From assembly GCA_936941155.1 (NCBI GenBank), contig CAKZJE010000031.1, positions 1 through 64,000 on the forward strand: a stretch of DNA of 64,000 nt, written 5' to 3'. The position numbers and the translations under genes were made by a program. Origin of the DNA: an uncultured Methylomonas sp. (GTDB taxonomy: Bacteria; Pseudomonadota; Gammaproteobacteria; Methylococcales; Methylomonadaceae). Within the stretch, counting starts at the first letter, position 1. Each line of letters starts with the position of its first letter. Under the pieces are notes generated by a model. The model saw nothing but the letters and a program-made list of their open reading frames with translations, did not search any database and had not been told where the DNA came from. This document shows, in pieces, positions 1 to 64,000 of this stretch.

Positions 1-298
1 GTGGCTGATCATCCTCTCAGACCAGCTACAGATCGTCGCCTTGGTAGGCCTTTACCCCACCAACTAGCTAATCTGACATAGGCTCATCTAATAGCGCGAG
101 GTCTTGCGATCCCCCGCTTTCCCCCGTAGGGCGTATGCGGTATTAGCGTAAGTTTCCCTACGTTATCCCCCACTACTAGGCAGATTCCTATGCATTACTC
201 ACCCGTCCGCCACTCAAGTATTGCTACTCGCGTTCGACTTGCATGTGTTAAGCATACCGCCAGCGTTCAATCTGAGCCATGATCAAACTCTTCAGTTT
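1..298 (-). rRNA. rrs: 16S ribosomal RNA, 5' part (3' part outside window)
   Basis: Read on the minus strand the segment begins AAACTGAAGAGTTTGATCAT, the conserved 5' end of bacterial 16S rRNA, and continues through the V1-V2 region to the conserved GGTCTGAGAGGATGATCAGC helix at the window edge. The mature 5' end is placed at about 298 by comparison with the known E. coli start. The gene is cut by the window boundary, not truncated biologically. The text around CTGGCGGTATGCTTAACACATG fits Gammaproteobacteria. Transcription comes from tandem promoters at 527-646. Confidence 0.97.
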
Positions 299-526
299 AA
301 AAATGCTTTTGTGTTTTAATTAGATAAAACAACTAAATCTTGGCTCGACTACAGAATAAAACGTTGCATAAATGAATTTATTGCTTCGTGTAAATCTTGT
401 GTCGAATATTTATTTAACAACTTAAATTTCGCTACAAGCACCCACACAAATTATTTCGATTAGTTTGTTAAAGAGCTTTGAAAACCTTCGTTTTCGTTCA
501 CTGCAATCTCTCGAAGTGAGCCGTGC
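299..526 (-). other. rRNA operon leader region
   Basis: This 228-nt stretch lies between the proximal rRNA promoter and the mature 16S 5' end and has no protein gene. It contains a boxA antitermination site (465-476) followed by a GTGTGGGTGCTTG segment like that in the E. coli rrn leader. The rest is AT-rich and would be removed by RNase processing of the precursor. Confidence 0.8.
465..476 (-). promoter_or_regulatory. boxA rRNA antitermination element
   Basis: The minus strand reads GCTCTTTAACAA, a match to the rrn boxA consensus TGCTCTTTAACA that NusB and NusE (S10) bind in the nascent leader RNA. Its place about 165 nt upstream of the 16S 5' end is the expected one. Confidence 0.88.
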
Positions 527-554
527 ATTATACATCGCTAAAATTACTTGTCAA
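527..554 (-). promoter_or_regulatory. rRNA promoter, proximal (P2-like)
   Basis: The minus strand shows a consensus TTGACA (549-554), a 16-nt spacer and a consensus TATAAT (527-532). It lies directly upstream of the rRNA leader and is the stronger-looking of two tandem sigma-70 promoters. Confidence 0.85.
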
Positions 555-618
555 CAAAATTTCCAAATTATTTTTAACTTCGTCTCTTTGCAGTCACGGT
601 AACTGCGAAAGAAAGACA

Positions 619-646
619 ATTATACAGACATTGTTTAATCCGTCAA
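619..646 (-). promoter_or_regulatory. rRNA promoter, distal (P1-like)
   Basis: The minus strand shows TTGACG (641-646), 16 nt, then TATAAT (619-624), 92 nt upstream of the proximal promoter. The sequence just upstream (647-690) is A/T-rich and could act as an UP element. This gives the tandem P1-P2 layout known from E. coli rrn operons. Confidence 0.78.
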
Positions 647-691
647 TATTTATTTTGAAACTTAATATTACTCTCCATTTAAAAATCATAA

Positions 692-715
692 AAAAGGGAG
701 CGTTTGCTCCCTTTT
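692..715 (-). terminator. Rho-independent terminator of the multicopper oxidase gene
   Basis: A perfect 10-bp stem (AAAAGGGAGC / GCTCCCTTTT) with a 4-nt loop is followed on the minus strand by a T-rich tract. It lies 26 nt after the multicopper oxidase stop and insulates that gene from the rRNA promoters. The A-rich left flank could make it work in both directions. Confidence 0.85.
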
Positions 716-740
716 ATGTTGCTGTTATTACTTATAAAAT

Positions 741-2471
741 TTACTTTTTCAAATTTTGCAACTGCGCAAAAATAAGATCTCGCTTTGCAACCAATAAATA
801 GCTTAATAATCCTAAAATTATTCCAAATATTAACTTTCCAAATGAAGATGTAGTGGAAACTGATGTTGCAGCCTCAGCAGCAACTTGTTTTTGCTCCGCA
901 GCCTCTATCGCTTTGATAGCAACTTCTTTTGATTTCGCACCTTCGGGCACGCCTAAACTTTGCCATTTATCATAATCTTGCCAAATAGGATATTTGCCTT
1001 GCCAAAACTCTTTGGTGAAATAAGGTGATAAATCCATCCCGTGCAAACTAGGAATACCTTTTTCGTTCAAGAATTTCTTATAAACCACCAAACTAATACC
1101 GCCGCCCTCGCCTACTCCATTAGTGGTAAAGGTTTTTTCAACGTGATCATGGAACATCCATACACCTTCACCAAAACTGTGCAAACCGTCATCAACACCG
1201 CTAAGTTCCAAATCTAAGCGTTGCGCTGTCGCTAAGCTATGCACGTCACGAGTAATATAGGAGCTAGGGCCATTATCAACGCCGTCATAATGTGTAGCGG
1301 TTGGCTTATGCCCATGCAAATGCAACGCAACGGTTTCATCACTGGCATTTAATACCCGTAATTTCACCTTTTCATCCGGCTGCATTTCAATCAACGACTC
1401 TCTAATAGTGTACGGAAAAGAGCGTCCGTTCAGCAGAAAGTAACTAGGGGTTGATTTAGTGATGTTGTAATCGTGATTTAAATGCTTTGCCGTTAAACGC
1501 GGATCATTTGATTTTCTTGCTAAGTCATGCAGTTCTTTTGCAACTGATTGATAATGAAGATCATATTCCCTGGCGTATTTCTCAGTCACCGCAACGGAAG
1601 GATGACGCACTTGTCCGTTACCTACGTTAAAAGTTTGCACCCAGTTATTTGGACGATTTTCTTCCACAATGAAAATCCCTTGCAGCCCCATAGAAATATG
1701 CGTGTGCGGCTGTACATGGCAGTGGTAATACATTGTGCCGGCTTGACGTGGTTTAATCACATACGTTTTGCTTTCGCCCGGCATCACATCCATATTACTG
1801 GTTTGCCCCACACCGTCATTGCCTTCGCCACTATGATCCATATAAGGATGGTCAATACCGTGTAAATGAATTGAATGCGGTAAATAATGCGTGTTTTCTA
1901 AAGTAATCCAAACCGTATCACCTTGTTCTACTCGAATTGTAGGAGAAGGCGCACGCAGCAATGGATTTGCAACCGAGTTATAAATACTTTCGGTGGACAT
2001 ATCGCGTGTTTTTGGCGCAAACACCCAAAAAGTCGGTTGAATACCCGGAGCAATATTAAAAGTAGTGATAGGATCTTTACCATCAGGCGAATGACCATTC
2101 AACTCAGCCACTTCCAATTTAATAAAGATATGATCTGGATCGCCGTCGCCATCCACGTCATCTGACACGGTAATTGCATCCGCTGCCAATTGCGTATTCA
2201 TCAATGTTTCCATCGAAACATTATTTGTGCCTTTCACAAACGCGGCAATGTCAAACGGGTTGTCGGGTTGACATAATTGAGATTCTTGAATGTTTACGCC
2301 GTCAATCACTTGCGCTTTTCGCCATTCAGTATCGACTCCATCAGGACAAACAGGCTCAGCAACTCCAATAGCAACTTTTGTCGAAGCTGGTAAACTACTG
2401 ACCGCCTGACTTAATGGCGATGTAAGGAGCAATACAGCACTCCAGCTAAGGGTAAGAAGTTTTTTATTCAT
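741..2471 (-). CDS. Multicopper oxidase, exported and C-terminally membrane-anchored
   Basis: A cupredoxin-type copper oxidase, probably periplasmic. It has an N-terminal signal peptide (MNKKLL... to about residue 24) and one C-terminal membrane helix (about 545-567) followed by basic residues. Copper-ligand motifs in order are HSIHLHG (about 200), HCHVQPHTHISMG (about 249), LHLHGH (about 380) and FHDHVEKT (about 440). The HCHxxxH...M type-1 motif is in the first half, unlike classical three-domain laccases where it is near the C-terminus, so a two-domain or nitrite-reductase-like layout is likely. The ATG at 2471 has a GAGG ribosome site 6 nt upstream; a TTG four codons earlier overlaps that site and is unlikely. 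The substrate is not predictable; copper or iron handling is possible. Confidence 0.85.
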   Translation of the reverse strand: MNKKLLTLSWSAVLLLTSPLSQAVSSLPASTKVAIGVAEPVCPDGVDTEWRKAQVIDGVNIQESQLCQPDNPFDIAAFVKGTNNVSMETLMNTQLAADAITVSDDVDGDGDPDHIFIKLEVAELNGHSPDGKDPITTFNIAPGIQPTFWVFAPKTRDMSTESIYNSVANPLLRAPSPTIRVEQGDTVWITLENTHYLPHSIHLHGIDHPYMDHSGEGNDGVGQTSNMDVMPGESKTYVIKPRQAGTMYYHCHVQPHTHISMGLQGIFIVEENRPNNWVQTFNVGNGQVRHPSVAVTEKYAREYDLHYQSVAKELHDLARKSNDPRLTAKHLNHDYNITKSTPSYFLLNGRSFPYTIRESLIEMQPDEKVKLRVLNASDETVALHLHGHKPTATHYDGVDNGPSSYITRDVHSLATAQRLDLELSGVDDGLHSFGEGVWMFHDHVEKTFTTNGVGEGGGISLVVYKKFLNEKGIPSLHGMDLSPYFTKEFWQGKYPIWQDYDKWQSLGVPEGAKSKEVAIKAIEAAEQKQVAAEAATSVSTTSSFGKLIFGIILGLLSYLLVAKRDLIFAQLQNLKK

Positions 2472-2607
2472 ATTGAACCTCAAGAAATACGCGATAAGAA
2501 TAATGCCACGCTAGAAAAGCAGGAGCTGTCGTTTTTGTTATGCGGGCATTTTAAACCAATATCAAGCTAAATTCCTTGATTAGCACAAAAAATAACAGTG
2601 AATCGTT

Positions 2608-3264
2608 TTACAGTTGCGCAATAAGCTCTCGAAAATCTTCTATCGCAGGGTAATCCATCACTTCTCGCACCGGCTTTTTGCTATCCGGTTTCGTAATCGT
2701 CAGCAAATGCGCAATCCCAAACTCCCGCGCTGAATTCAACACAGTCAAACTATCATCTATCAATAACGTGCGCTGCTTATCAAATGGATAACGTTGTTGC
2801 AGAATTTTCCAAAATCCTTGCTGTTCTTTTGCCAAACCAAAATCATGCGCACAAACAATCTCATTAAAAAACGGTTGCAAACAAGTTTTTTCCATTTTTA
2901 AACTCAAGCTATGCCGATGCGCATTCGTCACCAAAATCACCCGCCGGTTTGAGAGAGCTAACGCCTGCAAAAAATCCATCACATGCGGCAAAACTGAAAT
3001 CAATTGCGCTATTTCTGCTTTTAAACCGGCAATATCTAATTGCAAAACTTCACTCCAATAATCTAAGCAGTACCACTCCAGCTTTCCTTCCATCGCTTTA
3101 AATTGCGGAATAAGCTGCTGCTTTGCTTGTTCAACGGAAATGTGATGTTTTTGCGCGTATTTTTGCGGCACAAATTCCAGCCAAAAATGGTTGTCAAAAT
3201 TTAAATCTAACAAAGTTCCGTCCATATCCAACAACACGGTGTCACACAAAGTCATATCAATCAT
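2608..3264 (-). CDS. yrfG: HAD-family GMP/IMP nucleotidase (YrfG-like)
   Basis: A 218-residue haloacid dehalogenase-type phosphatase. Motif I DMDGTLLDLNFD (about residues 14-25) carries the nucleophile aspartate; motif II is VTNAH (about 110); motif III/IV is LLIDDSLTVLNSA (about 170). The DLNFDNHFWLE stretch is characteristic of the YrfG group, which dephosphorylates GMP and IMP. In relatives yrfG lies next to nudE, often divergently. Here nudE is 9.7 kb away on the opposite strand, beyond the restriction island. A start three codons later is also possible, since no clear ribosome site decides it. Confidence 0.85.
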   Translation of the reverse strand: MIDMTLCDTVLLDMDGTLLDLNFDNHFWLEFVPQKYAQKHHISVEQAKQQLIPQFKAMEGKLEWYCLDYWSEVLQLDIAGLKAEIAQLISVLPHVMDFLQALALSNRRVILVTNAHRHSLSLKMEKTCLQPFFNEIVCAHDFGLAKEQQGFWKILQQRYPFDKQRTLLIDDSLTVLNSAREFGIAHLLTITKPDSKKPVREVMDYPAIEDFRELIAQL

Positions 3265-3592
3265 AAAATTAAAACTCGTTTATTTTTAAGTCTGTAGGGA
3301 GGCGATTCATTGCAATGCTGCGCCAATAGTAATCTGTGATGTCGCAGGCTGTAAACGCAAAACCAAAATTACTTATGCCGCTCAATAAAAGTTTGGATTA
3401 TCAACTGAATCTTCTACTTGATTATTTAAACAATTATTCGCAGTCAAAAGCACGCTTTTGGATTCCCTTTCGTTTTTGCCAGATACAAAATAATTTTTGA
3501 AAATTTTTCAAGACGACTGGTCGTCTTAGAAATTTCTGAGGATTGCAGCCATTAAAATCCGTCGTTTGTGCTTGCCAGTTGCTTTCTTAATC
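3265..3592. other. Intergenic spacer without a gene
   Basis: The gap between yrfG and hsdR holds no credible reading frame. The only structure seen is the 18-bp palindrome around AAGACGACTGGTCGTCTT. It is the left boundary of the accessory restriction island. Confidence 0.6.
3510..3527. repeat. Dispersed palindrome, AAGACGACTGGTCGTCTT type
   Basis: An 18-bp inverted repeat between A/T-rich flanks (AAAATTTTTC to the left). Near-identical copies occur at 18740-18757 and about 51157-51174, always between genes and next to AAATTTT-like sequence. Confidence 0.7.
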
Positions 3593-6500
3593 TTAAAAAT
3601 TTACTGCCTTTTCTATAAAACTATTGGTTTTTAGCACATCTAGCTTATCGACAATGCGGCTAACTTGCTGATGCTCAAAAAAGCCATAAACGCTCGCCTC
3701 GTGCATATCGGTAAAGGGCGACTCAAATAACGCGCTGGCTTCCATCACGCCTTTCACTGTTAAATAATCAATAATCCGATTGATAAAATTAATCTGCGTG
3801 GCGTTATAAAGCGTGTCGTTTAAAAACTCGGCAAAGGCTTCTTTTGCTGCCACGCGATCCAGCCCAACTAACTCGCGGACAAAAACGCCTAATTCTTTGG
3901 TGTCTGCAATCGTTTGCAGATAATCTTGTTTAGACGCTATGCCGCTGGCTTGAAACAAAATGTCTTCTAACACTTTTAAATCTGTGGCGGTGATGGGTAA
4001 ATTGCGCTTTAGTTTTTGAATGGTGAGTTGATCTTCATGGCTTTTAATATACGCCTCGACCTTTTTGCGATATTGCGCCAAGTTATTTGCGTGATAAACA
4101 GCAGCCACTTCTTTCACTTCCATCGCGCCCATTTCATCAGCAAAATTGGTATAAACAGGTTTTTTATCTTTAGCATCAAGAAACTGAATTAATCTGCGTA
4201 ATTTTCGCCGTATTTCTTCCAACAAAGGCAAAGTGATATGCTGCCAATAATCATCGCTTTGCATGTCTTGTAACAAAGTTAAATGCGCGGCAACCTCTGG
4301 AATTGCCACTTTTGCCTCTAGCTTTTCGGCTATCTGCATCAAATTTAAGCGTAGTGTTTCTGGGAGTTTTTTCGTTTGCAAACACTGTATTTGCATTTGC
4401 AAAACTGTTGCGTCAAAACGTTTGGCTAATTCCTCATCAATTTCATCGCTATTAATTGGATTGGATTCTGTTGGCAATGAGGCAATCTTTGTGCAAAGTT
4501 CTTGAATGTGTGAGTCGGTTAATGAATTCCACACCTCGCGCGGCATAAACTTTTCCACCGATTGCCGCAGTGGGCGCACGATAAAATTATCCAAATTCAT
4601 CCCTGAAACTTGATGATGCAATAGATTTAACGTGTAATCACGCAAGCTTTCTAATGCTTGCCGGTGCTGCGGGTTGCTATCGTTAATTTGATAAAGCTGC
4701 GTGGCAAGCTGCAAGCGTTGGTTGAAAATATGCTCAGATAAACTTTTTTGCAAATTGTCGGGCGCACCGTCAGGATTTAACTCAAAGTATTCAAAGTTTT
4801 GGCAAAAATCGAAAACTTTAAAATTTTGTTTATCGCTTATGCCAAACAACAGCGGACATAAGCGCGTGCCTCGCCCTAGCATTTGTAAAAATTTTACTTT
4901 TGATTTAATCACTTTAAAAAAAACCAGATTCACCACTTCCGGCACATCAATCCCAGTGTCGAGCATATCCACAGAAATCGCGATACTGAGTTTGGATGCT
5001 TTGTCTTTAAAATTGGCAATCAACGTTTCGGCATTCTTTACGTTATAAGTAATCACTCGGGCAAAATGTCCGGCGTATTTGGGATAATTCTCATCAAAAC
5101 GGTCACAGATGAATTTGGCATGGTCGCTATTGGCGGCAAAAATAATGGTTTTGCCTAAGCGGTCGCCGCCTTCAACTTTTATGCCTTGCGTCATCAACAG
5201 CTCTAGGACTTTATCAACGGTATCGGCATTAAACAAAAAATGATTTAACTCAGAAGATAAAACCTGCGCCCGCTCCTCCAGTTCTGGTATTTCTTCCCAC
5301 TGCGCTTGCTCTTCCGCGCTTAATTCTCGGTAATGAATGCCTTCGCGCATAAATTTGGTGGGCACACTCACAAAAATGGGCGGCACTAACACGCCGTCTG
5401 CAATCCCTTGTGCCAATTCATAAGAATACGTTGGCACATCGGATTCCAAACCAAAAATAGTGTAGGTGTTTTTATCAATATCGGCTTTGGGCGTGGCGGT
5501 TAGTCCAACGAGCAAAGAGTCAAAATAATCAAAAATGTAGCGATATTTTTTATAAACCGAGCGATGCGCTTCATCAATAATCACCAAATCAAAAAAGCCG
5601 ACGCTAAACAATCGACTTTCAGCCGGTTCGTTGAGGAGATTCATCATAGTGGGATAGGTGGAAAAACAAACGCGATGATTCACGCTGCTGAGCCCTGAAC
5701 TTAAAATAATCGGCGCGGAATGTGGCAGCAAGCGCGTAAATTCATTCTTAGCCTGTGTCACCAAGGCATTGCGGTCGGCTAAAAACAAAATCCGTTTTGC
5801 CCAGTTTGCTTTGAGTAACACGTCCACCAAGCCAATAATGGTGCGGGTTTTGCCTGAGCCTGTCGCCATCACTAACAAGGCTTTGCGCTGTTTGTGGGTT
5901 TGGAAGAGTTCGCACATATTGCGCAAGGCTTCGGCTTGATAATAGCGTCCGGCAATCTCTTTATTGATAGGCGTTTGTAACAAGTCTTTGCGTTCCGTGC
6001 GGCGATTGATTAAGCGTTGCAGTTCGTCGCGCTGATAATAGCCTTGCACTTGCCGTGCTGGGTAATCGTTGTCATCCCAAAAATAGATTTCATAGCCGTT
6101 GCTGTAATAAATCAGCGGGCGTTGCTTGAACATTTTTTCCAAACACTCGGCATAGAGTTTGGCTTGTTCTTGTCCTTTGCGAGCATCCTCCATTGTGCCT
6201 TTGGCTTCCACCACTGCCAGCGGCAAGCCGTTTTCACCCCACAAGACATAATCTACACGACCACCACCTGAATGGCTCGGCATTCCTATAACTGGATATT
6301 CCAAGGTATTTGGCTGGGTTAAATCCCAACCGACTTCTTTCAGTTGTTGGTCGATTAAAAATTTGCGGGTGTCGGCTTCGTTGTAATCATGTTTATCGGT
6401 GGCTTGCTGATTTATCTGTTTTTGCGCGGCAAGTTGTTCGCGTAAGGCTTTAATTTCTGCATCGAGCGCGGTATTTTTAGCATCCGCTTCAGTTTTGGCT

Positions 6501-7012
6501 TTGTCCTGTTCTGCCAGTTGTTTGGCGAGTTCGGCTAATTTTTTCGCGCTTTGTTGCGCTAAACTAACATCAATGCTGATTTTATTTGGGATGAGTTCAG
6601 GCTTAAAAATCTGGTCGCTGAGGTTTTTTTCGGTGCTGTAATTGCGATAGAACCAATATAAAACATGGTGCAGTTCTTTGAGAATTTGCAGTGCGTCTTG
6701 GCTATTTATCAGGCTGTCGCTGTGTGCGGCACTGTTGCCTGTGTGTTGAATGGCTTTGATTTTGGCAAATATGCCTGTGCCGAGATTATTTTTAAAACTG
6801 GGGTCGTGAATCAGGGCGGCTAAATTGCTTTCGTAAGGTGCTTTTAGGCTGGTGTCATAGCGATACATCCAGTTGACGGTTTGCTCTAAGGTGCGTCTGG
6901 CATAAAAACAACTGGCTCTAGGGTCAGAATAAACACAGTTTTCAGCTTGAGTGGCGTTTTCGTAAATCGCTTGAATGGTTTGCCATTGGCTTAAATAGTG
7001 AAAGTTAGACAT
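3593..7012 (-). CDS. hsdR: Type I restriction enzyme, R subunit
   Basis: The 1139-residue motor and nuclease subunit of a type I restriction-modification complex, which translocates DNA and cuts unmethylated targets together with HsdM and HsdS. In order: an N-terminal DUF4145-like helical region (about 10-130), a coiled coil rich in A/K/E/Q (about 155-205), an HsdR-type nuclease domain with VDYVLW...AVVEAKG (about 250-275), helicase motif I ATGSGKT (about 381), motif II DEAH (about 477), motif VI QMLGRGTR (about 705), and an EcoEI-like C-terminal region. An AGGAG site lies 8 nt before the ATG. Length and motifs look intact. It is the last gene of the leftward island. Confidence 0.95.
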   Translation of the reverse strand: MSNFHYLSQWQTIQAIYENATQAENCVYSDPRASCFYARRTLEQTVNWMYRYDTSLKAPYESNLAALIHDPSFKNNLGTGIFAKIKAIQHTGNSAAHSDSLINSQDALQILKELHHVLYWFYRNYSTEKNLSDQIFKPELIPNKISIDVSLAQQSAKKLAELAKQLAEQDKAKTEADAKNTALDAEIKALREQLAAQKQINQQATDKHDYNEADTRKFLIDQQLKEVGWDLTQPNTLEYPVIGMPSHSGGGRVDYVLWGENGLPLAVVEAKGTMEDARKGQEQAKLYAECLEKMFKQRPLIYYSNGYEIYFWDDNDYPARQVQGYYQRDELQRLINRRTERKDLLQTPINKEIAGRYYQAEALRNMCELFQTHKQRKALLVMATGSGKTRTIIGLVDVLLKANWAKRILFLADRNALVTQAKNEFTRLLPHSAPIILSSGLSSVNHRVCFSTYPTMMNLLNEPAESRLFSVGFFDLVIIDEAHRSVYKKYRYIFDYFDSLLVGLTATPKADIDKNTYTIFGLESDVPTYSYELAQGIADGVLVPPIFVSVPTKFMREGIHYRELSAEEQAQWEEIPELEERAQVLSSELNHFLFNADTVDKVLELLMTQGIKVEGGDRLGKTIIFAANSDHAKFICDRFDENYPKYAGHFARVITYNVKNAETLIANFKDKASKLSIAISVDMLDTGIDVPEVVNLVFFKVIKSKVKFLQMLGRGTRLCPLLFGISDKQNFKVFDFCQNFEYFELNPDGAPDNLQKSLSEHIFNQRLQLATQLYQINDSNPQHRQALESLRDYTLNLLHHQVSGMNLDNFIVRPLRQSVEKFMPREVWNSLTDSHIQELCTKIASLPTESNPINSDEIDEELAKRFDATVLQMQIQCLQTKKLPETLRLNLMQIAEKLEAKVAIPEVAAHLTLLQDMQSDDYWQHITLPLLEEIRRKLRRLIQFLDAKDKKPVYTNFADEMGAMEVKEVAAVYHANNLAQYRKKVEAYIKSHEDQLTIQKLKRNLPITATDLKVLEDILFQASGIASKQDYLQTIADTKELGVFVRELVGLDRVAAKEAFAEFLNDTLYNATQINFINRIIDYLTVKGVMEASALFESPFTDMHEASVYGFFEHQQVSRIVDKLDVLKTNSFIEKAVNF

Positions 7013-7051
7013 CCTTGCAGCTCCTGTTTTTTTGTTTTTATGGTGTTGGAA

Positions 7052-7095
7052 CTATGAAAGTTCACCCGCTAATTTCAAAACTTCTGTTTCCTGTT
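7052..7095 (-). other. Possible remnant of an hsdS 3' end
   Basis: In one minus-strand frame the codons before a TAG at 7052-7054 read ...EVLKLAGELS. The KxxGEL ending resembles type I specificity-subunit C-termini, here SQKAFAGEL. It lies 40 nt upstream of hsdR and just downstream of vapC, where the end of an hsdS gene would be expected. Only about 9 nt (TTCACCCGC on the plus strand) are shared exactly, so this is tentative. Confidence 0.3.
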
Positions 7096-7099
7096 TTTT

Positions 7100-7501
7100 T
7101 TAGATAAAGGGATTGATCACCGTTAATTGCTTATCAAACACTTGCCCGTGTTGCATATCCTCAGAAAATAAGGTCTGGCAACCCGCCAACAATGCCGATG
7201 CAATAATTAGACTATCCCAATGTGAGAGAGAATGCTGTTTAACCAGTTCTATGGCTTTGCGAATGGTATTTGCATCAACAGCAACAACTTCACATAAATC
7301 AAGCAAGCTTTCAGCAATTTCATGTGCTTCTGATAGCGTAAAGCCATGTTTTCTGGTCAAAACACTCACCGACTCATTGATGACTTGTGTACTGATAACC
7401 GGACTATTTTCAATGATGGCGATAGCGCAAGCAGATTTTTGTGAGTCTTCAGATTCGGCATAGATAAAAATATTGGTATCAGCAAAGACTTTAGCGGTCA
7501 T
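7100..7501 (-). CDS. vapC: PIN-domain toxin (VapC type)
   Basis: About 133 residues of PIN-fold ribonuclease. The first acidic residue lies in VFADTNIFIYAE near the N-terminus, a central Glu in INESVSVL, and a C-terminal acidic site in SHWDSLIIASALLAGC and FSEDMQHGQ. VapC toxins cleave tRNA or rRNA. The ATG at 7501 overlaps the antitoxin stop by 11 nt; a GTG at 7513 is also in frame. It is paired with the upstream antitoxin and sits between hsdR and another TA cassette. Confidence 0.88.
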   Translation of the reverse strand: MTAKVFADTNIFIYAESEDSQKSACAIAIIENSPVISTQVINESVSVLTRKHGFTLSEAHEIAESLLDLCEVVAVDANTIRKAIELVKQHSLSHWDSLIIASALLAGCQTLFSEDMQHGQVFDKQLTVINPFI

Positions 7502-7697
7502 AGCATTCTTCACGGTTAAGTTTTTCAGCTTTAAATCGACCTCGATATTTCGCCAACGTAGCGAGTGCTGCTACTTTGCGATTCTTCTCGCTTTCAAGTT
7601 GCTTTGCTTTTAATTTCTCTACAAAATCCAGCACTTCGCAAGCACTTTGTGAAGGTAGGGTTTTGACTGTTTCGTAAATTTGTTCGGCAATATTCAT
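7491..7697 (-). CDS. Antitoxin of the VapBC module (DUF2281-like)
   Basis: A 68-residue protein beginning MNIAEQIYETVKTLP with ACEVLDFVEKLKAKQ, the pattern of DUF2281-type antitoxins that accompany PIN toxins. The basic C-terminal part (KYRGRFKAEKLNREE) probably binds and blocks the toxin. Its stop overlaps the toxin start, implying translational coupling. The same MN-VEQVY...LEVLDFVEFLK signature recurs in the antitoxin at 35487-35744. Confidence 0.8.
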   Translation of the reverse strand: MNIAEQIYETVKTLPSQSACEVLDFVEKLKAKQLESEKNRKVAALATLAKYRGRFKAEKLNREECYDR

Positions 7698-7797
7698 GGT
7701 TTTAATCTCTTATCTCAGCGCGTTGAATGTTTTGTTGTTCTGTTTGGGGATTTAGGCTAATCATTTGGTTTTCCTCGTGATTTTATTAATTTGGTAA

Positions 7798-7836
7798 TTA
7801 CAATTCACCCGCGAAGGTTTTTTTGATTAAACTCAT
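7798..7836 (-). other. Duplicated hsdS 3' tail
   Basis: The minus strand encodes MSLIKKTFAGEL followed by TAA, matching the end of the intact HsdS (SLSQKAFAGEL, 8685-8720). At the DNA level 20 nt are identical (TTACAATTCACCCGCGAAGG on the plus strand) at 7798-7817 and 8685-8704. It lies immediately downstream of the 174-residue antitoxin gene, so that TA cassette lies between two hsdS-tail copies. Confidence 0.75.
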
Positions 7837-8357
7837 AACAGCAAGGCATTAAATTTTGCGTTGATAGACGGATCTAAGTTAAATGTTTCTTTGCTGATAT
7901 TAAGCTGCATGGTGGCTTTGGCAATATCCAGCAATGAATCATTAATATCGTAGCCTTTGGCTTCTTTCATCCAGCCTAATACTTTGGCAAGATGCCAGAT
8001 TGCGGTGCTGCCATCATGGACGGGGGCAGGACAAGAGGCGGCGTTTAGCATCACTTTTCTAATATTTTGGCGTGAATAGCCTACTATTTCTGCAATATCG
8101 GATAAGCCGACAAAATCAGGCGTTGCTTCTATAAATTGCGCATCAGGAATGGCTTTTTTTACATCGGCAATGGCAGAGCATAAAGCACTTAACGCGCTGT
8201 CTGCGGTGCGGTTAAAGTTTAGGGCGATGCGTCCGGTTTGTCCGATACCAATTAAGGCATCATCACAGCCTGCTTGGTTAAGGTTTTCGAGATAAGATTC
8301 TGGATTGATAGAAGGGTCACGGAAGCTAAACTTTAATGTAAATTCATAGTCTTGCAT
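7833..8357 (-). CDS. Probable antitoxin with HTH, partner of HicA-like protein
   Basis: 174 residues. The N-terminal part (about 3-95) has a strand-rich pattern (YEFTLKFSF, RIALNFNRTADSAL) that could be a HicB-like domain. The middle (about 105-130, LSDIAEIVGYSRQNIRKVM) is a helix-turn-helix, as expected for an autoregulating antitoxin. It starts 3 nt after the stop of the small HicA-like protein, so the two form an operon with the putative toxin first. Antitoxin function is inferred from gene order and the HTH; the family is not one I can name. Confidence 0.6.
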   Translation of the reverse strand: MQDYEFTLKFSFRDPSINPESYLENLNQAGCDDALIGIGQTGRIALNFNRTADSALSALCSAIADVKKAIPDAQFIEATPDFVGLSDIAEIVGYSRQNIRKVMLNAASCPAPVHDGSTAIWHLAKVLGWMKEAKGYDINDSLLDIAKATMQLNISKETFNLDPSINAKFNALLL

Positions 8358-8360
8358 GAT

Positions 8361-8621
8361 TTATTCCTCAGTGTTTTCATTTTTGCGGATGTTGCAATTA
8401 TCAACAACGCGCTTAATTTGTTTTGCGTGGTTTCCGGCATTTTGTGGCGTACTCCAGATGCTAGCAATGCAAAATTCGCCACAACGACATTCTTTGTTAT
8501 TGTAAGGGCAGTAGATTTTTCCCCAAGCGTGAGAGCCGCCGACTTCAACCCGCCAGCCGTAGTGTTCTGCATAGCGCAAAGCGTCTTCTATTTCTTGTTT
8601 GGGGTGTTTCTGTCTTGGCAT
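8361..8621 (-). CDS. HicA-like small protein with cysteine cluster (putative toxin)
   Basis: 86 residues with the pattern of a HicA mRNA interferase: an N-terminal helix (EIEDALRYAEHYGWRVEV), a GGSHAWGKIYCP stretch matching the HicA catalytic GGSHxxxK motif, and a last helix (NHAKQIKRVVDNC). Between the strands is a Cys-rich insertion (CPYNNKECRCGEFC) absent from ordinary HicA, which could bind a metal. The HicA assignment is inference from motif and context. It lies directly downstream of hsdS. Confidence 0.6.
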   Translation of the reverse strand: MPRQKHPKQEIEDALRYAEHYGWRVEVGGSHAWGKIYCPYNNKECRCGEFCIASIWSTPQNAGNHAKQIKRVVDNCNIRKNENTEE

Positions 8622-8684
8622 GAGTGATGGCTTTTATTGGGTAGAGAGTATTAGAATTGCTGATAGTTGTCAATTGACAGCTTT

Positions 8685-9809
8685 TTACAATTCACCCGCG
8701 AAGGCTTTTTGGCTGAGTGAGTTAAATAAATAATCACTTTCTTGAAAATATTTATAGTTCCTTTCATTAACCCGTTGGTATCGCTCGAAAAACTTAACAA
8801 ATTCGTTTTGTTTATCTGCATCAGGGGCTGGCAGCATCGTTCTCCCCATAATTTCCATAGTGATGTATTTTGTACTTGTTCCTTTCGATGCACGTTTGAG
8901 ATTTTGAAGTTGGTATTCAAGAGCGAATTTATAAAACGGATAACTCCAATTTTTATTTTTTAATGTTAAAACATAAGTTCTCTGGTAGGCATTAAATTTA
9001 CCTTTGTAGTGTTTCACATCATAATCGGCTTGTGCGTTATTTCCTGCTAATAAAAGAGCCTCTTGGTCAAAAGCATATTCATCAATCGCAAAAACTTCTT
9101 TCGCGCAGGTAAAAAATGGATATTTTCCTGTTTCAGAAGACGCATTTGAATTTAATCGCCCCGTCGTAATATCAAAACATTCTGGCATAGATAATACCGC
9201 TATGTTTTTAGGATTAAACATAGGATCGCCAAACATATCCAAAAATACCGCGCGTAAAAATTCATCGGCGAGTTGCATGGCTTGCTGGCGTTTGCGGCGC
9301 AGGCTGTCAGCTTTGTCCAAAATGGCGGCAATGCGTTTTTGTTCGGGGAGAGGTGGGAGGGGAATTTGTAAGCGAGCAACATCTTTTGGATATAAGTGAA
9401 TGCCTTTCACAACATCTTTAATTTTAGAACGTGTTTCTGATGCTCTCAGCCAATAATTTAAAAATAGCGGGCAAACTTTTTCTTGGTTTGCACGAATAAT
9501 TAACCATTCACCAGTAGGCAATACTCCGACCACTGATTTTTCAGCTCGATATTGTTTATTACCTACATAATCCGAATTATGTGCGGCATTTAATATCAAT
9601 GTATCGTTTTCAACTATGGTTTTATTTTCAAATTTCTTTACTAACTCATTATCAACAAAAGATTCAAATTCGCCTTTGAACATACCGAATTCATTAACAT
9701 CTTTAATTTTTAATACCGGATGTCCACTTTTGCGCTGTTCATCTCTTGATGGTGTTTTGCCATTAAAAACATCTGAAACATTCGCTAGAGATACATATTG
9801 CCAACTCAC
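8685..9809 (-). CDS. hsdS: Type I restriction-modification specificity subunit
   Basis: About 374 residues with two target-recognition domains. TRD1 spans about 5-165, ending in the conserved IPLPPLPEQKRIAAILDKAD helix junction; TRD2 spans about 200-340; the C-terminal helix ends SLSQKAFAGEL. It sets the DNA sequence methylated by HsdM and cut by HsdR. The GTG at 9809 is preferred: GGGAGG lies 7 nt upstream and its GTGA overlaps the stop of a 9-codon upstream frame. In-frame codons extend to 9914 but run into a repeat element and are probably not translated. Confidence 0.9.
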   Translation of the reverse strand: MSWQYVSLANVSDVFNGKTPSRDEQRKSGHPVLKIKDVNEFGMFKGEFESFVDNELVKKFENKTIVENDTLILNAAHNSDYVGNKQYRAEKSVVGVLPTGEWLIIRANQEKVCPLFLNYWLRASETRSKIKDVVKGIHLYPKDVARLQIPLPPLPEQKRIAAILDKADSLRRKRQQAMQLADEFLRAVFLDMFGDPMFNPKNIAVLSMPECFDITTGRLNSNASSETGKYPFFTCAKEVFAIDEYAFDQEALLLAGNNAQADYDVKHYKGKFNAYQRTYVLTLKNKNWSYPFYKFALEYQLQNLKRASKGTSTKYITMEIMGRTMLPAPDADKQNEFVKFFERYQRVNERNYKYFQESDYLFNSLSQKAFAGEL

Positions 9810-9835
9810 AGCATCGCCTCCCATTCCTGACTCAT
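9806..9835 (-). other. Nine-codon upstream frame overlapping the hsdS start
   Basis: After a GAAGGAG site the minus strand reads ATG-AGT-CAG-GAA-TGG-GAG-GCG-ATG-CTG-TGA (MSQEWEAML). Its TGA overlaps the hsdS GTG (GTGA). This would couple hsdS translation to a leader peptide. Alternatively a frameshift has split the original HsdS N-terminus. Confidence 0.45.
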
Positions 9836-9860
9836 TTAAACTCCTTCGTTTATATTTTAT

Positions 9861-9989
9861 TTTGTAGGTTGGGTTAGCTGCTTTTTGCCTCGCAAAAAGA
9901 GCGTAACCCAACAAAACCGCCTATTTCACCGCTCAATGTTGGGTTACGCTTATATCGCTATCGCTCAATAAGCTAACCCAACCTACAAA
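9861..9989. repeat. MITE-like inverted-repeat element (GTAGGTTGGGTTAGC ends)
   Basis: Perfect 18-bp terminal inverted repeats (9861-9878 and 9972-9989, TTTGTAGGTTGGGTTAGC and its complement) enclose about 93 bp that contain a second inverted pair GCGTAACCCAACA / TGTTGGGTTACGC (about 9901-9949). No gene is inside. It lies against the truncated end of a DUF5615-type toxin. A related shorter element is at 35239-35321. Confidence 0.8.
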
Positions 9990-10043
9990 CTGAATAAAAG
10001 GCACAACCCGCCGCGATAAATTTTCATCCAATAACAATTTCAT
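9933..10043 (-). pseudogene. Truncated DUF5615 PIN-like toxin
   Basis: The frame begins MKLLLDENLSRRVVPFIQ, the hallmark N-terminus of DUF5615 PIN-like toxins (normally about 110-120 residues), and runs straight into the inverted-repeat element at codon 18. It then reads repeat sequence to a stop inside it. Catalytic residues beyond the first Asp/Glu pair are missing, so no active toxin can be made. Its ATG overlaps the restored stop of the DUF433 frame (ATGA), as in intact pairs. Confidence 0.8.
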
Positions 10044-10266
10044 CGCATTAACACGCTCATGCTATGTTCCCGATTAGCAGCAAAAAACAAACACGCCTTA
10101 ATATCTTCAATCATCAACTCAGAAAATCTTCAATAATCTCTTTTTCCGACATGCCATCCGCCAGCCACGACAACACATCATAAACCGTGATTCTTAAACC
10201 ACGAATGCAAGGCTTACCGCCGCGTTTAACCGCCTCAATCGTAATGCGTTCCGCATAATTCATCAT
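10041..10266 (-). pseudogene. Frameshifted DUF433 antitoxin
   Basis: From ATG at 10266 (or 10263), behind an AGGGGG site, the frame encodes a typical DUF433 start with KRGGKPCIRGLRITVYDVLS and EKEIIEDF, then ends at TGA 10114-10116. Restoring one missing base after GATTTT gives the expected continuation PELMIEDIKACLFFAANREH, ending in an ATGA overlap with the DUF5615 frame. DUF433 and DUF5615 are known TA partners. Both genes of this pair are therefore broken. Confidence 0.8.
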
Positions 10267-10282
10267 TTCCCCCTACTCTTCT

Positions 10283-10338
10283 AACATCTTTTCCAATTCT
10301 TTCAACTCACCCTGAATCTCATCTTCCAACGCCAACAA
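10283..10338 (-). repeat. Duplicated hsdM 3' tail
   Basis: This segment matches 11154-11209, the end of hsdM, at 54 of 56 positions. In the hsdM frame it encodes LLALEDEIQGELKELEKMLEE and a stop. The GNAT toxin gene reads through it in another frame, taking its last residues (about AVVGVGR) and its stop from the copy. The GNAT/antitoxin cassette thus lies between two copies of the hsdM end. Confidence 0.9.
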
Positions 10339-10861
10339 CTGCTTTCTCAATAGTCCGCAACCCTATAAACATCATTTGCGGCTCAGGTCTATCACCCAAC
10401 TCACCCGCCAAAACAGACAATGATACAAATCCCAACTTCTGATAAAACGCCACACTTTCGGTCTTGGCATCCACAACAACACCCACACAGCCATAACGCG
10501 CTTTCATCTCCAAAGCCAACTCAAAACTGTAGCGCAATAACGTCTTACCCAACCCCAAACCCTGATAATTTTTATCCACTGCCAAACGTGCAATCCGTAA
10601 CACCGGCAACGGATAATCAGGCAAATGATGCTTAACCGCTTTGCTTAAATTTTCTGCGGTTATCTCTCCCGCCGAAACCGTCACAAAACCAGCAATACCC
10701 GTATCTGCACTTAAAACATAACTTGTACCGATATGATGACGAAATTGATTTTGTCCGGCATAACGCTGAAAAAAACGATCCAGCTCAATATTGCCACAAC
10801 AAAAATCAGCCCGATTATCATCAGACTGCAAAGGTCGAAACTGTAAATTTAACTCAGCCAT
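10319..10861 (-). CDS. GNAT acetyltransferase toxin (TacT-like)
   Basis: 180 residues with the GNAT acetyl-CoA site RIARLAVDKNYQGLGLGKTLL (about 88-108) and GVVVDAKTESVAFYQKLGF (about 127-145), typical of toxins that acetylate aminoacyl-tRNA. The N-terminus FCCGNIELDRFFQRYAGQNQ is typical of the family. The start overlaps the antitoxin by 8 nt. The last residues and stop are encoded by the duplicated hsdM tail, so the native C-terminus may be altered. Confidence 0.88.
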   Translation of the reverse strand: MAELNLQFRPLQSDDNRADFCCGNIELDRFFQRYAGQNQFRHHIGTSYVLSADTGIAGFVTVSAGEITAENLSKAVKHHLPDYPLPVLRIARLAVDKNYQGLGLGKTLLRYSFELALEMKARYGCVGVVVDAKTESVAFYQKLGFVSLSVLAGELGDRPEPQMMFIGLRTIEKAVVGVGR

Positions 10862-11120
10862 TTGCCATTAAATCCAATAACGCCGCATTCGGCTCTGGCG
10901 GATTTGCTAATAAATCCATCACTTGCTGCATAGCCTGTGCCGATAAAGTAATACGCGCCGGAATCATAATATCCAACGGAATTTCTTTTAATGCCTGCAA
11001 GTGATGCAACAACGCCTCTTCAACTAAAAAACTTTTTTTAACGCCGCTTTTTTTTGTGTACGCTTCAATCAAACCTTGCGTATCTTTTGAAATATAAGCC
11101 GATATTTGAGTTGCATTCAT
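10854..11120 (-). CDS. Antitoxin of the GNAT toxin (DUF1778-like, ribbon-helix-helix)
   Basis: 88 residues starting MNATQISAYISKDTQGLIEAY. The first part is a probable ribbon-helix-helix DNA-binding domain. The C-terminal ANPPEPNAALLDLMANG matches the conserved NPPxPN tail of DUF1778 antitoxins that blocks GNAT toxins. The ATG at 11120 is preferred over one six codons earlier from family length. It starts 27 nt downstream of the hsdM stop and was probably inserted as a cassette. Confidence 0.85.
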   Translation of the reverse strand: MNATQISAYISKDTQGLIEAYTKKSGVKKSFLVEEALLHHLQALKEIPLDIMIPARITLSAQAMQQVMDLLANPPEPNAALLDLMANG

Positions 11121-11146
11121 AATAATCCCCTGTATCACTCAATAAA

Positions 11147-12703
11147 CTAATTCAACATCTGTTCCAATTCTTTCAACTCGCCCTGAATCTCATCTTCCAA
11201 CGCCAACAAGCGCGTTAAAATTTCTTTCGGCGAATCATACACTTCCTCGTGATGCACGGTTTCCTTATAACGATTAATCGACAAATCATAACCATTTTCG
11301 ACAATCTCAGCTTTCGGCACAAAAAAACTCTGTTCAGCACGCGACCGCTTTAGCTCATTAGCTCGATTATCCCAACGCGCCAAAATATCAGGAATATTAT
11401 CCAACTCATGCGTGATAACTTCGCCTTCTGCCACCAAAGGATTGCGCTTATCATCCAAACTAAAACCGTCGGCTTTCATATCATAAAACCACACAGAATC
11501 CGTGCCGCCGGTTGTGGTTTTGGTAAACAACAAAATCGAGGTACTGACACCTGCATACGGCTTAAACACACCGGAAGGCATGGAAATCACCGCGTCCAGT
11601 TTTTGGTCATCAATCAACCGCATTCTAATTTCGCGATGCGCATTCGATGAACCAAACAACACCCCGTCCGGCACAATCACCGCCGCGCGTCCGCCTGCTT
11701 TCAACAAACGAATAATCAAGGCTAAAAACAATAACTCTGATTTTTCAGTCTGTATCTTTACTTTTTTACCGTCTTTATCCAATTTAGGCGCAGGCGGTTT
11801 GTTTGGTCTGGTTTTGCCTAATGCTTTCAACAGATCCGGCGCAAGGGTAGAAATATCGACCGAACCTTTAAACGGCGGATTCGCTAACACAATGCTATAA
11901 GCGTCGCTCAACAAATTGCCATCGTATGCTTCCGATAAACTGTCGCGGTATTCAATCTGCGGATTCTCAATGCCGTGCAACATCATATTCATTGCGCCAA
12001 TCCGCAGCATGTGAGCATCAAAATCAAACCCTGAAAACATATCCTGATTAAAATGCGCCTTGTGCTGAGATTGCAGCAATTCATTGGCAAAATGCTGTTT
12101 CAAATATTCCACACTCGCCATCAAAAAACCGCACGTTCCTGACGCGGGGTCGCAAATCGTGTCTTCTAATCCTGGCTTCACCATTGTCACCATCATTTTG
12201 ATGATATGGCGCGGAGTGCGAAATTGCCCATTCACCCCAGCGGAGGCAATTTTAGACAGCAGATATTCATACACATCACCTTTGGTGTCGCGGGCTGCCA
12301 TATCAATACCGTCAATCATTTGCACCACTTGATCGAGCAAACTGGCTTTTGGAATCATAAAAATCGCGTCTTTCATGTGCTTGGAAAAACTGCTGTTTTC
12401 ATCCTGCAAGGTTTTGATAAACGGGAAAACTTTATCGCGTACCAAGTCATACATCAGTTGCGGGTCTTTGTCCTTAAACACTGACCAGCGCAACTCGCGT
12501 TGTGCTTCGGTAAAAATGGGCGATTCAATCGGCTGTTTAGTCAGATTGGCTTGCCGCTCTTTGTTAAGTTGAATTTCATCCAGACGGCGAATAAATAACA
12601 AATACGAAATTTGCTCAATCACACTTAACGGATTGGACACGCCGCCAGTCCAAAAAGATTCCCATATTTCATCAATCTGATTTTTAATTTTTCCAGTTAG
12701 CAC
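11147..12703 (-). CDS. hsdM: Type I restriction-modification DNA methyltransferase subunit
   Basis: 518 residues, an N6-adenine methyltransferase. An N-terminal HsdM helical domain (about 5-125, with QISYLLFIRRLDE) is followed by the SAM-binding motif DPASGTCGFL (about 185) and the catalytic NPPF (about 273). The GTG start has an AAAGGAA site about 9 nt upstream. It is the first gene of the leftward island, transcribed divergently from nudE. Its last 56 bp are repeated at 10283-10338. Confidence 0.95.
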   Translation of the reverse strand: MLTGKIKNQIDEIWESFWTGGVSNPLSVIEQISYLLFIRRLDEIQLNKERQANLTKQPIESPIFTEAQRELRWSVFKDKDPQLMYDLVRDKVFPFIKTLQDENSSFSKHMKDAIFMIPKASLLDQVVQMIDGIDMAARDTKGDVYEYLLSKIASAGVNGQFRTPRHIIKMMVTMVKPGLEDTICDPASGTCGFLMASVEYLKQHFANELLQSQHKAHFNQDMFSGFDFDAHMLRIGAMNMMLHGIENPQIEYRDSLSEAYDGNLLSDAYSIVLANPPFKGSVDISTLAPDLLKALGKTRPNKPPAPKLDKDGKKVKIQTEKSELLFLALIIRLLKAGGRAAVIVPDGVLFGSSNAHREIRMRLIDDQKLDAVISMPSGVFKPYAGVSTSILLFTKTTTGGTDSVWFYDMKADGFSLDDKRNPLVAEGEVITHELDNIPDILARWDNRANELKRSRAEQSFFVPKAEIVENGYDLSINRYKETVHHEEVYDSPKEILTRLLALEDEIQGELKELEQMLN

Positions 12704-12971
12704 TTAAGTTATTCCTTTGGTTAATATTGAAAGCATGATGCTAAATATTTATCTTTTAATTTGCTTATAAATCAATCATTAATATGACTTATTGCGTTGT
12801 AATTCATTGCATCTACAGAGTTGCTCAGTCGCTGATACGCCGCTCAATGATGCCATTGTGTATGAATAAAACCATTGAAAAACCAGCGAAAAAAGGATTT
12901 ATTTAGCGCGTATAAAAAATCTATGCAAAAGTAGGTTATATTTAAGCAACACAAATCACAATCATAAAGCA

Positions 12972-13550
12972 ATGTCGCAAAAACCAATAATTCTTCACCG
13001 CAGCACCATTGCTCGTAGCCGTTTATTTGCAATAGAAGCAATGCAAATTCAATTTAGCAACGGACAACTGCGCGATTATGAACGGCTCAAACGCGGCGGC
13101 TCTGATGGCGCAGTGCTGATTGTGCCAATCTTAGATGGCGAAACCGTATTGCTGATTAAAGAATATTGCGCAGGCGTAGATCGCTATGAAATAGGATTGC
13201 CGAAAGGAAAAGTTGATGCTGGCGAAACACCTTTGCAAGCGGCAAATCGCGAATTGAAAGAAGAAGTCGGATTCGGTGCACATCAACTGCATCATTTAGC
13301 CTCTTTAACACTCGCCCCCGCTTATTTGGAACATGCCATTGATGTGGTGATTGCACAAGATTTGTACCCTGAAAAACTCATTGGCGACGAGCCTGAAGAA
13401 CTGGAGGTGATTCCTTGGAAATTAAATCAAATCAATGAATTGCTTGCCACAGGCGAATGCACCGAAGCCCGCACCATTGCTGCACTCTATATGAGCTACG
13501 AATATTTACGCTCTCAAGCAACGCCAGCAATAAAACATGATAAATCCTAA
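12972..13550 (+). CDS. nudE: ADP compounds hydrolase NudE
   Basis: 192 residues of a Nudix hydrolase acting on ADP-ribose, Ap3A and NADH. The Nudix box GLPKGKVDAGETPLQAANRELKEEVGF (residues about 75-99, described by its ends) is intact, and the N-terminal RLFAIEAMQIQFSNG and the LTLAPAYLEHAID stretch are typical of NudE. It lies at the right edge of the restriction island; yrfG on the other side would be its usual neighbour. Confidence 0.92.
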   Translation: MSQKPIILHRSTIARSRLFAIEAMQIQFSNGQLRDYERLKRGGSDGAVLIVPILDGETVLLIKEYCAGVDRYEIGLPKGKVDAGETPLQAANRELKEEVGFGAHQLHHLASLTLAPAYLEHAIDVVIAQDLYPEKLIGDEPEELEVIPWKLNQINELLATGECTEARTIAALYMSYEYLRSQATPAIKHDKS

Positions 13551-13602
13551 TAGATTACAATAGCTAAACTCAAAATATTTTTAGGTAATTTTTGGAAACG
13601 TT

Positions 13603-16029
13603 ATGTCCGATTTAGATGTCATTCAAGAAATAGAAAAACAGATCAACGAAGCATTAAGTCTTTGTGAACTGGATGCTGTAATGAGTGGCAGTTCACGCGC
13701 AAGTTACGCAATAGATAAACAACAGCAAGTCGTGGGCTTAAATTTACAAAACTGCAACCAATCTGACTTAGTTTTCTTAGCAAAGCTAAAAAACCTCACC
13801 CACCTGAATCTCAGTCTGAATCAAATTAGTCAATTAATACCTTTAAAAAGTCTTACTAATTTAACGCACCTGAATTTACAAAAAAACAGCATTAGTGAAA
13901 TCAGACCGCTAAAAGAACTCGTTAATTTGTCGAATCTTAATTTGCAAGATAATCAAATTTCTGAATTAAAACCACTGCGTAATCTGCCGAACTTAACCTT
14001 CTTGAATTTGCAAGCCAATCAAATTAGTGATTTTCGCTATCTTTCAGAAATAACAAGCGTTCTATCGCTTAACTTAAGTTCCAATCAAATTAAAGACTTA
14101 AACCCGCTAAAATATCTAACTCAATTGCTAGTGCTTAACTTAAGTTCTAATCAACTTATTAGCATTGATGCTTTGCAAAAACTCAACAATTTAATTGAAT
14201 TAGATTTACGCTTTAATCAACTGACAAAAATTGATGCGCTAAAACACCTGAAAAAATTGCAGCGGCTGTATTTAAGCACCAATAAAATTACTGAAATTGA
14301 ACCTTTAAGCGAGCTGTTTTCTCTCAATCATCTTTATTTAGCGTCTAATCAAATTACCGATATTAATGCAATTGAAAATCTCGTATCGCTGCTGGAATTA
14401 GACCTGCGCTCTAATAAAATTACACAAGTTTATGCGGTTGAAAACCTACAGCAATTAACCGGACTTTTTTTAGAAAACAATCAAATTACTGCAATATCAG
14501 GATTAGCCAAATTAACCGAATTAACTCATCTTAATTTGCGTAACAATCAAATTGCTCATATTGATGCTCTGAAAAACTTAAAAAAACTTAATCAGCTTTA
14601 TTTAAGCAATAATAAAATTCAATCCTTGCCTAAATGGATTGTGGATTTTGATTTAAAAATAAAATGGAATAGTGGCGGTGATGGCATTAGTGTAATTGCT
14701 AATCCTTTAAAATATCCTCCTCCTGAAATTATTCGCCAAGGCAATTTTGCCATTAAAGCGTATTTTGAAGATTTAGAGCAACAACAACAACGCTCTATTA
14801 ATGAAGTAAAAATTTGCTTAGTGGGTGATAGTCAAGTAGGAAAAACCTCATTAGCACGTTTATTGTCTGGAGAAAATTTAACTCAACCGATTCAGCCAAC
14901 CCAAGGAATTACAATCACAAATTGGTTTGAGGAAAAAATGAAGGTGCATTGTTGGGATTTTAGTGGCGATGAAACAATACAAGCTACGCATAATTTATTT
15001 TTTGCCAGCCACTGTCTTTATATTTTGGTTTTAGATAATCGAGCAGATCGCCGCGAAGAATATTGGCTGAAAAAAATTGAATATTTAGCCGGCAATGTGC
15101 CCATCTTAATTGTTTTAAATAAATGCGAAGAAGCGATTAGTTATGATGTTAATCGTAGAAAATTAGTGAAATCTTATAACGGCTTACAAAGTAATAGTTT
15201 TTTTAGCGTTTCTTGTGCGCAAGGCTTAGGATTAGAAGAATTTAAGCAAGGTTTAATGAGCACGATTAAACAAATTCCTTTACTCAAAAAATTGTGGTCA
15301 GAAAACTGGATTCAAGTTAAAAAAATACTCGAACAGCAATTAATACAACATCATTATCCTCCTGCTGACAAGTACATAAAAATCTGTGTAGAACAAGGTA
15401 TTAAAGACCCTGAACATCAACAAAACTTACTGCAATCTTTGCACGATTTAGGGACAATTGTTTATTTTAAACAACGTAATCTTATAGAAAATGCTATTTT
15501 AGAATCGCAATGGCTGATGAAAAGCTTATATAAACTAATTAGTTTTACTGAGTTGAGTCAAAGTCATGGATTATTTTTTTTAAAGGATTTGGCTGTTATT
15601 TTCAAAAAAAATAACGAAAATGAATATGATTATTCGGTTGATAATTACCGATTTTTAATTAATCTTCTGCGCAGTTTAGAGCTGTGTTTTTTATCTGATA
15701 AATCCTGTTTATTGCTGCCACAATTATTGCCTATTGACGAACCGGCTTATGAGTTTGACTCAGAAACTGCATTGCGTTTTAAAATTCATTATGAGTATTT
15801 GGATGAGGCGATTATTTCGCGCTTTATTGTGCTATTGCAAGAAGATATTATGGATAAAACTTATTGGCGCACAGGTGTTTTATTAAAAAATAAACTTCTC
15901 AATGCTTGTGCCTTAGTTAAGGCGAATTATTTAGAAAATTTAATCATCATTCAAATTACTGGCGAAGATAGTCGCCATTATTTTTCTGTGATTCGCAGTG
16001 CTTTGTCTGATATTGAAGCCACGCTTTAG
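13603..16029 (+). CDS. LRR-Roc-COR (ROCO) protein 1
   Basis: 808 residues. After MSDLDVIQEIEKQI comes a leucine-rich repeat solenoid of about 13 22-residue repeats (about 45-345, units like LTHLNLQKNSISEIRPLKEL). A Ras-of-complex GTPase follows, with P-loop GDSQVGKTS (about 407-415), switch II WDFSGDE (about 450) and NKCE in place of the G4 NKxD. The C-terminal COR dimerisation domain spans about 560-808. No kinase domain is present. It is a paralogue of the protein at 18861-21539. Bacterial ROCO functions are mostly unknown; signalling is likely. Confidence 0.9.
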   Translation: MSDLDVIQEIEKQINEALSLCELDAVMSGSSRASYAIDKQQQVVGLNLQNCNQSDLVFLAKLKNLTHLNLSLNQISQLIPLKSLTNLTHLNLQKNSISEIRPLKELVNLSNLNLQDNQISELKPLRNLPNLTFLNLQANQISDFRYLSEITSVLSLNLSSNQIKDLNPLKYLTQLLVLNLSSNQLISIDALQKLNNLIELDLRFNQLTKIDALKHLKKLQRLYLSTNKITEIEPLSELFSLNHLYLASNQITDINAIENLVSLLELDLRSNKITQVYAVENLQQLTGLFLENNQITAISGLAKLTELTHLNLRNNQIAHIDALKNLKKLNQLYLSNNKIQSLPKWIVDFDLKIKWNSGGDGISVIANPLKYPPPEIIRQGNFAIKAYFEDLEQQQQRSINEVKICLVGDSQVGKTSLARLLSGENLTQPIQPTQGITITNWFEEKMKVHCWDFSGDETIQATHNLFFASHCLYILVLDNRADRREEYWLKKIEYLAGNVPILIVLNKCEEAISYDVNRRKLVKSYNGLQSNSFFSVSCAQGLGLEEFKQGLMSTIKQIPLLKKLWSENWIQVKKILEQQLIQHHYPPADKYIKICVEQGIKDPEHQQNLLQSLHDLGTIVYFKQRNLIENAILESQWLMKSLYKLISFTELSQSHGLFFLKDLAVIFKKNNENEYDYSVDNYRFLINLLRSLELCFLSDKSCLLLPQLLPIDEPAYEFDSETALRFKIHYEYLDEAIISRFIVLLQEDIMDKTYWRTGVLLKNKLLNACALVKANYLENLIIIQITGEDSRHYFSVIRSALSDIEATL

Positions 16030-16337
16030 CAAGGCTTAATATAAAAATAACTTTTTAGTTATTAACATTATAGTAGGGGCGATTTTAATCGCCCAAAGCG
16101 AATAAATTCGCCCCTACATCAATTATTTTTAGCAAAGTTTTTAGCAAAGTTTTTAACTGTGCAAAACTTTATCGTGGATACCTGCTAAATTTTTATTCTC
16201 TGAAATATATTTATCCTTATTTATTTGTTTCAGTTTACTGTCATAAATGCCGTGAAAAATGCAAATCTATCTTGAAAAAAACATGAATCGTTTTGAATAA
16301 AACTACCAATTTAAAGCATAAATAAAGGGGAGGCTCT
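16030..16337. other. Intergenic region before the HD-GYP gene
   Basis: No gene is seen. The region holds the 45-bp inverted repeat at 16073-16117, a short direct repeat of TTTTTAGCAAAG (about 16128-16153) and AT-rich sequence that probably contains the promoter of the HD-GYP-moxR pair. A cyclic-di-GMP riboswitch was looked for and not recognised. Confidence 0.5.
16073..16117. repeat. Dispersed inverted repeat, GTAGGGGCGA type
   Basis: GTAGGGGCGATTTTAATCGC and AAGCGAATAAATTCGCCCCTAC form nested inverted repeats with outer arms GTAGGGGC / GCCCCTAC. The sequence is noncoding and belongs to a class of short palindromic repeats (GTAAGGGC, GTAGAGACGC) seen elsewhere in this window. Confidence 0.65.
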
Positions 16338-17651
16338 ATGAGCTTGGAAATATTAGGTGTCAATGAAGTAAAAGTTCCAGTCAGCGATTTAAAAATAGGG
16401 ATGTATGTTGCCAGACTCGATAAAGATTGGTCGCAATCTTCGTTTTTGCTGCAAGGTTTATTAATTGAATCAGAGGCCGATATTAAAAAACTCACGCAAG
16501 AGTGCAGTTATGTTTATATAGAAGAAAATAAAGATGTGCTTATCCCTCCTGTAAAAACAAATACAAAAGAACAAAGCTCTCACCCTCATCCTCTGCACAG
16601 AAAAGAAGATTCTGAACTGATCATAGACAAGGCTTATAACGTTAATCGCGAACAAACCGTGCATTTAAACGATATTATCAATAATAAAATCTCCCCTAAC
16701 TCGATTAAACCGCCTAAGAAAACCCGTTCTTTTTCCCATGAAATGGGCATTGCAAAACTAGCACATAATAAAACCAGTGCTTTGTTAAAAGACATGATGA
16801 CAGATGTCAAAGCCAGCAGCGCGACGGTTGATATGCTGGTGGCTGAACAAGCGATACACGATTGCATGAATAGCGTGTTGCGTTCTCCTGATGCCATGTT
16901 GTTGGCAATGAATTTAAAAGGTAAGCACCACAATGTTTGGCAACATGGCATGAATGTTTCTATGTTGGCGATTAATTTGGGGCGACACCTTAACTTGGCA
17001 GATGAGGAGCTAGTCACTCTCGGTTTGTGCGGAATGTTCCATGATATTGGCAACTTATTGATTTCTAAAAAAGATATTGAAAATGCGGGTGATAAACGTG
17101 AGTTAATTCGCTCGCATACCATTCTCGGCGGTGATTTATTATCAAAATCAGAAGGCGAGTTAAGCGGTGAAGTGGCGCAAGCGGCTTATGCGCACCATGA
17201 ACATTTGGACGGTTCAGGTTTTCCCTACGGCTTAAAAGAAGGCGACATCAGCCCGTTTACGCGAATTGTTAGCATTGCGGATTTGTATGAAACGTTGACC
17301 ACCGACACCCCAAACCGCAAAGGTTTAACGCATTATGAAGCGATGATTTATCTACTGAAAGAAGCAGATAAAAATCATTTGGATGCCACTTTAGTGAATA
17401 GTTTTAATCAGTGTATTGGTACTTATCCGGTGGGTTGTTATGTGGAAATGAACACGGGGGAAATTGGCGTGGTGGTGGAGGCGAATGCTGAACAGCGTTT
17501 AAAACCGATTGTGATGTTGCTGACTACGCCGGATAAAAAAGAGCGTCCGAAGCAATTGGTGAATCTTGCCAAAGCCAGTTTTGATGGTCACGCGAATACT
17601 TACGCAATTAAAAACATTGTTGATCCAGAACAATATCATATTGAATTATAA
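16338..17651 (+). CDS. HD-GYP domain protein, cyclic-di-GMP phosphodiesterase
   Basis: 437 residues. The N-terminal DUF3391 domain (about 8-70, VPVSDLKIGMYVARLD) is followed by a linker and a HD-GYP domain (about 170-370). Catalytic HD lies in MFHDIGN (about 235); the GYP signature is changed to GFP in GSGFPYGL (about 292), although the HHEHLDGSG metal-binding text is intact. It probably hydrolyses cyclic-di-GMP. GGGAGG lies 5 nt before the ATG. The moxR gene follows after 12 nt, suggesting an operon. Confidence 0.9.
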   Translation: MSLEILGVNEVKVPVSDLKIGMYVARLDKDWSQSSFLLQGLLIESEADIKKLTQECSYVYIEENKDVLIPPVKTNTKEQSSHPHPLHRKEDSELIIDKAYNVNREQTVHLNDIINNKISPNSIKPPKKTRSFSHEMGIAKLAHNKTSALLKDMMTDVKASSATVDMLVAEQAIHDCMNSVLRSPDAMLLAMNLKGKHHNVWQHGMNVSMLAINLGRHLNLADEELVTLGLCGMFHDIGNLLISKKDIENAGDKRELIRSHTILGGDLLSKSEGELSGEVAQAAYAHHEHLDGSGFPYGLKEGDISPFTRIVSIADLYETLTTDTPNRKGLTHYEAMIYLLKEADKNHLDATLVNSFNQCIGTYPVGCYVEMNTGEIGVVVEANAEQRLKPIVMLLTTPDKKERPKQLVNLAKASFDGHANTYAIKNIVDPEQYHIEL

Positions 17652-17663
17652 AGGATATTTTAA

Positions 17664-18620
17664 ATGACGGAATTATCAGCTGATTTTGCTACCGCACAGA
17701 CTATTTTTGCCAAACTGTATGCTAATTTGGACAAAGTGATGTTTGGACAAAGCCGAACTTTGCAGTGGTTGCTTGCTGCGTTTAGCACAGGCGGTCACGT
17801 TTTATTGGAAGATGTGCCCGGCACTGGCAAAACGACGTTGGCAAAAGCCTTAGCGGTGTCGTGTGAAGCTGAGTTTCAACGGATTCAATTTACCCCAGAC
17901 TTGTTGCCGTCGGATATTTTGGGAATTTCCATTTTTGACCCGCAACAGCAATCTTTTCGTTTTGAAGCAGGAGCGATTTTTTGCCACATTTTATTGGCGG
18001 ATGAAATCAATCGCGCTTCGCCACGCACGCAGTCTGCTTTATTAGAGGCAATGGCGGAAAATCAAGTGAGTATTGAGCGGCAAATTAGAAAATTACCCGC
18101 GCCGTTTTTTGTGATTGCCACGCAAAATCCTGTTGAGTTTCATGGCACTTATCCGCTGCCGGAGGCGCAATTGGATCGTTTTGCGATGAAATTTAGTTTG
18201 GGCTATGTCTCAACCGCGCAAGAAGTGGCCATGTTGAATGCGCAAGGTCAGCAGCATCCGTTGGATTCTTTATCGGCGTGTATTAGTTTGGCGGAGTTGC
18301 GGTTTTTGCAGCAGCAAGTGAAACAAGTGCGGATTAGTGAAGAGCTGAAGCATTATATTGTGGAGATTGTTGCCACCACGCGCAAAGTGCAGGCGATTAA
18401 ATTGGGCGCAAGTCCTAGAGCGTCTTTAACGTTGATGAAAACTGCGCAGGCTTTGGCGTTGTTGGATGGTTTTGAATTTGTTACGCCGGATGTTATTAAA
18501 GAATTGGCTGTGCCTGTGATTGCGCATCGTTTGAGTTTGGATGCGCAGAGTAAGTTTTCTGGCGTGGAGGCGACTGCGTTGGTGCAAAAGTTGGTGGATG
18601 AAATTCCAGTGCCGAGTTAG
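17664..18620 (+). CDS. MoxR-family AAA ATPase
   Basis: 318 residues, an AAA+ ATPase thought to act as a chaperone for assembly of protein complexes. Walker A is EDVPGTGKTTLAKAL (about 47-61), Walker B LLADEINRASPRTQSALLEAM (its core LLADEIN at about 108), sensor 1 VIATQNP, and a C-terminal lid domain. AAAGGA lies 8 nt upstream of the ATG. MoxR genes usually precede a DUF58 gene and VWA proteins; none follows here, so its partner is unknown or elsewhere. Confidence 0.92.
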   Translation: MTELSADFATAQTIFAKLYANLDKVMFGQSRTLQWLLAAFSTGGHVLLEDVPGTGKTTLAKALAVSCEAEFQRIQFTPDLLPSDILGISIFDPQQQSFRFEAGAIFCHILLADEINRASPRTQSALLEAMAENQVSIERQIRKLPAPFFVIATQNPVEFHGTYPLPEAQLDRFAMKFSLGYVSTAQEVAMLNAQGQQHPLDSLSACISLAELRFLQQQVKQVRISEELKHYIVEIVATTRKVQAIKLGASPRASLTLMKTAQALALLDGFEFVTPDVIKELAVPVIAHRLSLDAQSKFSGVEATALVQKLVDEIPVPS

Positions 18621-18691
18621 TTTTTTAACGTGTTGTTTTTAAAATAAAAGCTTATTGCACTTAGCAAAGTTTTGCCGTTTGTTTGGTTGCC

Positions 18692-18724
18692 AGACCTGAC
18701 AGGTTTTTAAAACCTGTCAGGTCT
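18692..18724. repeat. 33-nt palindrome (AGACCTGACAGG variant), intergenic
   Basis: Two perfect 16-nt arms, AGACCTGACAGGTTTT and AAAACCTGTCAGGTCT, flank a single T. Size and architecture equal the coding copies at 19294-19326 and 30301-30333. The stem differs (TGACAGG against TTCCAGG), but each copy keeps its own arms complementary. Confidence 0.85.
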
Positions 18725-18739
18725 ACACGGTTATTTTTC

Positions 18740-18757
18740 AAGACGACTGATCGTCTT
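18740..18757. repeat. Dispersed palindrome, AAGACGACTGATCGTCTT type
   Basis: A near-identical copy of the 18-bp palindrome at 3510-3527, with one changed base at the centre. It also has AAAAAATTTT to its right. Confidence 0.7.
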
Positions 18758-18789
18758 AAAAAATTTTCGCTTAAAAATAATGTGCATAA

Positions 18790-18823
18790 AAAAACGCCCT
18801 TAAGTTTCCCGAAGGGCGTTTTT
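18790..18823. terminator. Bidirectional terminator between moxR and ROCO 2
   Basis: AAAAACGCCCTT and AAGGGCGTTTTT form a 12-bp stem with a 10-nt loop, with T-runs on both strands. It lies between two convergent genes and can end transcription from either side. Confidence 0.85.
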
Positions 18824-18860
18824 ATTCGTTATTGTCCACTTTACTCAGCTAAGTTTTGAG

Positions 18861-19247
18861 TTATGCCAAAAAACTCAGCGCACTCAACAAAGTTTTTCCT
18901 GTTGCAATAACTCTCATCAGCGTTTCTTTGCCTTTGTCGGCACTGTCCATGACTTTATTGGTTTTCTCAAGCAACAAATTGATGCCACTTATTTTGTTTT
19001 CAATCAAATCTTTGTCGGGATTATTTTCTGCAATTTCATTTTCAATCACCGCTATATCGCTAGTGACGCTATTCAGTCGTTTAGGTTCGATATTTGTTTC
19101 TGCTAACTCTTGTTTTAATTGCGCTAATAATTGTGCAAACTCATCTTTGTTCATGCCTTGATTGTTTATCGTCATATCGTGACCTGCAATATTGCCGCCT
19201 GTGACATTGCCACCAACATATACGCCATAGTTTGTATCGCCGCTCAT
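18861..19247 (-). other. Possible independent start inside ROCO 2 (128 codons)
   Basis: An AGGAG site (19256-19260) stands 8 nt before an in-frame ATG at 19247. The product would be MSGDTNYGVYVGGNVTGG... plus a charged helical region and a hydrophobic end (GKTLLSALSFLA). The stretch between the palindrome and this ATG (TGTTTTGTTCCC side) looks like former intergenic sequence now read through. Either a fused second gene or an internal start making a separate product; the family is not recognised. Confidence 0.45.
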
Positions 19248-21539
19248 CGTTTTATCTCCTGTATTAATATAAAAATTCGTTTGTTTTGTTCCCAGACCTT
19301 CCAGGTTTTTAAAACCAGGAAGGTCTAAGCCGTCAATTAATTTTAAAATATCTACATCTGCATAAGGTGGATTACCACATTCAATTGTATATTTACGATG
19401 TGCAATTCGTTCTTTTAGTTTTTCGTAATCATAAAAGTGTGGATTTTCTAAACTTTCGCAAGTTTTGCACAAACACGGAATCAATTTTTTACATTTATCT
19501 TTCAACCTTTCATAACTTGAATTAATTTTATCTAATTCATAGCTGACAATATTCAGCAATTCTTTTTTATTTTGTCCAACCACGCGAATATAAATTTCAC
19601 GCTTGCCATAATATTCAATAATTTCAGCTTGCGTTTTATCTTTCTCCAAAATTACGCCGCTTTTCCATACCCATTCATAATTATGCGCAATGTATTCGTG
19701 CATCACAACAATAAACTGCGAAACGATCCCTTTTGGCATAAAGTCATATTGATAGCGTAATAACAAATCTTGCCCATGACTAGCAGTCCTTAAAGGATTT
19801 TCAGTCATAATCGGTGCTTTATCTTCTAATAATTGTGGTGAAATATAGTGACTTTTGCGATTAGGTATTTCATAGCACAATTTGAATTTTTGCATTAATG
19901 CTAATAATTCGCTGCGCATGTCGCTGTATTGTTCCGCTTGCCAAATTTGTTTTAAATCGTCTTTGCTAAATCGTCCCGAATGTTTAATGACATCGGCGTT
20001 ATCCAACACTTTATACACCGCATCGGTTGCCCAAGTGGGTTTTAAAATTAAGGTTTTATCCAATAATTCATGCTCTTGAAAATGCAGACACACGCCTAAA
20101 TCGTGCAAATAGCCGCTTAATTGGCGTTTATCCGCTTCGCTTTCAAAACCGTTGGCTTGGCAAATGGCAAAGTATTCTTTTAAGTCCAGGTAATAGCGGT
20201 CGTCGTGTTCTAATTGTTCGCGCACTTTCACCCACGTTTTCGGCAACGGTGAGCCAATATGCGGTAATTGACCAAGATAATGTTGTAAGTTTTCAATGAT
20301 GGCTGTTAAGCCGCGATTGTTGCTTAAGTTGGTGGCAAAAATATCTTTGATATTATTGAAATCGGCTTTTAATTGACTTTCAGAAATTTGCCGCTTGCGG
20401 TCAGATTTCTCATTTTTGATAATCAATAATGGGCTGTTATCGCTTAACATGCCAACGGTATTGAGCCAATAATAAAAGTCGCTGTCTTCTTTGCGATTAT
20501 CCGCGAGTAATAGATATAACGAGCGTTTGCTTAAAAAAAACTGATGCGTTTGATGATAAATTTCTTGCCCACCAAAATCCCAAATATTGACACGAAAAGT
20601 TTTATCTTTATAAGGAAATTCGTATTTTAATATTTCAATCCCTTGGGTGGATTGTGATTCATTTTCAGGGATTAATTGCCACTGAGGGTTAATGATTTTA
20701 TTGGCTAGGCTTGTTTTTCCTGCTCCACCCTCTCCAACTAAAATCAATTTAGATTCATAAATATAATCCAATCCAACCTTATCAATTTGCTTAAAGTAAG
20801 AATAAATCTCCTTTATTCCGCGAGATATTATTTCTGGGGGAGGATTAATAATTGGATTATGCCCTACACTAAAAGTATTAATGTTACATAATATTTCTTT
20901 TATTGGTTTTATATCGCTAATTTTATTGTTATTCAAATAAAGTGTTTTAATTTTTTCTAACTTATCTAAATGACTTACATCGCAAATATTATTTTTTCTG
21001 AGATCAAGACTCGTTAAGTTATTCAGTTTTTTTAAAGGACTTATGTCTGAAATATTATTATTATACAAACTGAGTAATATAAGTTTGTTTAAATCACTTA
21101 GTGAGCTTATGTTAGTTATTTCATTATGATCTAAATATAAATAATTTAAATTAAATAGGTTTTTTAATCCTGCTAATCTTTTTATATTATTTTCTCTTAA
21201 GTCAAGATAAGTTAGTTTTCTTAACTTATCTATTCCAGACGTATCTATTATTTTATTTCGCCATAAAATAACATGAATTAAATTAGGCAGTTCATTCAGA
21301 ACCTTTATATTAACAATTTGATTTATAGCTAAATTTAGCTGGCAAACACTTTTTAACTTTGCTAAAAAAATAATATTTGAAATATTACATTCCATTAAAT
21401 TTAAACTTATAATCTTTCTGTTATTTAATATATAAGAGCATTTTCCTTCCAAAGTCATAATATTTTTATCAGGATGACAAGGCTTTAATTTTTTGCCAAT
21501 TATCTCTTCAATTTCTTTAATAACGTCTAAATCTGACAT
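18861..21539 (-). CDS. LRR-Roc-COR (ROCO) protein 2 with C-terminal extension
   Basis: 892 residues. The N-terminus MSDLDVIKEIEEIIG matches ROCO 1. LRR units occupy about 45-235; the Roc GTPase has P-loop GEGGAGKTS (about 262-272), switch II WDFGGQE and KNEKSD in the G4 position; COR lies at about 470-700. Residues 739-749 (DLPGFKNLEGL) are encoded by a 33-nt palindrome. From Met765 a glycine-rich YVGGNVTGGNIAGHD segment and a helical tail follow, which has its own ribosome site and may once have been separate. Both ROCO genes face the HD-GYP-moxR pair. Confidence 0.88.
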   Translation of the reverse strand: MSDLDVIKEIEEIIGKKLKPCHPDKNIMTLEGKCSYILNNRKIISLNLMECNISNIIFLAKLKSVCQLNLAINQIVNIKVLNELPNLIHVILWRNKIIDTSGIDKLRKLTYLDLRENNIKRLAGLKNLFNLNYLYLDHNEITNISSLSDLNKLILLSLYNNNISDISPLKKLNNLTSLDLRKNNICDVSHLDKLEKIKTLYLNNNKISDIKPIKEILCNINTFSVGHNPIINPPPEIISRGIKEIYSYFKQIDKVGLDYIYESKLILVGEGGAGKTSLANKIINPQWQLIPENESQSTQGIEILKYEFPYKDKTFRVNIWDFGGQEIYHQTHQFFLSKRSLYLLLADNRKEDSDFYYWLNTVGMLSDNSPLLIIKNEKSDRKRQISESQLKADFNNIKDIFATNLSNNRGLTAIIENLQHYLGQLPHIGSPLPKTWVKVREQLEHDDRYYLDLKEYFAICQANGFESEADKRQLSGYLHDLGVCLHFQEHELLDKTLILKPTWATDAVYKVLDNADVIKHSGRFSKDDLKQIWQAEQYSDMRSELLALMQKFKLCYEIPNRKSHYISPQLLEDKAPIMTENPLRTASHGQDLLLRYQYDFMPKGIVSQFIVVMHEYIAHNYEWVWKSGVILEKDKTQAEIIEYYGKREIYIRVVGQNKKELLNIVSYELDKINSSYERLKDKCKKLIPCLCKTCESLENPHFYDYEKLKERIAHRKYTIECGNPPYADVDILKLIDGLDLPGFKNLEGLGTKQTNFYINTGDKTMSGDTNYGVYVGGNVTGGNIAGHDMTINNQGMNKDEFAQLLAQLKQELAETNIEPKRLNSVTSDIAVIENEIAENNPDKDLIENKISGINLLLEKTNKVMDSADKGKETLMRVIATGKTLLSALSFLA
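19294..19326. repeat. 33-nt palindrome inside ROCO 2 coding sequence
   Basis: Near-perfect 16-nt arms (one mismatch) around a single centre base. On the coding strand it encodes DLPGFKNLEGL in the same phase as the pepN copy, the first base being the third position of the preceding codon. Being 33 nt, it adds 11 codons without a frameshift. Confidence 0.9.
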
Positions 21540-21627
21540 AGTTTTATTTACCTATTTTTTGAACACGACACACGATTATTTGATTAACAGGCACATCGTG
21601 TCATCTTAAAATCCTAAAAATCGTGTT

Positions 21628-21664
21628 CAATTTCTTTGAACGTCTAAATCGGACATAGTTTATT
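21628..21664 (-). repeat. Copy of the ROCO 5' end, downstream of PIN toxin
   Basis: The minus strand reads AATAAACTATGTCCGATTTA and continues GACGTT then AGAAATTGAA, matching the start of ROCO 2 (AATAAAACTATGTCAGATTTAG..., AAGAAATTGAA). The frame MSDLDVQRN stops at once. It begins just after the PIN toxin stop and about 115 nt upstream of the real ROCO 2 start. Confidence 0.85.
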
Positions 21665-22080
21665 TAATTCAAAACAGTTTCTAAAAATCGCGTTGCAGAA
21701 ATAACCGGCACATCAAAATAAACTCGCTCAGTAAAATCCTTATCACCTGTAATAATAAAATCAGGCTTAGGAAAAGTTGCCGCCAAATCAACAAAAGGCT
21801 GATCTTTCTTATCTGAAATTTGTAAATCCTGCGGCGTTACCTGAATCATTTCTGCCAATTTTGTAAAAACCAACAAAAACTCAGTCGGCAAAATAGCAGA
21901 ACGCTTAAAATAAACCTGCAAATGCGGACTCTGTAAAACATCCTCTAATTCCGCCAATGTTATTTGACTGACCAACGGAATTAAACGTCTTTGAAAAATA
22001 GCCTCAATAATTTTAAATGGCGCACTTTTATTAGAAATTAATCCTGAAATAAGAATATTGGTATCAATAATGACCCGCAT
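21664..22080 (-). CDS. PIN-domain toxin (PF13470-like family)
   Basis: 138 residues starting MRVIIDTNILISGLISNKSAPFKI. The catalytic acids lie in IIDTN (residue 6), LAELEDVL (about 47), SDKKDQPFVDLA (about 100) and ITGDKDF (about 118). This is the pattern of the putative TA toxin, PIN family. The ATG at 22080 lies inside the antitoxin end (17-nt overlap). A downstream copy of the ROCO start and an upstream copy at 22411-22442 flank the cassette. Confidence 0.87.
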   Translation of the reverse strand: MRVIIDTNILISGLISNKSAPFKIIEAIFQRRLIPLVSQITLAELEDVLQSPHLQVYFKRSAILPTEFLLVFTKLAEMIQVTPQDLQISDKKDQPFVDLAATFPKPDFIITGDKDFTERVYFDVPVISATRFLETVLN

Positions 22081-22345
22081 GTTTTTCCCTTGCATCATTT
22101 ACCCATTGACTAATTTCCTCTTCACTAACAAATCCTATTTCTGCCGCACTTTCACGCAATTTGTAAACCATTTGTGCTAAGTCTTGCCCTGCTTTTATTT
22201 TTATTTCATCCTCAGAGAGTGATGCTTTTAAAGACGATTTTATGATTAATTTTTTTGCAGCTTGTATTTGCTGTTCAAACTGCATTAATAATTTATTTAC
22301 AATTTCTTGCGGAATTTCATCAGGAATATTCAACATAACTTGCAT
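22064..22345 (-). CDS. Antitoxin partner of the PIN toxin
   Basis: About 93 residues, MQVMLNIPDEIPQEIVNKLLMQFEQQIQ..., highly helical and charged, with a C-terminal EEISQWVNDAREKHAGHY that probably wraps the toxin. AAGGAG lies 8 nt before the ATG at 22345; an ATG two codons upstream is too close to that site. The overlap with the toxin implies coupling. No DNA-binding motif is obvious. Confidence 0.75.
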   Translation of the reverse strand: MQVMLNIPDEIPQEIVNKLLMQFEQQIQAAKKLIIKSSLKASLSEDEIKIKAGQDLAQMVYKLRESAAEIGFVSEEEISQWVNDAREKHAGHY

Positions 22346-22410
22346 AATCATTTCTCCTTTACTTGTTCATTAAAAATTTACGCTGCTTGCTCATAAATCG
22401 GAAACAGTTT

Positions 22411-22442
22411 TTACCTATTTTTTGAACATCTAAATCAGACAT
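22411..22442 (-). repeat. Second stray copy of the ROCO 5' end
   Basis: The minus strand reads ATGTCTGATTTAGATGTTCA and then AAAAATAGGTAAA. The first part is the MSDLDV start; GTTCAAAAAATAGGTAAA is 18 nt identical to the sequence just upstream of the ROCO 2 ATG (about 21549-21566). It is thus a hybrid junction. Reading on gives no long protein. Confidence 0.8.
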
Positions 22443-22537
22443 TCTTTTATCCTGTTTTCTTATCCAAATTGAATTAACAATCGCCTCAATTTTTGCTCAC
22501 CAGCATAATGTCCCCATTGCAGATAATCAAAAAAACA

Positions 22538-23251
22538 CTATTTTTTAAACATTACCACCTTATGCAAAGGATTCAAATTAATCTCATCAATCACAATCTG
22601 CGGATGGCTATTCAGCAGATAACTCACCGCCTGCGCCACATCCTCCGGCAATAAATGCTGAGAGCGTTGTTCACCCGGTGCAAAATTCAATTCGTTAAAA
22701 AACTCACTTTTCACCATGCCCGGATTAATCAACCCCACCCGCACACCGCTAGTTGCGCACTCCTCACGCAACGCCTGACTAAATCCACGCAAGGCAAATT
22801 TGCTGGCACAATAAATACTGCCTTTGCGACTACCTTTTAACGCCGCTTCCGAACCGATAAAAATCACATCCGCATGAGACTTTTTCTTCAAACTCGGCAA
22901 CAACGCCCGCGTTAAAAAAACCACGCTGGTGAAATTTACCGTCATTAACGCCTCAATCTGTGCGTAAGAAAACTCTTCCAACGAACCAAATTGCCCAAAA
23001 CCTGCCGCGAAAATCACGCCATCTAATTCAGGATATGTTTTCACAAGCTGTTTTGCGATTTCTGGCAAAGAATTTAACTGCCGCAAATCCATTGCTATGG
23101 GATGAAAATTGGGATGTGCTGTAGTGAATTTAGTCAAATCGCGCGAACAACCAATCACCGTATGACCTTGCGCGAGCAAATCCACCGCAATTGCGCGACC
23201 AATTCCAGAGCTTGCGCCCGTCACTAACAGCGTGCGAGTTACAGCAGACAT
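22538..23251 (-). CDS. Short-chain dehydrogenase/reductase
   Basis: About 237 residues from MSAVTRTLLVTGASSGIGRA. The TGASSGIG cofactor loop, a central FAAGFGQFG in the NAG position, an active-site Ser in FIGSEAAL and YCASKFAL (YxxxK) are all present. It is probably NAD(P)H-dependent with unknown substrate. The start 48 nt inside the longest frame is chosen because it keeps only a 13-nt overlap with the upstream radical SAM gene, with which it is likely co-transcribed. Confidence 0.88.
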   Translation of the reverse strand: MSAVTRTLLVTGASSGIGRAIAVDLLAQGHTVIGCSRDLTKFTTAHPNFHPIAMDLRQLNSLPEIAKQLVKTYPELDGVIFAAGFGQFGSLEEFSYAQIEALMTVNFTSVVFLTRALLPSLKKKSHADVIFIGSEAALKGSRKGSIYCASKFALRGFSQALREECATSGVRVGLINPGMVKSEFFNELNFAPGEQRSQHLLPEDVAQAVSYLLNSHPQIVIDEINLNPLHKVVMFKK

Positions 23252-24231
23252 GGGAAAAACTTCTCTTTTGGAATATACGACAAGAGTAACTGCGTGCAAT
23301 ACGCCATCATTTCTTGCTCCAATTCAGTTTTGTACGACACCATGCCGTTTTCCTGCGTTAAGGGACTGGCGAATAATTTTTCCTCTGGATAAAGCTTGTG
23401 GATTTTTTTAAAGAAATTTTCCGGCAACCGAAACACGCCCAAACTCACAGAATGCAGTTGTTCTAGCTTAATTCTGGCAAACACATCGGCGAATAATTTT
23501 TGATATTGTTGTTGATAGTCGCTTTGATAAATCAACGGATCAAAACGCAAACCGATTAACCAACCTTGTTCTTGCAATTTACACAGCGCGTCCAAACGGC
23601 GCGAAACCGGCGGAGCTTTCGCTTCCACTTTGCTGGCAATCTCCTCAGGACTCAAACTAAACGCCACCACGCAGCGCGGCACGGGCGGTTGATTTAATAA
23701 ACTGCGCACTTGCGTACTTTTGGTTCGCAGTTCAAGCCACGCATTAGGCTGAGTGGCAAAAAACGGTAAAAAATGTTTAGCAAAATCCGTGACGGGTTCT
23801 AAGGCTAAACTATCGCAGTCATAACCTGAGAAAAAATGAATATCTTCATTCGGTGAGGCGGCGCAAATTTCACTGATTTGTTGTTGATAATCTTCATAAT
23901 TCACAAACAACACATAATGCGCCGATTGATACATGCCTTGCAAAAAGCAATAACGGCAATCGTATAAACAATTGAGAACATGAGAAAAATAATAGTTTTT
24001 ATCCGCGCCAATCCCATAGCCGTGTGGAGCTGGCAAGGCAAAATGTGTGTGTTTTTGCGCTAAAATTAAGGCAGGCTGTTGTTTTTGCAGGCGAAAATTT
24101 TGCGCTTTCGGATTAAAGACTTCGCCGTAGCGTTCACAGAGGATTTTATTTGCGTCAGGAAAACGCGCCAGAATGTGTTCTACACGCGGATGCTGTAAAA
24201 CGGCTTTTTCTATATAAATATGTGTTATCAC
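23239..24231 (-). CDS. Radical SAM protein, spore photoproduct lyase (SplB)-like
   Basis: 330 residues. The cluster-binding motif CLYDCRYCFLQG (about residues 88-99) has the CxxxCxxC spacing, and the following region (SGYDCDSLALEPVTDF, LELRTKSTQVRSLL) matches the SplB family. Non-sporulating bacteria carry such proteins; UV-lesion repair is suggested but unproven. It lies between the hybrid kinase and the SDR on the same strand. Confidence 0.85.
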   Translation of the reverse strand: MITHIYIEKAVLQHPRVEHILARFPDANKILCERYGEVFNPKAQNFRLQKQQPALILAQKHTHFALPAPHGYGIGADKNYYFSHVLNCLYDCRYCFLQGMYQSAHYVLFVNYEDYQQQISEICAASPNEDIHFFSGYDCDSLALEPVTDFAKHFLPFFATQPNAWLELRTKSTQVRSLLNQPPVPRCVVAFSLSPEEIASKVEAKAPPVSRRLDALCKLQEQGWLIGLRFDPLIYQSDYQQQYQKLFADVFARIKLEQLHSVSLGVFRLPENFFKKIHKLYPEEKLFASPLTQENGMVSYKTELEQEMMAYCTQLLLSYIPKEKFFPCLL

Positions 24232-24242
24232 TTCAACTTAGC

Positions 24243-27200
24243 TCAAGGCACTTTTTTGCGTAAAATAATGATTAATCGACCTAATTCCCGCTCAACTTCT
24301 GCAAAAGCCGTTGCAAACGTAGCAAAGTTTTTATTGTCGATAAAAATTTCCAGCGATTTAATAATCCGTTCAATTTTTTCCGCGCCAATCGTGGCACAAA
24401 TGCCTTTTAAAGTATGCAGTTCTCGCTCCAAAACATCGGAATTTTGCTCATTAATCGCTTGATGAATCTTTTCTATGTACGAAGATTGCTCTTCCAAAAA
24501 TAATTTCACTAACATTTCCAAAATTTCACTTTCACCGCCTAATCGCGCTAAAGCTGCATCCCAATTGCATAAATCTGAATAATCAACTTCGGTTTTTTCG
24601 TGTGCAGTTTCAGGAAAAAAACGACTAATTTCAGATAATAAATTCGGCACATTAATCGGCTTGGGGATATACGCATCCATGCCCGCATTCAGGGCGCGTT
24701 CTTTATCCTCTTTCATGGCGTTAGCGGTCATGGCAATAATCGGAATTCGCCCGCCTATACTTTCCTCCACCTCTCTAATTTTGCTGGCAGCTTCCAAGCC
24801 ATTCATTTCCGGCATTTGAAAATCCATTAAAATCAAATCAAACGCTTTGCTTTCAAATAGCGCGACGGCTTCCACGCCATTATTGGCAATTTCTATCTGA
24901 TGTCCTTGTTTTTCTAATAGTTTTTTTGCCAACTTTTGATTAATTAAATTATCTTCTGCGAGCAAAATATTAAGTTTTAATTGTTTTTTAGTTGCTGAAC
25001 TTGTCATAGTGGAATTAAGCGGTGATGCAGTTTGATTTGAATCATTATTTTCCTCAGTAGCCGCTAAGTCATTTGAAGATATCGTGTGTGTCATATAGTC
25101 AAACCAACAGGTGAAAAAAAACGTTGTGCCTTGATTAACCGTGCTTTCCAGCCATATTTGGCCATTCATCAGCTCGATAAATTGTTTTGAGATGGACAAC
25201 CCCAAGCCTGTGCCACCAAAGCGGCGTGTCACAGAGGTATCCGCTTGCGAAAATGCGTCAAAAATACTGGCGCGTTTGTCTTCAGGAATACCGATGCCAG
25301 TGTCAGAAATGCTGAATAATAAACAGCATTTATCGGTCGTTTTTTCTTGTAACGACACTTTAATTTGAATACTGCCATGCAAAGTGAATTTAATCGCATT
25401 GCCAACTAAATTAACAATCACCTGCCTTAATCGTCCTGGATCGCCAATTAATTGCAGATTAGCGTTTTTATTCATGCAATTATCAATGGCTAAACTAACA
25501 TTTTTTTGCGTCGCTTTGGGAGTTAACATTGCCAGAGTTTTATTCAACAATTGATTAATATCAAATTCAATATGCTCTAACACTAAACGTCCGGCTTCAA
25601 TTTTAGAAAAATCTAAAATATCATTCACAATATCTAATAAAGCATAAGAAGAATCTTTCACAATTTCAATATATTCACGCTGTTCGTCTGTTAATTCTGT
25701 CTCTAAGGTTAATTCCGTCATGCCAATAATGCCATTCATAGGTGTGCGAATTTCATGGCTCATATTCGCTAAAAAGTCACTTTTCGCTTGATTGGCTTGT
25801 TGCGCATTAATAATTGCTTGATTAATTATTTTCTCATCAGCTTTGCGTTTACTTATATCGCTAAATACAGCAACTGTACCAATCGTTTTATTTTTCTCTA
25901 ATAGCGGCACAGCAATAATAGAAATCGGTAAAATACGTCCATCTTTGTGGGTGAAAAACTCCGTTTCAGAGCTGAATATTTTATTATTTTGAATTATGTT
26001 ATGCGATAAACAGTTTTCTTTTTTAATCGGCAACCCATTTTCATCTTGAAAATGAATGATTTCATGAATATCTTTCTTGAGTAATTCTTGTTCACTCCAG
26101 CCTAAAATATGCTCGGCCTCTCTATTCCAAAACGTACACAATCCTTTTTTATTTAACGCATAAAGCCCTTGTGCCATTGCGCCGGTAACTTGTTTTAAAA
26201 AGTGTTGCCCGTCTAACAATTGTTTTTCTAATTCTTTTTGGCGCGTAATATCGGTGCGAATTGAAATATATTGCGTGGATTTTCCTTGTTTATTTAAAAA
26301 GGGCACAATTGTGCCGTTCACCCAATAAAAACCACCATCTTTCTTTTTGTTTTTCAATTCGCCATGCCAGACTTTTCCTTCCGAGAGTGTGCGCCACATA
26401 TCATTGTAGATTGCAGGCGCGTGATAGCCAGATTTTAAAATTCGATGATTTTTCCCTAATAATTCCTCTGCTGTATAACCACTAATGTCACAGAATTTTT
26501 TATTCACATAAGTGATATTACCTTTTGTATCTGCCGCACTCACAATCGCATGTTCATTTAAGGCAATTTGTTGTTTCTCTGTATCAATTAATAACTTTTC
26601 TAAGAGAGTTGATTTTTTGCGTAATGAGGCTAATAAATACAGCACATAAATAACGCTTAAAATGGCAATCGCAAATAAAATACTTTGAATAGTCGATTTT
26701 TTTTGATGTCTGTTGTCAAAATAATAAGTGATATATTTTTCTAAACTATCAACTATTGTTATTTGTTTTTTGTTAATAATATGTGCAGAGGCAGAGTCTA
26801 TTTTTTCTTGATAAGAAAGAATTGTTTTTGTTTCTTGAAAAAGAAAGGTTAATTGTTGTTGGTTATTATTTTCACTGCTAAAAATAGACTGTTGATTTTC
26901 AATGATTGGTATAATGATTGCGGGCTCTAAAAAATGTTGAAAAACGCTTTTTTCCAGTTGATAAACATAGTTTTTAATAGCTAAATCATTATTATTTTCT
27001 TTGATAATTTCCGCCGTATTTCTGTCAAATTGAACTCGCTGTTTTTTTAATTCTGCGTACGTTTTTTTGAGTTTTTCAATCGCTTGGCGTTTCTGATAAA
27101 TTTCTGAATACAATGCCGCTAATTGCAAATTCATTTCTTGATTATATAAAGGTTTTTCTGTGCTGATATTGCTGCTTAGTTTTTGATATTCGGCATTGAG

Positions 27201-27428
27201 TTGCTGCAAATAATGAGTAATTTCTGTTTCGTTATTCAAACCAAATTGCATTTTTAATACAGCTTGGTTAAGTTGCAAATTAAGCAGTCTTATTTGCTTT
27301 GTGCTAACAAGCAGATTATTTTCAAAATATTGTTTTTGCCGATCGCTGTCAGAAAAAAAAGCAACTGATAGCAACATAATCAGCAGAAAGCTTGCAAAAA
27401 CGTATTTCAATAAAAAATCGAGGTTCAT
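24243..27428 (-). CDS. Hybrid sensor histidine kinase, PAS-PAS-HisKA-HATPase-REC-HPt
   Basis: 1061 residues. An N-terminal membrane helix (about 8-25), a helical sensor segment and a second helix (about 245-266) bracket a probable periplasmic domain. Two PAS domains (about 285-400 and 410-530) precede the H-box [11 protein letters not shown] (about 556), the ATPase core with DTGIGIPED and GGTGLGLSI, a receiver with [12 protein letters not shown] (about 866) and an HPt domain with HTLKG (about 1003). This is a full phosphorelay in one protein. The response regulator 120 nt upstream is the likely partner. Confidence 0.93.
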
Positions 27429-27547
27429 CTGGCAGTCGCCTCGTTAAATGCAAGCGTAAAAAGACATAAATGTCATCGTTCAGTTTTCCTGGTCTTTACT
27501 TGTGAAAAATGGCGGATATAAAAGGTTGCTGGAAATAATCAGGCGAG

Positions 27548-28585
27548 CTAATTTTCACAAAACTTTTGCCGAATGCCTAAAACAGTATCCCAATCTTTGA
27601 AAAAAGCTTCTACACAGGCGGGGTCAAAATGTTTGCCGCTGTTTTCTTTAAGAAAATTGACGGCATCTTCCATGTTCCATGCGGCTTTATATGGTCTGGC
27701 GGAGGTTAAAGCATCAAACACATCTGCCACTGCAATAATGCGCCCGTAAATGGGAATATCTTCACCTTTCAAACCGCAGGGATAGCCGCTGCCGTCGTAT
27801 TTTTCATGGTGAGACAAGGCAATTTCTGCCGCTATTTGCATTAATTTGGAAGCACTGCCGTTTAAAATTTCATAGCCAATTTTGGGGTGTTCTTTCATAA
27901 AGAAAAATTCAGTGGGGGTGAGTTTTCCAGGTTTGAGCAAAATGGCATCAGGAATTCCCACTTTGCCGATGTCGTGCATGGGGGCGGCTTCTAAGATAAG
28001 TTCTTGTTCTTCCATAGAAAAACCAAGTTGCGCGGCAATGTGTTTGGAATACCACGACATTCTTTTGATATGCGAGCCGGTTTCAGGGTCACGATATTCT
28101 GCGGCTTTGGACAAACGATGAATTAACTCATCTTCGCGGTCTTTAATTTCTTTTACGGCTTTGCGCACTTCTTCGGCAAGCCAATCGGCTTTATTCGCTA
28201 GTTTTCGTTGCGTGTCGTATAACGCCAGCATGTTCCTCACGCGAATCGTAAATTCGGTTTTATCAATGGGTTTGTTTAAAAAATCACTCGCGCCTGCTTC
28301 CAAAGCTTGATAACGCACGTCCATGTGGTCATTTGCTGTGACCATTAGAACGGGAATGCCTAGCGTGTTAGGGTAATTTTTCAGTTGTTTGATAAACTCG
28401 ATTCCGTTCATATCTGGCATCATATAATCCACAATAATCAATTGATATGGATTTTTGCTGCACCAGTCCAAAGCCTCAATAGGATTTAAAAAACATATAG
28501 AATCATACCCTTCAAGTCGTTTAACTAAATGCCAAAGTAGGGTGAGATTGATTTGTACATCGTCAATAAGCACTATTGTTTTCAT
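27548..28585 (-). CDS. Response regulator with HD-GYP output (RpfG-like)
   Basis: 345 residues. The receiver domain (about 1-120) has the phospho-acceptor in LIIVDYMMPDMNG (Asp about 53). A HD-GYP domain follows with HDIGKVGIPD (about 202) and an intact GSGYPCGL (about 263), predicting cyclic-di-GMP hydrolysis controlled by phosphorylation. It is followed on the same strand by the hybrid kinase, giving a two-component route to cyclic-di-GMP turnover. Confidence 0.93.
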   Translation of the reverse strand: MKTIVLIDDVQINLTLLWHLVKRLEGYDSICFLNPIEALDWCSKNPYQLIIVDYMMPDMNGIEFIKQLKNYPNTLGIPVLMVTANDHMDVRYQALEAGASDFLNKPIDKTEFTIRVRNMLALYDTQRKLANKADWLAEEVRKAVKEIKDREDELIHRLSKAAEYRDPETGSHIKRMSWYSKHIAAQLGFSMEEQELILEAAPMHDIGKVGIPDAILLKPGKLTPTEFFFMKEHPKIGYEILNGSASKLMQIAAEIALSHHEKYDGSGYPCGLKGEDIPIYGRIIAVADVFDALTSARPYKAAWNMEDAVNFLKENSGKHFDPACVEAFFKDWDTVLGIRQKFCEN

Positions 28586-28780
28586 CTTTGAATAAATCTT
28601 TAAAGTGAATTTTATATTAATTATAGGGTTTTTAGCCTACTTAAGCAGCCACAGATTTTTTTTGTTTTTTAATTCACGGGAAAAGTCCAGTCAGCGCGGT
28701 GAATTAATCCGCTATAATCAAGCTGATTTTTATCATAGCCAATATTCATTAACTCTATAGCGATTCGATACTAATAAGCC

Positions 28781-31435
28781 ATGCAAAACTCTAATTTAAA
28801 CACCATTTATCGCAAGGACTATCAAGTTCCTTCTTATCTCATTCACAGCGTTGAATTGAAATTTACGCTTGATGCCGAACAAACCCGTGTTAGCTCACGC
28901 TTAACTATGCAGCGCAATCCTGCAAGTACCGATAGTGATACTAATTTAACGTTGTCGGGTGAGAATTTAACGTTGGTGGGAATTAGCTTAGACGGGATAG
29001 CAATCAGTGAAAGTGCTTATCAACAAAGCCCTGATGCCTTGATTTTCCGTATGTTACCACAGGATAAAATATTTGTAATAACCATTGAAAACATCATCAA
29101 TCCAGCGGCTAACACCGCATTGGAAGGTTTATATTTGTCGAATGGAATGTTTTGCACGCAATGTGAAGCGCAAGGTTTTCGCAAAATTACTTACTTTTTA
29201 GACCGCCCTGATGTGATGAGCAAATTCACCACCACGATTGTTGGCGATAAAACCTTGTATCCTAAGTTGTTGTCTAATGGCAATAAAGTGGCGTTTGGGG
29301 AGTTGGAAAACAATCAACATTGGGTAACATGGGAAGACCCGTTTAATAAACCGTGTTATTTGTTCGCGCTGGTGGCAGGTCAATTGGAAGTTGTGGAAGA
29401 TACATTCATCACCATGAGCGGACGTGAGATTGCTTTGGAAATTTTTGTCGAAAGCCATGATGTGGATAAATGCGACCACGCCATGCAATCGCTAAAACGC
29501 GCCATGCAGTGGGATGAGCAAGTGTATGGGCGCGAATACGATTTAGATTTATACATGATTGTCGCGGTTGGGCATTTCAATATGGGTGCAATGGAAAATA
29601 AAGGCTTGAACGTGTTTAACACCAAGTTTGTGTTAGCGCGTCCTGATACCGCAACGGATGTGGATTACGAAGGAATTGAAGGCGTGATTGCGCATGAATA
29701 TTTCCACAATTGGTCTGGCAATCGCGTCACTTGTCGAGATTGGTTTCAATTGAGTTTGAAAGAAGGTTTTACGGTTTTTAGAGATCAAGAATTTACCGCC
29801 GATCAAACTTCGCACGGGGTAAAACGGATTGAAGATGTGAATTTGCTACGCACTCGCCAATTTGCTGAAGACGCAGGGCCGCTGGCGCATCCAATTCGCC
29901 CTGATGCTTATATTGAAATCAACAATTTTTATACCTTAACGGTGTATGAAAAAGGCGCGGAAGTGGTGCGAATGCTGCGGACTTTAGTAGGCACGGCGGG
30001 TTTTCGCAAAGGCTGTGATTTATATTTTGATCGTCACGATGGACAAGCGGTCACTTGTGATGATTTTGTCAAAGCCATGGAAGATGCTAATGACGTTGAC
30101 TTAGGACAATTTCGCCGTTGGTATGAACAAGCCGGTACGCCGGTGATTAAGGTTGCGCAAACTTATAATTCTGCGGAACAAACGCTGACTTTAACGCTAA
30201 ATCAAAGCTGTGCGCCAACGCCCGGACAAACGGAAAAACCGCCGCTACATATTCCAGTCAAAATGGGATTGTTAAATGCTGATGGCACAGCAGCGGGTAT
30301 AGACCTTCCAGGTTTTAAAAACCTGGAAGGTCTGAAAGAAATTGTTTTAGATTTGACTCAAGCACAGCAAAGTTTTGTGTTTGAAAATTTGCCGCAACAA
30401 CCGATTGTTTCTTTACTGCGCGGTTTTTCTGCCCCTGTGAAAGTAGAAATGGAACAAAGCTTGGAAGAATTGGCGTTTTTACTCAGCTATGACACAGATT
30501 CTTTTAATCGCTGGGAAGCGGGACAAAAACTAGCCACCACCATTATTTTCGCCTTGATTGACGACATCCAAAATCAACGCCCATTAGTATTAAATCCCAT
30601 GTTAGTGACTGCGTTTGAAAAAGTTTTGCAGCAAGAATGGGACGATTTGGCGTATTTATCATTGCTATTAACACTGCCTAGTGAAATTTATTTAGCCGAG
30701 CAAATGGCAGTGGTGGATGTGGTTGCGATTCATCAAGCGCGTGAGTTTGTAAAACATGGCTTAGTGCAACAACTGCAAGCGCAATTTCAGGCTTTTTATC
30801 AACGTTATCATCGTGATGAATCTTGCTTGTTTGATGCAGGCGCAATCGGACGCAGACGGGTGAAAAATGTTTGTTTGAGCTATTTAATGTGTTTGGAAAA
30901 TGCAGAAATTCAACAATTAAGTCTGGCGCAATTTCAATCTGCAAAAAATATGACCGACCAAATGGCGGCTTTGACGGCAATCGTCAATAGTTATCACCCT
31001 GAAAAATCAGCGTGTTTAGAGGCGTTTTATCAACAATGGCAAAACGAAGCCTTGGTGGTGGATAAATGGTTTACTCTGCAAGCCAGCTCGTTTATGCCAA
31101 ACACTTTTGCAACCGTGCAAAGTTTAATGGCGCATCCTGCATTTGATATGAAAACACCCAATCGGGTGCGCTCAGTGATTGGCGCATTCAGTCAAAGTAA
31201 TCCCGTGCATTATCATGCAGCGAATGGCGAAGGTTATCAATTTCTAGCTGACCAAGTGATTGCTTTAAATAGTTTAAATCCGCAAGTGGCATCGCGAATG
31301 ATTAATGCTTTAACTTCATGGCGACGTTTTGACGAACAGCGGCAAGCATTGATGAAAGCGCAATTGCAACGGATTATGCAAACGCCGGACATTTCACCGG
31401 ATGTGTATGAAATTGCGAGTAAAAGTTTGAATTAA
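28781..31435 (+). CDS. pepN: Aminopeptidase N
   Basis: 884 residues of an M1 zinc aminopeptidase. The substrate-binding GAMENKGLNVFN lies at about 269-280 and the zinc site HEYFHNWSGN with the downstream Glu (LKEG) at about 304-327. It removes N-terminal residues from peptides in the cytoplasm. The length is slightly above the E. coli enzyme. Residues 508-518 (DLPGFKNLEGL) are encoded by a perfect 33-nt palindrome; from memory of the E. coli sequence this is a loop between strands of the beta-sandwich domain before the conserved QSFVFENL. Confidence 0.96.
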   Translation: MQNSNLNTIYRKDYQVPSYLIHSVELKFTLDAEQTRVSSRLTMQRNPASTDSDTNLTLSGENLTLVGISLDGIAISESAYQQSPDALIFRMLPQDKIFVITIENIINPAANTALEGLYLSNGMFCTQCEAQGFRKITYFLDRPDVMSKFTTTIVGDKTLYPKLLSNGNKVAFGELENNQHWVTWEDPFNKPCYLFALVAGQLEVVEDTFITMSGREIALEIFVESHDVDKCDHAMQSLKRAMQWDEQVYGREYDLDLYMIVAVGHFNMGAMENKGLNVFNTKFVLARPDTATDVDYEGIEGVIAHEYFHNWSGNRVTCRDWFQLSLKEGFTVFRDQEFTADQTSHGVKRIEDVNLLRTRQFAEDAGPLAHPIRPDAYIEINNFYTLTVYEKGAEVVRMLRTLVGTAGFRKGCDLYFDRHDGQAVTCDDFVKAMEDANDVDLGQFRRWYEQAGTPVIKVAQTYNSAEQTLTLTLNQSCAPTPGQTEKPPLHIPVKMGLLNADGTAAGIDLPGFKNLEGLKEIVLDLTQAQQSFVFENLPQQPIVSLLRGFSAPVKVEMEQSLEELAFLLSYDTDSFNRWEAGQKLATTIIFALIDDIQNQRPLVLNPMLVTAFEKVLQQEWDDLAYLSLLLTLPSEIYLAEQMAVVDVVAIHQAREFVKHGLVQQLQAQFQAFYQRYHRDESCLFDAGAIGRRRVKNVCLSYLMCLENAEIQQLSLAQFQSAKNMTDQMAALTAIVNSYHPEKSACLEAFYQQWQNEALVVDKWFTLQASSFMPNTFATVQSLMAHPAFDMKTPNRVRSVIGAFSQSNPVHYHAANGEGYQFLADQVIALNSLNPQVASRMINALTSWRRFDEQRQALMKAQLQRIMQTPDISPDVYEIASKSLN
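30301..30333. repeat. 33-nt perfect palindrome inside pepN
   Basis: Arms AGACCTTCCAGGTTTT and AAAACCTGGAAGGTCT are perfectly complementary around one centre base. It is translated as DLPGFKNLEGL in the same phase as in ROCO 2. The rest of pepN is intact, so the insertion is evidently tolerated. Confidence 0.92.
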
Positions 31436-31544
31436 TTCAGAAAAATACAAGAGTCATGCGATAAAAACCTGTTAAGTTTTAAAAAAACCGACAGGTTTAG
31501 CTAGAAACTTCTAAGCCAGTATTTTGCTTTTTAACGAGGTCAGT

Positions 31545-31895
31545 ATGGTTTACATCATTGCCAAGTTTCTAATTACAGCAGGATTAATTATATTGATTTC
31601 TGAGGTTTCAAAACGTAGCACTGCATTGGCAGCCTTGTTAGCATCGTTGCCGTTGACATCCATACTGGCAATGTTGTGGCTGTATATTGATACAAAAGAT
31701 GTGCAAAAAGTGGCAACATTAGCGCATAGCATTTTTTGGCTAGTGATGCCGTCGCTGATTTTTTTTATTGCGTTTCCGCTGTTGCTCAAAAAAGGCGTGG
31801 CGTTTTATCTGAGTTTGGGGATTGCAGCCGTGCTGACTGCCGGCTGTTATTTTGTCATGCTGCTGATTTTGGGGAGGTATGGAATTAAACTGTAA
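31545..31895 (+). CDS. Small integral membrane protein (DUF3147-like)
   Basis: 116 residues with about four membrane helices (MVYIIAKFLITAGLIILI; ALAALLASLPLTSILAMLWLY; IFWLVMPSLIFFIAFPLLL; FYLSLGIAAVLTAGCYFVML). SEVSKRSTALAALLASLP is typical of DUF3147. Function unknown. GAGG sits 5 nt before the ATG at 31545. Its TAA stop lies inside the left arm of the GTAAGGGC repeat at 31893-31916. Confidence 0.8.
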   Translation: MVYIIAKFLITAGLIILISEVSKRSTALAALLASLPLTSILAMLWLYIDTKDVQKVATLAHSIFWLVMPSLIFFIAFPLLLKKGVAFYLSLGIAAVLTAGCYFVMLLILGRYGIKL

Positions 31896-31916
31896 GGGCG
31901 AAAGGTCGCCCTTACA
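31893..31916. repeat. Inverted repeat GTAAGGGCGA / TCGCCCTTAC
   Basis: A 24-bp palindrome with 10-bp arms around 4 nt. It supplies the stop codon of the preceding membrane protein gene and may also act as a weak terminator between two convergent genes. Confidence 0.65.
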
Positions 31917-31932
31917 ACGGGGTTAGCCGATT

Positions 31933-32583
31933 TTATTGTTGTACTGGGTGAATTTTGATTTCTACACGACGATTTTGTGAGCGACCTTGCTCGTTGTCGT
32001 TAGAAGCAACAGGATTACTGTTTCCAAAACCAACTGATTGAATACGTTGTGCCGCAACACCTTTGCTCACTAAATAGCTTGCAACACTGTCAGCACGTTT
32101 TTTAGACAATGCCAAATTTGCATCCGCGCTGCCCACTGAATCTGTGTAGCCTGCCACAGTAATCGTTGTGTTTGGTGATTTTGTTAAAACAGCTGCAACA
32201 GATGTTAAAGGAGCATAAGCTGCTGGTGACACATCAGAAGAAGCCGTTGCAAAAGTTACATTGCCTGGCATCACAATATTTAAATCTTCGCCTTGGCGTT
32301 GCACTTGCACATCAGTGCCTTGCAAGCTCTCTTTCAATGCTTGCTCTTGCGCATCCATGTAATAACCTACTCCAGCACCTAGCACTGTGCCTGCTGCCGC
32401 GCCAATTAACGCCGCTTTTCCTTTGTTTTTGCCGCCTGCTAACGCGCCAATACCAGCACCTGTTGCTGCGCCAACTGCCGCGCCGATTGCAGAGTTTGAC
32501 ATTTGTGTCGCGCCTGTTTGAGGATTAGTTGCGCAAGCAGTCAGAGCCAATGATGTAAATGATGCGATGATGATTTTTTTCAT
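31933..32583 (-). CDS. OmpA-family lipoprotein with glycine zipper (YiaD-like)
   Basis: 216 residues. The signal peptide ends in a lipobox (LALTACAT, Cys about 17). A glycine-zipper region (about 30-75, GAAVGAATGAGIGALAGG) precedes the OmpA C-terminal peptidoglycan-binding domain (about 100-216) with VAGYTDSVGSADAN and NRRVEIKI. It probably anchors the outer membrane to the cell wall. It stands alone, converging on the DUF3147-like gene. Confidence 0.92.
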   Translation of the reverse strand: MKKIIIASFTSLALTACATNPQTGATQMSNSAIGAAVGAATGAGIGALAGGKNKGKAALIGAAAGTVLGAGVGYYMDAQEQALKESLQGTDVQVQRQGEDLNIVMPGNVTFATASSDVSPAAYAPLTSVAAVLTKSPNTTITVAGYTDSVGSADANLALSKKRADSVASYLVSKGVAAQRIQSVGFGNSNPVASNDNEQGRSQNRRVEIKIHPVQQ

Positions 32584-32941
32584 GGTAGATTCCTAAAAAG
32601 AAGAAGGTTAAGTTTCAGAAATTAAATTATAGCGGATTAGTCAAAATTGCGATTTAGAAAATTATGAACGAAACCCGCAAATTTGTTCAGTTTTTGTCTT
32701 TAACATAAATTTTACGCACTGCACACAAAAGTAAATCTGAGATTAAAATATCTTACCTTTATCATTATTGTGCGAGAAAAAAGGGTGGAAACTGAATTTT
32801 TCATGGTTATAATCCTTTCTTTTGTTCTCTGAATCAAACTTAGAAAAAAACGCTCCGAATCATCATCCTGTTAATCTTTGTGCCTAAAAATCCTGATTCA
32901 GACAGTCCACCCTCACAATCATTGTGCGAGGGTAGGTGTTT
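32584..32941. other. Intergenic region left of the TA array
   Basis: No gene is seen apart from the OmpA promoter region. It contains a degenerate copy of the composite repeat from about 32826 (CTGAATCA... ATCATCATCCTGTTAATC ... CCTGATTCAGACA) and its hairpin, plus a fragment TCATTATTGTGCGAGAAAAA (about 32761-32780) that resembles the hairpin part alone. Confidence 0.55.
32826..32941. repeat. Composite repeat, copy a
   Basis: A degenerate first copy of the unit that separates modules in the TA array. Recognisable blocks are CATCATCCTGTTAATCTTTG, CCTGATTCAGACA and the hairpin CACCCTCACAATCATTGTGC followed by GAGGGT and a T-run. Confidence 0.75.
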
Positions 32942-32960
32942 TTAAGATGCGATTAACTTT

Positions 32961-33227
32961 TCATATTCTGTATGCGAGCCAAAACCAAACTAAACCTTCT
33001 GCTCTGTCTTTGGCTAATGCCCGATAATTTAAGCCAACTCGCACCGACCAAAAAATGCCTATTTTCTTCAAATGCAAAGACGGATGACGCGGATTGATTT
33101 GCAAGAGTTCAAAGTTTTTATCGGCTAAGTTTTGGATGTGTTCAGGCAGTTGGCGATAGTGAAACCAAAAATCTGCGGAGCAAAATAGTTCACAGCGGCT
33201 GCACACGACCTGCGTTAAAGTGGTCAT
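32961..33227 (-). CDS. RelE/ParE-like toxin with probable C-terminal frameshift
   Basis: Up to 88 residues. FWFHYRQLPEHIQNLADKNFELLQ, RHPSLHLKKIGIFWSVRVGLNYRALA and GLVWFWL are typical of small RelE-fold toxins. The frame ends in LAYRI, but the next frame continues as GSHTEYEKLIAS to a stop at 32942, which is the ending expected for the family. A frameshift near the TTTT at about 32988 is likely. The start is uncertain: ATG 33227 or GTG 33206, both overlapping the antitoxin. Confidence 0.68.
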   Translation of the reverse strand: MTTLTQVVCSRCELFCSADFWFHYRQLPEHIQNLADKNFELLQINPRHPSLHLKKIGIFWSVRVGLNYRALAKDRAEGLVWFWLAYRI

Positions 33228-33390
33228 CAACTTGTTGGGCAATTTTGTCTAAGCGACCCGCCAAAATATCGGCTTCGATTTTTTTATCCCATTGTTCTGC
33301 CATAAACTCTTCAAACCATTGGGAGAATTGAAAAAGTTTATCGGCGGGTAAATTAATCACAACGGCTTCAAGTTCTTCAATGTCAGTCAT
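33190..33390 (-). CDS. Antitoxin of the first array module
   Basis: 66 residues, MTDIEELEAVVINLPADKLFQFSQWFEEF... ending DDHFNAGRVQPL. The acidic helical body and AGRxxPL ending are common in antitoxins preceding RelE-like toxins. Toxin and antitoxin overlap. Confidence 0.72.
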   Translation of the reverse strand: MTDIEELEAVVINLPADKLFQFSQWFEEFMAEQWDKKIEADILAGRLDKIAQQVDDHFNAGRVQPL

Positions 33391-33427
33391 TTTTGACTCC
33401 TTAGCGTTTTTAAAGGTGCTTTTTGTT

Positions 33428-33575
33428 GTCTGAATCAGGATTCACAGGATTTTAGGATAAACAGGATAAAACAAACGCCCCGTGTCATCATCCTGTTCAT
33501 CTTTGTGCTAAGAAAATCCTGTTCAAAACTTTGTCTGCCCTCAACTTTCATGGTGTGAGGGTGAGTATTTTTGTA
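33428..33575. repeat. Composite repeat, copy b
   Basis: A full copy: TGTCTGAATCAGGATTCACA, then GGATAAACAGGATAAAACAA, ACGCCCCGTGTCATCATCCT, AATCCTGTTCAAAACTTTG and the hairpin ending GTGAGGGTGAG with a T-run. It separates the first and second TA modules. Confidence 0.88.
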
Positions 33576-33583
33576 GATGTGAG

Positions 33584-33886
33584 TTAAGGAGTACGGTCAA
33601 TCTCATTATGACAAGCAACACGGCGTAACGTGGCACACCCTCTTTTGATTTCCATTGACACTTTATAATTTCCCGTGACATGAATGGTATAAATGTCAGG
33701 GTTAGAGTAGCCTTTAAGTTTCTCGAACCGCAATCCGCTTGGCGGTGGATTAGCATCGAGTAGTTTTTTCAGTTTTTCACGACAAAGCTGTTTAAACTCA
33801 GGAGCGAGTTTTTTAAAATCTTTTTCAAAACGGGCGGATGTAGTAATTTGCGTAATCACCACGCCACCTGAACCCACCTGTGTCAT
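33584..33886 (-). CDS. RelE/ParE-family toxin
   Basis: 100 residues. TTSARFEKDFKKLAPEFKQLCREKLKKLLD and the basic strands IYTIHVTGNYKVSMEIKRG match RelE-fold mRNA interferases, and CHNEIDRTP is a plausible C-terminal catalytic strand. The start overlaps the preceding 157-residue gene by ATGA. TA role rests on fold and coupling. Confidence 0.8.
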   Translation of the reverse strand: MTQVGSGGVVITQITTSARFEKDFKKLAPEFKQLCREKLKKLLDANPPPSGLRFEKLKGYSNPDIYTIHVTGNYKVSMEIKRGCATLRRVACHNEIDRTP

Positions 33887-34356
33887 AAGCTATCCAAATA
33901 ATCACTAAAACTCTCGGTATTGGTAAACGTTGTTCCTTCAGCGTGCAATACACTTACATCAGCATCGTGCTCCAATACAAATTGACGGATTGCTTCTATT
34001 TTTTGATATAACTTTCGCATAAGAAATCCATTGATGCTAAGAATGGGCTTGTGAAAAAAAGGTATGTCTTTAGACTGTATTTGCCGAATCTTTTGATACA
34101 TCTCTTTTTCTGTTGTTTGTAACTGTAACATTCTTTCATCTAGCTCATCATCAGAATCGATTTCAGTCTCTACAGGGGTTTTTCGTATTTCTTTATAAAG
34201 TAAGTTTGTTTCTATAGATGAGCTTAACAAGTTTAAAAAAATTGCAACTCCTCCTAACAGGACATTAGCATGAAATTGATAGCTTTCTGTGGAAGCTTCA
34301 AGCCCTTGCAGCATCTGTTGTAAGTGATTGGTTTGATTAATAATTGAAATATTCAT
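33883..34356 (-). CDS. Unknown protein coupled to a RelE-like toxin (putative antitoxin)
   Basis: 157 residues starting MNISIINQTNHLQQML. A mildly hydrophobic segment (about 30-48, VLLGGVAIFLNLLSSSIE) is followed by a long acidic helical stretch and the C-terminal TESFSDYLDSL. It is unusually long for a RelE antitoxin and has no DNA-binding motif I recognise. Coupling (ATGA overlap) to the toxin suggests it neutralises it. Family not recognised. Confidence 0.5.
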   Translation of the reverse strand: MNISIINQTNHLQQMLQGLEASTESYQFHANVLLGGVAIFLNLLSSSIETNLLYKEIRKTPVETEIDSDDELDERMLQLQTTEKEMYQKIRQIQSKDIPFFHKPILSINGFLMRKLYQKIEAIRQFVLEHDADVSVLHAEGTTFTNTESFSDYLDSL

Positions 34357-34433
34357 TTTTAACAGCCTGTTGCAAAAAATAAAAAAGCAGAAAAAAGTAT
34401 AGCTTTAAAAAGTTATAAAAGTACATAGAACTT

Positions 34434-34572
34434 CCCCTCACAATTATTATGCGAGAGCAGGTGTTTTGTAGGATAAAACAAACGCCCCGTGTCATCATCC
34501 TGTTCATCTTTGTGCCTGAAAATCCTGTTCAAAACTTTGCCCACCTCACAATCATTGTGCGATGGCAAGGGA
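34434..34572. repeat. Composite repeat, copy c
   Basis: Contains GGATAAAACAAACGCCCCGT and GTCATCATCCTGTTCATC, with a hairpin-type segment at both ends (CCCCTCACAATTATTATGCG on the left; CCTCACAATCATTGTGCGAT on the right). The TGTCTGAATCA arm is absent. It separates the RelE module from the Uma2 gene. Confidence 0.82.
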
Positions 34573-34576
34573 GCGA

Positions 34577-35062
34577 TTAAAAAAAGTCAATCTTAATAAC
34601 AACTGGAAAATCAGGCATCAATACGCTGCTTTCTAATTCGTGTTCCGCATTAAAAAACGACATTTTGCCTTGACTGTTACACAACCAAACCTCCTGCGCT
34701 CCTTTAGCAAAATAGAGCTGCTTTTTTTGCATCATTTCTGCTTTCGTATTTGAGGGGGAAATGACTTCAATCAAAATTTCAGGGGCTTCCAAATACGGAT
34801 TTCGTGATTTGTTACGTTTGAAAAAATCAACAGTTGCCCATGCGACATCAGCGACCTTAACGCCTTTAGTGGTTTGTACACTGCATTCTGGAAAAGCCCA
34901 GCCTTTTTGACCTAATTTATTCAGCCAGCCAATGAGTAAGCCTTGATAAATGCTGTGTGTATTGCTCGCTGGACTCATTTCTATTTTTCCCCATTCATTC
35001 GTTTCAAATTTAAACGGCAAATCGTTAAAAGCCGGATTATTACAAATCTGTTGCCAATTCAT
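34577..35062 (-). CDS. Uma2-family putative endonuclease
   Basis: 161 residues of the Uma2/DUF820 family, a PD-(D/E)xK-like nuclease fold. GVKVADVAW gives the conserved Asp (about 97) and APEILIEVISPSN the Glu (about 117) with downstream Lys residues. Uma2 genes are abundant in cyanobacteria and some filamentous gammaproteobacteria; function is unproven. It occupies one slot of the TA array and has no partner gene. Confidence 0.85.
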   Translation of the reverse strand: MNWQQICNNPAFNDLPFKFETNEWGKIEMSPASNTHSIYQGLLIGWLNKLGQKGWAFPECSVQTTKGVKVADVAWATVDFFKRNKSRNPYLEAPEILIEVISPSNTKAEMMQKKQLYFAKGAQEVWLCNSQGKMSFFNAEHELESSVLMPDFPVVIKIDFF

Positions 35063-35115
35063 GTTTGCGACCTCGTAAGAGAATAAATGTAACGAATTAA
35101 ATTATAGGGCATTTT

Positions 35116-35238
35116 TGTCTGAATCAGAATTCCCAGAATTTTAGAATTTAACAGAATAATTCTGAAAATTTTTAAATTCGGAAAATTCTGATTCAGACAG
35201 CCCACCCTCAACGTTCATTGTGCGAGGGTGGTTTTTTT
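35116..35238. repeat. Composite repeat, copy d, with long palindrome
   Basis: 35116-35199 is a palindrome with perfect 16-nt ends TGTCTGAATCAGAATT / AATTCTGATTCAGACA and further inner pairing. The CACCCTCAACGTTCATTGTG hairpin and T-run follow. The middle block differs from the other copies. Confidence 0.85.
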
Positions 35239-35321
35239 GTAGGTTGGGGTGAGGAACGAACCCCAACATTTGCGGGTATTTGTGGGTTTTTGTTGGGGTT
35301 CGCAAGCTTACCCCAACCTAC
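35239..35321. repeat. MITE-like element with GTAGGTTGGGGT ends
   Basis: 12-bp terminal inverted repeats GTAGGTTGGGGT (35239-35250) and ACCCCAACCTAC (35310-35321) enclose about 60 bp including an inner pair of CGAACCCCAACA / TGTTGGGGTTCG. No gene is inside. The TAG stop of the ParE-like toxin falls in its right arm. It is related to the element at 9861-9989. Confidence 0.82.
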
Positions 35322-35506
35322 GCGCTAATTTCGCCTTTATGCACCGTACCGCTTTCAGGAAAACGACTCAATAACGTTGTCAAAGCAGCTACCCATTCGG
35401 TTGTAAACCGCTTTGCAGCCTGCGGTTTATCTAATGCAATAAAGTAGCCAATTTCTTCCAATTCAGCATCCGCTTGTGGCATCATCTTAACCCGATATTC
35501 TTCCAT
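35318..35506 (-). pseudogene. ParE-like toxin truncated by a repeat element
   Basis: The frame starts MEEYRVKMMPQADAELEEIG and runs AAKRFTTEWVAALTTLLSRFPESG, a clear ParE N-terminal and central region. It stops after 62 residues, inside the GTAGGTTGGGG element. The final strands, with the YRVxY-type residues ParE toxins need, are missing. It was probably inactivated. Confidence 0.78.
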
Positions 35507-35744
35507 TGCCAGCTCCAAGCCGTTGTTCAATACGTTGATTTAAGCCATTAACATAATCATCATCAATAATTATCCCCAAACCCGCTTCCGCTTGCTCAAT
35601 GCCGATTTGTATTTTTTTCTCTAACTCCTGATTAATTAACGACTGATGCTTAGTCTTTAAAAACTCCACAAAATCCAAAACTTCCAAAGCCAGCATTTCT
35701 GGGAAGCTTTGCATATCGTGATAAACCTGTTCTACGGCATTCAT
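35487..35744 (-). CDS. Antitoxin of the truncated ParE module
   Basis: 85 residues from MNAVEQVYHDMQSFPEMLALEVLDFVEFLKTKHQ, a DUF2281-like N-terminus as at 7491-7697, with a longer C-terminal part (GLGIIIDDDYVNGLNQRIEQRL). AAGGAG precedes the ATG at 35744. The end overlaps the toxin start by 20 nt. With the toxin broken it may persist without function. Confidence 0.75.
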   Translation of the reverse strand: MNAVEQVYHDMQSFPEMLALEVLDFVEFLKTKHQSLINQELEKKIQIGIEQAEAGLGIIIDDDYVNGLNQRIEQRLGAGNGRISG

Positions 35745-35791
35745 GTTTAACTCCTTAAGAATATTCTTATTGTGTGCGGGAAGTATTTTGT

Positions 35792-35936
35792 TGTCTGATT
35801 CAGAATTCACACGATTTCAGGACAAGCAGGATAAAACAAACGCCCCGTGTCATCATCCTGTTCATCTTTGTGCCTGAAAATCCTGTTCAAAACATTGCCC
35901 ACCCTCACAATCATTGTGCGAGGGTGGTGTTTTTTC
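35792..35936. repeat. Composite repeat, copy e
   Basis: TGTCTGATTCAGAATTCACA, AGGATAAAACAAACGCCCCG, GTCATCATCCTGTTCATC, TCCTGTTCAAAACATTGCCC and the hairpin CACCCTCACAATCATTGTGC with GAGGGTGG and a T-run, in the same order as copy b. Confidence 0.88.
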
Positions 35937-35944
35937 GGCGGGGA

Positions 35945-36217
35945 CTATTTAAACAAATCGGCGTGAGTTCCCATTCGTTCAAAAATAACTTTGTCAGCCT
36001 CAAAACGGTAAATCAGCAACCAATCCGGTTCAATATGACAGTCACGGCGATTTGCAAAATTTCCCACCAACGGATGGTCGCAATAACGCGGCTCTAAAAC
36101 TTCACCCGCCATCAGTTTTAAAGCCACCGTTTTAAACTTGCCGATGTCCTTACCGCGTTTCTGCATTCGTTTTAAATCCTTTTCAAAACGATTTAAATAA
36201 ACAGGCGCGTACATCAA
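35945..36217 (-). CDS. YafQ-type RelE-family toxin
   Basis: 90 residues. RFEKDLKRMQKRGKDIGKFKTVALKLMAGE and the catalytic-type stretch HPLVGNFANRRDCHIEPDWLLIYRF match YafQ, an mRNA interferase that acts on the ribosome. His residues (DHPLVG, DCHIEPDW) are in place. It overlaps the antitoxin by 4 nt (ATGA). Confidence 0.9.
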   Translation of the reverse strand: MMYAPVYLNRFEKDLKRMQKRGKDIGKFKTVALKLMAGEVLEPRYCDHPLVGNFANRRDCHIEPDWLLIYRFEADKVIFERMGTHADLFK

Positions 36218-36483
36218 ATGCCCAATTTGCTAAAAAAATCATCCGCATCTTTGCATTCAATTAAATCAACGCCTTGTTCAGAATCTTTAAAAGCTTGCAA
36301 AGTTTCGTCATTCGGTTGGTTAAATGAAAAAGGCAAATTTTGCCGCAAAACACAGGCTTCAAAAAATAAATCAATGGCTTGTTCGCGGCTTAGTCCCAGA
36401 CGCTTAAAAACCACATCTGCTTTTTTGGCTAAGTCAGTTTGAATATGTGCCTTTGCAGGACTTGTGATAACAACGCTATTCAT
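36214..36483 (-). CDS. RelB/DinJ-family antitoxin
   Basis: 89 residues from MNSVVITSPAKAHIQTDLAKKADVVFKRLGLSREQAIDLFFEACVLRQNLPF, which is the RelB/DinJ ribbon-helix-helix plus linker pattern (given as positions 1-52 of the product). The C-terminal part DSEQGVDLIECKDADDFFSKLG binds the toxin. The ATG at 36483 is preferred over one five codons upstream. Confidence 0.88.
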   Translation of the reverse strand: MNSVVITSPAKAHIQTDLAKKADVVFKRLGLSREQAIDLFFEACVLRQNLPFSFNQPNDETLQAFKDSEQGVDLIECKDADDFFSKLGI

Positions 36484-36525
36484 CAGAAAGCACCTCATTA
36501 TTTATAAATTGTTTGTGTCTTTTTT

Positions 36526-36667
36526 TGTCTGAATCAGACAGACACGCAATAGAATAAACAGGATAAAACAAACGCGCCGTGTCATCATCCTGCTCATCTT
36601 TTAATCCTGAAAATCCTGTTCAAAACTTTGCCCACCCGCAACTTTCATTGTGCGAGGGTGGTGTTTT
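36526..36667. repeat. Composite repeat, copy f
   Basis: TGTCTGAATCAGACA (itself a short palindrome), then AGGATAAAACAAACGCGCCG, GTCATCATCCTGCTCATC, AATCCTGTTCAAAACTTTG and a hairpin CACCCGCAACTTTCATTGTG with GAGGGTGG and a T-run. Confidence 0.87.
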
Positions 36668-36686
36668 TGGGATGGTGTGGTTTTAC

Positions 36687-37094
36687 TTACCAAAACGTCT
36701 CAACAATCCCTTTATATAAATGAAAATTCTCATCCACAGACAACATGATGGCATTTTCCTCATAAGCCGTTGCCAATAATAATCGGTCAAACGGGTCTCG
36801 GTGTTCCTCGAATAACGGGATTCTTTGATAGCTGAATAAGTGTTGATTTTTGATAGGCAGATAAGTGAAATTATCGGCGATTGCTTGATGATAGACTTCG
36901 TTTAAATCAGCAGTAAATTCAGGCAGTTTACCGATTTTTTGCTTGATGGCAATCTCAAACAAGCTGACTTGGCTAAAAAATACCGTGTTTGACAAGTCCT
37001 GAATTTTATCCATGACTTTAGCAGGAATTTTAGGGTCATCGTTCTGAAACCAAATTAGGCAATGGGTGTCCAGAATGAAATTCTTAGCTGTCAT
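36687..37094 (-). CDS. PIN-domain toxin (VapC type)
   Basis: 135 residues. FILDTHCLIWFQND has the first catalytic Asp, SLFEIAIKQKIGKL the Glu, EEHRDPFDRLLLATAYEEN the central Asp pair, and LSVDENFHLY the last. The DTHxLIWF start defines the subgroup with small DUF2281-like partners. The ATG directly abuts the antitoxin stop. Confidence 0.88.
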   Translation of the reverse strand: MTAKNFILDTHCLIWFQNDDPKIPAKVMDKIQDLSNTVFFSQVSLFEIAIKQKIGKLPEFTADLNEVYHQAIADNFTYLPIKNQHLFSYQRIPLFEEHRDPFDRLLLATAYEENAIMLSVDENFHLYKGIVETFW

Positions 37095-37310
37095 TTACAT
37101 GTAATCCCTTAAATCATCCAGCGGTTCATTGAAATTGTCTGGAAGGGTGACTTTGCCTTTTAAGCCGCCGGGCATCCGCTTTTTCTGTTCACCGCTTTTA
37201 AGGTTTTCGGTCAGAAAAGTAATCATCACCGCCGTTTTTGCTGTGACTGGAGCTTCCTCTTTTAGAAAGATTTGCCCTTGTTCGTAGTAGCCTTCAATGG
37301 TTGTGAACAT
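37095..37310 (-). CDS. Antitoxin partner of VapC
   Basis: 71 residues, MFTTIEGYYEQGQIFLKEEAPVTAKTAVMITFL..., a small beta-rich N-terminus (the IEGxYExGxI pattern common in such antitoxins) and a C-terminal MPGGLKGKVTLPDNFNEPLDDLRDYM that matches the toxin-binding tail of many VapB-like proteins. Confidence 0.8.
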   Translation of the reverse strand: MFTTIEGYYEQGQIFLKEEAPVTAKTAVMITFLTENLKSGEQKKRMPGGLKGKVTLPDNFNEPLDDLRDYM

Positions 37311-37360
37311 GATTTAAATCTCCGTAGGTGATAGTGAACTGTTTGGGTGGTATTTGTTGT

Positions 37361-37495
37361 TGTCTCAATCATGATTTACAAGATTTTAGGATAAACAGGA
37401 TAAAACAAACGCGCCGCATCATCATCCTGTTCATCTTTTAATCCTGAAAATCCTGATTCAGACACTTTCATTGTGCGAGGGTGGGTGTTTTTTCG
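37361..37495. repeat. Composite repeat, copy g
   Basis: TGTCTCAATCATGATTTACA, AGGATAAAACAAACGCGCCG, CATCATCATCCTGTTCATC, CCTGATTCAGACA and a shortened hairpin TTTCATTGTGCGAGGGTGGG with a T-run. It closes the array on the right. Confidence 0.83.
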
Positions 37496-37558
37496 GGGGA
37501 TGGCGTGGGTTTTGGGCGGGTAAAAACGGTAAGATAGAAGATGAGCAATTTACTTGGT

Positions 37559-38053
37559 CTATTGGGGCTTAAAAATTTCTTGGCGTTTAGCATCATCTAT
37601 CTGTTTACAATAGTTTTTCATAGCACTAAATTGATTAAAACGATTTAGTTGATTATTAGTAGCACTCATTATATTACCAAGCCCAGCCATGCTGTAATCC
37701 CTATTTATCTTTGCTTCTTCTTCTCGAATTTTGTTTGATACATTTTGGTTGCTTGAGAAATTCGATATATATTTTTGAAATACGTTTATAGCTTCCTTAC
37801 ACAATGTTGGATGTTCCTGAAGCGATGTCACATAGCTATCTAAAGCTTCAGATATTTTAGATTCATAAAACTGGAACTGGTCATGCCAATTTGTTTCAGA
37901 TGATTGAACACCACTTTGCAATTCGTACAGATAATGCTGCCCTGCGTTATTGTAGGCTTGAATTAAATTATTAAAGTTTTTTTCTGATTTTGTTCCAGCT
38001 AATACGGTTGTAAAAGGTATCAACAATATTAACAAAATATAAATAATCTTCAT
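37559..38053 (-). CDS. Exported protein of unknown function
   Basis: 164 residues. A clear signal peptide (MKIIYILLILLIPFTTVLAG) leads to a helical, hydrophilic mature part with one Cys pair (TLCKEA and KNYCKQI). No domain recognised. AGGAG lies just before the ATG. It starts 21 nt after the proline-rich membrane protein upstream, so the two are probably one operon. Confidence 0.65.
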   Translation of the reverse strand: MKIIYILLILLIPFTTVLAGTKSEKNFNNLIQAYNNAGQHYLYELQSGVQSSETNWHDQFQFYESKISEALDSYVTSLQEHPTLCKEAINVFQKYISNFSSNQNVSNKIREEEAKINRDYSMAGLGNIMSATNNQLNRFNQFSAMKNYCKQIDDAKRQEIFKPQ

Positions 38054-38074
38054 GTTACTCTCCTAAAGTTCGTA

Positions 38075-38551
38075 TTATTTGCATATTTGACCTTCCTTTA
38101 TTATACCGTCACATAGACAAGGAACGCCGATTTCTTTAGGCTCAACAGTTGCTTTGCAAAGATGCTCTCCACTTGAGTTACAGCAAAAATCCCCCGTTTC
38201 CTTTGGTTTATCTATGACAGGTATCGGTGGATAATCAACAGGTTCTGCTGGCGGATATTGATGTTTTGGCTTGTCTTCTACTTGTGATTCTGTTGGTGCA
38301 TAGGGTTCAATTAAAGTTTCAGGTGGCTTTTTTTCATCAGATTCATCTGCTTTTTTTGGAGGGTCAGAAGGAGGCATGACTACAATAATAGGGGATGGTG
38401 TTGTTTCTGGTTTTTTAGGTTCTTTAGTCAAATAATAAATAAGAACGCTTGATATAACAGTGCCAATAATTCCAAAGAGCCATGATTTAACGTCAAAACT
38501 TTTATTGTTGTTTTGGTTGTTATTTTGATTATTAGAATTATCAGCACTCAT
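38075..38551 (-). CDS. Membrane-anchored proline-rich protein with C-terminal cysteines
   Basis: 158 residues. An Asn/Gln-rich start (NSNNQNNNQNNNKSFDVKSW) precedes one membrane helix (about 25-43, LFGIIGTVISSVLIYYL). A long Pro/Lys/Glu linker (about 48-120) follows, then a compact Cys-rich end (FCCNSSGEHLCKATVE... VPCLCDGIIKEGQICK, seven Cys). Topology suggests an envelope-spanning linker with a disulfide- or metal-bound tip. Family unknown. Confidence 0.62.
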   Translation of the reverse strand: MSADNSNNQNNNQNNNKSFDVKSWLFGIIGTVISSVLIYYLTKEPKKPETTPSPIIVVMPPSDPPKKADESDEKKPPETLIEPYAPTESQVEDKPKHQYPPAEPVDYPPIPVIDKPKETGDFCCNSSGEHLCKATVEPKEIGVPCLCDGIIKEGQICK

Positions 38552-38615
38552 TTCATTTGTTCCTAAAAATATAAAAAAGCATTATAGCCCTGCGGAATAT
38601 TGTCTTGCCATCATA

Positions 38616-38921
38616 TCAAACATACCCACTCTCCATCACCGGCAACACCCAATAATGAATCCCCGCATTCGCAAACTCCGCCTTTAACTTCGCCAACAAC
38701 AACGGCAAATCGCTCTCAGGAATATACATCTGAAAGCGGATTTTCTTCTGCCTGCCCGTCACCTGCTCCGCCAACGACAACCCCTCATTGCGATGATCGT
38801 GCGAAAACACCGGCATACTGCTAAACCCATGCTCCGATTCAAACGTCAACAAACAATCCACAATCGGCTCCTCCAACTCCGGCGACACATTCAACGTCAC
38901 CAAAAACTCTTTCGCACTCAT
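38616..38921 (-). CDS. DUF3240 family protein of metal efflux operon
   Basis: 101 residues, MSAKEFLVTLNVSPELEEPIVDCLL..., with ESEHGFSSMPVFSHDH and a GRQKKIRFQMYIP strand. DUF3240 proteins are small ferredoxin-like proteins commonly found next to CzcA/CusA pumps and are thought to sense or regulate them. The start overlaps the pump stop by 4 nt (ATGA). Confidence 0.85.
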   Translation of the reverse strand: MSAKEFLVTLNVSPELEEPIVDCLLTFESEHGFSSMPVFSHDHRNEGLSLAEQVTGRQKKIRFQMYIPESDLPLLLAKLKAEFANAGIHYWVLPVMESGYV

Positions 38922-41900
38922 ACCAGCTCCTTACGCGGTTGCCCGACCAGCTTGTACAAAATCGGCAACAAAATCAGGGTTAAAAACGTGGACGACACCA
39001 AGCCGCCAATCACCACAATTGCCAGCGGGCGTTGAATTTCAGAACCTGGGCCTGTGGCAATCAACATCGGAATCAAGCCAAACGCGGCAATGCTGGCAGT
39101 CATCAACACCGGACGCAACCGCCGCGCTGAACCAATCACCACCAACTTGGTCAAATCCATGCCCATCGCATAAAGCTGATTGAAATACGTCACCATCACC
39201 ACGCCGTTCAGCACCGCAATTCCCAGCAACGCAATAAAACCCACCGAAGCGGGAACGGATAAATATTCACCCGACAGCCACAACGCAAACACCCCGCCAA
39301 TCATCGCCAGCGGCACGTTGGATAACACTAAACTCGCTTGTCGCACTGAACCGAAAGTCGAAAATAGCAGCAAGAAAATCAAGCCTAACGAAATCGGCAC
39401 AACTAAACTCAAGCGAGCCGCAGCGCGTTGTTGGTTTTCAAATTGTCCGCCGAATTGCAACGTGTATCCGGTGGGGAATTTCACTTTTTCAGCGACTAAT
39501 TTTTTCGCTTCCTCCACAAAACCGACTAAATCCCGCCCTTCGACATTGGAACGAATCACCACAAACCGCTGTCCGCGTTCCCGTACAATCGAAACTACGC
39601 CTTCCACATGCTCAATTTTCGCAATCGCGGTAATCGGAATATGCCCACCATTTGGCAAAGTGATTTGCAGATTGGCAAAATTTGCCGTGTTGCTATCACC
39701 ACGCAAAATTAACGGCGTGCGTTTAATCCCTTCCTGCACAATGCCAAGTTTCAAGCCTTCAATTTGCGAGCGCAGAATTTGCTCGATGCTGTCACTGTCC
39801 AAACCATAACGCCCAGCGGCGGCGCGGTCTATGGTCAATTGTAAAAACTGCATTCCGTCATTTTGGCTGGCAAACACATCACTCGAACCTTTGATGCTTT
39901 TTAATACCGCTGCGATTTCTTGCGCTTTTTGATTTAACACATCCAAATCACTGCCAAACAATTTCACCGCCACATCACCGCGCGTTCCAGTCAACATTTC
40001 AGAAACCCGCATTTCAATTGGTTGCGTAAATCCAAAGGCAATGCCGGGGGTGTGACTCATCACATGGCGGATTTCCTCAATCAACAATTCTTTGGTGGCA
40101 ACTGCTTTGCGCCATTGTTCTTTCGGTTTGAAAATCAAAAACGTGTCGGTATCGTTCAAACTCATCGGGTCTAAACCCAACTCATCCGTGCCCATTCGGG
40201 AAACAACGTGGTCAATTTCAGGAATATTTTTCAGCAGATTTTTCTGTACCTGAATATCCAAATCCACCGATTGTTGCAACGTAATAGAGGGCAATTTTTG
40301 CAACTGCACAATCACATCGCCTTCATCCATTGTTGGCATAAAGGTGCTGCCGATTTGTGTAAATGCCAAAATCGTTGCCGCAAATAACACGCCAGTCGCC
40401 ACAAACACTTTTTTGCTATTGGCTAAACACCAGACCAACAGTGGTTGATACAGTTTTTGCAAAGTGCGCGGCAGCCAAGGTTCTTCATGCGAGACTTCTT
40501 TTAATAGGTAAGAGGCGAGAACCGGAATCACCGATAACGACAAAATCAACGAACCGCCTAATGCAAATACGATGGTCAACGCGACTGGCATAAACATTTT
40601 GCCTTCCAAACCTTGCAAGGTCATTAGCGGCAAAAACACGATGATGATGATTAAAATCCCTGACGTAACAGGCACAGAAACTTCGCGCGTGGCGCGGTAA
40701 ATTAAATGCAAACGCGGCAAACGGTCGGCTTTTTCCTTGTGCGCAAGATGGGTGATGATGTTTTCCACCACCACTACTGCGCCATCTACCAACATGCCGA
40801 TGGCAATCGCCAAACCGCCGAGACTCATTAAATTGGCTGACATACCAAAATAGTTCATCAGAATAAAAGTAATCAGTGCAGCTAAAGGCAACGCTAATGC
40901 GACAGTCAATGCAGCGCGTAAGTTCCCTAAAAATGCAATCAGCAAAACGACAACTAATACAATCGCTTCCATTAAGGCATGAGTGACGGTACTCACTGCT
41001 TTGCCAACCAACACGCCGCGATTGTAGAAAATATGCGCAGTCACGCCTTTCGGAAAACCCGCGCTAATTTCATTCAACTTGGCTTCAATATCAACCACCG
41101 TTTGCCGTGCGTTTGCACCGCGTAAACTCAGCACTAAACCCGTCACTGCTTCGCCTTTGCCGTCTTTACTGACCGCACCGTAACGGGTTAAACCGCCTAA
41201 CGACACATTTGCCACATCACCAACAGTAATCGGTGTGCCGCTGGATTGGTCAACGACAATCGCTTTGACATCTTCTAACGTCTTAATTCGACCTTCCACC
41301 CGCACGATTAAGGCTTCTTCGCCTTCGGTTAAACGCCCTGCACCATCATTTTTATTGTTCAGTTCTAAGGCCTGAATCAACTTGTCTACGCCGATATTCC
41401 GTGCAGCCATTTTTGTGTTGTCAGGACTGACCACAAAACTTTTCACCAAGCCGCCGAGCGAATTCACATCCGCCACACCTGGCACGGTGCGCAATGCTGG
41501 ACGAATTACCCAGTCCAATAAATCACGTTTTTCCATTAACGTGAGCGTGTCAGATTCAATCGAAAACATGAACATTTCACCCAGCGGCGTGGTCATCGGT
41601 GCAACCCCGCCTTCCACTCCCGCAGGCAGGTTTCCCCACACGCCCGTTAAACGTTCCGCGACCTGTTGCCGCGCCCAAAAAATATCCGTGCCTTCTTCAA
41701 AATCTACCGTAATATCGGTGAGCGCGTATTTAGCGGTGGAGCGCAGCATGGTTTGATGCGGAATGCCCAACAATTCGACTTCAATTGGCGCGGTAATTCG
41801 TGACTCGACTTCTTCAGGGGTCATGCCCGCTGATTTAACGATAATTTTTACTTGCGTCGGTGAAACTTCGGGAAACGCATCAATCGGAATATGATTAAAG

Positions 41901-41986
41901 GCGTTATAACCACCACCGATTAATAAAACGATAAACAACATCGTCAAAATACGTTGGGTTAAAGCAAAGCGAATTAAATTAGCCAT
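38918..41986 (-). CDS. Heavy-metal efflux RND permease (CzcA/CusA family)
   Basis: 1022 residues, a proton-driven trimeric inner membrane pump. About 12 membrane helices and two large periplasmic loops are present. HME-family marks include FPEVSPTQVKIIVKSAGMTPEEVE near the N-terminus and GMLVDGAVVVVENI in helix 4 (about 397-410). It works with the adaptor and outer membrane channel encoded upstream. The metal (Cu, Zn, Co, Cd) is not decided by what I can see. Confidence 0.94.
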   Translation of the reverse strand: MANLIRFALTQRILTMLFIVLLIGGGYNAFNHIPIDAFPEVSPTQVKIIVKSAGMTPEEVESRITAPIEVELLGIPHQTMLRSTAKYALTDITVDFEEGTDIFWARQQVAERLTGVWGNLPAGVEGGVAPMTTPLGEMFMFSIESDTLTLMEKRDLLDWVIRPALRTVPGVADVNSLGGLVKSFVVSPDNTKMAARNIGVDKLIQALELNNKNDGAGRLTEGEEALIVRVEGRIKTLEDVKAIVVDQSSGTPITVGDVANVSLGGLTRYGAVSKDGKGEAVTGLVLSLRGANARQTVVDIEAKLNEISAGFPKGVTAHIFYNRGVLVGKAVSTVTHALMEAIVLVVVLLIAFLGNLRAALTVALALPLAALITFILMNYFGMSANLMSLGGLAIAIGMLVDGAVVVVENIITHLAHKEKADRLPRLHLIYRATREVSVPVTSGILIIIIVFLPLMTLQGLEGKMFMPVALTIVFALGGSLILSLSVIPVLASYLLKEVSHEEPWLPRTLQKLYQPLLVWCLANSKKVFVATGVLFAATILAFTQIGSTFMPTMDEGDVIVQLQKLPSITLQQSVDLDIQVQKNLLKNIPEIDHVVSRMGTDELGLDPMSLNDTDTFLIFKPKEQWRKAVATKELLIEEIRHVMSHTPGIAFGFTQPIEMRVSEMLTGTRGDVAVKLFGSDLDVLNQKAQEIAAVLKSIKGSSDVFASQNDGMQFLQLTIDRAAAGRYGLDSDSIEQILRSQIEGLKLGIVQEGIKRTPLILRGDSNTANFANLQITLPNGGHIPITAIAKIEHVEGVVSIVRERGQRFVVIRSNVEGRDLVGFVEEAKKLVAEKVKFPTGYTLQFGGQFENQQRAAARLSLVVPISLGLIFLLLFSTFGSVRQASLVLSNVPLAMIGGVFALWLSGEYLSVPASVGFIALLGIAVLNGVVMVTYFNQLYAMGMDLTKLVVIGSARRLRPVLMTASIAAFGLIPMLIATGPGSEIQRPLAIVVIGGLVSSTFLTLILLPILYKLVGQPRKELV

Positions 41987-42010
41987 ATCATCACTCCCAA
42001 AGTTGATTTA

Positions 42011-42055
42011 GGAGTGCAAGCTCTGCTTGCAAGTGGCAAGCAAAGCTTGCACTCC
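42011..42055. repeat. Palindromic repeat GGAGTGCAAGC...GCTTGCACTCC
   Basis: GGAGTGCAAGCTCTGCTTGC and GCAAGCAAAGCTTGCACTCC are inverted copies (one mismatch) around AAGTG. It sits in the 85-nt gap between the adaptor and pump genes of one operon and would form a strong hairpin in the mRNA. Confidence 0.8.
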
Positions 42056-42071
42056 AGATTTTTATTAGCCA

Positions 42072-43205
42072 TTATTCACTGCCTCCCAAACCCAGCCAGT
42101 TGGCTTTTAACGCCACCGCGCCTTTCACGGCAATTTGCTCTGAACCTTTTAACGCGCCGTTAATCATCGAAGTTGCGGCTTGTTTGCCAATCACATTCAC
42201 GGGAATAACGGCAAAACCTTTCGCATTGCGCACAAATAAAAACGCCTTGCCTTCGTTTTGTGCAATCGCGGCATTTGGCACTTCAAACGCCGTGTTAGTA
42301 TTGCCTTGAATCACCGAAATATTCACACTTTGTCCGGCTCGCAACGATTCTTGGTTCGACACAATGACCGCGCGAGCCATCACCGATTGATTGGTCAGAT
42401 TGACGCTTTTGCCTAATAGGGTAATTTTCGCAGTCGCAGGACTGTTGGTAATGGCAACCGTATCGCCAATTTTTACATTGCTGATTTGCTCTTGTGGAAT
42501 GGCAATTTCTAACCAAAGTTGCTCTAAATTCGCCAACCGATATAAAGGAGCAAGCGCATTAAGACGCTCTCCGGCTGTCGCCATGCGTTCTAAAATCACC
42601 CCACTAATTGGAGCAGTTAGTGTGGTTTGACTATTTAATTGCCGAGTTTGCGCTAAACGTTGAATCGCAGTTTCTGACATACCAGCAATTTTCAGCATTT
42701 GTTGAATATTATTTAACTCAGATTCGCGGTCTTGATAAAAGCTGTGGGTTTCTTGCCAGCGTTTTTGCGGAATAATGCCTTCATTGAATAACTTTTTATC
42801 GCGCTGAAAATTATTAAAGGCGAGATTTTTTTCTAAACTGATTTGTAAATAACGGTGTTGTAATTCGACTAAATCAGGACTGTTTAGGGTTGCTAAAACT
42901 TGACCTTTTTTCACCGTATCGCCAACGGTGACATTTAAGCGACTGATTAACGCGGCTTGCGGCGCACTGACGATGGTTTCGTGCTCCGGTGGAATGACTA
43001 CTTTTGCCGGAGCATTTAATAATGGAATGTTCGCAACCGATTTTAATGTGCCGATTTCTACACCTAAATTGCTGATTTGCTCATTAGTTAAAACAATTTG
43101 ATTAGTTGCGGCGTTGAGATTGAAGCTAAAAACAAACAGGCAAGTTAGGACTGCCAGTCCTTTAAAGGACTGGCAGTCCTCTTTAACACTTAATAAATTT
43201 CTCAT
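42072..43205 (-). CDS. Efflux RND periplasmic adaptor (CusB/CzcB type)
   Basis: 377 residues of membrane fusion protein. A signal peptide (about 1-33, with LAVLTCLFVFSFNLNA as the hydrophobic core) precedes biotinyl-lipoyl and helical hairpin regions (SRLNVTVGDTVKKGQVLATLNSPDL at about 90; APISGVILERMATAGERL at about 200). A beta-barrel follows. The start overlaps the TolC-family stop by ATGA. The signal-peptide n-region (VKEDCQSFKGLAVL) is encoded by a 34-bp palindrome. Confidence 0.92.
   Translation of the reverse strand: MRNLLSVKEDCQSFKGLAVLTCLFVFSFNLNAATNQIVLTNEQISNLGVEIGTLKSVANIPLLNAPAKVVIPPEHETIVSAPQAALISRLNVTVGDTVKKGQVLATLNSPDLVELQHRYLQISLEKNLAFNNFQRDKKLFNEGIIPQKRWQETHSFYQDRESELNNIQQMLKIAGMSETAIQRLAQTRQLNSQTTLTAPISGVILERMATAGERLNALAPLYRLANLEQLWLEIAIPQEQISNVKIGDTVAITNSPATAKITLLGKSVNLTNQSVMARAVIVSNQESLRAGQSVNISVIQGNTNTAFEVPNAAIAQNEGKAFLFVRNAKGFAVIPVNVIGKQAATSMINGALKGSEQIAVKGAVALKANWLGLGGSE
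43147..43180. repeat. 34-bp perfect palindrome in the adaptor signal-peptide region
   Basis: AGGACTGCCAGTCCTTT and AAAGGACTGGCAGTCCT are perfectly complementary with no loop base. It is translated as roughly EDCQSFKGLAVL, joining the n-region to the hydrophobic core of the signal peptide. It resembles the 33-nt palindromes in layout but not in sequence. Confidence 0.88.
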
Positions 43206-44461
43206 GGCAATACTCCAACCGCTTGATTGTAAAAGGCTTGGTCGCGTTGCAACATCACCGCCCGTTCTTTTGCATTCAACACAGCGCGTTGCGTTTGCGT
43301 TTGCACCTCTAATAAGTGAAGTAAATTGGACTCCCCCATTTGATAACTAATCTGCATCATCTTTAACCGCTCTTGCGCAACTTTTTTCAGCTCTTCAGCG
43401 GTTTGCATTTCTTTTCGATTCACTTCTAAATTATGCTCGGCTTCGTGATGGGCTTGTTCTAAATCGCGAAAAAGTTGCGCTCGTTCTGCGTTTAATTTAT
43501 TCAACTCCACATTAATTGCTGCCAGTTGTGGCGCGTAATGCGCTTGTCCACCAAACGGCACAGTCACACCGATACTGAACGCTTCGGTATTGTTACTGCG
43601 TTGATCGCCATTGCTAGAGCGGTCGCTATTTACGCCAATCGAAAGATTAGTTTGTCCAGAGCCGACTAAACGCTGCGCTTCCAATTCGGCTTTTTTGCGT
43701 TCAATCTGACTATTCAGCGCGACTAATAACGGATGGTTTTGCTCGATTTCTTTCAGCGCGACCAGTTTTTCCTGATAGTTAGAAGGCACTTTATTGCTTT
43801 GCGTGATGCTTTGATAACGCTTGCGTGCGTGCATTAATTCAGCTTCGGCTAACGTCAGTACTGATTTTTTTTGCAATAATTCCGTTTGCACCAACAATTC
43901 ATCCATGCGCGGCAAATCGCCCAAAGTCACGCGGCGTTTGGTTTTGGCTAATAATGCTTCGTAACTATCCAGTTCAACATGCGCTTGGTCATAACGGATT
44001 TTTTGCACAGCCATATCCCACAACGCCGCGCGAACCAAACCCGCAACGCGCAATTTAGTTGCCGCTGCCATGTTTTCCGCACTTAAATTCGCTTGCGCAG
44101 CGACATTTTTTTCAGCATCGCGTTGTCCCAAATTCCACAACGGGACTTGTACGCCAGCATTCACTACATGCAGTGTGCCGCTGGTGACTTCGGTGTAACT
44201 TAAATTGGCTTGCGATGCGCCCGCCGTCCAACTTTCACCGCGTTTTTGCAAGGCTTTTGCCTCTTCTTCTAGCGATTCTAACCAAGTGAGATCAGGATAT
44301 TTTGCTAAGGTTAAATCAATCAGTTTTGGCAGCGTCAACGCCGGATCAACAGTGATAGCATCTTGATGAGCCACCATAACGTGTGAGTCTTTTGCAAACA
44401 CAGGTAGGGTAGAAATAAAAAATAATGGCAAACAAACGCCTAAATAGCGCAGGCTAGGCAT
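43202..44461 (-). CDS. TolC-family outer membrane channel (CusC/CzcC type)
   Basis: 419 residues. A signal peptide (MPSLRYLGVCLPLFFISTLPVFA) and the two repeated outer-membrane-efflux domains with long helices (for example QRVLTLAEAELMHARKRYQ-like and LEVNRKEMQTAEELKKVAQERL). It forms the outer membrane exit duct for the RND pump. First pump-subunit gene in this part of the operon, overlapping the adaptor gene by 4 nt. Confidence 0.9.
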   Translation of the reverse strand: MPSLRYLGVCLPLFFISTLPVFAKDSHVMVAHQDAITVDPALTLPKLIDLTLAKYPDLTWLESLEEEAKALQKRGESWTAGASQANLSYTEVTSGTLHVVNAGVQVPLWNLGQRDAEKNVAAQANLSAENMAAATKLRVAGLVRAALWDMAVQKIRYDQAHVELDSYEALLAKTKRRVTLGDLPRMDELLVQTELLQKKSVLTLAEAELMHARKRYQSITQSNKVPSNYQEKLVALKEIEQNHPLLVALNSQIERKKAELEAQRLVGSGQTNLSIGVNSDRSSNGDQRSNNTEAFSIGVTVPFGGQAHYAPQLAAINVELNKLNAERAQLFRDLEQAHHEAEHNLEVNRKEMQTAEELKKVAQERLKMMQISYQMGESNLLHLLEVQTQTQRAVLNAKERAVMLQRDQAFYNQAVGVLP

Positions 44462-44504
44462 AAAAACTCCTTGGAAATTGAAACTATACGGTGTTCAAGT
44501 TTTT

Positions 44505-44618
44505 GAACACGATTTGAAAGATTATTGGATGAACAGGATTAAGCAGGAGATGTAATAAATTTCAGGTAAAAACTAATCCTGATTATCGTTAAATCTTATA
44601 ATCGTGTTCAAAAAGTGA
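44505..44618. repeat. Imperfect palindrome with TTTTTGAACACGATT ends
   Basis: TTTTTGAACACGATT (44502-44516 region) and AATCGTGTTCAAAAA (about 44602-44616) are inverted ends around GGATGAACAGGATTAAGCAG-like sequence. The layout resembles the composite repeats of the TA array and the segment 21558-21631 upstream of ROCO 2, which has similar AACACGA / TCGTGTT ends. Confidence 0.7.
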
Positions 44619-45015
44619 GGCAAGGCGGTGCGCGAGGCGATTGGGGCGAGTGAGCAAAGGTTTTTGAGCTGTGTTGTGATTGTGGTGAAAAGTTGATTTC
44701 ACAGCCAACTACAGCAAGGGAAAGGGAAATATAACTCGGTAACGGGTAAAGCTCGGGAGATAAATCATCAATATTGTTATGCTGATTTTCAATGCCGGTG
44801 CTGATGCTAACGATTGCATCATCTAAATTTGCTAAATAATCGAAAGATTTTAATGCAGGAAAGTTTTCAGGAATTGCAACACTGTAAATCTCAAAATTGG
44901 GAAGGTGTAATCCAAATTGCGAAAAATTATTGCTCGAATGCGCGTGTACTAGCGGTGCTATCAATTGCAGCAAGGCTAATAAAACCAGTAAATAACGGCG
45001 CAGAGTTAAAGTCAT
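44608..45015 (-). CDS. Small exported protein upstream of the efflux operon
   Basis: 135 residues with a signal peptide (RRYLLVLLALLQLIAPLVHA) and an His-containing start of the mature part (HSSNNFSQ). The C-terminal SPQSPRAPPCLTF resembles the RAPP tail of DUF2946-like proteins that sit beside copper and cobalt-zinc efflux genes. Function unknown; a periplasmic metal-related role is inferred from position. Confidence 0.65.
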   Translation of the reverse strand: MTLTLRRYLLVLLALLQLIAPLVHAHSSNNFSQFGLHLPNFEIYSVAIPENFPALKSFDYLANLDDAIVSISTGIENQHNNIDDLSPELYPLPSYISLSLAVVGCEINFSPQSQHSSKTFAHSPQSPRAPPCLTF

Positions 45016-45105
45016 TCTTTGGACAGTGCTATAAAAGTTAATAGTTTTGACGAAGTGTTTTATTATAACCGGATTGACTCAAAAACTTGTGATAACTCTT
45101 TCATC

Positions 45106-45723
45106 ATGCAAACACACACTGACCAAATTAAACAACGCTATAATCGCATCGCGCCTTTTTTTGATGGTATGGAAGCCTGTTTTGAAGGGCTGTTTTTCAA
45201 GCGGTGGCGGCAGCGATTGTGGGAAAAAGCGCAAGGAAAACATATTCTGGAAGTGGGCGTGGGGACAGGTAAAAATTTTGATTTTTATCCCAGCAATGCA
45301 AAAATCACCGCGATTGATTTTAGTGAGAAGATGCTGGCGATTGCGAAACAAAAGGCGGAAAAACGCTATGTGGATGTGAGTTTGAATTTGATGGATGTCG
45401 AGTATTTAGACTATGGCGACAATTGTTTTGATACGGTGATTGCGAGCTTTGTGTTTTGTTCTGTGCCGCATCCGCGTAGAGGTTTAAAGGAGTTGCACCG
45501 CGTTTGTAAGCCGGGTGGTAAGGTGATTTTATTAGAGCATGAAATCAGCGGCAATGAGACGCTGGCAAACATCATGAATAAGTTGAATCCGTTGGTGGTG
45601 AAAACAGTGGGAGCGAATATTAATCGGCAGACGCTGAATGCGGTAAAAAGTTGTGGCTTTAAAATGGTGTATGTGGATTGTGTGGGCGGGGATGTGGTGA
45701 AGGTAATTGAGGCGGTGAAGTAA
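45106..45723 (+). CDS. Class I SAM-dependent methyltransferase
   Basis: 205 residues from MQTHTDQIKQRYNRIAPFFDGME. SAM motif I is ILEVGVGTGKNF (about 46-57), motif II ITAIDFSEKML, and motif III KPGGKVILLEH (about 142). It is closest in outline to UbiE/phospholipid N-methyltransferase-like proteins; the substrate is unknown. The start at 45106 fits family length better than the upstream frame. The xisH gene overlaps its stop. Confidence 0.85.
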   Translation: MQTHTDQIKQRYNRIAPFFDGMEACFEGLFFKRWRQRLWEKAQGKHILEVGVGTGKNFDFYPSNAKITAIDFSEKMLAIAKQKAEKRYVDVSLNLMDVEYLDYGDNCFDTVIASFVFCSVPHPRRGLKELHRVCKPGGKVILLEHEISGNETLANIMNKLNPLVVKTVGANINRQTLNAVKSCGFKMVYVDCVGGDVVKVIEAVK

Positions 45724-46142
45724 TGTCAGCCAAAGATTTGTTTCATCAAGCAGTAAAAACAGCATTACAAAAAGAAAACTGGCTGATCACAAATGACCCG
45801 TTGAGATTGCCATTCGGACTGTTCAATTTTTATATTGATTTAGGCGCGGAAGAAATGATTGCTGCTGAAAAAGAACAACGGCAAATTGCGATTGAAATTA
45901 AAAGTTTTACTGCCGCATCAACCATTAATGAATTTCATACGGTACTTGGACAATTTTTAAATTACAAATTAGCTTTAAAAATTCAGCAACCGCAACGAGT
46001 TTTATATTTAGCCGTACCTGTTGATATTTATGAATCATTTTTTCAAATTGATTTTACAAAAGAGGCAGTTCAGTATTACCAATTGAAAATAATAGTTTAC
46101 GATCCGCAAAACGAGGAGATTTTAGAATGGATAGAACCATAG
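45723..46142 (+). CDS. xisH: XisH-family protein
   Basis: 139 residues with the endonuclease-like core of XisH: MSAKDLFHQAVKTALQKENW, FYIDLGAEEMIAAEK and IAIEIKSFTAASTINEFHTVLGQFLNY (Asp, Glu and Lys of a PD-ExK-type site). XisH was named as an fdxN element excision controlling factor in cyanobacteria; its real function is unclear, and XisH/XisI pairs behave like accessory modules. The ATG overlaps the methyltransferase stop (TAATG). Confidence 0.9.
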   Translation: MSAKDLFHQAVKTALQKENWLITNDPLRLPFGLFNFYIDLGAEEMIAAEKEQRQIAIEIKSFTAASTINEFHTVLGQFLNYKLALKIQQPQRVLYLAVPVDIYESFFQIDFTKEAVQYYQLKIIVYDPQNEEILEWIEP

Positions 46143-46462
46143 AATACCGAGAAACTGTGAAAGAATTAATTGCTGATTATGCAAAACAAGACAAACAAGA
46201 AAATGGCATTGAACAGGAATTAATTTTTGATACTGAACATGACCATTATCTGTTCTTTAGAGTTGGCTGGGATAATATGCGATGGGTTTATTCTGTCTGC
46301 TTACATTTTGATATTAAAGACGGCAAAATTTGGATTCAGCATAATGGATTTGAAGCCGATGTTGCGGCGCAATTGGTGGAAAGAGGCGTACCGAAAAGCG
46401 ATATTGTGTTGGGATTTTTTGCACCGTATCGGCGTAAATTAACCGAATATGCCGCTACATAA
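46127..46462 (+). CDS. xisI: XisI-family protein
   Basis: 111 residues, the usual partner of XisH, with RETVKELIADYAK, DTEHDHYLFFRVGWDNMRW, HFDIKDGKIWIQHNG and LVERGVPKSDIVLGFFAPYRRKLTEYA. It overlaps xisH by 16 nt. The pair is complete and the coding frames look intact. Confidence 0.92.
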   Translation: MDRTIEYRETVKELIADYAKQDKQENGIEQELIFDTEHDHYLFFRVGWDNMRWVYSVCLHFDIKDGKIWIQHNGFEADVAAQLVERGVPKSDIVLGFFAPYRRKLTEYAAT

Positions 46463-46577
46463 TTTTTCGATGAAGATATTTTTAAGACTCATTCCCACAC
46501 CAAAGCATGGGAATGATAAAGAAATATCAGACTAAACGTGACGCATTGAGCAATGCAATTAGCCTGTTAATAAGACC

Positions 46578-47129
46578 TTATTTTGTGTAGCTAACTCTAA
46601 CAGTACCAAGGCTGTTCATATAAGCCCCAATACGTTTTGCAATCGCAACCTCAACACCACCAACAGAAGTACTTACTTTAGTCTCAAGACCGAAACCACA
46701 AGGGAACAATTGAGCATCTAAAATTGCAAGACGTGTATTGTGGTTTTCATTAATTGCTTTTGCTTTAAAGTTAGCCAAAGAATTTGTTGATTTACCAGTA
46801 TCTAAAGCCACAGTACCATCAGGTAATGTTACTACTACACGCGCAGAAGTTACAGCAAGCGCAGTGTTTGCAGCAACTACTTTTGCAGCAGCCAAATCAG
46901 CCAATACTTGATACTGAGCATCAGTTGCAGTCGCAAAATTAGAAACAGGAGTCATTGCACTAGAAAATGCAGCTATGTCTGTTGGTGCTAACTGTGCATT
47001 TAATTTGTTATAGCCAGAGCTAACAACTAATTGATACATATCTGGTGCACACTCAAGAGCAAATGCACTAGAGCTTGTAATTAATAATCCAGCTAACATC
47101 AGAGCGCGTGAAACTTTATTCATTGTCAT
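46578..47129 (-). CDS. Exported Cache-like protein, probably phosphate-regulated
   Basis: 183 residues; the start could be MTMNK or MNK two codons later. A signal peptide (about 1-25, ending SSAFA) leads to a domain with VVVTLPDGTVALDTGK, INENHNTRLAILDAQLFPCG and a C-terminal KRIGAYMNSLGTVRVSYTK. These resemble Cache-like ligand-binding domains. The two Cys may pair. A row of five PhoB-box repeats lies about 140-190 nt upstream on its strand. Confidence 0.72.
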   Translation of the reverse strand: MTMNKVSRALMLAGLLITSSSAFALECAPDMYQLVVSSGYNKLNAQLAPTDIAAFSSAMTPVSNFATATDAQYQVLADLAAAKVVAANTALAVTSARVVVTLPDGTVALDTGKSTNSLANFKAKAINENHNTRLAILDAQLFPCGFGLETKVSTSVGGVEVAIAKRIGAYMNSLGTVRVSYTK

Positions 47130-47270
47130 TTTTTATTTCCCATTATATTTTCTGTGATAGCGACACATTTAAAAAAGGTGGTGTGTCAGTGTGTGCAACA
47201 TAAAATCATAACTTAAGACTCATCTATGTTTTATGCAGCTCTTATGCTATCAACGTCCGGTTACGAACCG

Positions 47271-47321
47271 GTGACAATCTAATGACAAAGCAGTGACAAA
47301 TGAATGACAGTTTAATGACAA
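47271..47321 (-). promoter_or_regulatory. Tandem PhoB-box array (five TGTCAY repeats)
   Basis: On the minus strand TTGTCAT, CTGTCAT, TTGTCAC, TTGTCAT and TTGTCAC occur at exactly 11-nt intervals with 4-nt spacers (plus-strand units at 47271, 47282, 47293, 47304, 47315). The 7-4-7 layout CTGTCAT-TCAT-TTGTCAC is the Pho box to which phosphorylated PhoB binds. A CCGGTTCGTAACCGG hairpin follows toward the gene at 46578-47129. Confidence 0.8.
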
Positions 47322-47370
47322 AACCCATCTGTTAAGCCGTTATTTGTTTAAACCCAGCAGTCTTTTTAGC

Positions 47371-49026
47371 TTAACGTAAAGGCTTGCCATCCCCAAACGC
47401 ATTCAATGAAACTTCAAAATAGAAGAAATTACCTGCTTGATCTGTGTAAGCTCCATTGCCGCCATTGGCAACAGATCTAGACATATCTTTCGTAAAACCA
47501 CCCGGTTCAAAGTGAGCATAACTCAAGCTCCACTCAATATAGTGATTGAGTTGATGCACGAAGCGAACATCAAATTCATGCCCTAAAAAGCTGCCGCTAT
47601 TGCCTTTTCTATCGCGTATATTAGCCCGATTCCAAGCCTCGGTATCACTGGCTAACCAATAAGCGTTATAGCCCGTTTCAACTTTCAGGTTTTTATATGG
47701 GGCAAATTCAAGCCGCGCTTTAGGCGCGTGAACGTTATCCCAAGAAAAATAATCGTTGCGTGACCAAGGCTGATTAAAGCCATAAAAAGCATCAAACTTG
47801 TTATTAACATCATCTGTGGCAATGCCCACAGCAGGTGTATTGGGTTTTTTATCACCACTGCCATAACCATAATACAAACTGGCTCTCGGTTTCCATTCGT
47901 GGTCAACACTATAGCCAAGCTCCAACGAGTAAGCAATGGCATCATGCTGCAACATCACTTGTTGATTATTAGGTTTCGCTGTTGTACCTAAATTACGAGT
48001 GACCCCAAAACGTCCAAACTGTTTGTTAATATCCGCATCAAAATCAAAACCGCTATCGCCAAATAAGCCATAAACTCTAAGACCGGGTGCGTAAAGATCT
48101 ATGTCGTTTTTGCGATTAGCGGTCACTGTGTTGTACGGGTCGCCATTGACTTTACGACCTAAAAAATAAGGCTGAATGGTGATAAATTTTGACCATTCCC
48201 GAATGCTTAACACCCCGCCGTAAATCCAATTATCCTCATCAGAGCGGTCAAATTTATATTTCAAACGCTCAACCGGATGAAACGCGAAAGTATCCAAATC
48301 CCAGTTATTTTCCTTTTTCCCGAAGCGAACGCGAAACCCCTCAAAGTTATTCGTGGTGTTGCGAAATTGGTTGTTACCGATTAAACGTCTATCTAGCAAC
48401 TCTAAAGATTGCCGCCCAACACGCACACTTAGCGGACGATTTAAGCCTAACGCATCATCAAAATACAACTCAACATACGCTTGAATCAGATCAAACTCAT
48501 TCACATCTGCATCGGTTTTTTCATATAAACCATTGTAACTACGCGAATCTTGGAACTCGACCACCGCACGCAAAGGATCAAGAATCTCTTTTATTCCAAT
48601 ATAAGCACGCGTTCTGAGCAACCAAAGATTATCCGGTTTATCACGAAACGCATTTGGCAAAGTCACGCCACTCTCATTGGTGCGGCGGCGATAATCGTTT
48701 TCACGGTATTCATAACGATTACGAAAATCTAAGCCTACATCCAACCAAGTAATATCTTTAAACTGTTCAAACTGGGTTTTGCTTAAATTGCGCACATAAC
48801 GTGGAGGCTCAGGTTCTGGCTCAACTCGATAGCCTTTTGTTTTCACAAAATAACTAGGATCATTTTCTTTTGCCAACTCTTTTTTTCTGATTTCAATTTG
48901 CGCAGCTTCATGTCGTTGACGCTCAGACTCAACAGCCTCTTCTTCAGCAGTGGCTGCGAATGTAACTTGAGTGCTCAGCAACACATTCAGTATTGCTGTA
49001 ACAACAAGACGGTTTTTAGATAGCAT
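47371..49026 (-). CDS. Alginate-export-type outer membrane porin
   Basis: 551 residues. A signal peptide (about 1-24), a charged helical part (about 25-60, EESEVESERQRHEAAQ-like) and then a beta-barrel of the alginate_exp family (WLDVGLDFRNRYEYRENDYR, LWLLRTRAYIG, VRVGRQSLELLDRRLIGNNQFRN and a final FYFEVSLNAF). Substrates of such porins vary. It stands alone; algZ-algR lie 3.7 kb away but need not be linked. Confidence 0.87.
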   Translation of the reverse strand: MLSKNRLVVTAILNVLLSTQVTFAATAEEEAVESERQRHEAAQIEIRKKELAKENDPSYFVKTKGYRVEPEPEPPRYVRNLSKTQFEQFKDITWLDVGLDFRNRYEYRENDYRRRTNESGVTLPNAFRDKPDNLWLLRTRAYIGIKEILDPLRAVVEFQDSRSYNGLYEKTDADVNEFDLIQAYVELYFDDALGLNRPLSVRVGRQSLELLDRRLIGNNQFRNTTNNFEGFRVRFGKKENNWDLDTFAFHPVERLKYKFDRSDEDNWIYGGVLSIREWSKFITIQPYFLGRKVNGDPYNTVTANRKNDIDLYAPGLRVYGLFGDSGFDFDADINKQFGRFGVTRNLGTTAKPNNQQVMLQHDAIAYSLELGYSVDHEWKPRASLYYGYGSGDKKPNTPAVGIATDDVNNKFDAFYGFNQPWSRNDYFSWDNVHAPKARLEFAPYKNLKVETGYNAYWLASDTEAWNRANIRDRKGNSGSFLGHEFDVRFVHQLNHYIEWSLSYAHFEPGGFTKDMSRSVANGGNGAYTDQAGNFFYFEVSLNAFGDGKPLR

Positions 49027-49433
49027 TTTCTTAACTCCAAAAAGTTTTAAATGATTTTTGACAGATGTTAAACAAGATTGAATTTTTAATAAAACGATGA
49101 TATTGGATATTTATATCGTTTAATTAGATAATAAAACTGTGTTGAGTGCATTTTTTACAAAGAAAAACAGATGAAAACCGCTAGGAGTTAAATACAGATG
49201 TCATCGTGATTAGAAACGTGCTGAACAATTTAAGCGCTGAGGGCGGTATGGGCTTCATGTATATCGGTCATGGTTTTTCCTATGTTTAGTGGTTAATGTG
49301 AGTTTTTACAACGTGGAATTTTTTCTGTCTGAATCAAGATTTACAGGATTTTTGGATTCTCAGGATTGCTAAGAAATCATCCTGTTAATCTTTTAATCCT
49401 GAAAATCTTGATTCAGACAATCAGGTTTTAAAG
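49027..49433. other. Intergenic region between porin and cysE
   Basis: No credible gene. It contains AT-rich sequence with the porin promoter region, a 13-codon frame at 49230-49271 that I do not accept as a gene, and the palindromic repeat at 49326-49419. Confidence 0.55.
49326..49419. repeat. Long palindromic repeat, TGTCTGAATCAAGATT ends
   Basis: Perfect 16-nt terminal arms TGTCTGAATCAAGATT / AATCTTGATTCAGACA enclose TACAGGATTTTTGGATTC, ATCATCCTGTTAATC and AATCCTGAAA. It is the same family as the composite repeats of the TA array but lacks the GAGGGTGG hairpin. The arm differs from copy d (AAGATT against AGAATT), and both arms changed together. Confidence 0.87.
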
Positions 49434-50306
49434 TTACGGCGAATTGGTAATGATTTCGCTGTCTACTTTGGATTGTGAAACTAAGCTATTCTGTGGAACG
49501 CTGTGAGTCAGCCAAACGTTGCCGCCAATGGTTGAGCCATTTCCGATAGTGATGCGACCTAAAATAGTCGCTCCGGCATAAATCACTACATCGTCTTCAA
49601 TAATCGGGTGACGTTCATTACCTTTGACTAATGAGCCATCCGCTTCTTTCGGGAAACGCTTTGCGCCTAATGTCACCGCTTGATAAATCCGCACATGATT
49701 GCCAATCACAGCCGTTTCACCAATCACTACGCCTGTGCCGTGATCTATGAAAAAGCTCGCGCCGATTTTCGCGCCCGGATGAATATCAATTCCGGTTGCC
49801 GAATGCGAGATTTCAGCAATCATTCGCGCAACTAGTGACGCACCTAATAAATGTAATTCATGCGCAATACGGTGATTAATCAACGCAATCATGCTGGGAT
49901 AACAAACCAGAATTTCATCTAAACTGGTGGCTGCGGGATCGCCTTCGTAAGCAGCGAGCAAGTCACTATCTAAAAGCTGGCGAATTCTGGGGAGGCGGGT
50001 GGCAAATTCTTGATTAATCGCCGCCGCTGATTCACGACAATTAAAATCAGGCAGATTATTTTGCTCAGCTTTAAAGCGGCATTCGAGGCGAATTTGCTCA
50101 AATAATGCAGTTAGCGCGATGTCCAAAGTATGCCCAACAAAATAATCAATACCTTCGTTTGAACGTTGACCTGTTCCTAAACGATTCGGATAAAGCACAG
50201 ACGATAAGTCGTTTAATATTTCAACTAACACTTTGCGCGAAGGGAGTTTTGGCGGCTTACCCACACGATGGCGATTTTCCAATGATTTCAAACGCAAAAT
50301 ACGCAA
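49434..50306 (-). CDS. cysE: Serine O-acetyltransferase
   Basis: 290 residues of the EpsC/CysE group. A helical N-terminal half precedes the left-handed beta-helix with GIDIHPGAKIGASFFIDHGTGVVIGE, the catalytic His in DHGTG, and the NERHPIIEDDVVIYAGATILG hexapeptide turns. It makes O-acetylserine for cysteine synthesis. The start is probably a TTG; no ATG fits. It diverges from the acetyltransferase gene to the right. Confidence 0.9.
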   Translation of the reverse strand: MRILRLKSLENRHRVGKPPKLPSRKVLVEILNDLSSVLYPNRLGTGQRSNEGIDYFVGHTLDIALTALFEQIRLECRFKAEQNNLPDFNCRESAAAINQEFATRLPRIRQLLDSDLLAAYEGDPAATSLDEILVCYPSMIALINHRIAHELHLLGASLVARMIAEISHSATGIDIHPGAKIGASFFIDHGTGVVIGETAVIGNHVRIYQAVTLGAKRFPKEADGSLVKGNERHPIIEDDVVIYAGATILGRITIGNGSTIGGNVWLTHSVPQNSLVSQSKVDSEIITNSP

Positions 50307-50426
50307 TTTCGGCGCAAATCAAGCAAAAACAAAAGAGTCAAACTAGAGAAAAAACGCCACTTTGTTTGATATGATAGCGGTTAGAGTCCTTTGCATGATG
50401 TTTTTAACTTTTCAGGAATAACTAAC

Positions 50427-51023
50427 ATGGCGGAAATAGCAGCACAAAAATTTCTCTATACAAAAGAGTTTTTTCACGACCAAATTGCAAGTCTTGGTTG
50501 GACTATCGGTGATTTTACTTACGGCAAACCTGCTGTGATGGGCGAAAAACAAGCTAAATTACACATGGGTAAGTTTTGTTCCATTGCAGGCGGTGTCAAA
50601 ATATTTTTAGGGCGCGAACACCGCACAGATTGGGTGACGACCTATCCATTTCCTGCATTAGTTAGAAACACTTGGACAAAAGCAAAAGGCATCAAAGGTC
50701 ATACTAAAACCAAAGGTGATGTGACGATTGGAAATGATGTTTGGCTGGCGACAGATAGCACGATTTTATCTGGCGTTTCGATTGGCACAGGTGCTGTTGT
50801 GGCAACACACGCGCTTGTGACTAAAGATGTGCCGCCTTACAGTGTGGTGGCAGGTGTGCCTGCTAAAATCATTCGTTATCGTTTTGAGCCTGAGATTATC
50901 GAAAAATTGCTTGCCACAAAATGGTGGGATCGCAGTATTGACGATATTAATAACATGATGCCTTTTCTACTTTCAGGCGATGCAATGGCTGTTATTAATT
51001 GGTTGGAAACACACCCCGTGTAA
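50427..51023 (+). CDS. CatB-like hexapeptide acetyltransferase
   Basis: 198 residues from MAEIAAQKFLYTKEFF. The left-handed beta-helix has the xenobiotic-acetyltransferase pattern FTYGKPAVM, FCSIAGGVKIFLGREHRTDWVTTYPF (His in GREHRTDW), GDVTIGNDVWLATDSTILSGVSIG and YSVVAGVPAKIIRYRF. Such proteins acetylate chloramphenicol-like compounds or sugars; the substrate is not predictable. AGGA precedes the chosen ATG; an earlier start at 50391 lacks support. Confidence 0.88.
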   Translation: MAEIAAQKFLYTKEFFHDQIASLGWTIGDFTYGKPAVMGEKQAKLHMGKFCSIAGGVKIFLGREHRTDWVTTYPFPALVRNTWTKAKGIKGHTKTKGDVTIGNDVWLATDSTILSGVSIGTGAVVATHALVTKDVPPYSVVAGVPAKIIRYRFEPEIIEKLLATKWWDRSIDDINNMMPFLLSGDAMAVINWLETHPV

Positions 51024-51156
51024 TTGCTAGCAAACGATTTATGGAACGGTTTTTTATATTCCATTGATCGTTTCATTTAAATGATTAACGAATATTACGC
51101 GCTGTAAATCATGCTGAGCGATTACAGCGATTTGCAGATAAATTACGAAATTTTCT

Positions 51157-51182
51157 AATACGACTGGTCGTCTTGAAAATTT
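51157..51182. repeat. Dispersed palindrome, TACGACTGGTCGTCTT type
   Basis: A slightly decayed copy of the palindrome at 3510-3527 and 18740-18757, again between genes and flanked by AATTTTC / GAAAATTT. Confidence 0.65.
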
Positions 51183-51187
51183 TTGCT

Positions 51188-51215
51188 GTAGAGACGCAAG
51201 ATTTTGCGTCTCTAC
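51188..51215. repeat. Palindrome GTAGAGACGCAAGATTTTGCGTCTCTAC
   Basis: 12-bp arms GTAGAGACGCAA / TTGCGTCTCTAC around four bases. It lies between the acetyltransferase and argH, which converge, and could help terminate both transcripts. Confidence 0.75.
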
Positions 51216-51253
51216 GCTACAGTTGTCGAGCTTATTTCATGCACGTTCCTTAT

Positions 51254-52648
51254 TTACAGACTAACCACTTGATGACGCGCCGCTGTAATCGCTGCTCGCA
51301 CAGTATCCGGCGCAGTGCCACCAATATGTTTACGCGCCGCCACCGAGCCTTCTAATTTCAAAATTTCAAACACATCCGCTGTAATTTCACTAGAAAAACT
51401 TTGCAATTCAGTCAACGAAAGCTCAGACAAATCGCGTTGCGTTTCCACGCCTAAGCGCACCGCCAATCCCACCACTTCATGCGCATCACGAAACGCCATC
51501 CCTTTGCGCACCAAATAATCAGCTAAATCTGTCGCTGTCGCAAAACCACGCTTTGCGGAGTTGTACATATTTTCTTTTTTCGCCTCCACATGCGGCATCA
51601 TGTCGGCAAACGCGCGTAAACAATTCACCACTGTATCCACCGTATCAAACAGCGGCTCTTTATCTTCTTGATTATCCTTGTTATATGCCAGCGGCTGTCC
51701 TTTCATCAGCATCAATAAACTCATTAAATGCCCAGTGACGCGCCCTGATTTACCACGCACTAATTCTGGTACGTCAGGATTTTTCTTTTGCGGCATAATC
51801 GAAGAACCCGTGCAAAACGCATCAGGAATATCAATAAAATTAAACTGCGCACTCGCCCATAAAATCAATTCTTCGGAAAAACGCGACAAGTGCATCATGA
51901 TCAAACTCGCGGCGGCGGTAAATTCAATGGCAAAATCGCGGTCACTGACAGAATCTAACGAATTATTGGATGGACGCGAAAATCCCAACAGTTGCGCGGT
52001 CATAAAACGGTCAATCGGATAACTTGTTCCAGCTAACGCCGCAGCTCCTAACGGCATCACATTAATGCGTTTGCAACAATCATCAAGGCGTTCTTGGTCA
52101 CGGCTTAACATTTCAAACCACGCCATCAGATGATGTCCAAACGTCACAGGTTGCGCGACTTGCAAATGCGTAAATCCCGGCATAATCGTATCGGCATGAG
52201 TTTCTGCTAAATCCAATAATGCCAATTGCAAACGGCTCATTTCATTTTTAATCACCCCGATTTCATGACGCAAATACAAGCGAATATCGGTTGCCACTTG
52301 GTCATTGCGCGAGCGTCCGGTGTGCAATTTTTTTCCGGCAATGCCAATTCTGTCCGTTAGTCGCGCCTCAATATTCATGTGGACATCTTCTTGCTTAATT
52401 GACCACGCAAATTCGCCGCGTTCAATTTCGTCTTTAATTTGCGCCAGTCCTGTTTGAATGTCGGCAAATTCAGTGGCGGTTAAAATGCCGATATGACAAA
52501 GCATCTGCGCATGAGCCAGTGAGCCTTCAATATCTTGCATTGCCATGCGCTGGTCAAAACTGACGGAGGCGGTAAAAATCTCCACAAACGCATCGGTGGC
52601 TTGGGCAAAACGGGCACTGGAAAGTTTCTCGGTATTAACGTTGTTCAT
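51254..52648 (-). CDS. argH: Argininosuccinate lyase
   Basis: 464 residues, the last step of arginine synthesis (argininosuccinate to arginine and fumarate). The fumarase/lyase signature [12 protein letters not shown] lies at about 274-285, with the N-terminal [21 protein letters not shown] and [12 protein letters not shown]. It is divergent from algZ, an arrangement conserved in many gammaproteobacteria. Confidence 0.97.
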
Positions 52649-52720
52649 ATCTTGTCAGTCGGTCAGCTAAAAAAAGCCGTAGTATACCGTTAAATATCAA
52701 CCCAATCAGGCGAAACGCAG

Positions 52721-53749
52721 ATGAAGAATTTTTTACCGGATTTTTGTTCGTTAAAAATGGTGTTAGCGGTGTTTTTTTTAACCGAATTATTGGCTTTTTT
52801 GCTCACTTTAGCCGCTGGCAATGCTGATGTCGGTTTTTTAGAGGAATTCGCGCTGCGTTCATTATTTGCGTTGTGGATTTCGTTTATCAGCGCGGCGTTG
52901 CTGTGTGCGTTGCGAAATGCCGCGCCGCAGCTAAATAGTCAACGGGTAGGTTTTTTAGCGTTTATCATAATTCAACTAACAACATTATGGGTGAGTTGGT
53001 TGGTGATTACCGCGTTGCCAAGTCGTGATTTATTAATGCCGATGGTATTAGAAAATGAAAAACTGAGTTTTTACGCCCGCACGTTGGGGATTAGCGCGTT
53101 GGTTTCGTTGGCTTTTTTGCGCTATTTATATGTACTGTTTCAATGGCAAGAACAAATGGAAGCGAAAGCAATGGCGAAACTCAACGCCTTGCAAGCGCGA
53201 ATGCGTCCGCATTTTTTGTTTAACAGTCTCAATAGTATCGCCAGTTTAACGCGCATTAATCCGCCATTAGCAGAAACGTTAGTGGAAGATTTAGCGGAAT
53301 TAATTCGTGCGAGCATGGCGATTGATGAGGTGTTATTAGTGCCGTTAGCGCAGGAAATTAAATTGGTCGAGTTATATTTGGCGATTGAAGCGCAACGTTT
53401 AGATGAGCGTTTAAGCGTTGTGTGGCAACTTAGCAGTGTGCCAAAAGATGCGCTAATTCCGCCTTTAAGTTTGCAGCCCTTGGTGGAAAATGCCGTATAT
53501 TATGGAATAGAACCGAGCCCTGACGGTGGCGAAATTGCAATTTCAGGTGAGTTTAAAAATAATCGTCTATTTATTTGTGTCACAAATCCACAAGTTACCC
53601 AACAAAATCGTGCGCGACCGAGTAACAAAATCGCCCTGAAAAATTTAGCCGCGCGTTTAAGCGGATGTTTTGATGATAACGCCGTGTTGCGAGTGGAAAA
53701 TAACGACAAAACGTATCAAATTACTTTAGAAATTCCGTATCGAAAATGA
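52721..53749 (+). CDS. algZ: LytS/AlgZ-type sensor histidine kinase
   Basis: 342 residues. Four predicted membrane helices in the first 140 residues are followed by the His_kinase domain with the conserved RMRPHFLFNSLNSIA (phospho-His about 164) and the ATP-binding LIPPLSLQPLVENAVYYG. It probably phosphorylates the LytTR regulator encoded next, whose ATG overlaps its stop (ATGA). The N box is intact. Confidence 0.9.
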   Translation: MKNFLPDFCSLKMVLAVFFLTELLAFLLTLAAGNADVGFLEEFALRSLFALWISFISAALLCALRNAAPQLNSQRVGFLAFIIIQLTTLWVSWLVITALPSRDLLMPMVLENEKLSFYARTLGISALVSLAFLRYLYVLFQWQEQMEAKAMAKLNALQARMRPHFLFNSLNSIASLTRINPPLAETLVEDLAELIRASMAIDEVLLVPLAQEIKLVELYLAIEAQRLDERLSVVWQLSSVPKDALIPPLSLQPLVENAVYYGIEPSPDGGEIAISGEFKNNRLFICVTNPQVTQQNRARPSNKIALKNLAARLSGCFDDNAVLRVENNDKTYQITLEIPYRK

Positions 53750-54498
53750 AAATTTTAATTGCCGATGATGAAAAATTAGCGCGATTACGTTTAGAAAGTT
53801 TAATTGCCGAATGTGGCGAGAATTTTCAGGTCGTTGCGGAAGCGAAAAACGGTTTAGAAGCGTTGCAAAAATGGAAACAAACGCAAGCGCAAGTGCTGCT
53901 GTTGGATATTCGGATGCCGGAAATGAGTGGCTTGCAAGTAGCGCAGGAATTATTGAAATTTGAAAATCCACCCGCAGTGATTTTTACTACTGCTTATGAC
54001 AGCCATGCGCTAGCGGCGTTTGAGGCGAATGCGATTGATTATTTACTCAAACCAATTCGCAAAGATCGTTTACTTACCGCGTTGCAAAAAGCGCAAGTTT
54101 TCAAACAAGCACAACTGCAATTGCTGCAAAAAAATTTACCGAGCGAAAATCGTCGCAGCCATTTATGCGTGCAAGTGGCGGGGGATTTACATTTGCTTTC
54201 GGTTGAGGAAATTTTGTATTTTCAAGCCGAACAAAAATATGTGATCGCCAAAACGCGGCATAAAGACTATTTATTGGATGATTCACTCAAAGCGTTGGAA
54301 GAAGAATTTAGCGATTCTTTTTTACGCATTCATCGTAATGCGTTGGTATCGTTGCGGCATATTCATGAATTGCACAAGCAAGAAGACGGGCAAGTGTTGG
54401 TGAAATTTCACGATTTTGAGCAGACTTTAGCGGTCAGTCGCAGGCTGCTGGCAAAAGTCAAAGCCTGTTTTAAAGATTTCAAACTCAATAACCTATAG
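53746..54498 (+). CDS. algR: LytTR response regulator (AlgR)
   Basis: 250 residues. The receiver has the phospho-acceptor in LLLDIRMPEMSG (Asp about 54) and the conserved Lys in DYLLKPIRKDRL. A LytTR DNA-binding domain (about 140-245, ILYFQAEQKYVIA, FLRIHRNALVSLRHI) follows. In Pseudomonas AlgR controls alginate and type IV pili; targets here are unknown. Conserved neighbour of hemC. Confidence 0.92.
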   Translation: MKILIADDEKLARLRLESLIAECGENFQVVAEAKNGLEALQKWKQTQAQVLLLDIRMPEMSGLQVAQELLKFENPPAVIFTTAYDSHALAAFEANAIDYLLKPIRKDRLLTALQKAQVFKQAQLQLLQKNLPSENRRSHLCVQVAGDLHLLSVEEILYFQAEQKYVIAKTRHKDYLLDDSLKALEEEFSDSFLRIHRNALVSLRHIHELHKQEDGQVLVKFHDFEQTLAVSRRLLAKVKACFKDFKLNNL

Positions 54499-54553
54499 TT
54501 CAAGATAACAGGTTACAATAGCCGATTTTATTTCAAGCGGTAAGGGTTCTATT

Positions 54554-55480
54554 TTGGCTGAAAAAATCATTCGTATTGCAACACGCAAAAGCCCGTTGGC
54601 ACTGTGGCAAGCCGAGCATGTGGCGGCGCGACTAAGCCAAGCATTTCCTGAGATAACAACCGAATTGGTCACGATGGTGACAAAAGGTGACAAGATTTTA
54701 GACGCGCCGCTGGCGAAAGTGGGTGGCAAAGGTTTGTTCGTGAAGGAATTGGAACAAGGCATGTTAGACGGGATTGCCGATATTGCCGTGCATTCCATGA
54801 AAGATGTGCCAGTGGAATTTCCCGACGGTTTGCATTTAGCGGTGATTTTAGAGCGCGAAGACCCGACCGATGCGTTTGTTTCCAACCGTTATCAAAGTTT
54901 GGATGATTTACCGCCCGATGCCAAAATCGGCACATCGAGTTTACGGCGGCAATGTCAGATTAAAGAAAAGTTTCCGAATGCAGAAATTTTATCCTTGCGT
55001 GGTAATGTGAATACCCGTTTAGCAAAGCTGGATGCGGGTGAATTCGATGCGATTATTTTAGCCAGTGCGGGATTAAAACGCCTAGGCATGGCGGATAGAA
55101 TCACGCAATCATTGCCCACTACCGTGAGTTTACCCGCAATGGGGCAAGGCGCGATTGGGATTGAATGTCGCGTTGATGATGAAGAAGTCAATCAAATGCT
55201 GCAAGTTTTGCATCATGAAGCGACCAATATTTGTGTCCGTGCAGAACGGGCGATGAATGCGCGGTTGAATGGCGGTTGCCAAGTGCCGATTGGTGGTTTT
55301 GCGCAAATTGACGGTGACACTGTGTTTATGCGCGGTTTGGTCGGTAGTCCTGATGGCGCGGTGATTTATCGTGCTGAAAGAGAAGGAACGATTCAGCAAG
55401 CGCAAGAAATAGGTGTTGCGATTGCGGAGGATTTATTAAGCCAAGGTGCGGATAAGATTTTGCAGGCTCTTTATTCTTAG
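54554..55480 (+). CDS. hemC: Hydroxymethylbilane synthase (porphobilinogen deaminase)
   Basis: 308 residues; joins four porphobilinogens in haem and sirohaem synthesis. [16 protein letters not shown], the SSLRRQCQI stretch and the cofactor-binding Cys in [12 protein letters not shown] (about 242) are present. The start is a TTG at 54554 with TAAGGG 7 nt upstream; no in-frame ATG fits. hemD normally follows but is 4.8 kb away here. Confidence 0.96.
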
Positions 55481-55504
55481 GCTCAAAAAGTGACGGGGTA
55501 ATGT

Positions 55505-55975
55505 GTGATGACAACAGTTTGTGATATTGAAGAGGAAGTTATAGACATGGGTTCACGGAATCACAGTTATTTGCAAATTAAATTAGGTGCTTTGTTGTTG
55601 GAGCTGGATAAATATCTGGTGTTGTCTGAAATTAGTTTAGATAGCAGTCCGTTAGAAACCAATACCAAAGAAATGCGACCTGATTTAGCGTTATATCCGA
55701 AATTAACGATTGATTTTTTGCAAGACGAAATCCGAATGCAAACTATGCCGTTATTGGTGATTGAAATTTTATCGCCACGTCAAAGCATTGATGAGATTTT
55801 GGAAAAGTTTAGAGGTTATTTTAAGTTGGGTGTGCAATCGTGTTGGTTGGTTTTGCCGCCGTTAAAATCCGTTTCGGTTTTTTCATCGCCAAATCAAGAG
55901 CAGACTTTTAGCCAAGGTGAAGTAGTTGATAATGTGCTGGCTATTCGATTGGCTGTGAAAAGTATTTTCCAATAA
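55505..55975 (+). CDS. Uma2-family putative endonuclease
   Basis: 156 residues. LEVLS-type strand, METNTKEMRPDLALYP (conserved Asp about 60) and MPLLVIEILSPRQSIDEILEKFRGYFKLG (Glu about 83, Lys about 99). It is the first gene of the block between hemC and hemD, starting 24 nt after hemC. A start at the second Met is equally possible. Confidence 0.85.
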   Translation: MMTTVCDIEEEVIDMGSRNHSYLQIKLGALLLELDKYLVLSEISLDSSPLETNTKEMRPDLALYPKLTIDFLQDEIRMQTMPLLVIEILSPRQSIDEILEKFRGYFKLGVQSCWLVLPPLKSVSVFSSPNQEQTFSQGEVVDNVLAIRLAVKSIFQ

Positions 55976-56080
55976 AGGGTAGGTGATTTGTCATTTTCTG
56001 AAATAATCGTCACGACTTCATAAAGCCAAATTGCAATATTACTTTTTCGTCTACACAAAACACTTAAAGGAGAAACCAAA

Positions 56081-58387
56081 ATGAATGCGCTGTTAAGAAT
56101 TTTACAACTCATTGAAAAACCAGGCTCATTTTGTGCTTCTAATTTAATCCCACCTTGTATCTTAGGCTTAAACGTCAACAATATTGGCACGGTTGGTTTT
56201 CCGTTGCAAACCGAACAAGCTAAACAATTGATTGCCCAAGCCCATCAAGCCCCGTTTGGCTGGGGTGAACAAACCCTTGTTGATACCCAGATTCGGAAAG
56301 TTTGGGAATTAAACGCCGAGCAATTTACTATCACTAATCCCCAGTGGCAAAGCCAACTGAATACAATTTGTCAGGACTTGCAAACCGAGCTAGGAATTAA
56401 GGATGAAATTATAGCTGATATTTATAAGTTATTGATTTACGAGAAAGACAGCTTCTTCTTACCGCATCGCGACACCGAAAAAATAGAGCGGATGTTTGCC
56501 ACTTTAGTCGTGGTGCTACCGTCTGCACACGAAGGCGGGGAGTTAATTATTTGCCACGATGGTGAGGAAAAACGATTTGCTTTTGGCGGTGATAACAGTC
56601 TTTTTGAAATGCGTTATGTTGCGTTTTATGCCGATTGTCAGCATGAAGTGAAGCCCGTCACCGCGGGTTATCGGGTTTGTTTAGTGTATAACTTGGCTTT
56701 AGCCAATTCGCAAAAAACCACGCCGTTAGCGGCAAAAAACTCTGTTATTGTCAATCAATTAACTGATTATTTGACAACTTGGGCGCAACAAGAAAATACG
56801 CGCTTTGAACACAATGAGGAGTTGCAGCCAAGTGATACCTTACGCGCTGTTTTGTTAAAACATCGTTATACCGAAGCTGCGTTGAGTTTTGATAGCTTGA
56901 AAGGATTAGATAAAGTTTATGCGCAGGTGTTAACACAAGCCGCAGCCGCTTCAGATTGCCAAATTCACTTAGGATTAGTGACGTTATGGGAAGTGGGTGA
57001 TATTAGCGAATATTTTTACGATGATGATTATTATGGTCATGGTCGACGCAAGAGTAGTAAAAAGAAGGAAGAAGAATATGAAATGGGCGAAATTATTGAC
57101 AGTAACTTGAGTATAAACAATTGGATAGCGATTGACGGTACGGAAAAAAATTTTGGTGAAATCGGTATCAATGAGGAACAAATTATTAGCAAAAAAGCCA
57201 TTGGTAGCGGCAAGCCTGATGAAACCGAAATTGAAGGCCCTACGGGAAATGCAGGGGCAACGATGGATCGTTGGTATCATCGTGCCGCGTTGGTGATTTG
57301 GCCTAAACAGCAACACTTCACGCTTTTGGCATCAATGAGCCAAGAGATAGCTGTTCCACAATTAGCAGAAATGTTAGCCGCTAATCCGACTGATTTAAGC
57401 GATTGCAGCCGTTTTGCCAGTGCGATTATTGATTATTGGAGATTGCCGCGTTCAATTCAACTGCCCAAGATAACTGAGGAGAGTTGTTCTTGGGTGAAAA
57501 AAATGTTGCAACTGTTACTTACTTTAGACGATAAGAGCTTGTTAGAGCGGTTGTTTAATGAGGTGTTAAGCAATGATTTTTCAGGCGTGGAAGGGGAAGA
57601 AATTGCCACGATTGGCGAGCGTTACGGTTGGTCAAGCTTTGCGCCTTATTTGCTGCGCATGAGCGAAAAGACAGAATACGAAGCACTCGCGGCGTTTAGT
57701 GCGATTTTAGCCACGCTGTCTGAAAAGCAAATCAGCGATAAAGCGTTGGCGATGCAATTAGCACAAAATACTTGGCATAGTTTGTTCAACATACAACTAC
57801 CCACTTACTATTCCTATAACCCTAAATCAGCCGATTCATGCAAAAAAATGATTCTGGTCAATTTGGTTAAAGCTTTGCATGACTTGCATGAAGAGCAATT
57901 GTTGACAGAGATTGGCAAGCATATTTTCAAAACAGCGGAAGAGTTTGATTTGCGCACGGTGGTTCAGCCTGCTTTATTGGAAATTGGACATTGGTTAACG
58001 CAACAGCAGGCTTCAAATCACCTTTTTAGCAGTCTGTTTTTGCAGCAAGGTTTGCAACAATTTGAGCAAATGGCAACGGTAGGAATTATAAAACCAACGG
58101 ATTGGGTGCGAGGTAGTCAATTGAGTTGTGCCTGTGAACATTGTTTAACGTTAAAACAGTTTTTACAAAGTCCTATTGAGTCGGAGTGTCGTTTTAAAAT
58201 GCGGCAAGATTTGCGCACACATGTCGAAAAACAAATTGAAAAGGATAGGTTGGATATTGATTTCACGACTGAAAAAGGACGCTCTCCCTATACGTTGATC
58301 TGTATGAAAAATTATGCGAGTTTTGACCGCGCTGTGAAGTTGGCAAAAGCAGATAACAAAATGTGGCAGCAATTGCAAAAGCTGTGA
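56081..58387 (+). CDS. Large 2OG-Fe(II) dioxygenase-domain protein
   Basis: 768 residues. The N-terminal dioxygenase domain (about 95-205) has HRDTEKIERMFATLVVVLP (His and Asp of the iron site, about 128-130), EGGELII and a distal His with the Arg for 2-oxoglutarate (CQHEVKPVTAGYR, about 187-198), as in prolyl 4-hydroxylases. The remaining 550 residues are helical and unassigned, with an acidic YDDDYYGHGRRKSSKKKEEE segment (about 308-330) and a CACEHCLTLKQF motif near the end. The substrate is unknown. AAAGGAG precedes the ATG. Confidence 0.78.
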   Translation: MNALLRILQLIEKPGSFCASNLIPPCILGLNVNNIGTVGFPLQTEQAKQLIAQAHQAPFGWGEQTLVDTQIRKVWELNAEQFTITNPQWQSQLNTICQDLQTELGIKDEIIADIYKLLIYEKDSFFLPHRDTEKIERMFATLVVVLPSAHEGGELIICHDGEEKRFAFGGDNSLFEMRYVAFYADCQHEVKPVTAGYRVCLVYNLALANSQKTTPLAAKNSVIVNQLTDYLTTWAQQENTRFEHNEELQPSDTLRAVLLKHRYTEAALSFDSLKGLDKVYAQVLTQAAAASDCQIHLGLVTLWEVGDISEYFYDDDYYGHGRRKSSKKKEEEYEMGEIIDSNLSINNWIAIDGTEKNFGEIGINEEQIISKKAIGSGKPDETEIEGPTGNAGATMDRWYHRAALVIWPKQQHFTLLASMSQEIAVPQLAEMLAANPTDLSDCSRFASAIIDYWRLPRSIQLPKITEESCSWVKKMLQLLLTLDDKSLLERLFNEVLSNDFSGVEGEEIATIGERYGWSSFAPYLLRMSEKTEYEALAAFSAILATLSEKQISDKALAMQLAQNTWHSLFNIQLPTYYSYNPKSADSCKKMILVNLVKALHDLHEEQLLTEIGKHIFKTAEEFDLRTVVQPALLEIGHWLTQQQASNHLFSSLFLQQGLQQFEQMATVGIIKPTDWVRGSQLSCACEHCLTLKQFLQSPIESECRFKMRQDLRTHVEKQIEKDRLDIDFTTEKGRSPYTLICMKNYASFDRAVKLAKADNKMWQQLQKL

Positions 58388-58454
58388 GCTGGTTTTTAAT
58401 GCTGGGCAGTTTTTAATTAAGCAATCATTTTCCAAAATAAAAATCGGGTGAAAT

Positions 58455-58667
58455 ATGAATAATAAATACACAGCAATCATAAAACAGGATGGCGATTGGT
58501 GGCTAGGCTGGATTGAAGAAATATCGGGTGTTAATTGTCAGGAAAAAAGTTACAGTGAATTATTGGAAAGTTTAAAAATTACTTTGCAGGAAGCCTTAGA
58601 ATTTAACCGTGAAGAAGCGTTGTTAAATGCAGGTTCGGATTATAAAGAAGAACTTATTGCATTATGA
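58455..58667 (+). CDS. hicB: HicB-family antitoxin
   Basis: 70 residues, MNNKYTAIIKQDGDWWLGWIEEISGVNCQEKSY..., the partial RNase-H-like fold of HicB. The short form lacks a DNA-binding tail. Its stop overlaps hicA by 4 nt. Confidence 0.92.
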   Translation: MNNKYTAIIKQDGDWWLGWIEEISGVNCQEKSYSELLESLKITLQEALEFNREEALLNAGSDYKEELIAL

Positions 58668-58852
58668 AACGTTCAGAATTGATTCGCTATTTACATGAGC
58701 AAGGCTGTGAATTGTTAAGAGAAGGTGGGCGACATTCATGGTGGCATAATCCATTACAAAATAAACGTTCTGCTGTTCCGCGTCATAGTGAAATTAGTGA
58801 TATTTTGGCAAATAAAATTTGTAAGGATTTAGGTGTTAAGCAGATTAAATAA
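58664..58852 (+). CDS. hicA: HicA-family mRNA interferase toxin
   Basis: 62 residues: MKRSELIRYLHEQGCELLREGGRHSWWHNP with the catalytic His in GGRHSWW, then AVPRHSEISDILANKICKDLGV. The dsRNA-binding-like fold is complete. The order antitoxin then toxin is the reverse of classical hicA-hicB but is common. Confidence 0.93.
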   Translation: MKRSELIRYLHEQGCELLREGGRHSWWHNPLQNKRSAVPRHSEISDILANKICKDLGVKQIK

Positions 58853-58979
58853 TGCCTTGTGTTCTCACCAAGACCCAGCCGACCGTTTTATTGCGGCAAC
58901 GGCTTGGGAATATGATTTGATTTTGATTACCGCAGATGAAAAATTAAAGCTGTTAAAACAAGTTGCCATTTTTAGTTAA
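58853..58979 (+). pseudogene. C-terminal remnant of a PIN-domain toxin
   Basis: Between hicA and the next gene 39 codons read SHQDPADRFIAATAWEYD and LILITADEKLKLL, then a stop. DPADRFIAATA and ITADEKL are the third and fourth acidic sites of VapC-type toxins. The N-terminal two thirds are absent, and it has no start codon of its own except a TTG. Confidence 0.82.
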
Positions 58980-58998
58980 TGCCGTAAATATCTCGAAT

Positions 58999-59961
58999 AT
59001 GTCAAAAATTTCTCAAAACCAAAAAATCGTCAATTTTCTACAAAGTAATCCTCTTAAACGTTTTGGAGCAAGGGAAATTGCTCAGGCTATCGTTAATCAA
59101 TATCCAGAAGATTACCAAGAAAAACGTAAAAATCCGCGTTTCGCTGATGAACGAGATTTTTTGCAGCAGGTTGTTGCTGAAATTGGCGGTAGAAAAGAAG
59201 AAATTTTAAGAATTAGCTCACATATTTTTTGGCAAGATAAACCTCGTCCACGAGTCTATTGGTATGATAAAAATGCAACGCAACCTCAAAAAATACCTGT
59301 TGCTCCAATTCAAGAAACAGAAGAACTCTCTGAGAAAGAAGAATTAGTTGAATCAAGTAGCTCACTGGACAGCACGACTTTAACCGAACAACAACTTTAT
59401 CCTTTATTAGTTGAATATCTGAAAACCGAATTAAATTTATTCTGCCAACGCATTGATGAAAAACGCTCAAAAAATCAACGCGGCAATGGCGGAAATCAAT
59501 GGTTGCATCCTGATATAGTCGCTATGCAACCTGTTGATAGAGAATGGAATGAATTAGTCAGAACGTGCGTACAGCGTGGCGGCGGACAAAGTGTGCGGCT
59601 GTGGTCATTTGAAGTTAAAAAAGAACTTAACAGCTCAAATGTGCGGATGAGTTTTTTCCAAGCCGTCAGTAATTCCAGTTGGGCAAATGAAGGCTATTTA
59701 ATTGCCATGTCGGTTGCTAATAATGTAGAACAGGAACTGCGCATGTTGTCTGCATTGCACGGCATAGGCGTGATTTTATTAACTCCAGAAAATCCTTCTG
59801 AAAGTGAAATTTTATTACCGGCAATTGCTAGACCTGAAATTGATTGGCAATCCGTGAATCGCATTGTGGTTGAAAATGAAGATTTTAAAGATTTTGTCGA
59901 ATTGGTTTCGACTTATTATCAAACTGGACGTATTCGTGGTAAAGATTGGAATCGGGTTTAA
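58999..59961 (+). CDS. HrgA-like protein with HARE-HTH start
   Basis: 320 residues from MSKISQNQKIVNFLQSNPLKRFGAREIAQAIV, a HARE-HTH-type winged helix (about 1-90). A flexible Glu/Ser linker (about 110-145) and a C-terminal COG2958-like domain with HPDIVAMQPVDREWN and LWSFEVKKEL (a PD...ExK-type site) follow. In Helicobacter an hrgA gene replaces a restriction gene. It is probably a DNA-directed enzyme of a defence system; that is inference. The first 12 codons of the longest frame overlap the vapC remnant, so the later ATG is preferred. Confidence 0.75.
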   Translation: MSKISQNQKIVNFLQSNPLKRFGAREIAQAIVNQYPEDYQEKRKNPRFADERDFLQQVVAEIGGRKEEILRISSHIFWQDKPRPRVYWYDKNATQPQKIPVAPIQETEELSEKEELVESSSSLDSTTLTEQQLYPLLVEYLKTELNLFCQRIDEKRSKNQRGNGGNQWLHPDIVAMQPVDREWNELVRTCVQRGGGQSVRLWSFEVKKELNSSNVRMSFFQAVSNSSWANEGYLIAMSVANNVEQELRMLSALHGIGVILLTPENPSESEILLPAIARPEIDWQSVNRIVVENEDFKDFVELVSTYYQTGRIRGKDWNRV

Positions 59962-60032
59962 CTTTGACAAAATATTGACTAGAAAATTCTAATGGGTCAA
60001 TTCACAAAATTAATACAGTGTAAGTAAGTATC

Positions 60033-60314
60033 ATGCAAATCACCTTAGATATTCCAGACCAATACATTAGTACGCAAAATCAAAGTCAAATCAGTCAACA
60101 GATAAAACTTTATGCCGCTTTGCTGATGTTTCAATCAGGACAACTTTCACGCGGTGCGGCTTGTGAATTTGCAGAAATGACTATTTATGATTTTCTTAAC
60201 GCCTGTAAACAATACAATATCAGTTTGATTCAGAGTTCTGCCCAATCAATAGAAGATGATGTATTACGCTTTGAACAGCGATATAGAATTGATGCTCATT
60301 TGAGCATTAACTAG
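60033..60314 (+). CDS. UPF0175-family antitoxin without a toxin
   Basis: 93 residues with a beta strand MQITLDIPDQYI and the UPF0175 helix-turn-helix region LLMFQSGQLSRGAACEFAEMTIYDFLNACKQY (positions about 28-60). Partners are normally DUF3368 PIN toxins placed downstream; here hemD follows after one base. It is therefore an orphan antitoxin. Confidence 0.85.
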   Translation: MQITLDIPDQYISTQNQSQISQQIKLYAALLMFQSGQLSRGAACEFAEMTIYDFLNACKQYNISLIQSSAQSIEDDVLRFEQRYRIDAHLSIN

Positions 60315-60315
60315 A

Positions 60316-61092
60316 ATGACAAAACTACTTAACGGCAAACGCATTCTCGTCACTCGCCCCAAACTGCAAGCCCATAATCTCATCAGTTTAATCGAACAAC
60401 ACAGCGGACAAGCTATTGCTTTTCCAACCTTAGAAATAGTAGCGATAGAAAATTCGCAAGTTGCAAAACAACGACTTGAAAATCTCAAAGCTTATCAGTG
60501 GCTTATTTTTATCAGCGCAAATGCGGTAAATTTTGCAGTTACAGCAAATAATGGGAAAATAAGGGATTTCACACAGACAAAAATTGCAGCGGTAGGCAAA
60601 GCAACTGCAAAAGCGTTAGAAAACGCAGGTTTATCTGTCGATTTAGTGCCAGAAACTGGCTTTAACAGTGAAGCTTTATTAGCCACAACCGCTTTGCAAC
60701 AAGTTCAAAATCAACGGATTTTGATTGTGCGAGGCGTGGGTGGACGGGAAACTTTAGCGCAGGAATTGCAAAAACGCGGTGCAATTGTTGATTACTGGGA
60801 AGTTTATCAACGTAAAATACCCAAAACGGATACCGCGCCTGTAGTAGACTTATTAACACAACAGCAACTGGATTGGCTCACTGTCACCAGTACTGAAGCT
60901 TTGCAGAATTTAATCACGATGCTAGAAACAGAAAAAAACTCGCTATTGAACATACCGCTGGTCGTGATAAGTGAACGAATTAAACAAATCGCAGCATCCA
61001 TCGGATTTAAAACAATTGTTGTCAGCAGCAGTCCTGATGATACGGCAATTCTTAACACAATGATAATGTTAACAAATGGGGAAGGACAGTGA
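60316..61092 (+). CDS. hemD: Uroporphyrinogen-III synthase
   Basis: 258 residues. GKRILVTRPKLQAHNLISLIE at the start, WLIFISANAVNF, the RGVGGRETLAQELQKRGAIVDYWEVYQR stretch (about 137-164) and VTSTEALQNL are diagnostic. It closes hydroxymethylbilane to uroporphyrinogen III. The first base lies 1 nt after the UPF0175 stop, so its expression probably comes from that gene's transcript. Its stop overlaps the hemX start (GTGA). Confidence 0.94.
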   Translation: MTKLLNGKRILVTRPKLQAHNLISLIEQHSGQAIAFPTLEIVAIENSQVAKQRLENLKAYQWLIFISANAVNFAVTANNGKIRDFTQTKIAAVGKATAKALENAGLSVDLVPETGFNSEALLATTALQQVQNQRILIVRGVGGRETLAQELQKRGAIVDYWEVYQRKIPKTDTAPVVDLLTQQQLDWLTVTSTEALQNLITMLETEKNSLLNIPLVVISERIKQIAASIGFKTIVVSSSPDDTAILNTMIMLTNGEGQ

Positions 61093-62783
61093 CTGAAGAA
61101 GTAACTGAAAAAACAATAAGCAGAGAAGACACAACTAACGCCGCACCTAAATCTAGCAGTGGTTTGTGGATAGGCATTATCGTGTTATTAATTGTGGCAC
61201 TCATTGCAGGAGCTGGCTTTTTCATTTATCAACAATTGCGCTCGCAAGGGGATGATATAGATAAAGAAGACCAGCGTAATCAGAGAATTGAAAAACAAGT
61301 CAGTGATTTTCAAACTCAGCTGGCGACAATGCAATCCCAATTGACTGATGCAACTTCAACCCTGTCAAATGCAGATGAACGTTTTGAGCAAAAAATCTCT
61401 GAACGAGCCAAAACACAGGAAGAAAAGCTTGATGTCACTCGCAAAGAATTGACTGGTGCAGTGTTGCAAATTCAGCGTCAATTAGGCAAAACACGCGGTG
61501 ATTGGCTGATTGCTGATGCTGAATACTTATTAAGTGTAGCAGGACAGCGTTTGCATTTAATGGGTGATGTTGAAACTACCCGCGAAGCCTTAGAAGCCGC
61601 AGATCAACGTTTGCGTGAAAGTGGCGACGCGGCGGTGTTTAAAGTGCGAGAAGAAATTGCGAAAGAATTGGCAACGTTGCGCTCTGTTCCTGATATTGAT
61701 TTAGTTGGCATGTATTCAACATTGCAAAGCTTGAGTGGTCGCGTCAATCAACTGACTTTATTTTTGCCATATCAAGGTAAGCCCGTTGCGAAAAGCACTG
61801 AACATGACAAACATCCTGCTCCTTCTCAAACTTCCTCTGCGTTATTAAATGCCGCGTTAAAACAATTGGATGGCTATGTAACGGTAAGGCACACGGCACA
61901 GCCGATTAAAGCGATTTTGACGCAAGAAGAAGCAGAATTTATTCGTCAGCAATTAAGTTTGAAATTGGAAATGATAAAGCTGGCGTTAGTGCAAAAAAAT
62001 CAACCGTTGTATCACGCAAGTTTAGAAGACGCGCTGGCTTGGTTGGATAAAAACTTTAATAACAACGCAGAAACTCAGCGTTTCACCACAGAATTAAGAC
62101 AACTTGATGCAAACAAACTCAATGCGCAAATGCCTGATATTAGTTTGTCATTAAAAATGTTGCGTGATATTACTAAGTTACGAATCGAAACGGATAAAGC
62201 CTTACCAACTGTTGATTTAGAACATAGTTTAGCCGCACCTAAAGCAGAAGAAGCGAAACCTGTTGAGGTTAAACCGGTAGCTGTTGAACAGCCTGTCGCA
62301 GAAAAAACAACAACTGCTTTGCCGGCTTTAAATATCGAAAAACCAGCAGCGGCTACGCCAGCGACAACAACACAACCCGCTGTAGCAGCTCCGGCAGCAA
62401 CGCCTGCGGCAACTCCAGACGTTAAAAAAGCCGTTGATGCTCCAGTACCAGCTGCGCAACCAGTGAATAAAGCCGCTGCGCCTGTTACAGAAGTTAAAAA
62501 AGTTGCTGATGCGCCAGTGCCAGCAGCACAGCCAAACAATAAAGCGGTTGTGCCAAGCCCTGAAGTTAAAAGAATTACTGACGCACCTGTTGCTCCAGCT
62601 GCGGCCGCAGCTAATAAAACTGCCGTGACCAGCACAACACCAACACCTGTAGCAGAGCCTAAAAAAGCAGCACCAACACCTGTAACAGCAGAAAAAAGTG
62701 TGGTTAAACCTGCTGAGCCTATGAGTAAAATACCCGAAAAAACTGCTCAACCAATAGTGCTTAAGCCTGTTGTTGTTCATTAA
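61089..62783 (+). CDS. hemX: HemX, membrane protein of the haem operon
   Basis: 564 residues. A short cytoplasmic N-terminus and one membrane helix (about 28-52, LWIGIIVLLIVALIAGAGFFIY) precede a coiled coil and the HemX domain (about 55-390, with RGDWLIADAEYLLSVAGQRLHLMGD). A Pro/Ala/Lys-rich tail (about 390-564) has at least three related units with DAPVPAAQP. The function of HemX is not settled. The GTG start overlaps the hemD stop. Confidence 0.9.
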   Translation: MTEEVTEKTISREDTTNAAPKSSSGLWIGIIVLLIVALIAGAGFFIYQQLRSQGDDIDKEDQRNQRIEKQVSDFQTQLATMQSQLTDATSTLSNADERFEQKISERAKTQEEKLDVTRKELTGAVLQIQRQLGKTRGDWLIADAEYLLSVAGQRLHLMGDVETTREALEAADQRLRESGDAAVFKVREEIAKELATLRSVPDIDLVGMYSTLQSLSGRVNQLTLFLPYQGKPVAKSTEHDKHPAPSQTSSALLNAALKQLDGYVTVRHTAQPIKAILTQEEAEFIRQQLSLKLEMIKLALVQKNQPLYHASLEDALAWLDKNFNNNAETQRFTTELRQLDANKLNAQMPDISLSLKMLRDITKLRIETDKALPTVDLEHSLAAPKAEEAKPVEVKPVAVEQPVAEKTTTALPALNIEKPAAATPATTTQPAVAAPAATPAATPDVKKAVDAPVPAAQPVNKAAAPVTEVKKVADAPVPAAQPNNKAVVPSPEVKRITDAPVAPAAAAANKTAVTSTTPTPVAEPKKAAPTPVTAEKSVVKPAEPMSKIPEKTAQPIVLKPVVVH

Positions 62784-62797
62784 GCGAGAGCATGTAT

Positions 62798-64000
62798 ATG
62801 AAAAATATAATTTATTTTCTAGGTTCACTCGCTGTTGCATTGGTCGCAGCATTTTTGGTGCATTATTGGCTATCGGCAAACGACGATCCCGGTTATGTGC
62901 TGCTGGGTTTTGGCGGCTGGTCACTGGAAACATCAATGGTGGTGTTTGCGGTGAGTTCCGTATTTGTCTTTTTCGGCTTTTATGTATTTTTTAGATTGCT
63001 AGGTTGGTTAATTCGCTTGCCTGCACAAATGAAAGCCGGACGCAAAGTAAACAAATTTAATCGCTCACAAGAAGGTTTAATTGCCGGATTAGTCGATTCA
63101 GCGGCTGGCAATTGGGAAAGCGCGGAAAAAACGTTAATCAAACATGCTTCTAATAGCGGCGCACCGTTATTGCATTATTTGACTGCTGCGCGTGCTGCAC
63201 ATTCACGCGGCGCAATGGACAAACGCGATGAGTATTTGCAAAAAGCCATTGATCAAACCGGCGGTTCTGATATTGCGGTAGGCTTAACACAAGCAGAGCT
63301 GCATTTGTCGGCGCAACAATTTGACCACGCCATAGAAACCTTAACTAAGTTAAACTCGATTGATCCTACACATGGCACGGTGCTAAAACTGCTGCATCAA
63401 ACCTATCAACATATTGGTGATTGGGAAGGCTTGCTGAAATTAATTCCATCGTTGTACAAAAATAAAGTATTAATGGAAGCGGAAGTTAAATTACTGGAAA
63501 CGGAAACTTTCAGTCGTTTGTTAAAACAAGCCTCTGCAAGCAATGAAGAAGCTAGAATTCAAGCTGTGTGGGAATCTATGCCGCTGCATATTCAAAATCT
63601 GCGTGATATTTTTAATATCTATTTTGCCGCGATGACCACAATTGGAGCGGGCGTAAAAATTGAAGAGCTGTTAGTGAAAAAAGTAACAGAGCAATGGAAT
63701 GACACCTTGATTGAAATTTTTGCCAATATTGACAACGGCAATGCGACCAATCAACTGGTGACTGCGGAAAGATGGCTGCTTTCTTATCCTGATAATGCGG
63801 TGTTATTGCGAGCTGCTGGAAAAATTTCTTTGCGTTGCCAAGATATAGAAAAAGCGATGAAATATTTTTCTAAAAGTTTGGATAGTGAGCCAACAGTGGC
63901 TGCTTATCATGCGTTGGGGGATTTGTTTTTTGATTTGGACGATAAAGATAAAGCCAGTAAATGCTATAAACGTGGTTTGGAATTAGCAGCGAGTGAAGTG
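62798..64000 (+). CDS. hemY: HemY, tetratricopeptide membrane protein (5' part)
   Basis: 401 codons run to the window edge. Two membrane helices (about 4-24 and 43-65) and TPR-type repeats (from about 90) follow the HemY_N pattern WSLETSMVVFAVSSVFVFF and GYVLLGFGGW. It is the usual last gene of the hemCDXY operon. The ATG at 62798 lies 8 nt after GCGAGAG, with an in-frame ATG two codons earlier. Confidence 0.93.
   Translation, partial: MKNIIYFLGSLAVALVAAFLVHYWLSANDDPGYVLLGFGGWSLETSMVVFAVSSVFVFFGFYVFFRLLGWLIRLPAQMKAGRKVNKFNRSQEGLIAGLVDSAAGNWESAEKTLIKHASNSGAPLLHYLTAARAAHSRGAMDKRDEYLQKAIDQTGGSDIAVGLTQAELHLSAQQFDHAIETLTKLNSIDPTHGTVLKLLHQTYQHIGDWEGLLKLIPSLYKNKVLMEAEVKLLETETFSRLLKQASASNEEARIQAVWESMPLHIQNLRDIFNIYFAAMTTIGAGVKIEELLVKKVTEQWNDTLIEIFANIDNGNATNQLVTAERWLLSYPDNAVLLRAAGKISLRCQDIEKAMKYFSKSLDSEPTVAAYHALGDLFFDLDDKDKASKCYKRGLELAASEV

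Follow-up and report, generated by a model that had tools for sequence, protein, structure and literature searches.

The window, a 64,000-nt stretch of contig CAKZJE010000031.1 from an uncultured Methylomonas sp., carries nine copies of an interspersed palindrome and a run of small genes. The features are as follows (no strand is assigned to the palindromes).

32826..32904, no strand, decayed copy with TGTC-type ends on both sides, left end with 1 mismatch
33190..37310, minus strand, small genes between copies (Pfam; some without a Pfam match)
33427..33528, no strand, hybrid copy, left end TGTCTGAATCA, right end TTTTGAACAGGATT
34470..34534 (start approximate), no strand, half copy, right end TTTTGAACAGGATT, left end lost
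34577-35062, minus strand, Uma2 gene between copies (Pfam)
35116..35199, no strand, TGTC-type palindrome, first of the two originally noted
35318-35530, minus strand, ParE-like gene between copies (just below the Pfam cut-off)
35792..35892, no strand, hybrid copy, left end TGTCTGATTCA, right end TTTTGAACAGGATT
35945-36498, minus strand, YafQ/RelB genes between copies (Pfam)
36526..36625, no strand, hybrid copy, left end TGTCTGAATCA, right end TTTTGAACAGGATT
36687-37310, minus strand, PIN/DUF2281 genes between copies (Pfam)
37361..37464, no strand, TGTC-type palindrome, left end with 1 mismatch
44500..44614, no strand, second-arm-type palindrome TTTTTGAACACGATT, the type beside the GxxExxY gene on contig C34 of the same genome
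49326..49419, no strand, TGTC-type palindrome, second of the two originally noted
32902-32935, 34539-34565, 35199-35231, 35893-35927 and 36630-36661, T-run on the plus strand, second short hairpin

The two palindromes singled out in the initial annotation, 35116-35199 (84 nt; arms of 34 nt, 85% complementary) and 49326-49419 (94 nt; arms of 41 nt, 83% complementary), were confirmed; in length they rank third and second, respectively, among the window's inverted repeats. Their terminal pairing is indeed perfect, over the outer 16 nt in the former and 17 nt in the latter. The annotation also described an inner change (AGAATT against AAGATT) matched in the opposite arm of each; this holds for these two copies and not as a general rule, as the same position was Watson-Crick paired in 16, G-U paired in 4 and unpaired in 12 of 32 copies in the genome. 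Copies keeping a single TGTC end, likewise described there, do exist, but in four of them another defined end, TTTTGAACAGGATT, is present on the minus strand at 33515, 34521, 35879 and 36612. Of these, three pair it with a left end of TGTC type and are thus hybrids; in the fourth, at 34521, the left end has been lost. This second arm type forms the right end of 4 of the 9 window copies (33427, 34470-34534, 35792, and 36526), the hybrids at 33427, 35792, and 36526 being of TGTC/TTTTGAACA type, and the second arm type alone makes up the plain palindrome at 44500-44614. When one mismatch was allowed, TGTCTGAATCA matched the window 13 times against 1.18 expected, and none of 100 shuffled sequences gave as many. 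Palindromes with CTGCCAGTCC, at window 43147-43180 and L384 13458-13501, belong to another family.

Copies at 33.4-37.5 kb sit between toxin-antitoxin and Uma2 genes. In two congeners, beside the same gene pair (38616-41986), other small genes lie between copies of the same repeat, so that the gene content of the array is evidently exchanged over time, for which homologous recombination at the repeats would be enough. Small genes regularly spaced by copies, both here and on contig C45, and the different gene sets at the same place in the congeners G001 and G002 would also suit an integron-like cassette array with the palindrome as its recombination site. That reading is very unlikely, given that in other phyla the genes adjoining the palindrome are not of small size (medians of 264 aa for near and 224 aa for far genes) and that the C45 genes lie in both orientations. 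A general toxin-antitoxin cassette system was rejected as well, the neighbours in other phyla not being small genes. The observation of a toxin-antitoxin array with repeats between its genes, and of other small genes at that place in the congeners, covers window 32900-37500 and L240, L241, and L242. The second short hairpin, CCACCCTC..CATTGTGCGAGGGTGG with its plus-strand T-run, follows the array palindromes.

In the 4.26-Mb genome of the organism, TGTCTGAATCA had 78 exact matches, split 43 to 35 between the strands, against 1 for the reversed pattern. Forty stretches around copies were fetched and read, and 32 full palindromes passed an ungapped arm test. They have the consensus TGTCTGAATCAGG... 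and are 78-128 nt long; none lies within a called gene, and several are within 20 nt of a gene end. Among 61 genomes of the order searched, the TGTCTGAATCANGATT pattern was present in three of a single genus, with 65 copies in the organism itself, 1 in congener G001 and 6 in congener G002 (assemblies 90% and 93% complete, respectively). The pattern of the second arm type matched 10 times in the organism's genome and 3 and 2 times in those of the congeners; ten further genomes were searched and had no match. At the place in G001 orthologous to 49326-49419 there was no such palindrome; the stretch between the flanks was unrelated sequence and gave no clean empty site.

Beyond the order, a 32-nt arm pattern matched at least 117 stretches in contigs representing one genome per species. 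By record title, the matches listed included 1) Poribacteria; 2) Bacteroidota (Pontibacter, Saprospiraceae, Prevotellaceae, and others); 3) Cyanobacteria (Dolichospermum, Anabaena, and Sphaerospermopsis); and 4) Dehalococcoidia, Thioploca, Parabeggiatoa, other Thiotrichaceae, Desulfobacterales, Kapaibacterium, Ignavibacteriales, Latescibacterota, and Chitinispirillia. The foreign stretches also contain full palindromes of like build, some nested or in tandem. The arm pattern was present in eight viral contigs; in phage records neither the palindrome nor one GxxExxY query found a match, and the plasmid records gave a single 44-nt palindrome match, in Anabaena sp. 90. Background was low, since stretches chosen blind to the copies (120 kb of Dolichospermum and 80 kb of the organism's own genome) held 1 and 4 inverted repeats, respectively, none of the arm classes. 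Direct flank repeats of 2-10 nt around 79 copies were at chance level, giving no sign of a target duplication. The flanks are biased, with T before the left end at a frequency of 0.73 in the organism and 0.81 in others, and A+T-rich sequence at -2 to -4. Two other repeats were seen in these collections: tandem arrays in which a TGTCTGAATCAGGATT unit recurs every 82-83 or 101 nt, in Dolichospermum sp. LEGE 00240 (G061; C3, C13, C49, and C66), and a second repeat of about 100 nt at L133 4411-4511, with many matches in Pontibacter genomes.

The initial annotation had allowed that the hairpins might be structured RNA and had named covariation across the copies as the test. No covariation was found over the 32 full copies of the organism. 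In their alignment 81.5% of cells were paired against 84.0% after the 3' letters were shuffled, changes on both sides occurred in 25 cells against 37.4, and the covariation score was 0.073 against 0.090, a value equalled or exceeded in all 500 of 500 shuffles. Counted separately over arms of 32 nt, identity was 0.816 against 0.829 shuffled. For 45 foreign copies, arm identity was 0.832 against 0.818 shuffled, and matching double changes were slightly in excess (35; shuffled mean 23.1, maximum 37). The constant or nearly constant positions form blocks (A14 T15, A23 T24, A31 T32, and A40 T41 with the Gs before them; C19 A20; A28; C36), and the columns between them (17, 18, 26, 27, and 33-35) were unpaired in 13 to 27 of the 32 copies. 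We read this pattern as putative protein-binding units, repeated in tandem along each arm and inverted between the arms, and not as a hairpin under selection. A scan of the window with Rfam detected 16S rRNA only, and with neither covariation nor an Rfam family at the palindromes the structured-RNA reading fails. A structured RNA or selected DNA hairpin acting as a 3' stabiliser, attenuator or bidirectional terminator could draw on the intergenic position of the copies and the nearness of several to gene ends; these pairing results, the match of the constant blocks to unit sequences and an A-rich right flank lacking a T-run make it highly improbable.

The alternative proposed at the outset was a REP/BIME-like element moved by a RAYT (TnpA-REP). 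The palindromes are intergenic and the genome has two Y1_Tnp genes, as that proposal would expect, yet both genes have AGACCTG..CAGG palindrome ends on each side, and the only TGTCTGAATCA-like site near them has 2 mismatches. The search for TnpA-REP led to another palindrome family. Palindromes of this AGACCTKMCAGGTTTT type also occur at window 18692-18724, 19294-19326, and 30301-30333 and in L225 and L226; flanking both Y1_Tnp genes, the type looks like the REP/RAYT pair of this genome. Inverted repeats of GTAGGTTGGG type at window 9856-9994 and 35239-35321 have a REP-like look as well. As described in one account of REPtrons (PMC3733652), REP/RAYT systems resemble the present one in having intergenic palindromes across phyla and a small nuclease-like partner between the repeats; they differ in that the partner is an HUH tyrosine transposase and the repeats are tagged (GTAG/CGTC) and 20-40 bp long. 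The copies described here have neither GTAG nor CGTC tag, are 78-128 nt long and are paired with a PD-(D/E)XK nuclease (see below), so that mobilisation by a RAYT is scarcely credible.

Since the Y1_Tnp genes adjoin another palindrome family, the neighbours of the palindrome in other organisms were examined. The top family among them was PF13366 (PDDEXK_3; NCBIfam TIGR04256, GxxExxY). Genes of this family made up 6 of 123 and 4 of 53 genes (10 of 176) within 350 nt of a palindrome and 0 of 112 beyond 1.5 kb (Fisher p 0.008), the genes scanned being 176 of 210 near and 112 of 290 far, with the longest and some very short ones omitted, and the ten near genes not being independent because all come from Bacteroidota records, four of them Pontibacter. 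The expectation that the palindrome is a substrate of a mobile-element enzyme thus survives in part: it looks like one, and the gene found with it is GxxExxY instead of a single-strand transposase. The organism itself carries two GxxExxY genes that are intact and a further copy that is broken (PF13366 above cut-off), and none was found in G001 or G002, which have 1 and 6 palindrome copies, respectively. Among the 61 genomes of the order, 14 have a PF13366 gene and 3 the TGTC pattern; most of the PF13366-bearing genomes thus lack the pattern, which is expected only if their arms differ.

A profile built from 15 GxxExxY proteins was run against the window and loci L060-L224, translated in all six frames, and found 13 loci, none of them in the window. 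The order left arm, GxxExxY gene, right arm was present in seven foreign loci (L190, L207, L133, L152, L109, L130, and L189, the gene in L189 being broken). At C17:77535-77864 of the organism's own genome the order varies, with a whole TGTC-type palindrome upstream of the gene and a right arm downstream, and L143 has a like layout cut by the contig end. The C34 gene has second-type copies, ending GTTCAAAAA, on each side. L165, L191, and L360 have copies on both sides not in plain left-right order; the TGTC ends of L360, which is cyanobacterial, are in one orientation (flank score 11.0). In L202 no palindrome copy lies within 7.5 kb of the gene. In the elements read, no gene other than GxxExxY lay between the arms, and no known transposase (DDE, HUH, tyrosine, or serine) was found there. 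Two other arrangements were observed: an Rpn-like nuclease gene, below curated cut-offs, lies beside palindrome half copies at L092 7038-8054 (contig C107 of the organism); and in L273, L276, L291, L293, and L299, all of one bacterial family, GxxExxY genes adjoin trpD/trpC-like genes (by eye), with more palindromes at neighbouring gene borders.

Occupied and unoccupied sites were compared at orthologous places. At one Pontibacter place, P. fetidus carries the element in full. In isolate 4-1420 both arms are present and part of the gene is gone, in P. populi and P. mucosus the right arm remains at this junction, and in P. virosus there is a left arm; P. harenae, P. beigongshangensis, and Pontibacter sp. 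Tf4 have no arm there. A different contig of Tf4 carries sequence that is 89% identical across the entire element. Between fabD and fabG of Sphingomonas parapaucimobilis lies a GxxExxY gene within TCACGCGAAGGCGCGAGGACGCGA arms; the element is absent from S. paeninsulae, in which the fabD-fabG spacing is about 32 nt. For the TGTC type, no place compared gave a clean occupied/empty pair, and relatives gave no clean empty site for the organism's C17 element.

The association was also approached from the gene. GxxExxY loci were picked by gene family alone, blind to repeats, and their flanks were tested for complementarity. At a score of at least 15, complementary flanks were present in 71 of 107 loci (drawn from the best-scoring gene matches, most of one list coming from one family) against 7 of 408 mock positions, some of whose flanks overlap one real flank; flanks were taken at 275 and 320 nt, and these lengths, like the cut-off for the score and the arm classes, were set by us. 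The first set gave 56 of 79 loci (mock 4/300; shuffled flanks 21/1580), with the same-gene-region row pairs L259/L266, L265/L268, and L267/L269 and the weak matches inside larger proteins (L260-L263) kept and L270 dropped for its short flank. The second gave 15 of 28 (mock 3/108; shuffled flanks 5/560), comprising 12 of 20 stretches of numbered genomes, hand-picked for variety from the best-scoring lists, and 3 of 8 from plasmid records. The remaining 36 of the 107 genes had no strong complementary flanks at this cut-off. The arms differ from gene to gene and share a common build of tandem 8-11-nt units, such as CGCAGAGG, CACGAAG, GAACGCAGAT, CGCTAAG, CACGAAA, and CAGGATT. Among 1202 called ORFs of up to 500 aa in the loci examined, 68 had strong inverted flanks and 47 of these were GxxExxY, these loci being GxxExxY-rich by choice. 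Several of the other 21 adjoin such elements, and two, in L126, are Y1_Tnp-like (by eye). Separately, L343 923-1405 holds a small nuclease-like gene (118 aa), which we take to be DUF559, inside CCCCTCCTTATCCAAGGAGGGG palindromes with a flank score of 47.6; it is the sole such gene in the loci examined and perhaps represents a parallel system.

Arm class was then compared with the phylogeny of 110 GxxExxY domains, a quick tree of 116 columns with SH-aLRT support. The class required 7 changes on the tree against a shuffled mean of 24.9, with 0 of 200 shuffles as low; 84 of the 110 rows have an arm class and 26 have none, and 9 of the 11 GGATT rows come from the repeat-based search or the same Pontibacter gene (L133 and L338 being one gene). 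Class AG alone, whose rows were not selected by repeat, required 4 changes against 22.3 shuffled. The GGATT-armed Bacteroidota nucleases, the organism's C17 gene and the unlabelled L143 and L360 form a branch with support 99. From this shared branch and the tree as a whole, it appears that a nuclease and its arms pass from phylum to phylum as a pair.

The partner gene is a member of the GxxExxY family (TIGR04256/PF13366), the name of which carries no function; in the open-access literature searched, exclusive of preprints, 'GxxExxY' and 'PF13366' were mentioned in passing only. TIGR04256 scores were 125.7 (L264), 135.6 (L258), 139.5 (L253), and 141.5 bits (L256), the cut-off being 35. The domain is about 110 aa in size. 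An AlphaFold model of the C17 protein domain (mean pLDDT 95.2, pTM 0.85) was compared with solved structures using VIA-align, and the best matches were PD-(D/E)XK nucleases: 4ic1 (SSO0001; Z 9.4), then 1y88 (Z 8.2). Further matches, at Z values below 8 and thus possibly unspecific, included Hjc (6.8), EndoMS, EcoRV, and BamHI among others (Z 6.5-6.8). Foldseek gave none at E ≤0.001 (best E 0.014), and the best E in a PDB sequence search was 0.54. Residues E22, D61, E71, and K73, which include the catalytic D..(D/E)xK residues, were invariant in 15 of 15 GxxExxY proteins. We take the protein to be a predicted PD-(D/E)XK nuclease, presumably an active one.

On the sequence comparisons, the architecture of the element, its association with the palindromes and the co-inheritance of arms and nuclease are well supported. 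The palindromes of the window are likely to be gene-less (miniature) or decayed copies of a single-gene GxxExxY inverted-repeat element, and they are probably mobilised by the nuclease. A complete element, of about 0.45-0.6 kb, consists of a left arm, a short leader, the GxxExxY gene and an inverted right arm, the left arm being about 41 nt with four GGAT blocks (TGTCTGAATCA-GGATT-TNCA-GGATT-NNA-GGATT-NNCA-GGAT); without its gene, such an element is the palindrome seen here. The nuclease would recognise the tandem 8-11-nt units of its own arms, in duplex or cruciform DNA, and cut at them; arm pairs with or without the gene would be copied or moved into intergenic A+T-rich sites with no target duplication, and pairs lacking the gene would depend on a nuclease acting in trans and decay afterwards. 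Sequence comparison also establishes that arm type is inherited with the nuclease, that orthologous sites may be occupied, empty or internally deleted, and that the protein has a predicted PD-(D/E)XK-like fold with invariant E, D and ExK residues. We infer binding, cutting and movement by the nuclease, and the direction from complete to gene-less forms; movement driven by the nuclease would be the likeliest mechanism.

The nuclease could instead be a passenger. The GxxExxY gene and palindromes would then be carried as cargo, or acted on as substrates, by an unrelated transposase or recombinase supplied in trans, and the nuclease would be otherwise employed, for instance in stability or defence. 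The predicted GxxExxY protein is small and has a fold common to restriction and repair enzymes, which suits such a role; however, arm type and nuclease are inherited together across phyla, GxxExxY alone was found between the arms in the elements read, and it accounts for most strong-flank ORFs in the GxxExxY-rich loci scanned, so that we regard a separate trans-acting enzyme as unlikely.

The reading of the palindromes as offspring of a GxxExxY element places them close to the known relationship between a MITE and its parent insertion sequence, of which MITECca01 and ISCca4 are an example (PMC9769881). In both cases the coding element and its gene-less or internally deleted derivatives have terminal inverted repeats in common, and orthologous sites may be occupied or empty. 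They differ in that the sole gene between the arms here encodes a PD-(D/E)XK nuclease and not a DDE transposase, that no target duplication is present and that the arms are rows of 8-11-nt units. Some insertion sequences also make no target duplication. A nuclease-linked MITE has been suggested in another sulfur bacterium: the authors proposed that the hupL MITE family of Candidatus Thiomargarita derives from a PD-(D/E)XK-endonuclease element (Yhg-A, PD-(D/E)XK_2) (PMC4853749). By its description there, that MITE is set apart by 10-bp direct and 19-bp inverted repeats and another nuclease family (PMC4853749). The palindrome and GxxExxY fit the MITE/parent-element kind, and would constitute a new class if the nuclease alone drives movement. 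We put forward tentatively, as a proposal that may or may not prove correct, such a class of mobile element, in which a minimal PD-(D/E)XK nuclease, in the absence of a transposase or recombinase of known kind, mobilises its own tandem-unit inverted repeats and, in trans, gene-less palindromes, arms and nuclease co-diversifying into many specificities and spreading between phyla.

GxxExxY has been an annotation without a function, and palindromes of this kind lie ownerless and scattered in many phyla; the pairing gives each a partner. If the proposal is true, several widespread families of interspersed palindromes (CRCRGAG, CRCRGAT, CACGAAA, GGATT, and kin) would gain an owner, the sequence of a nuclease should predict the repeat that it recognises, and a bare PD-(D/E)XK nuclease would be able to drive a life cycle like that of an insertion sequence.
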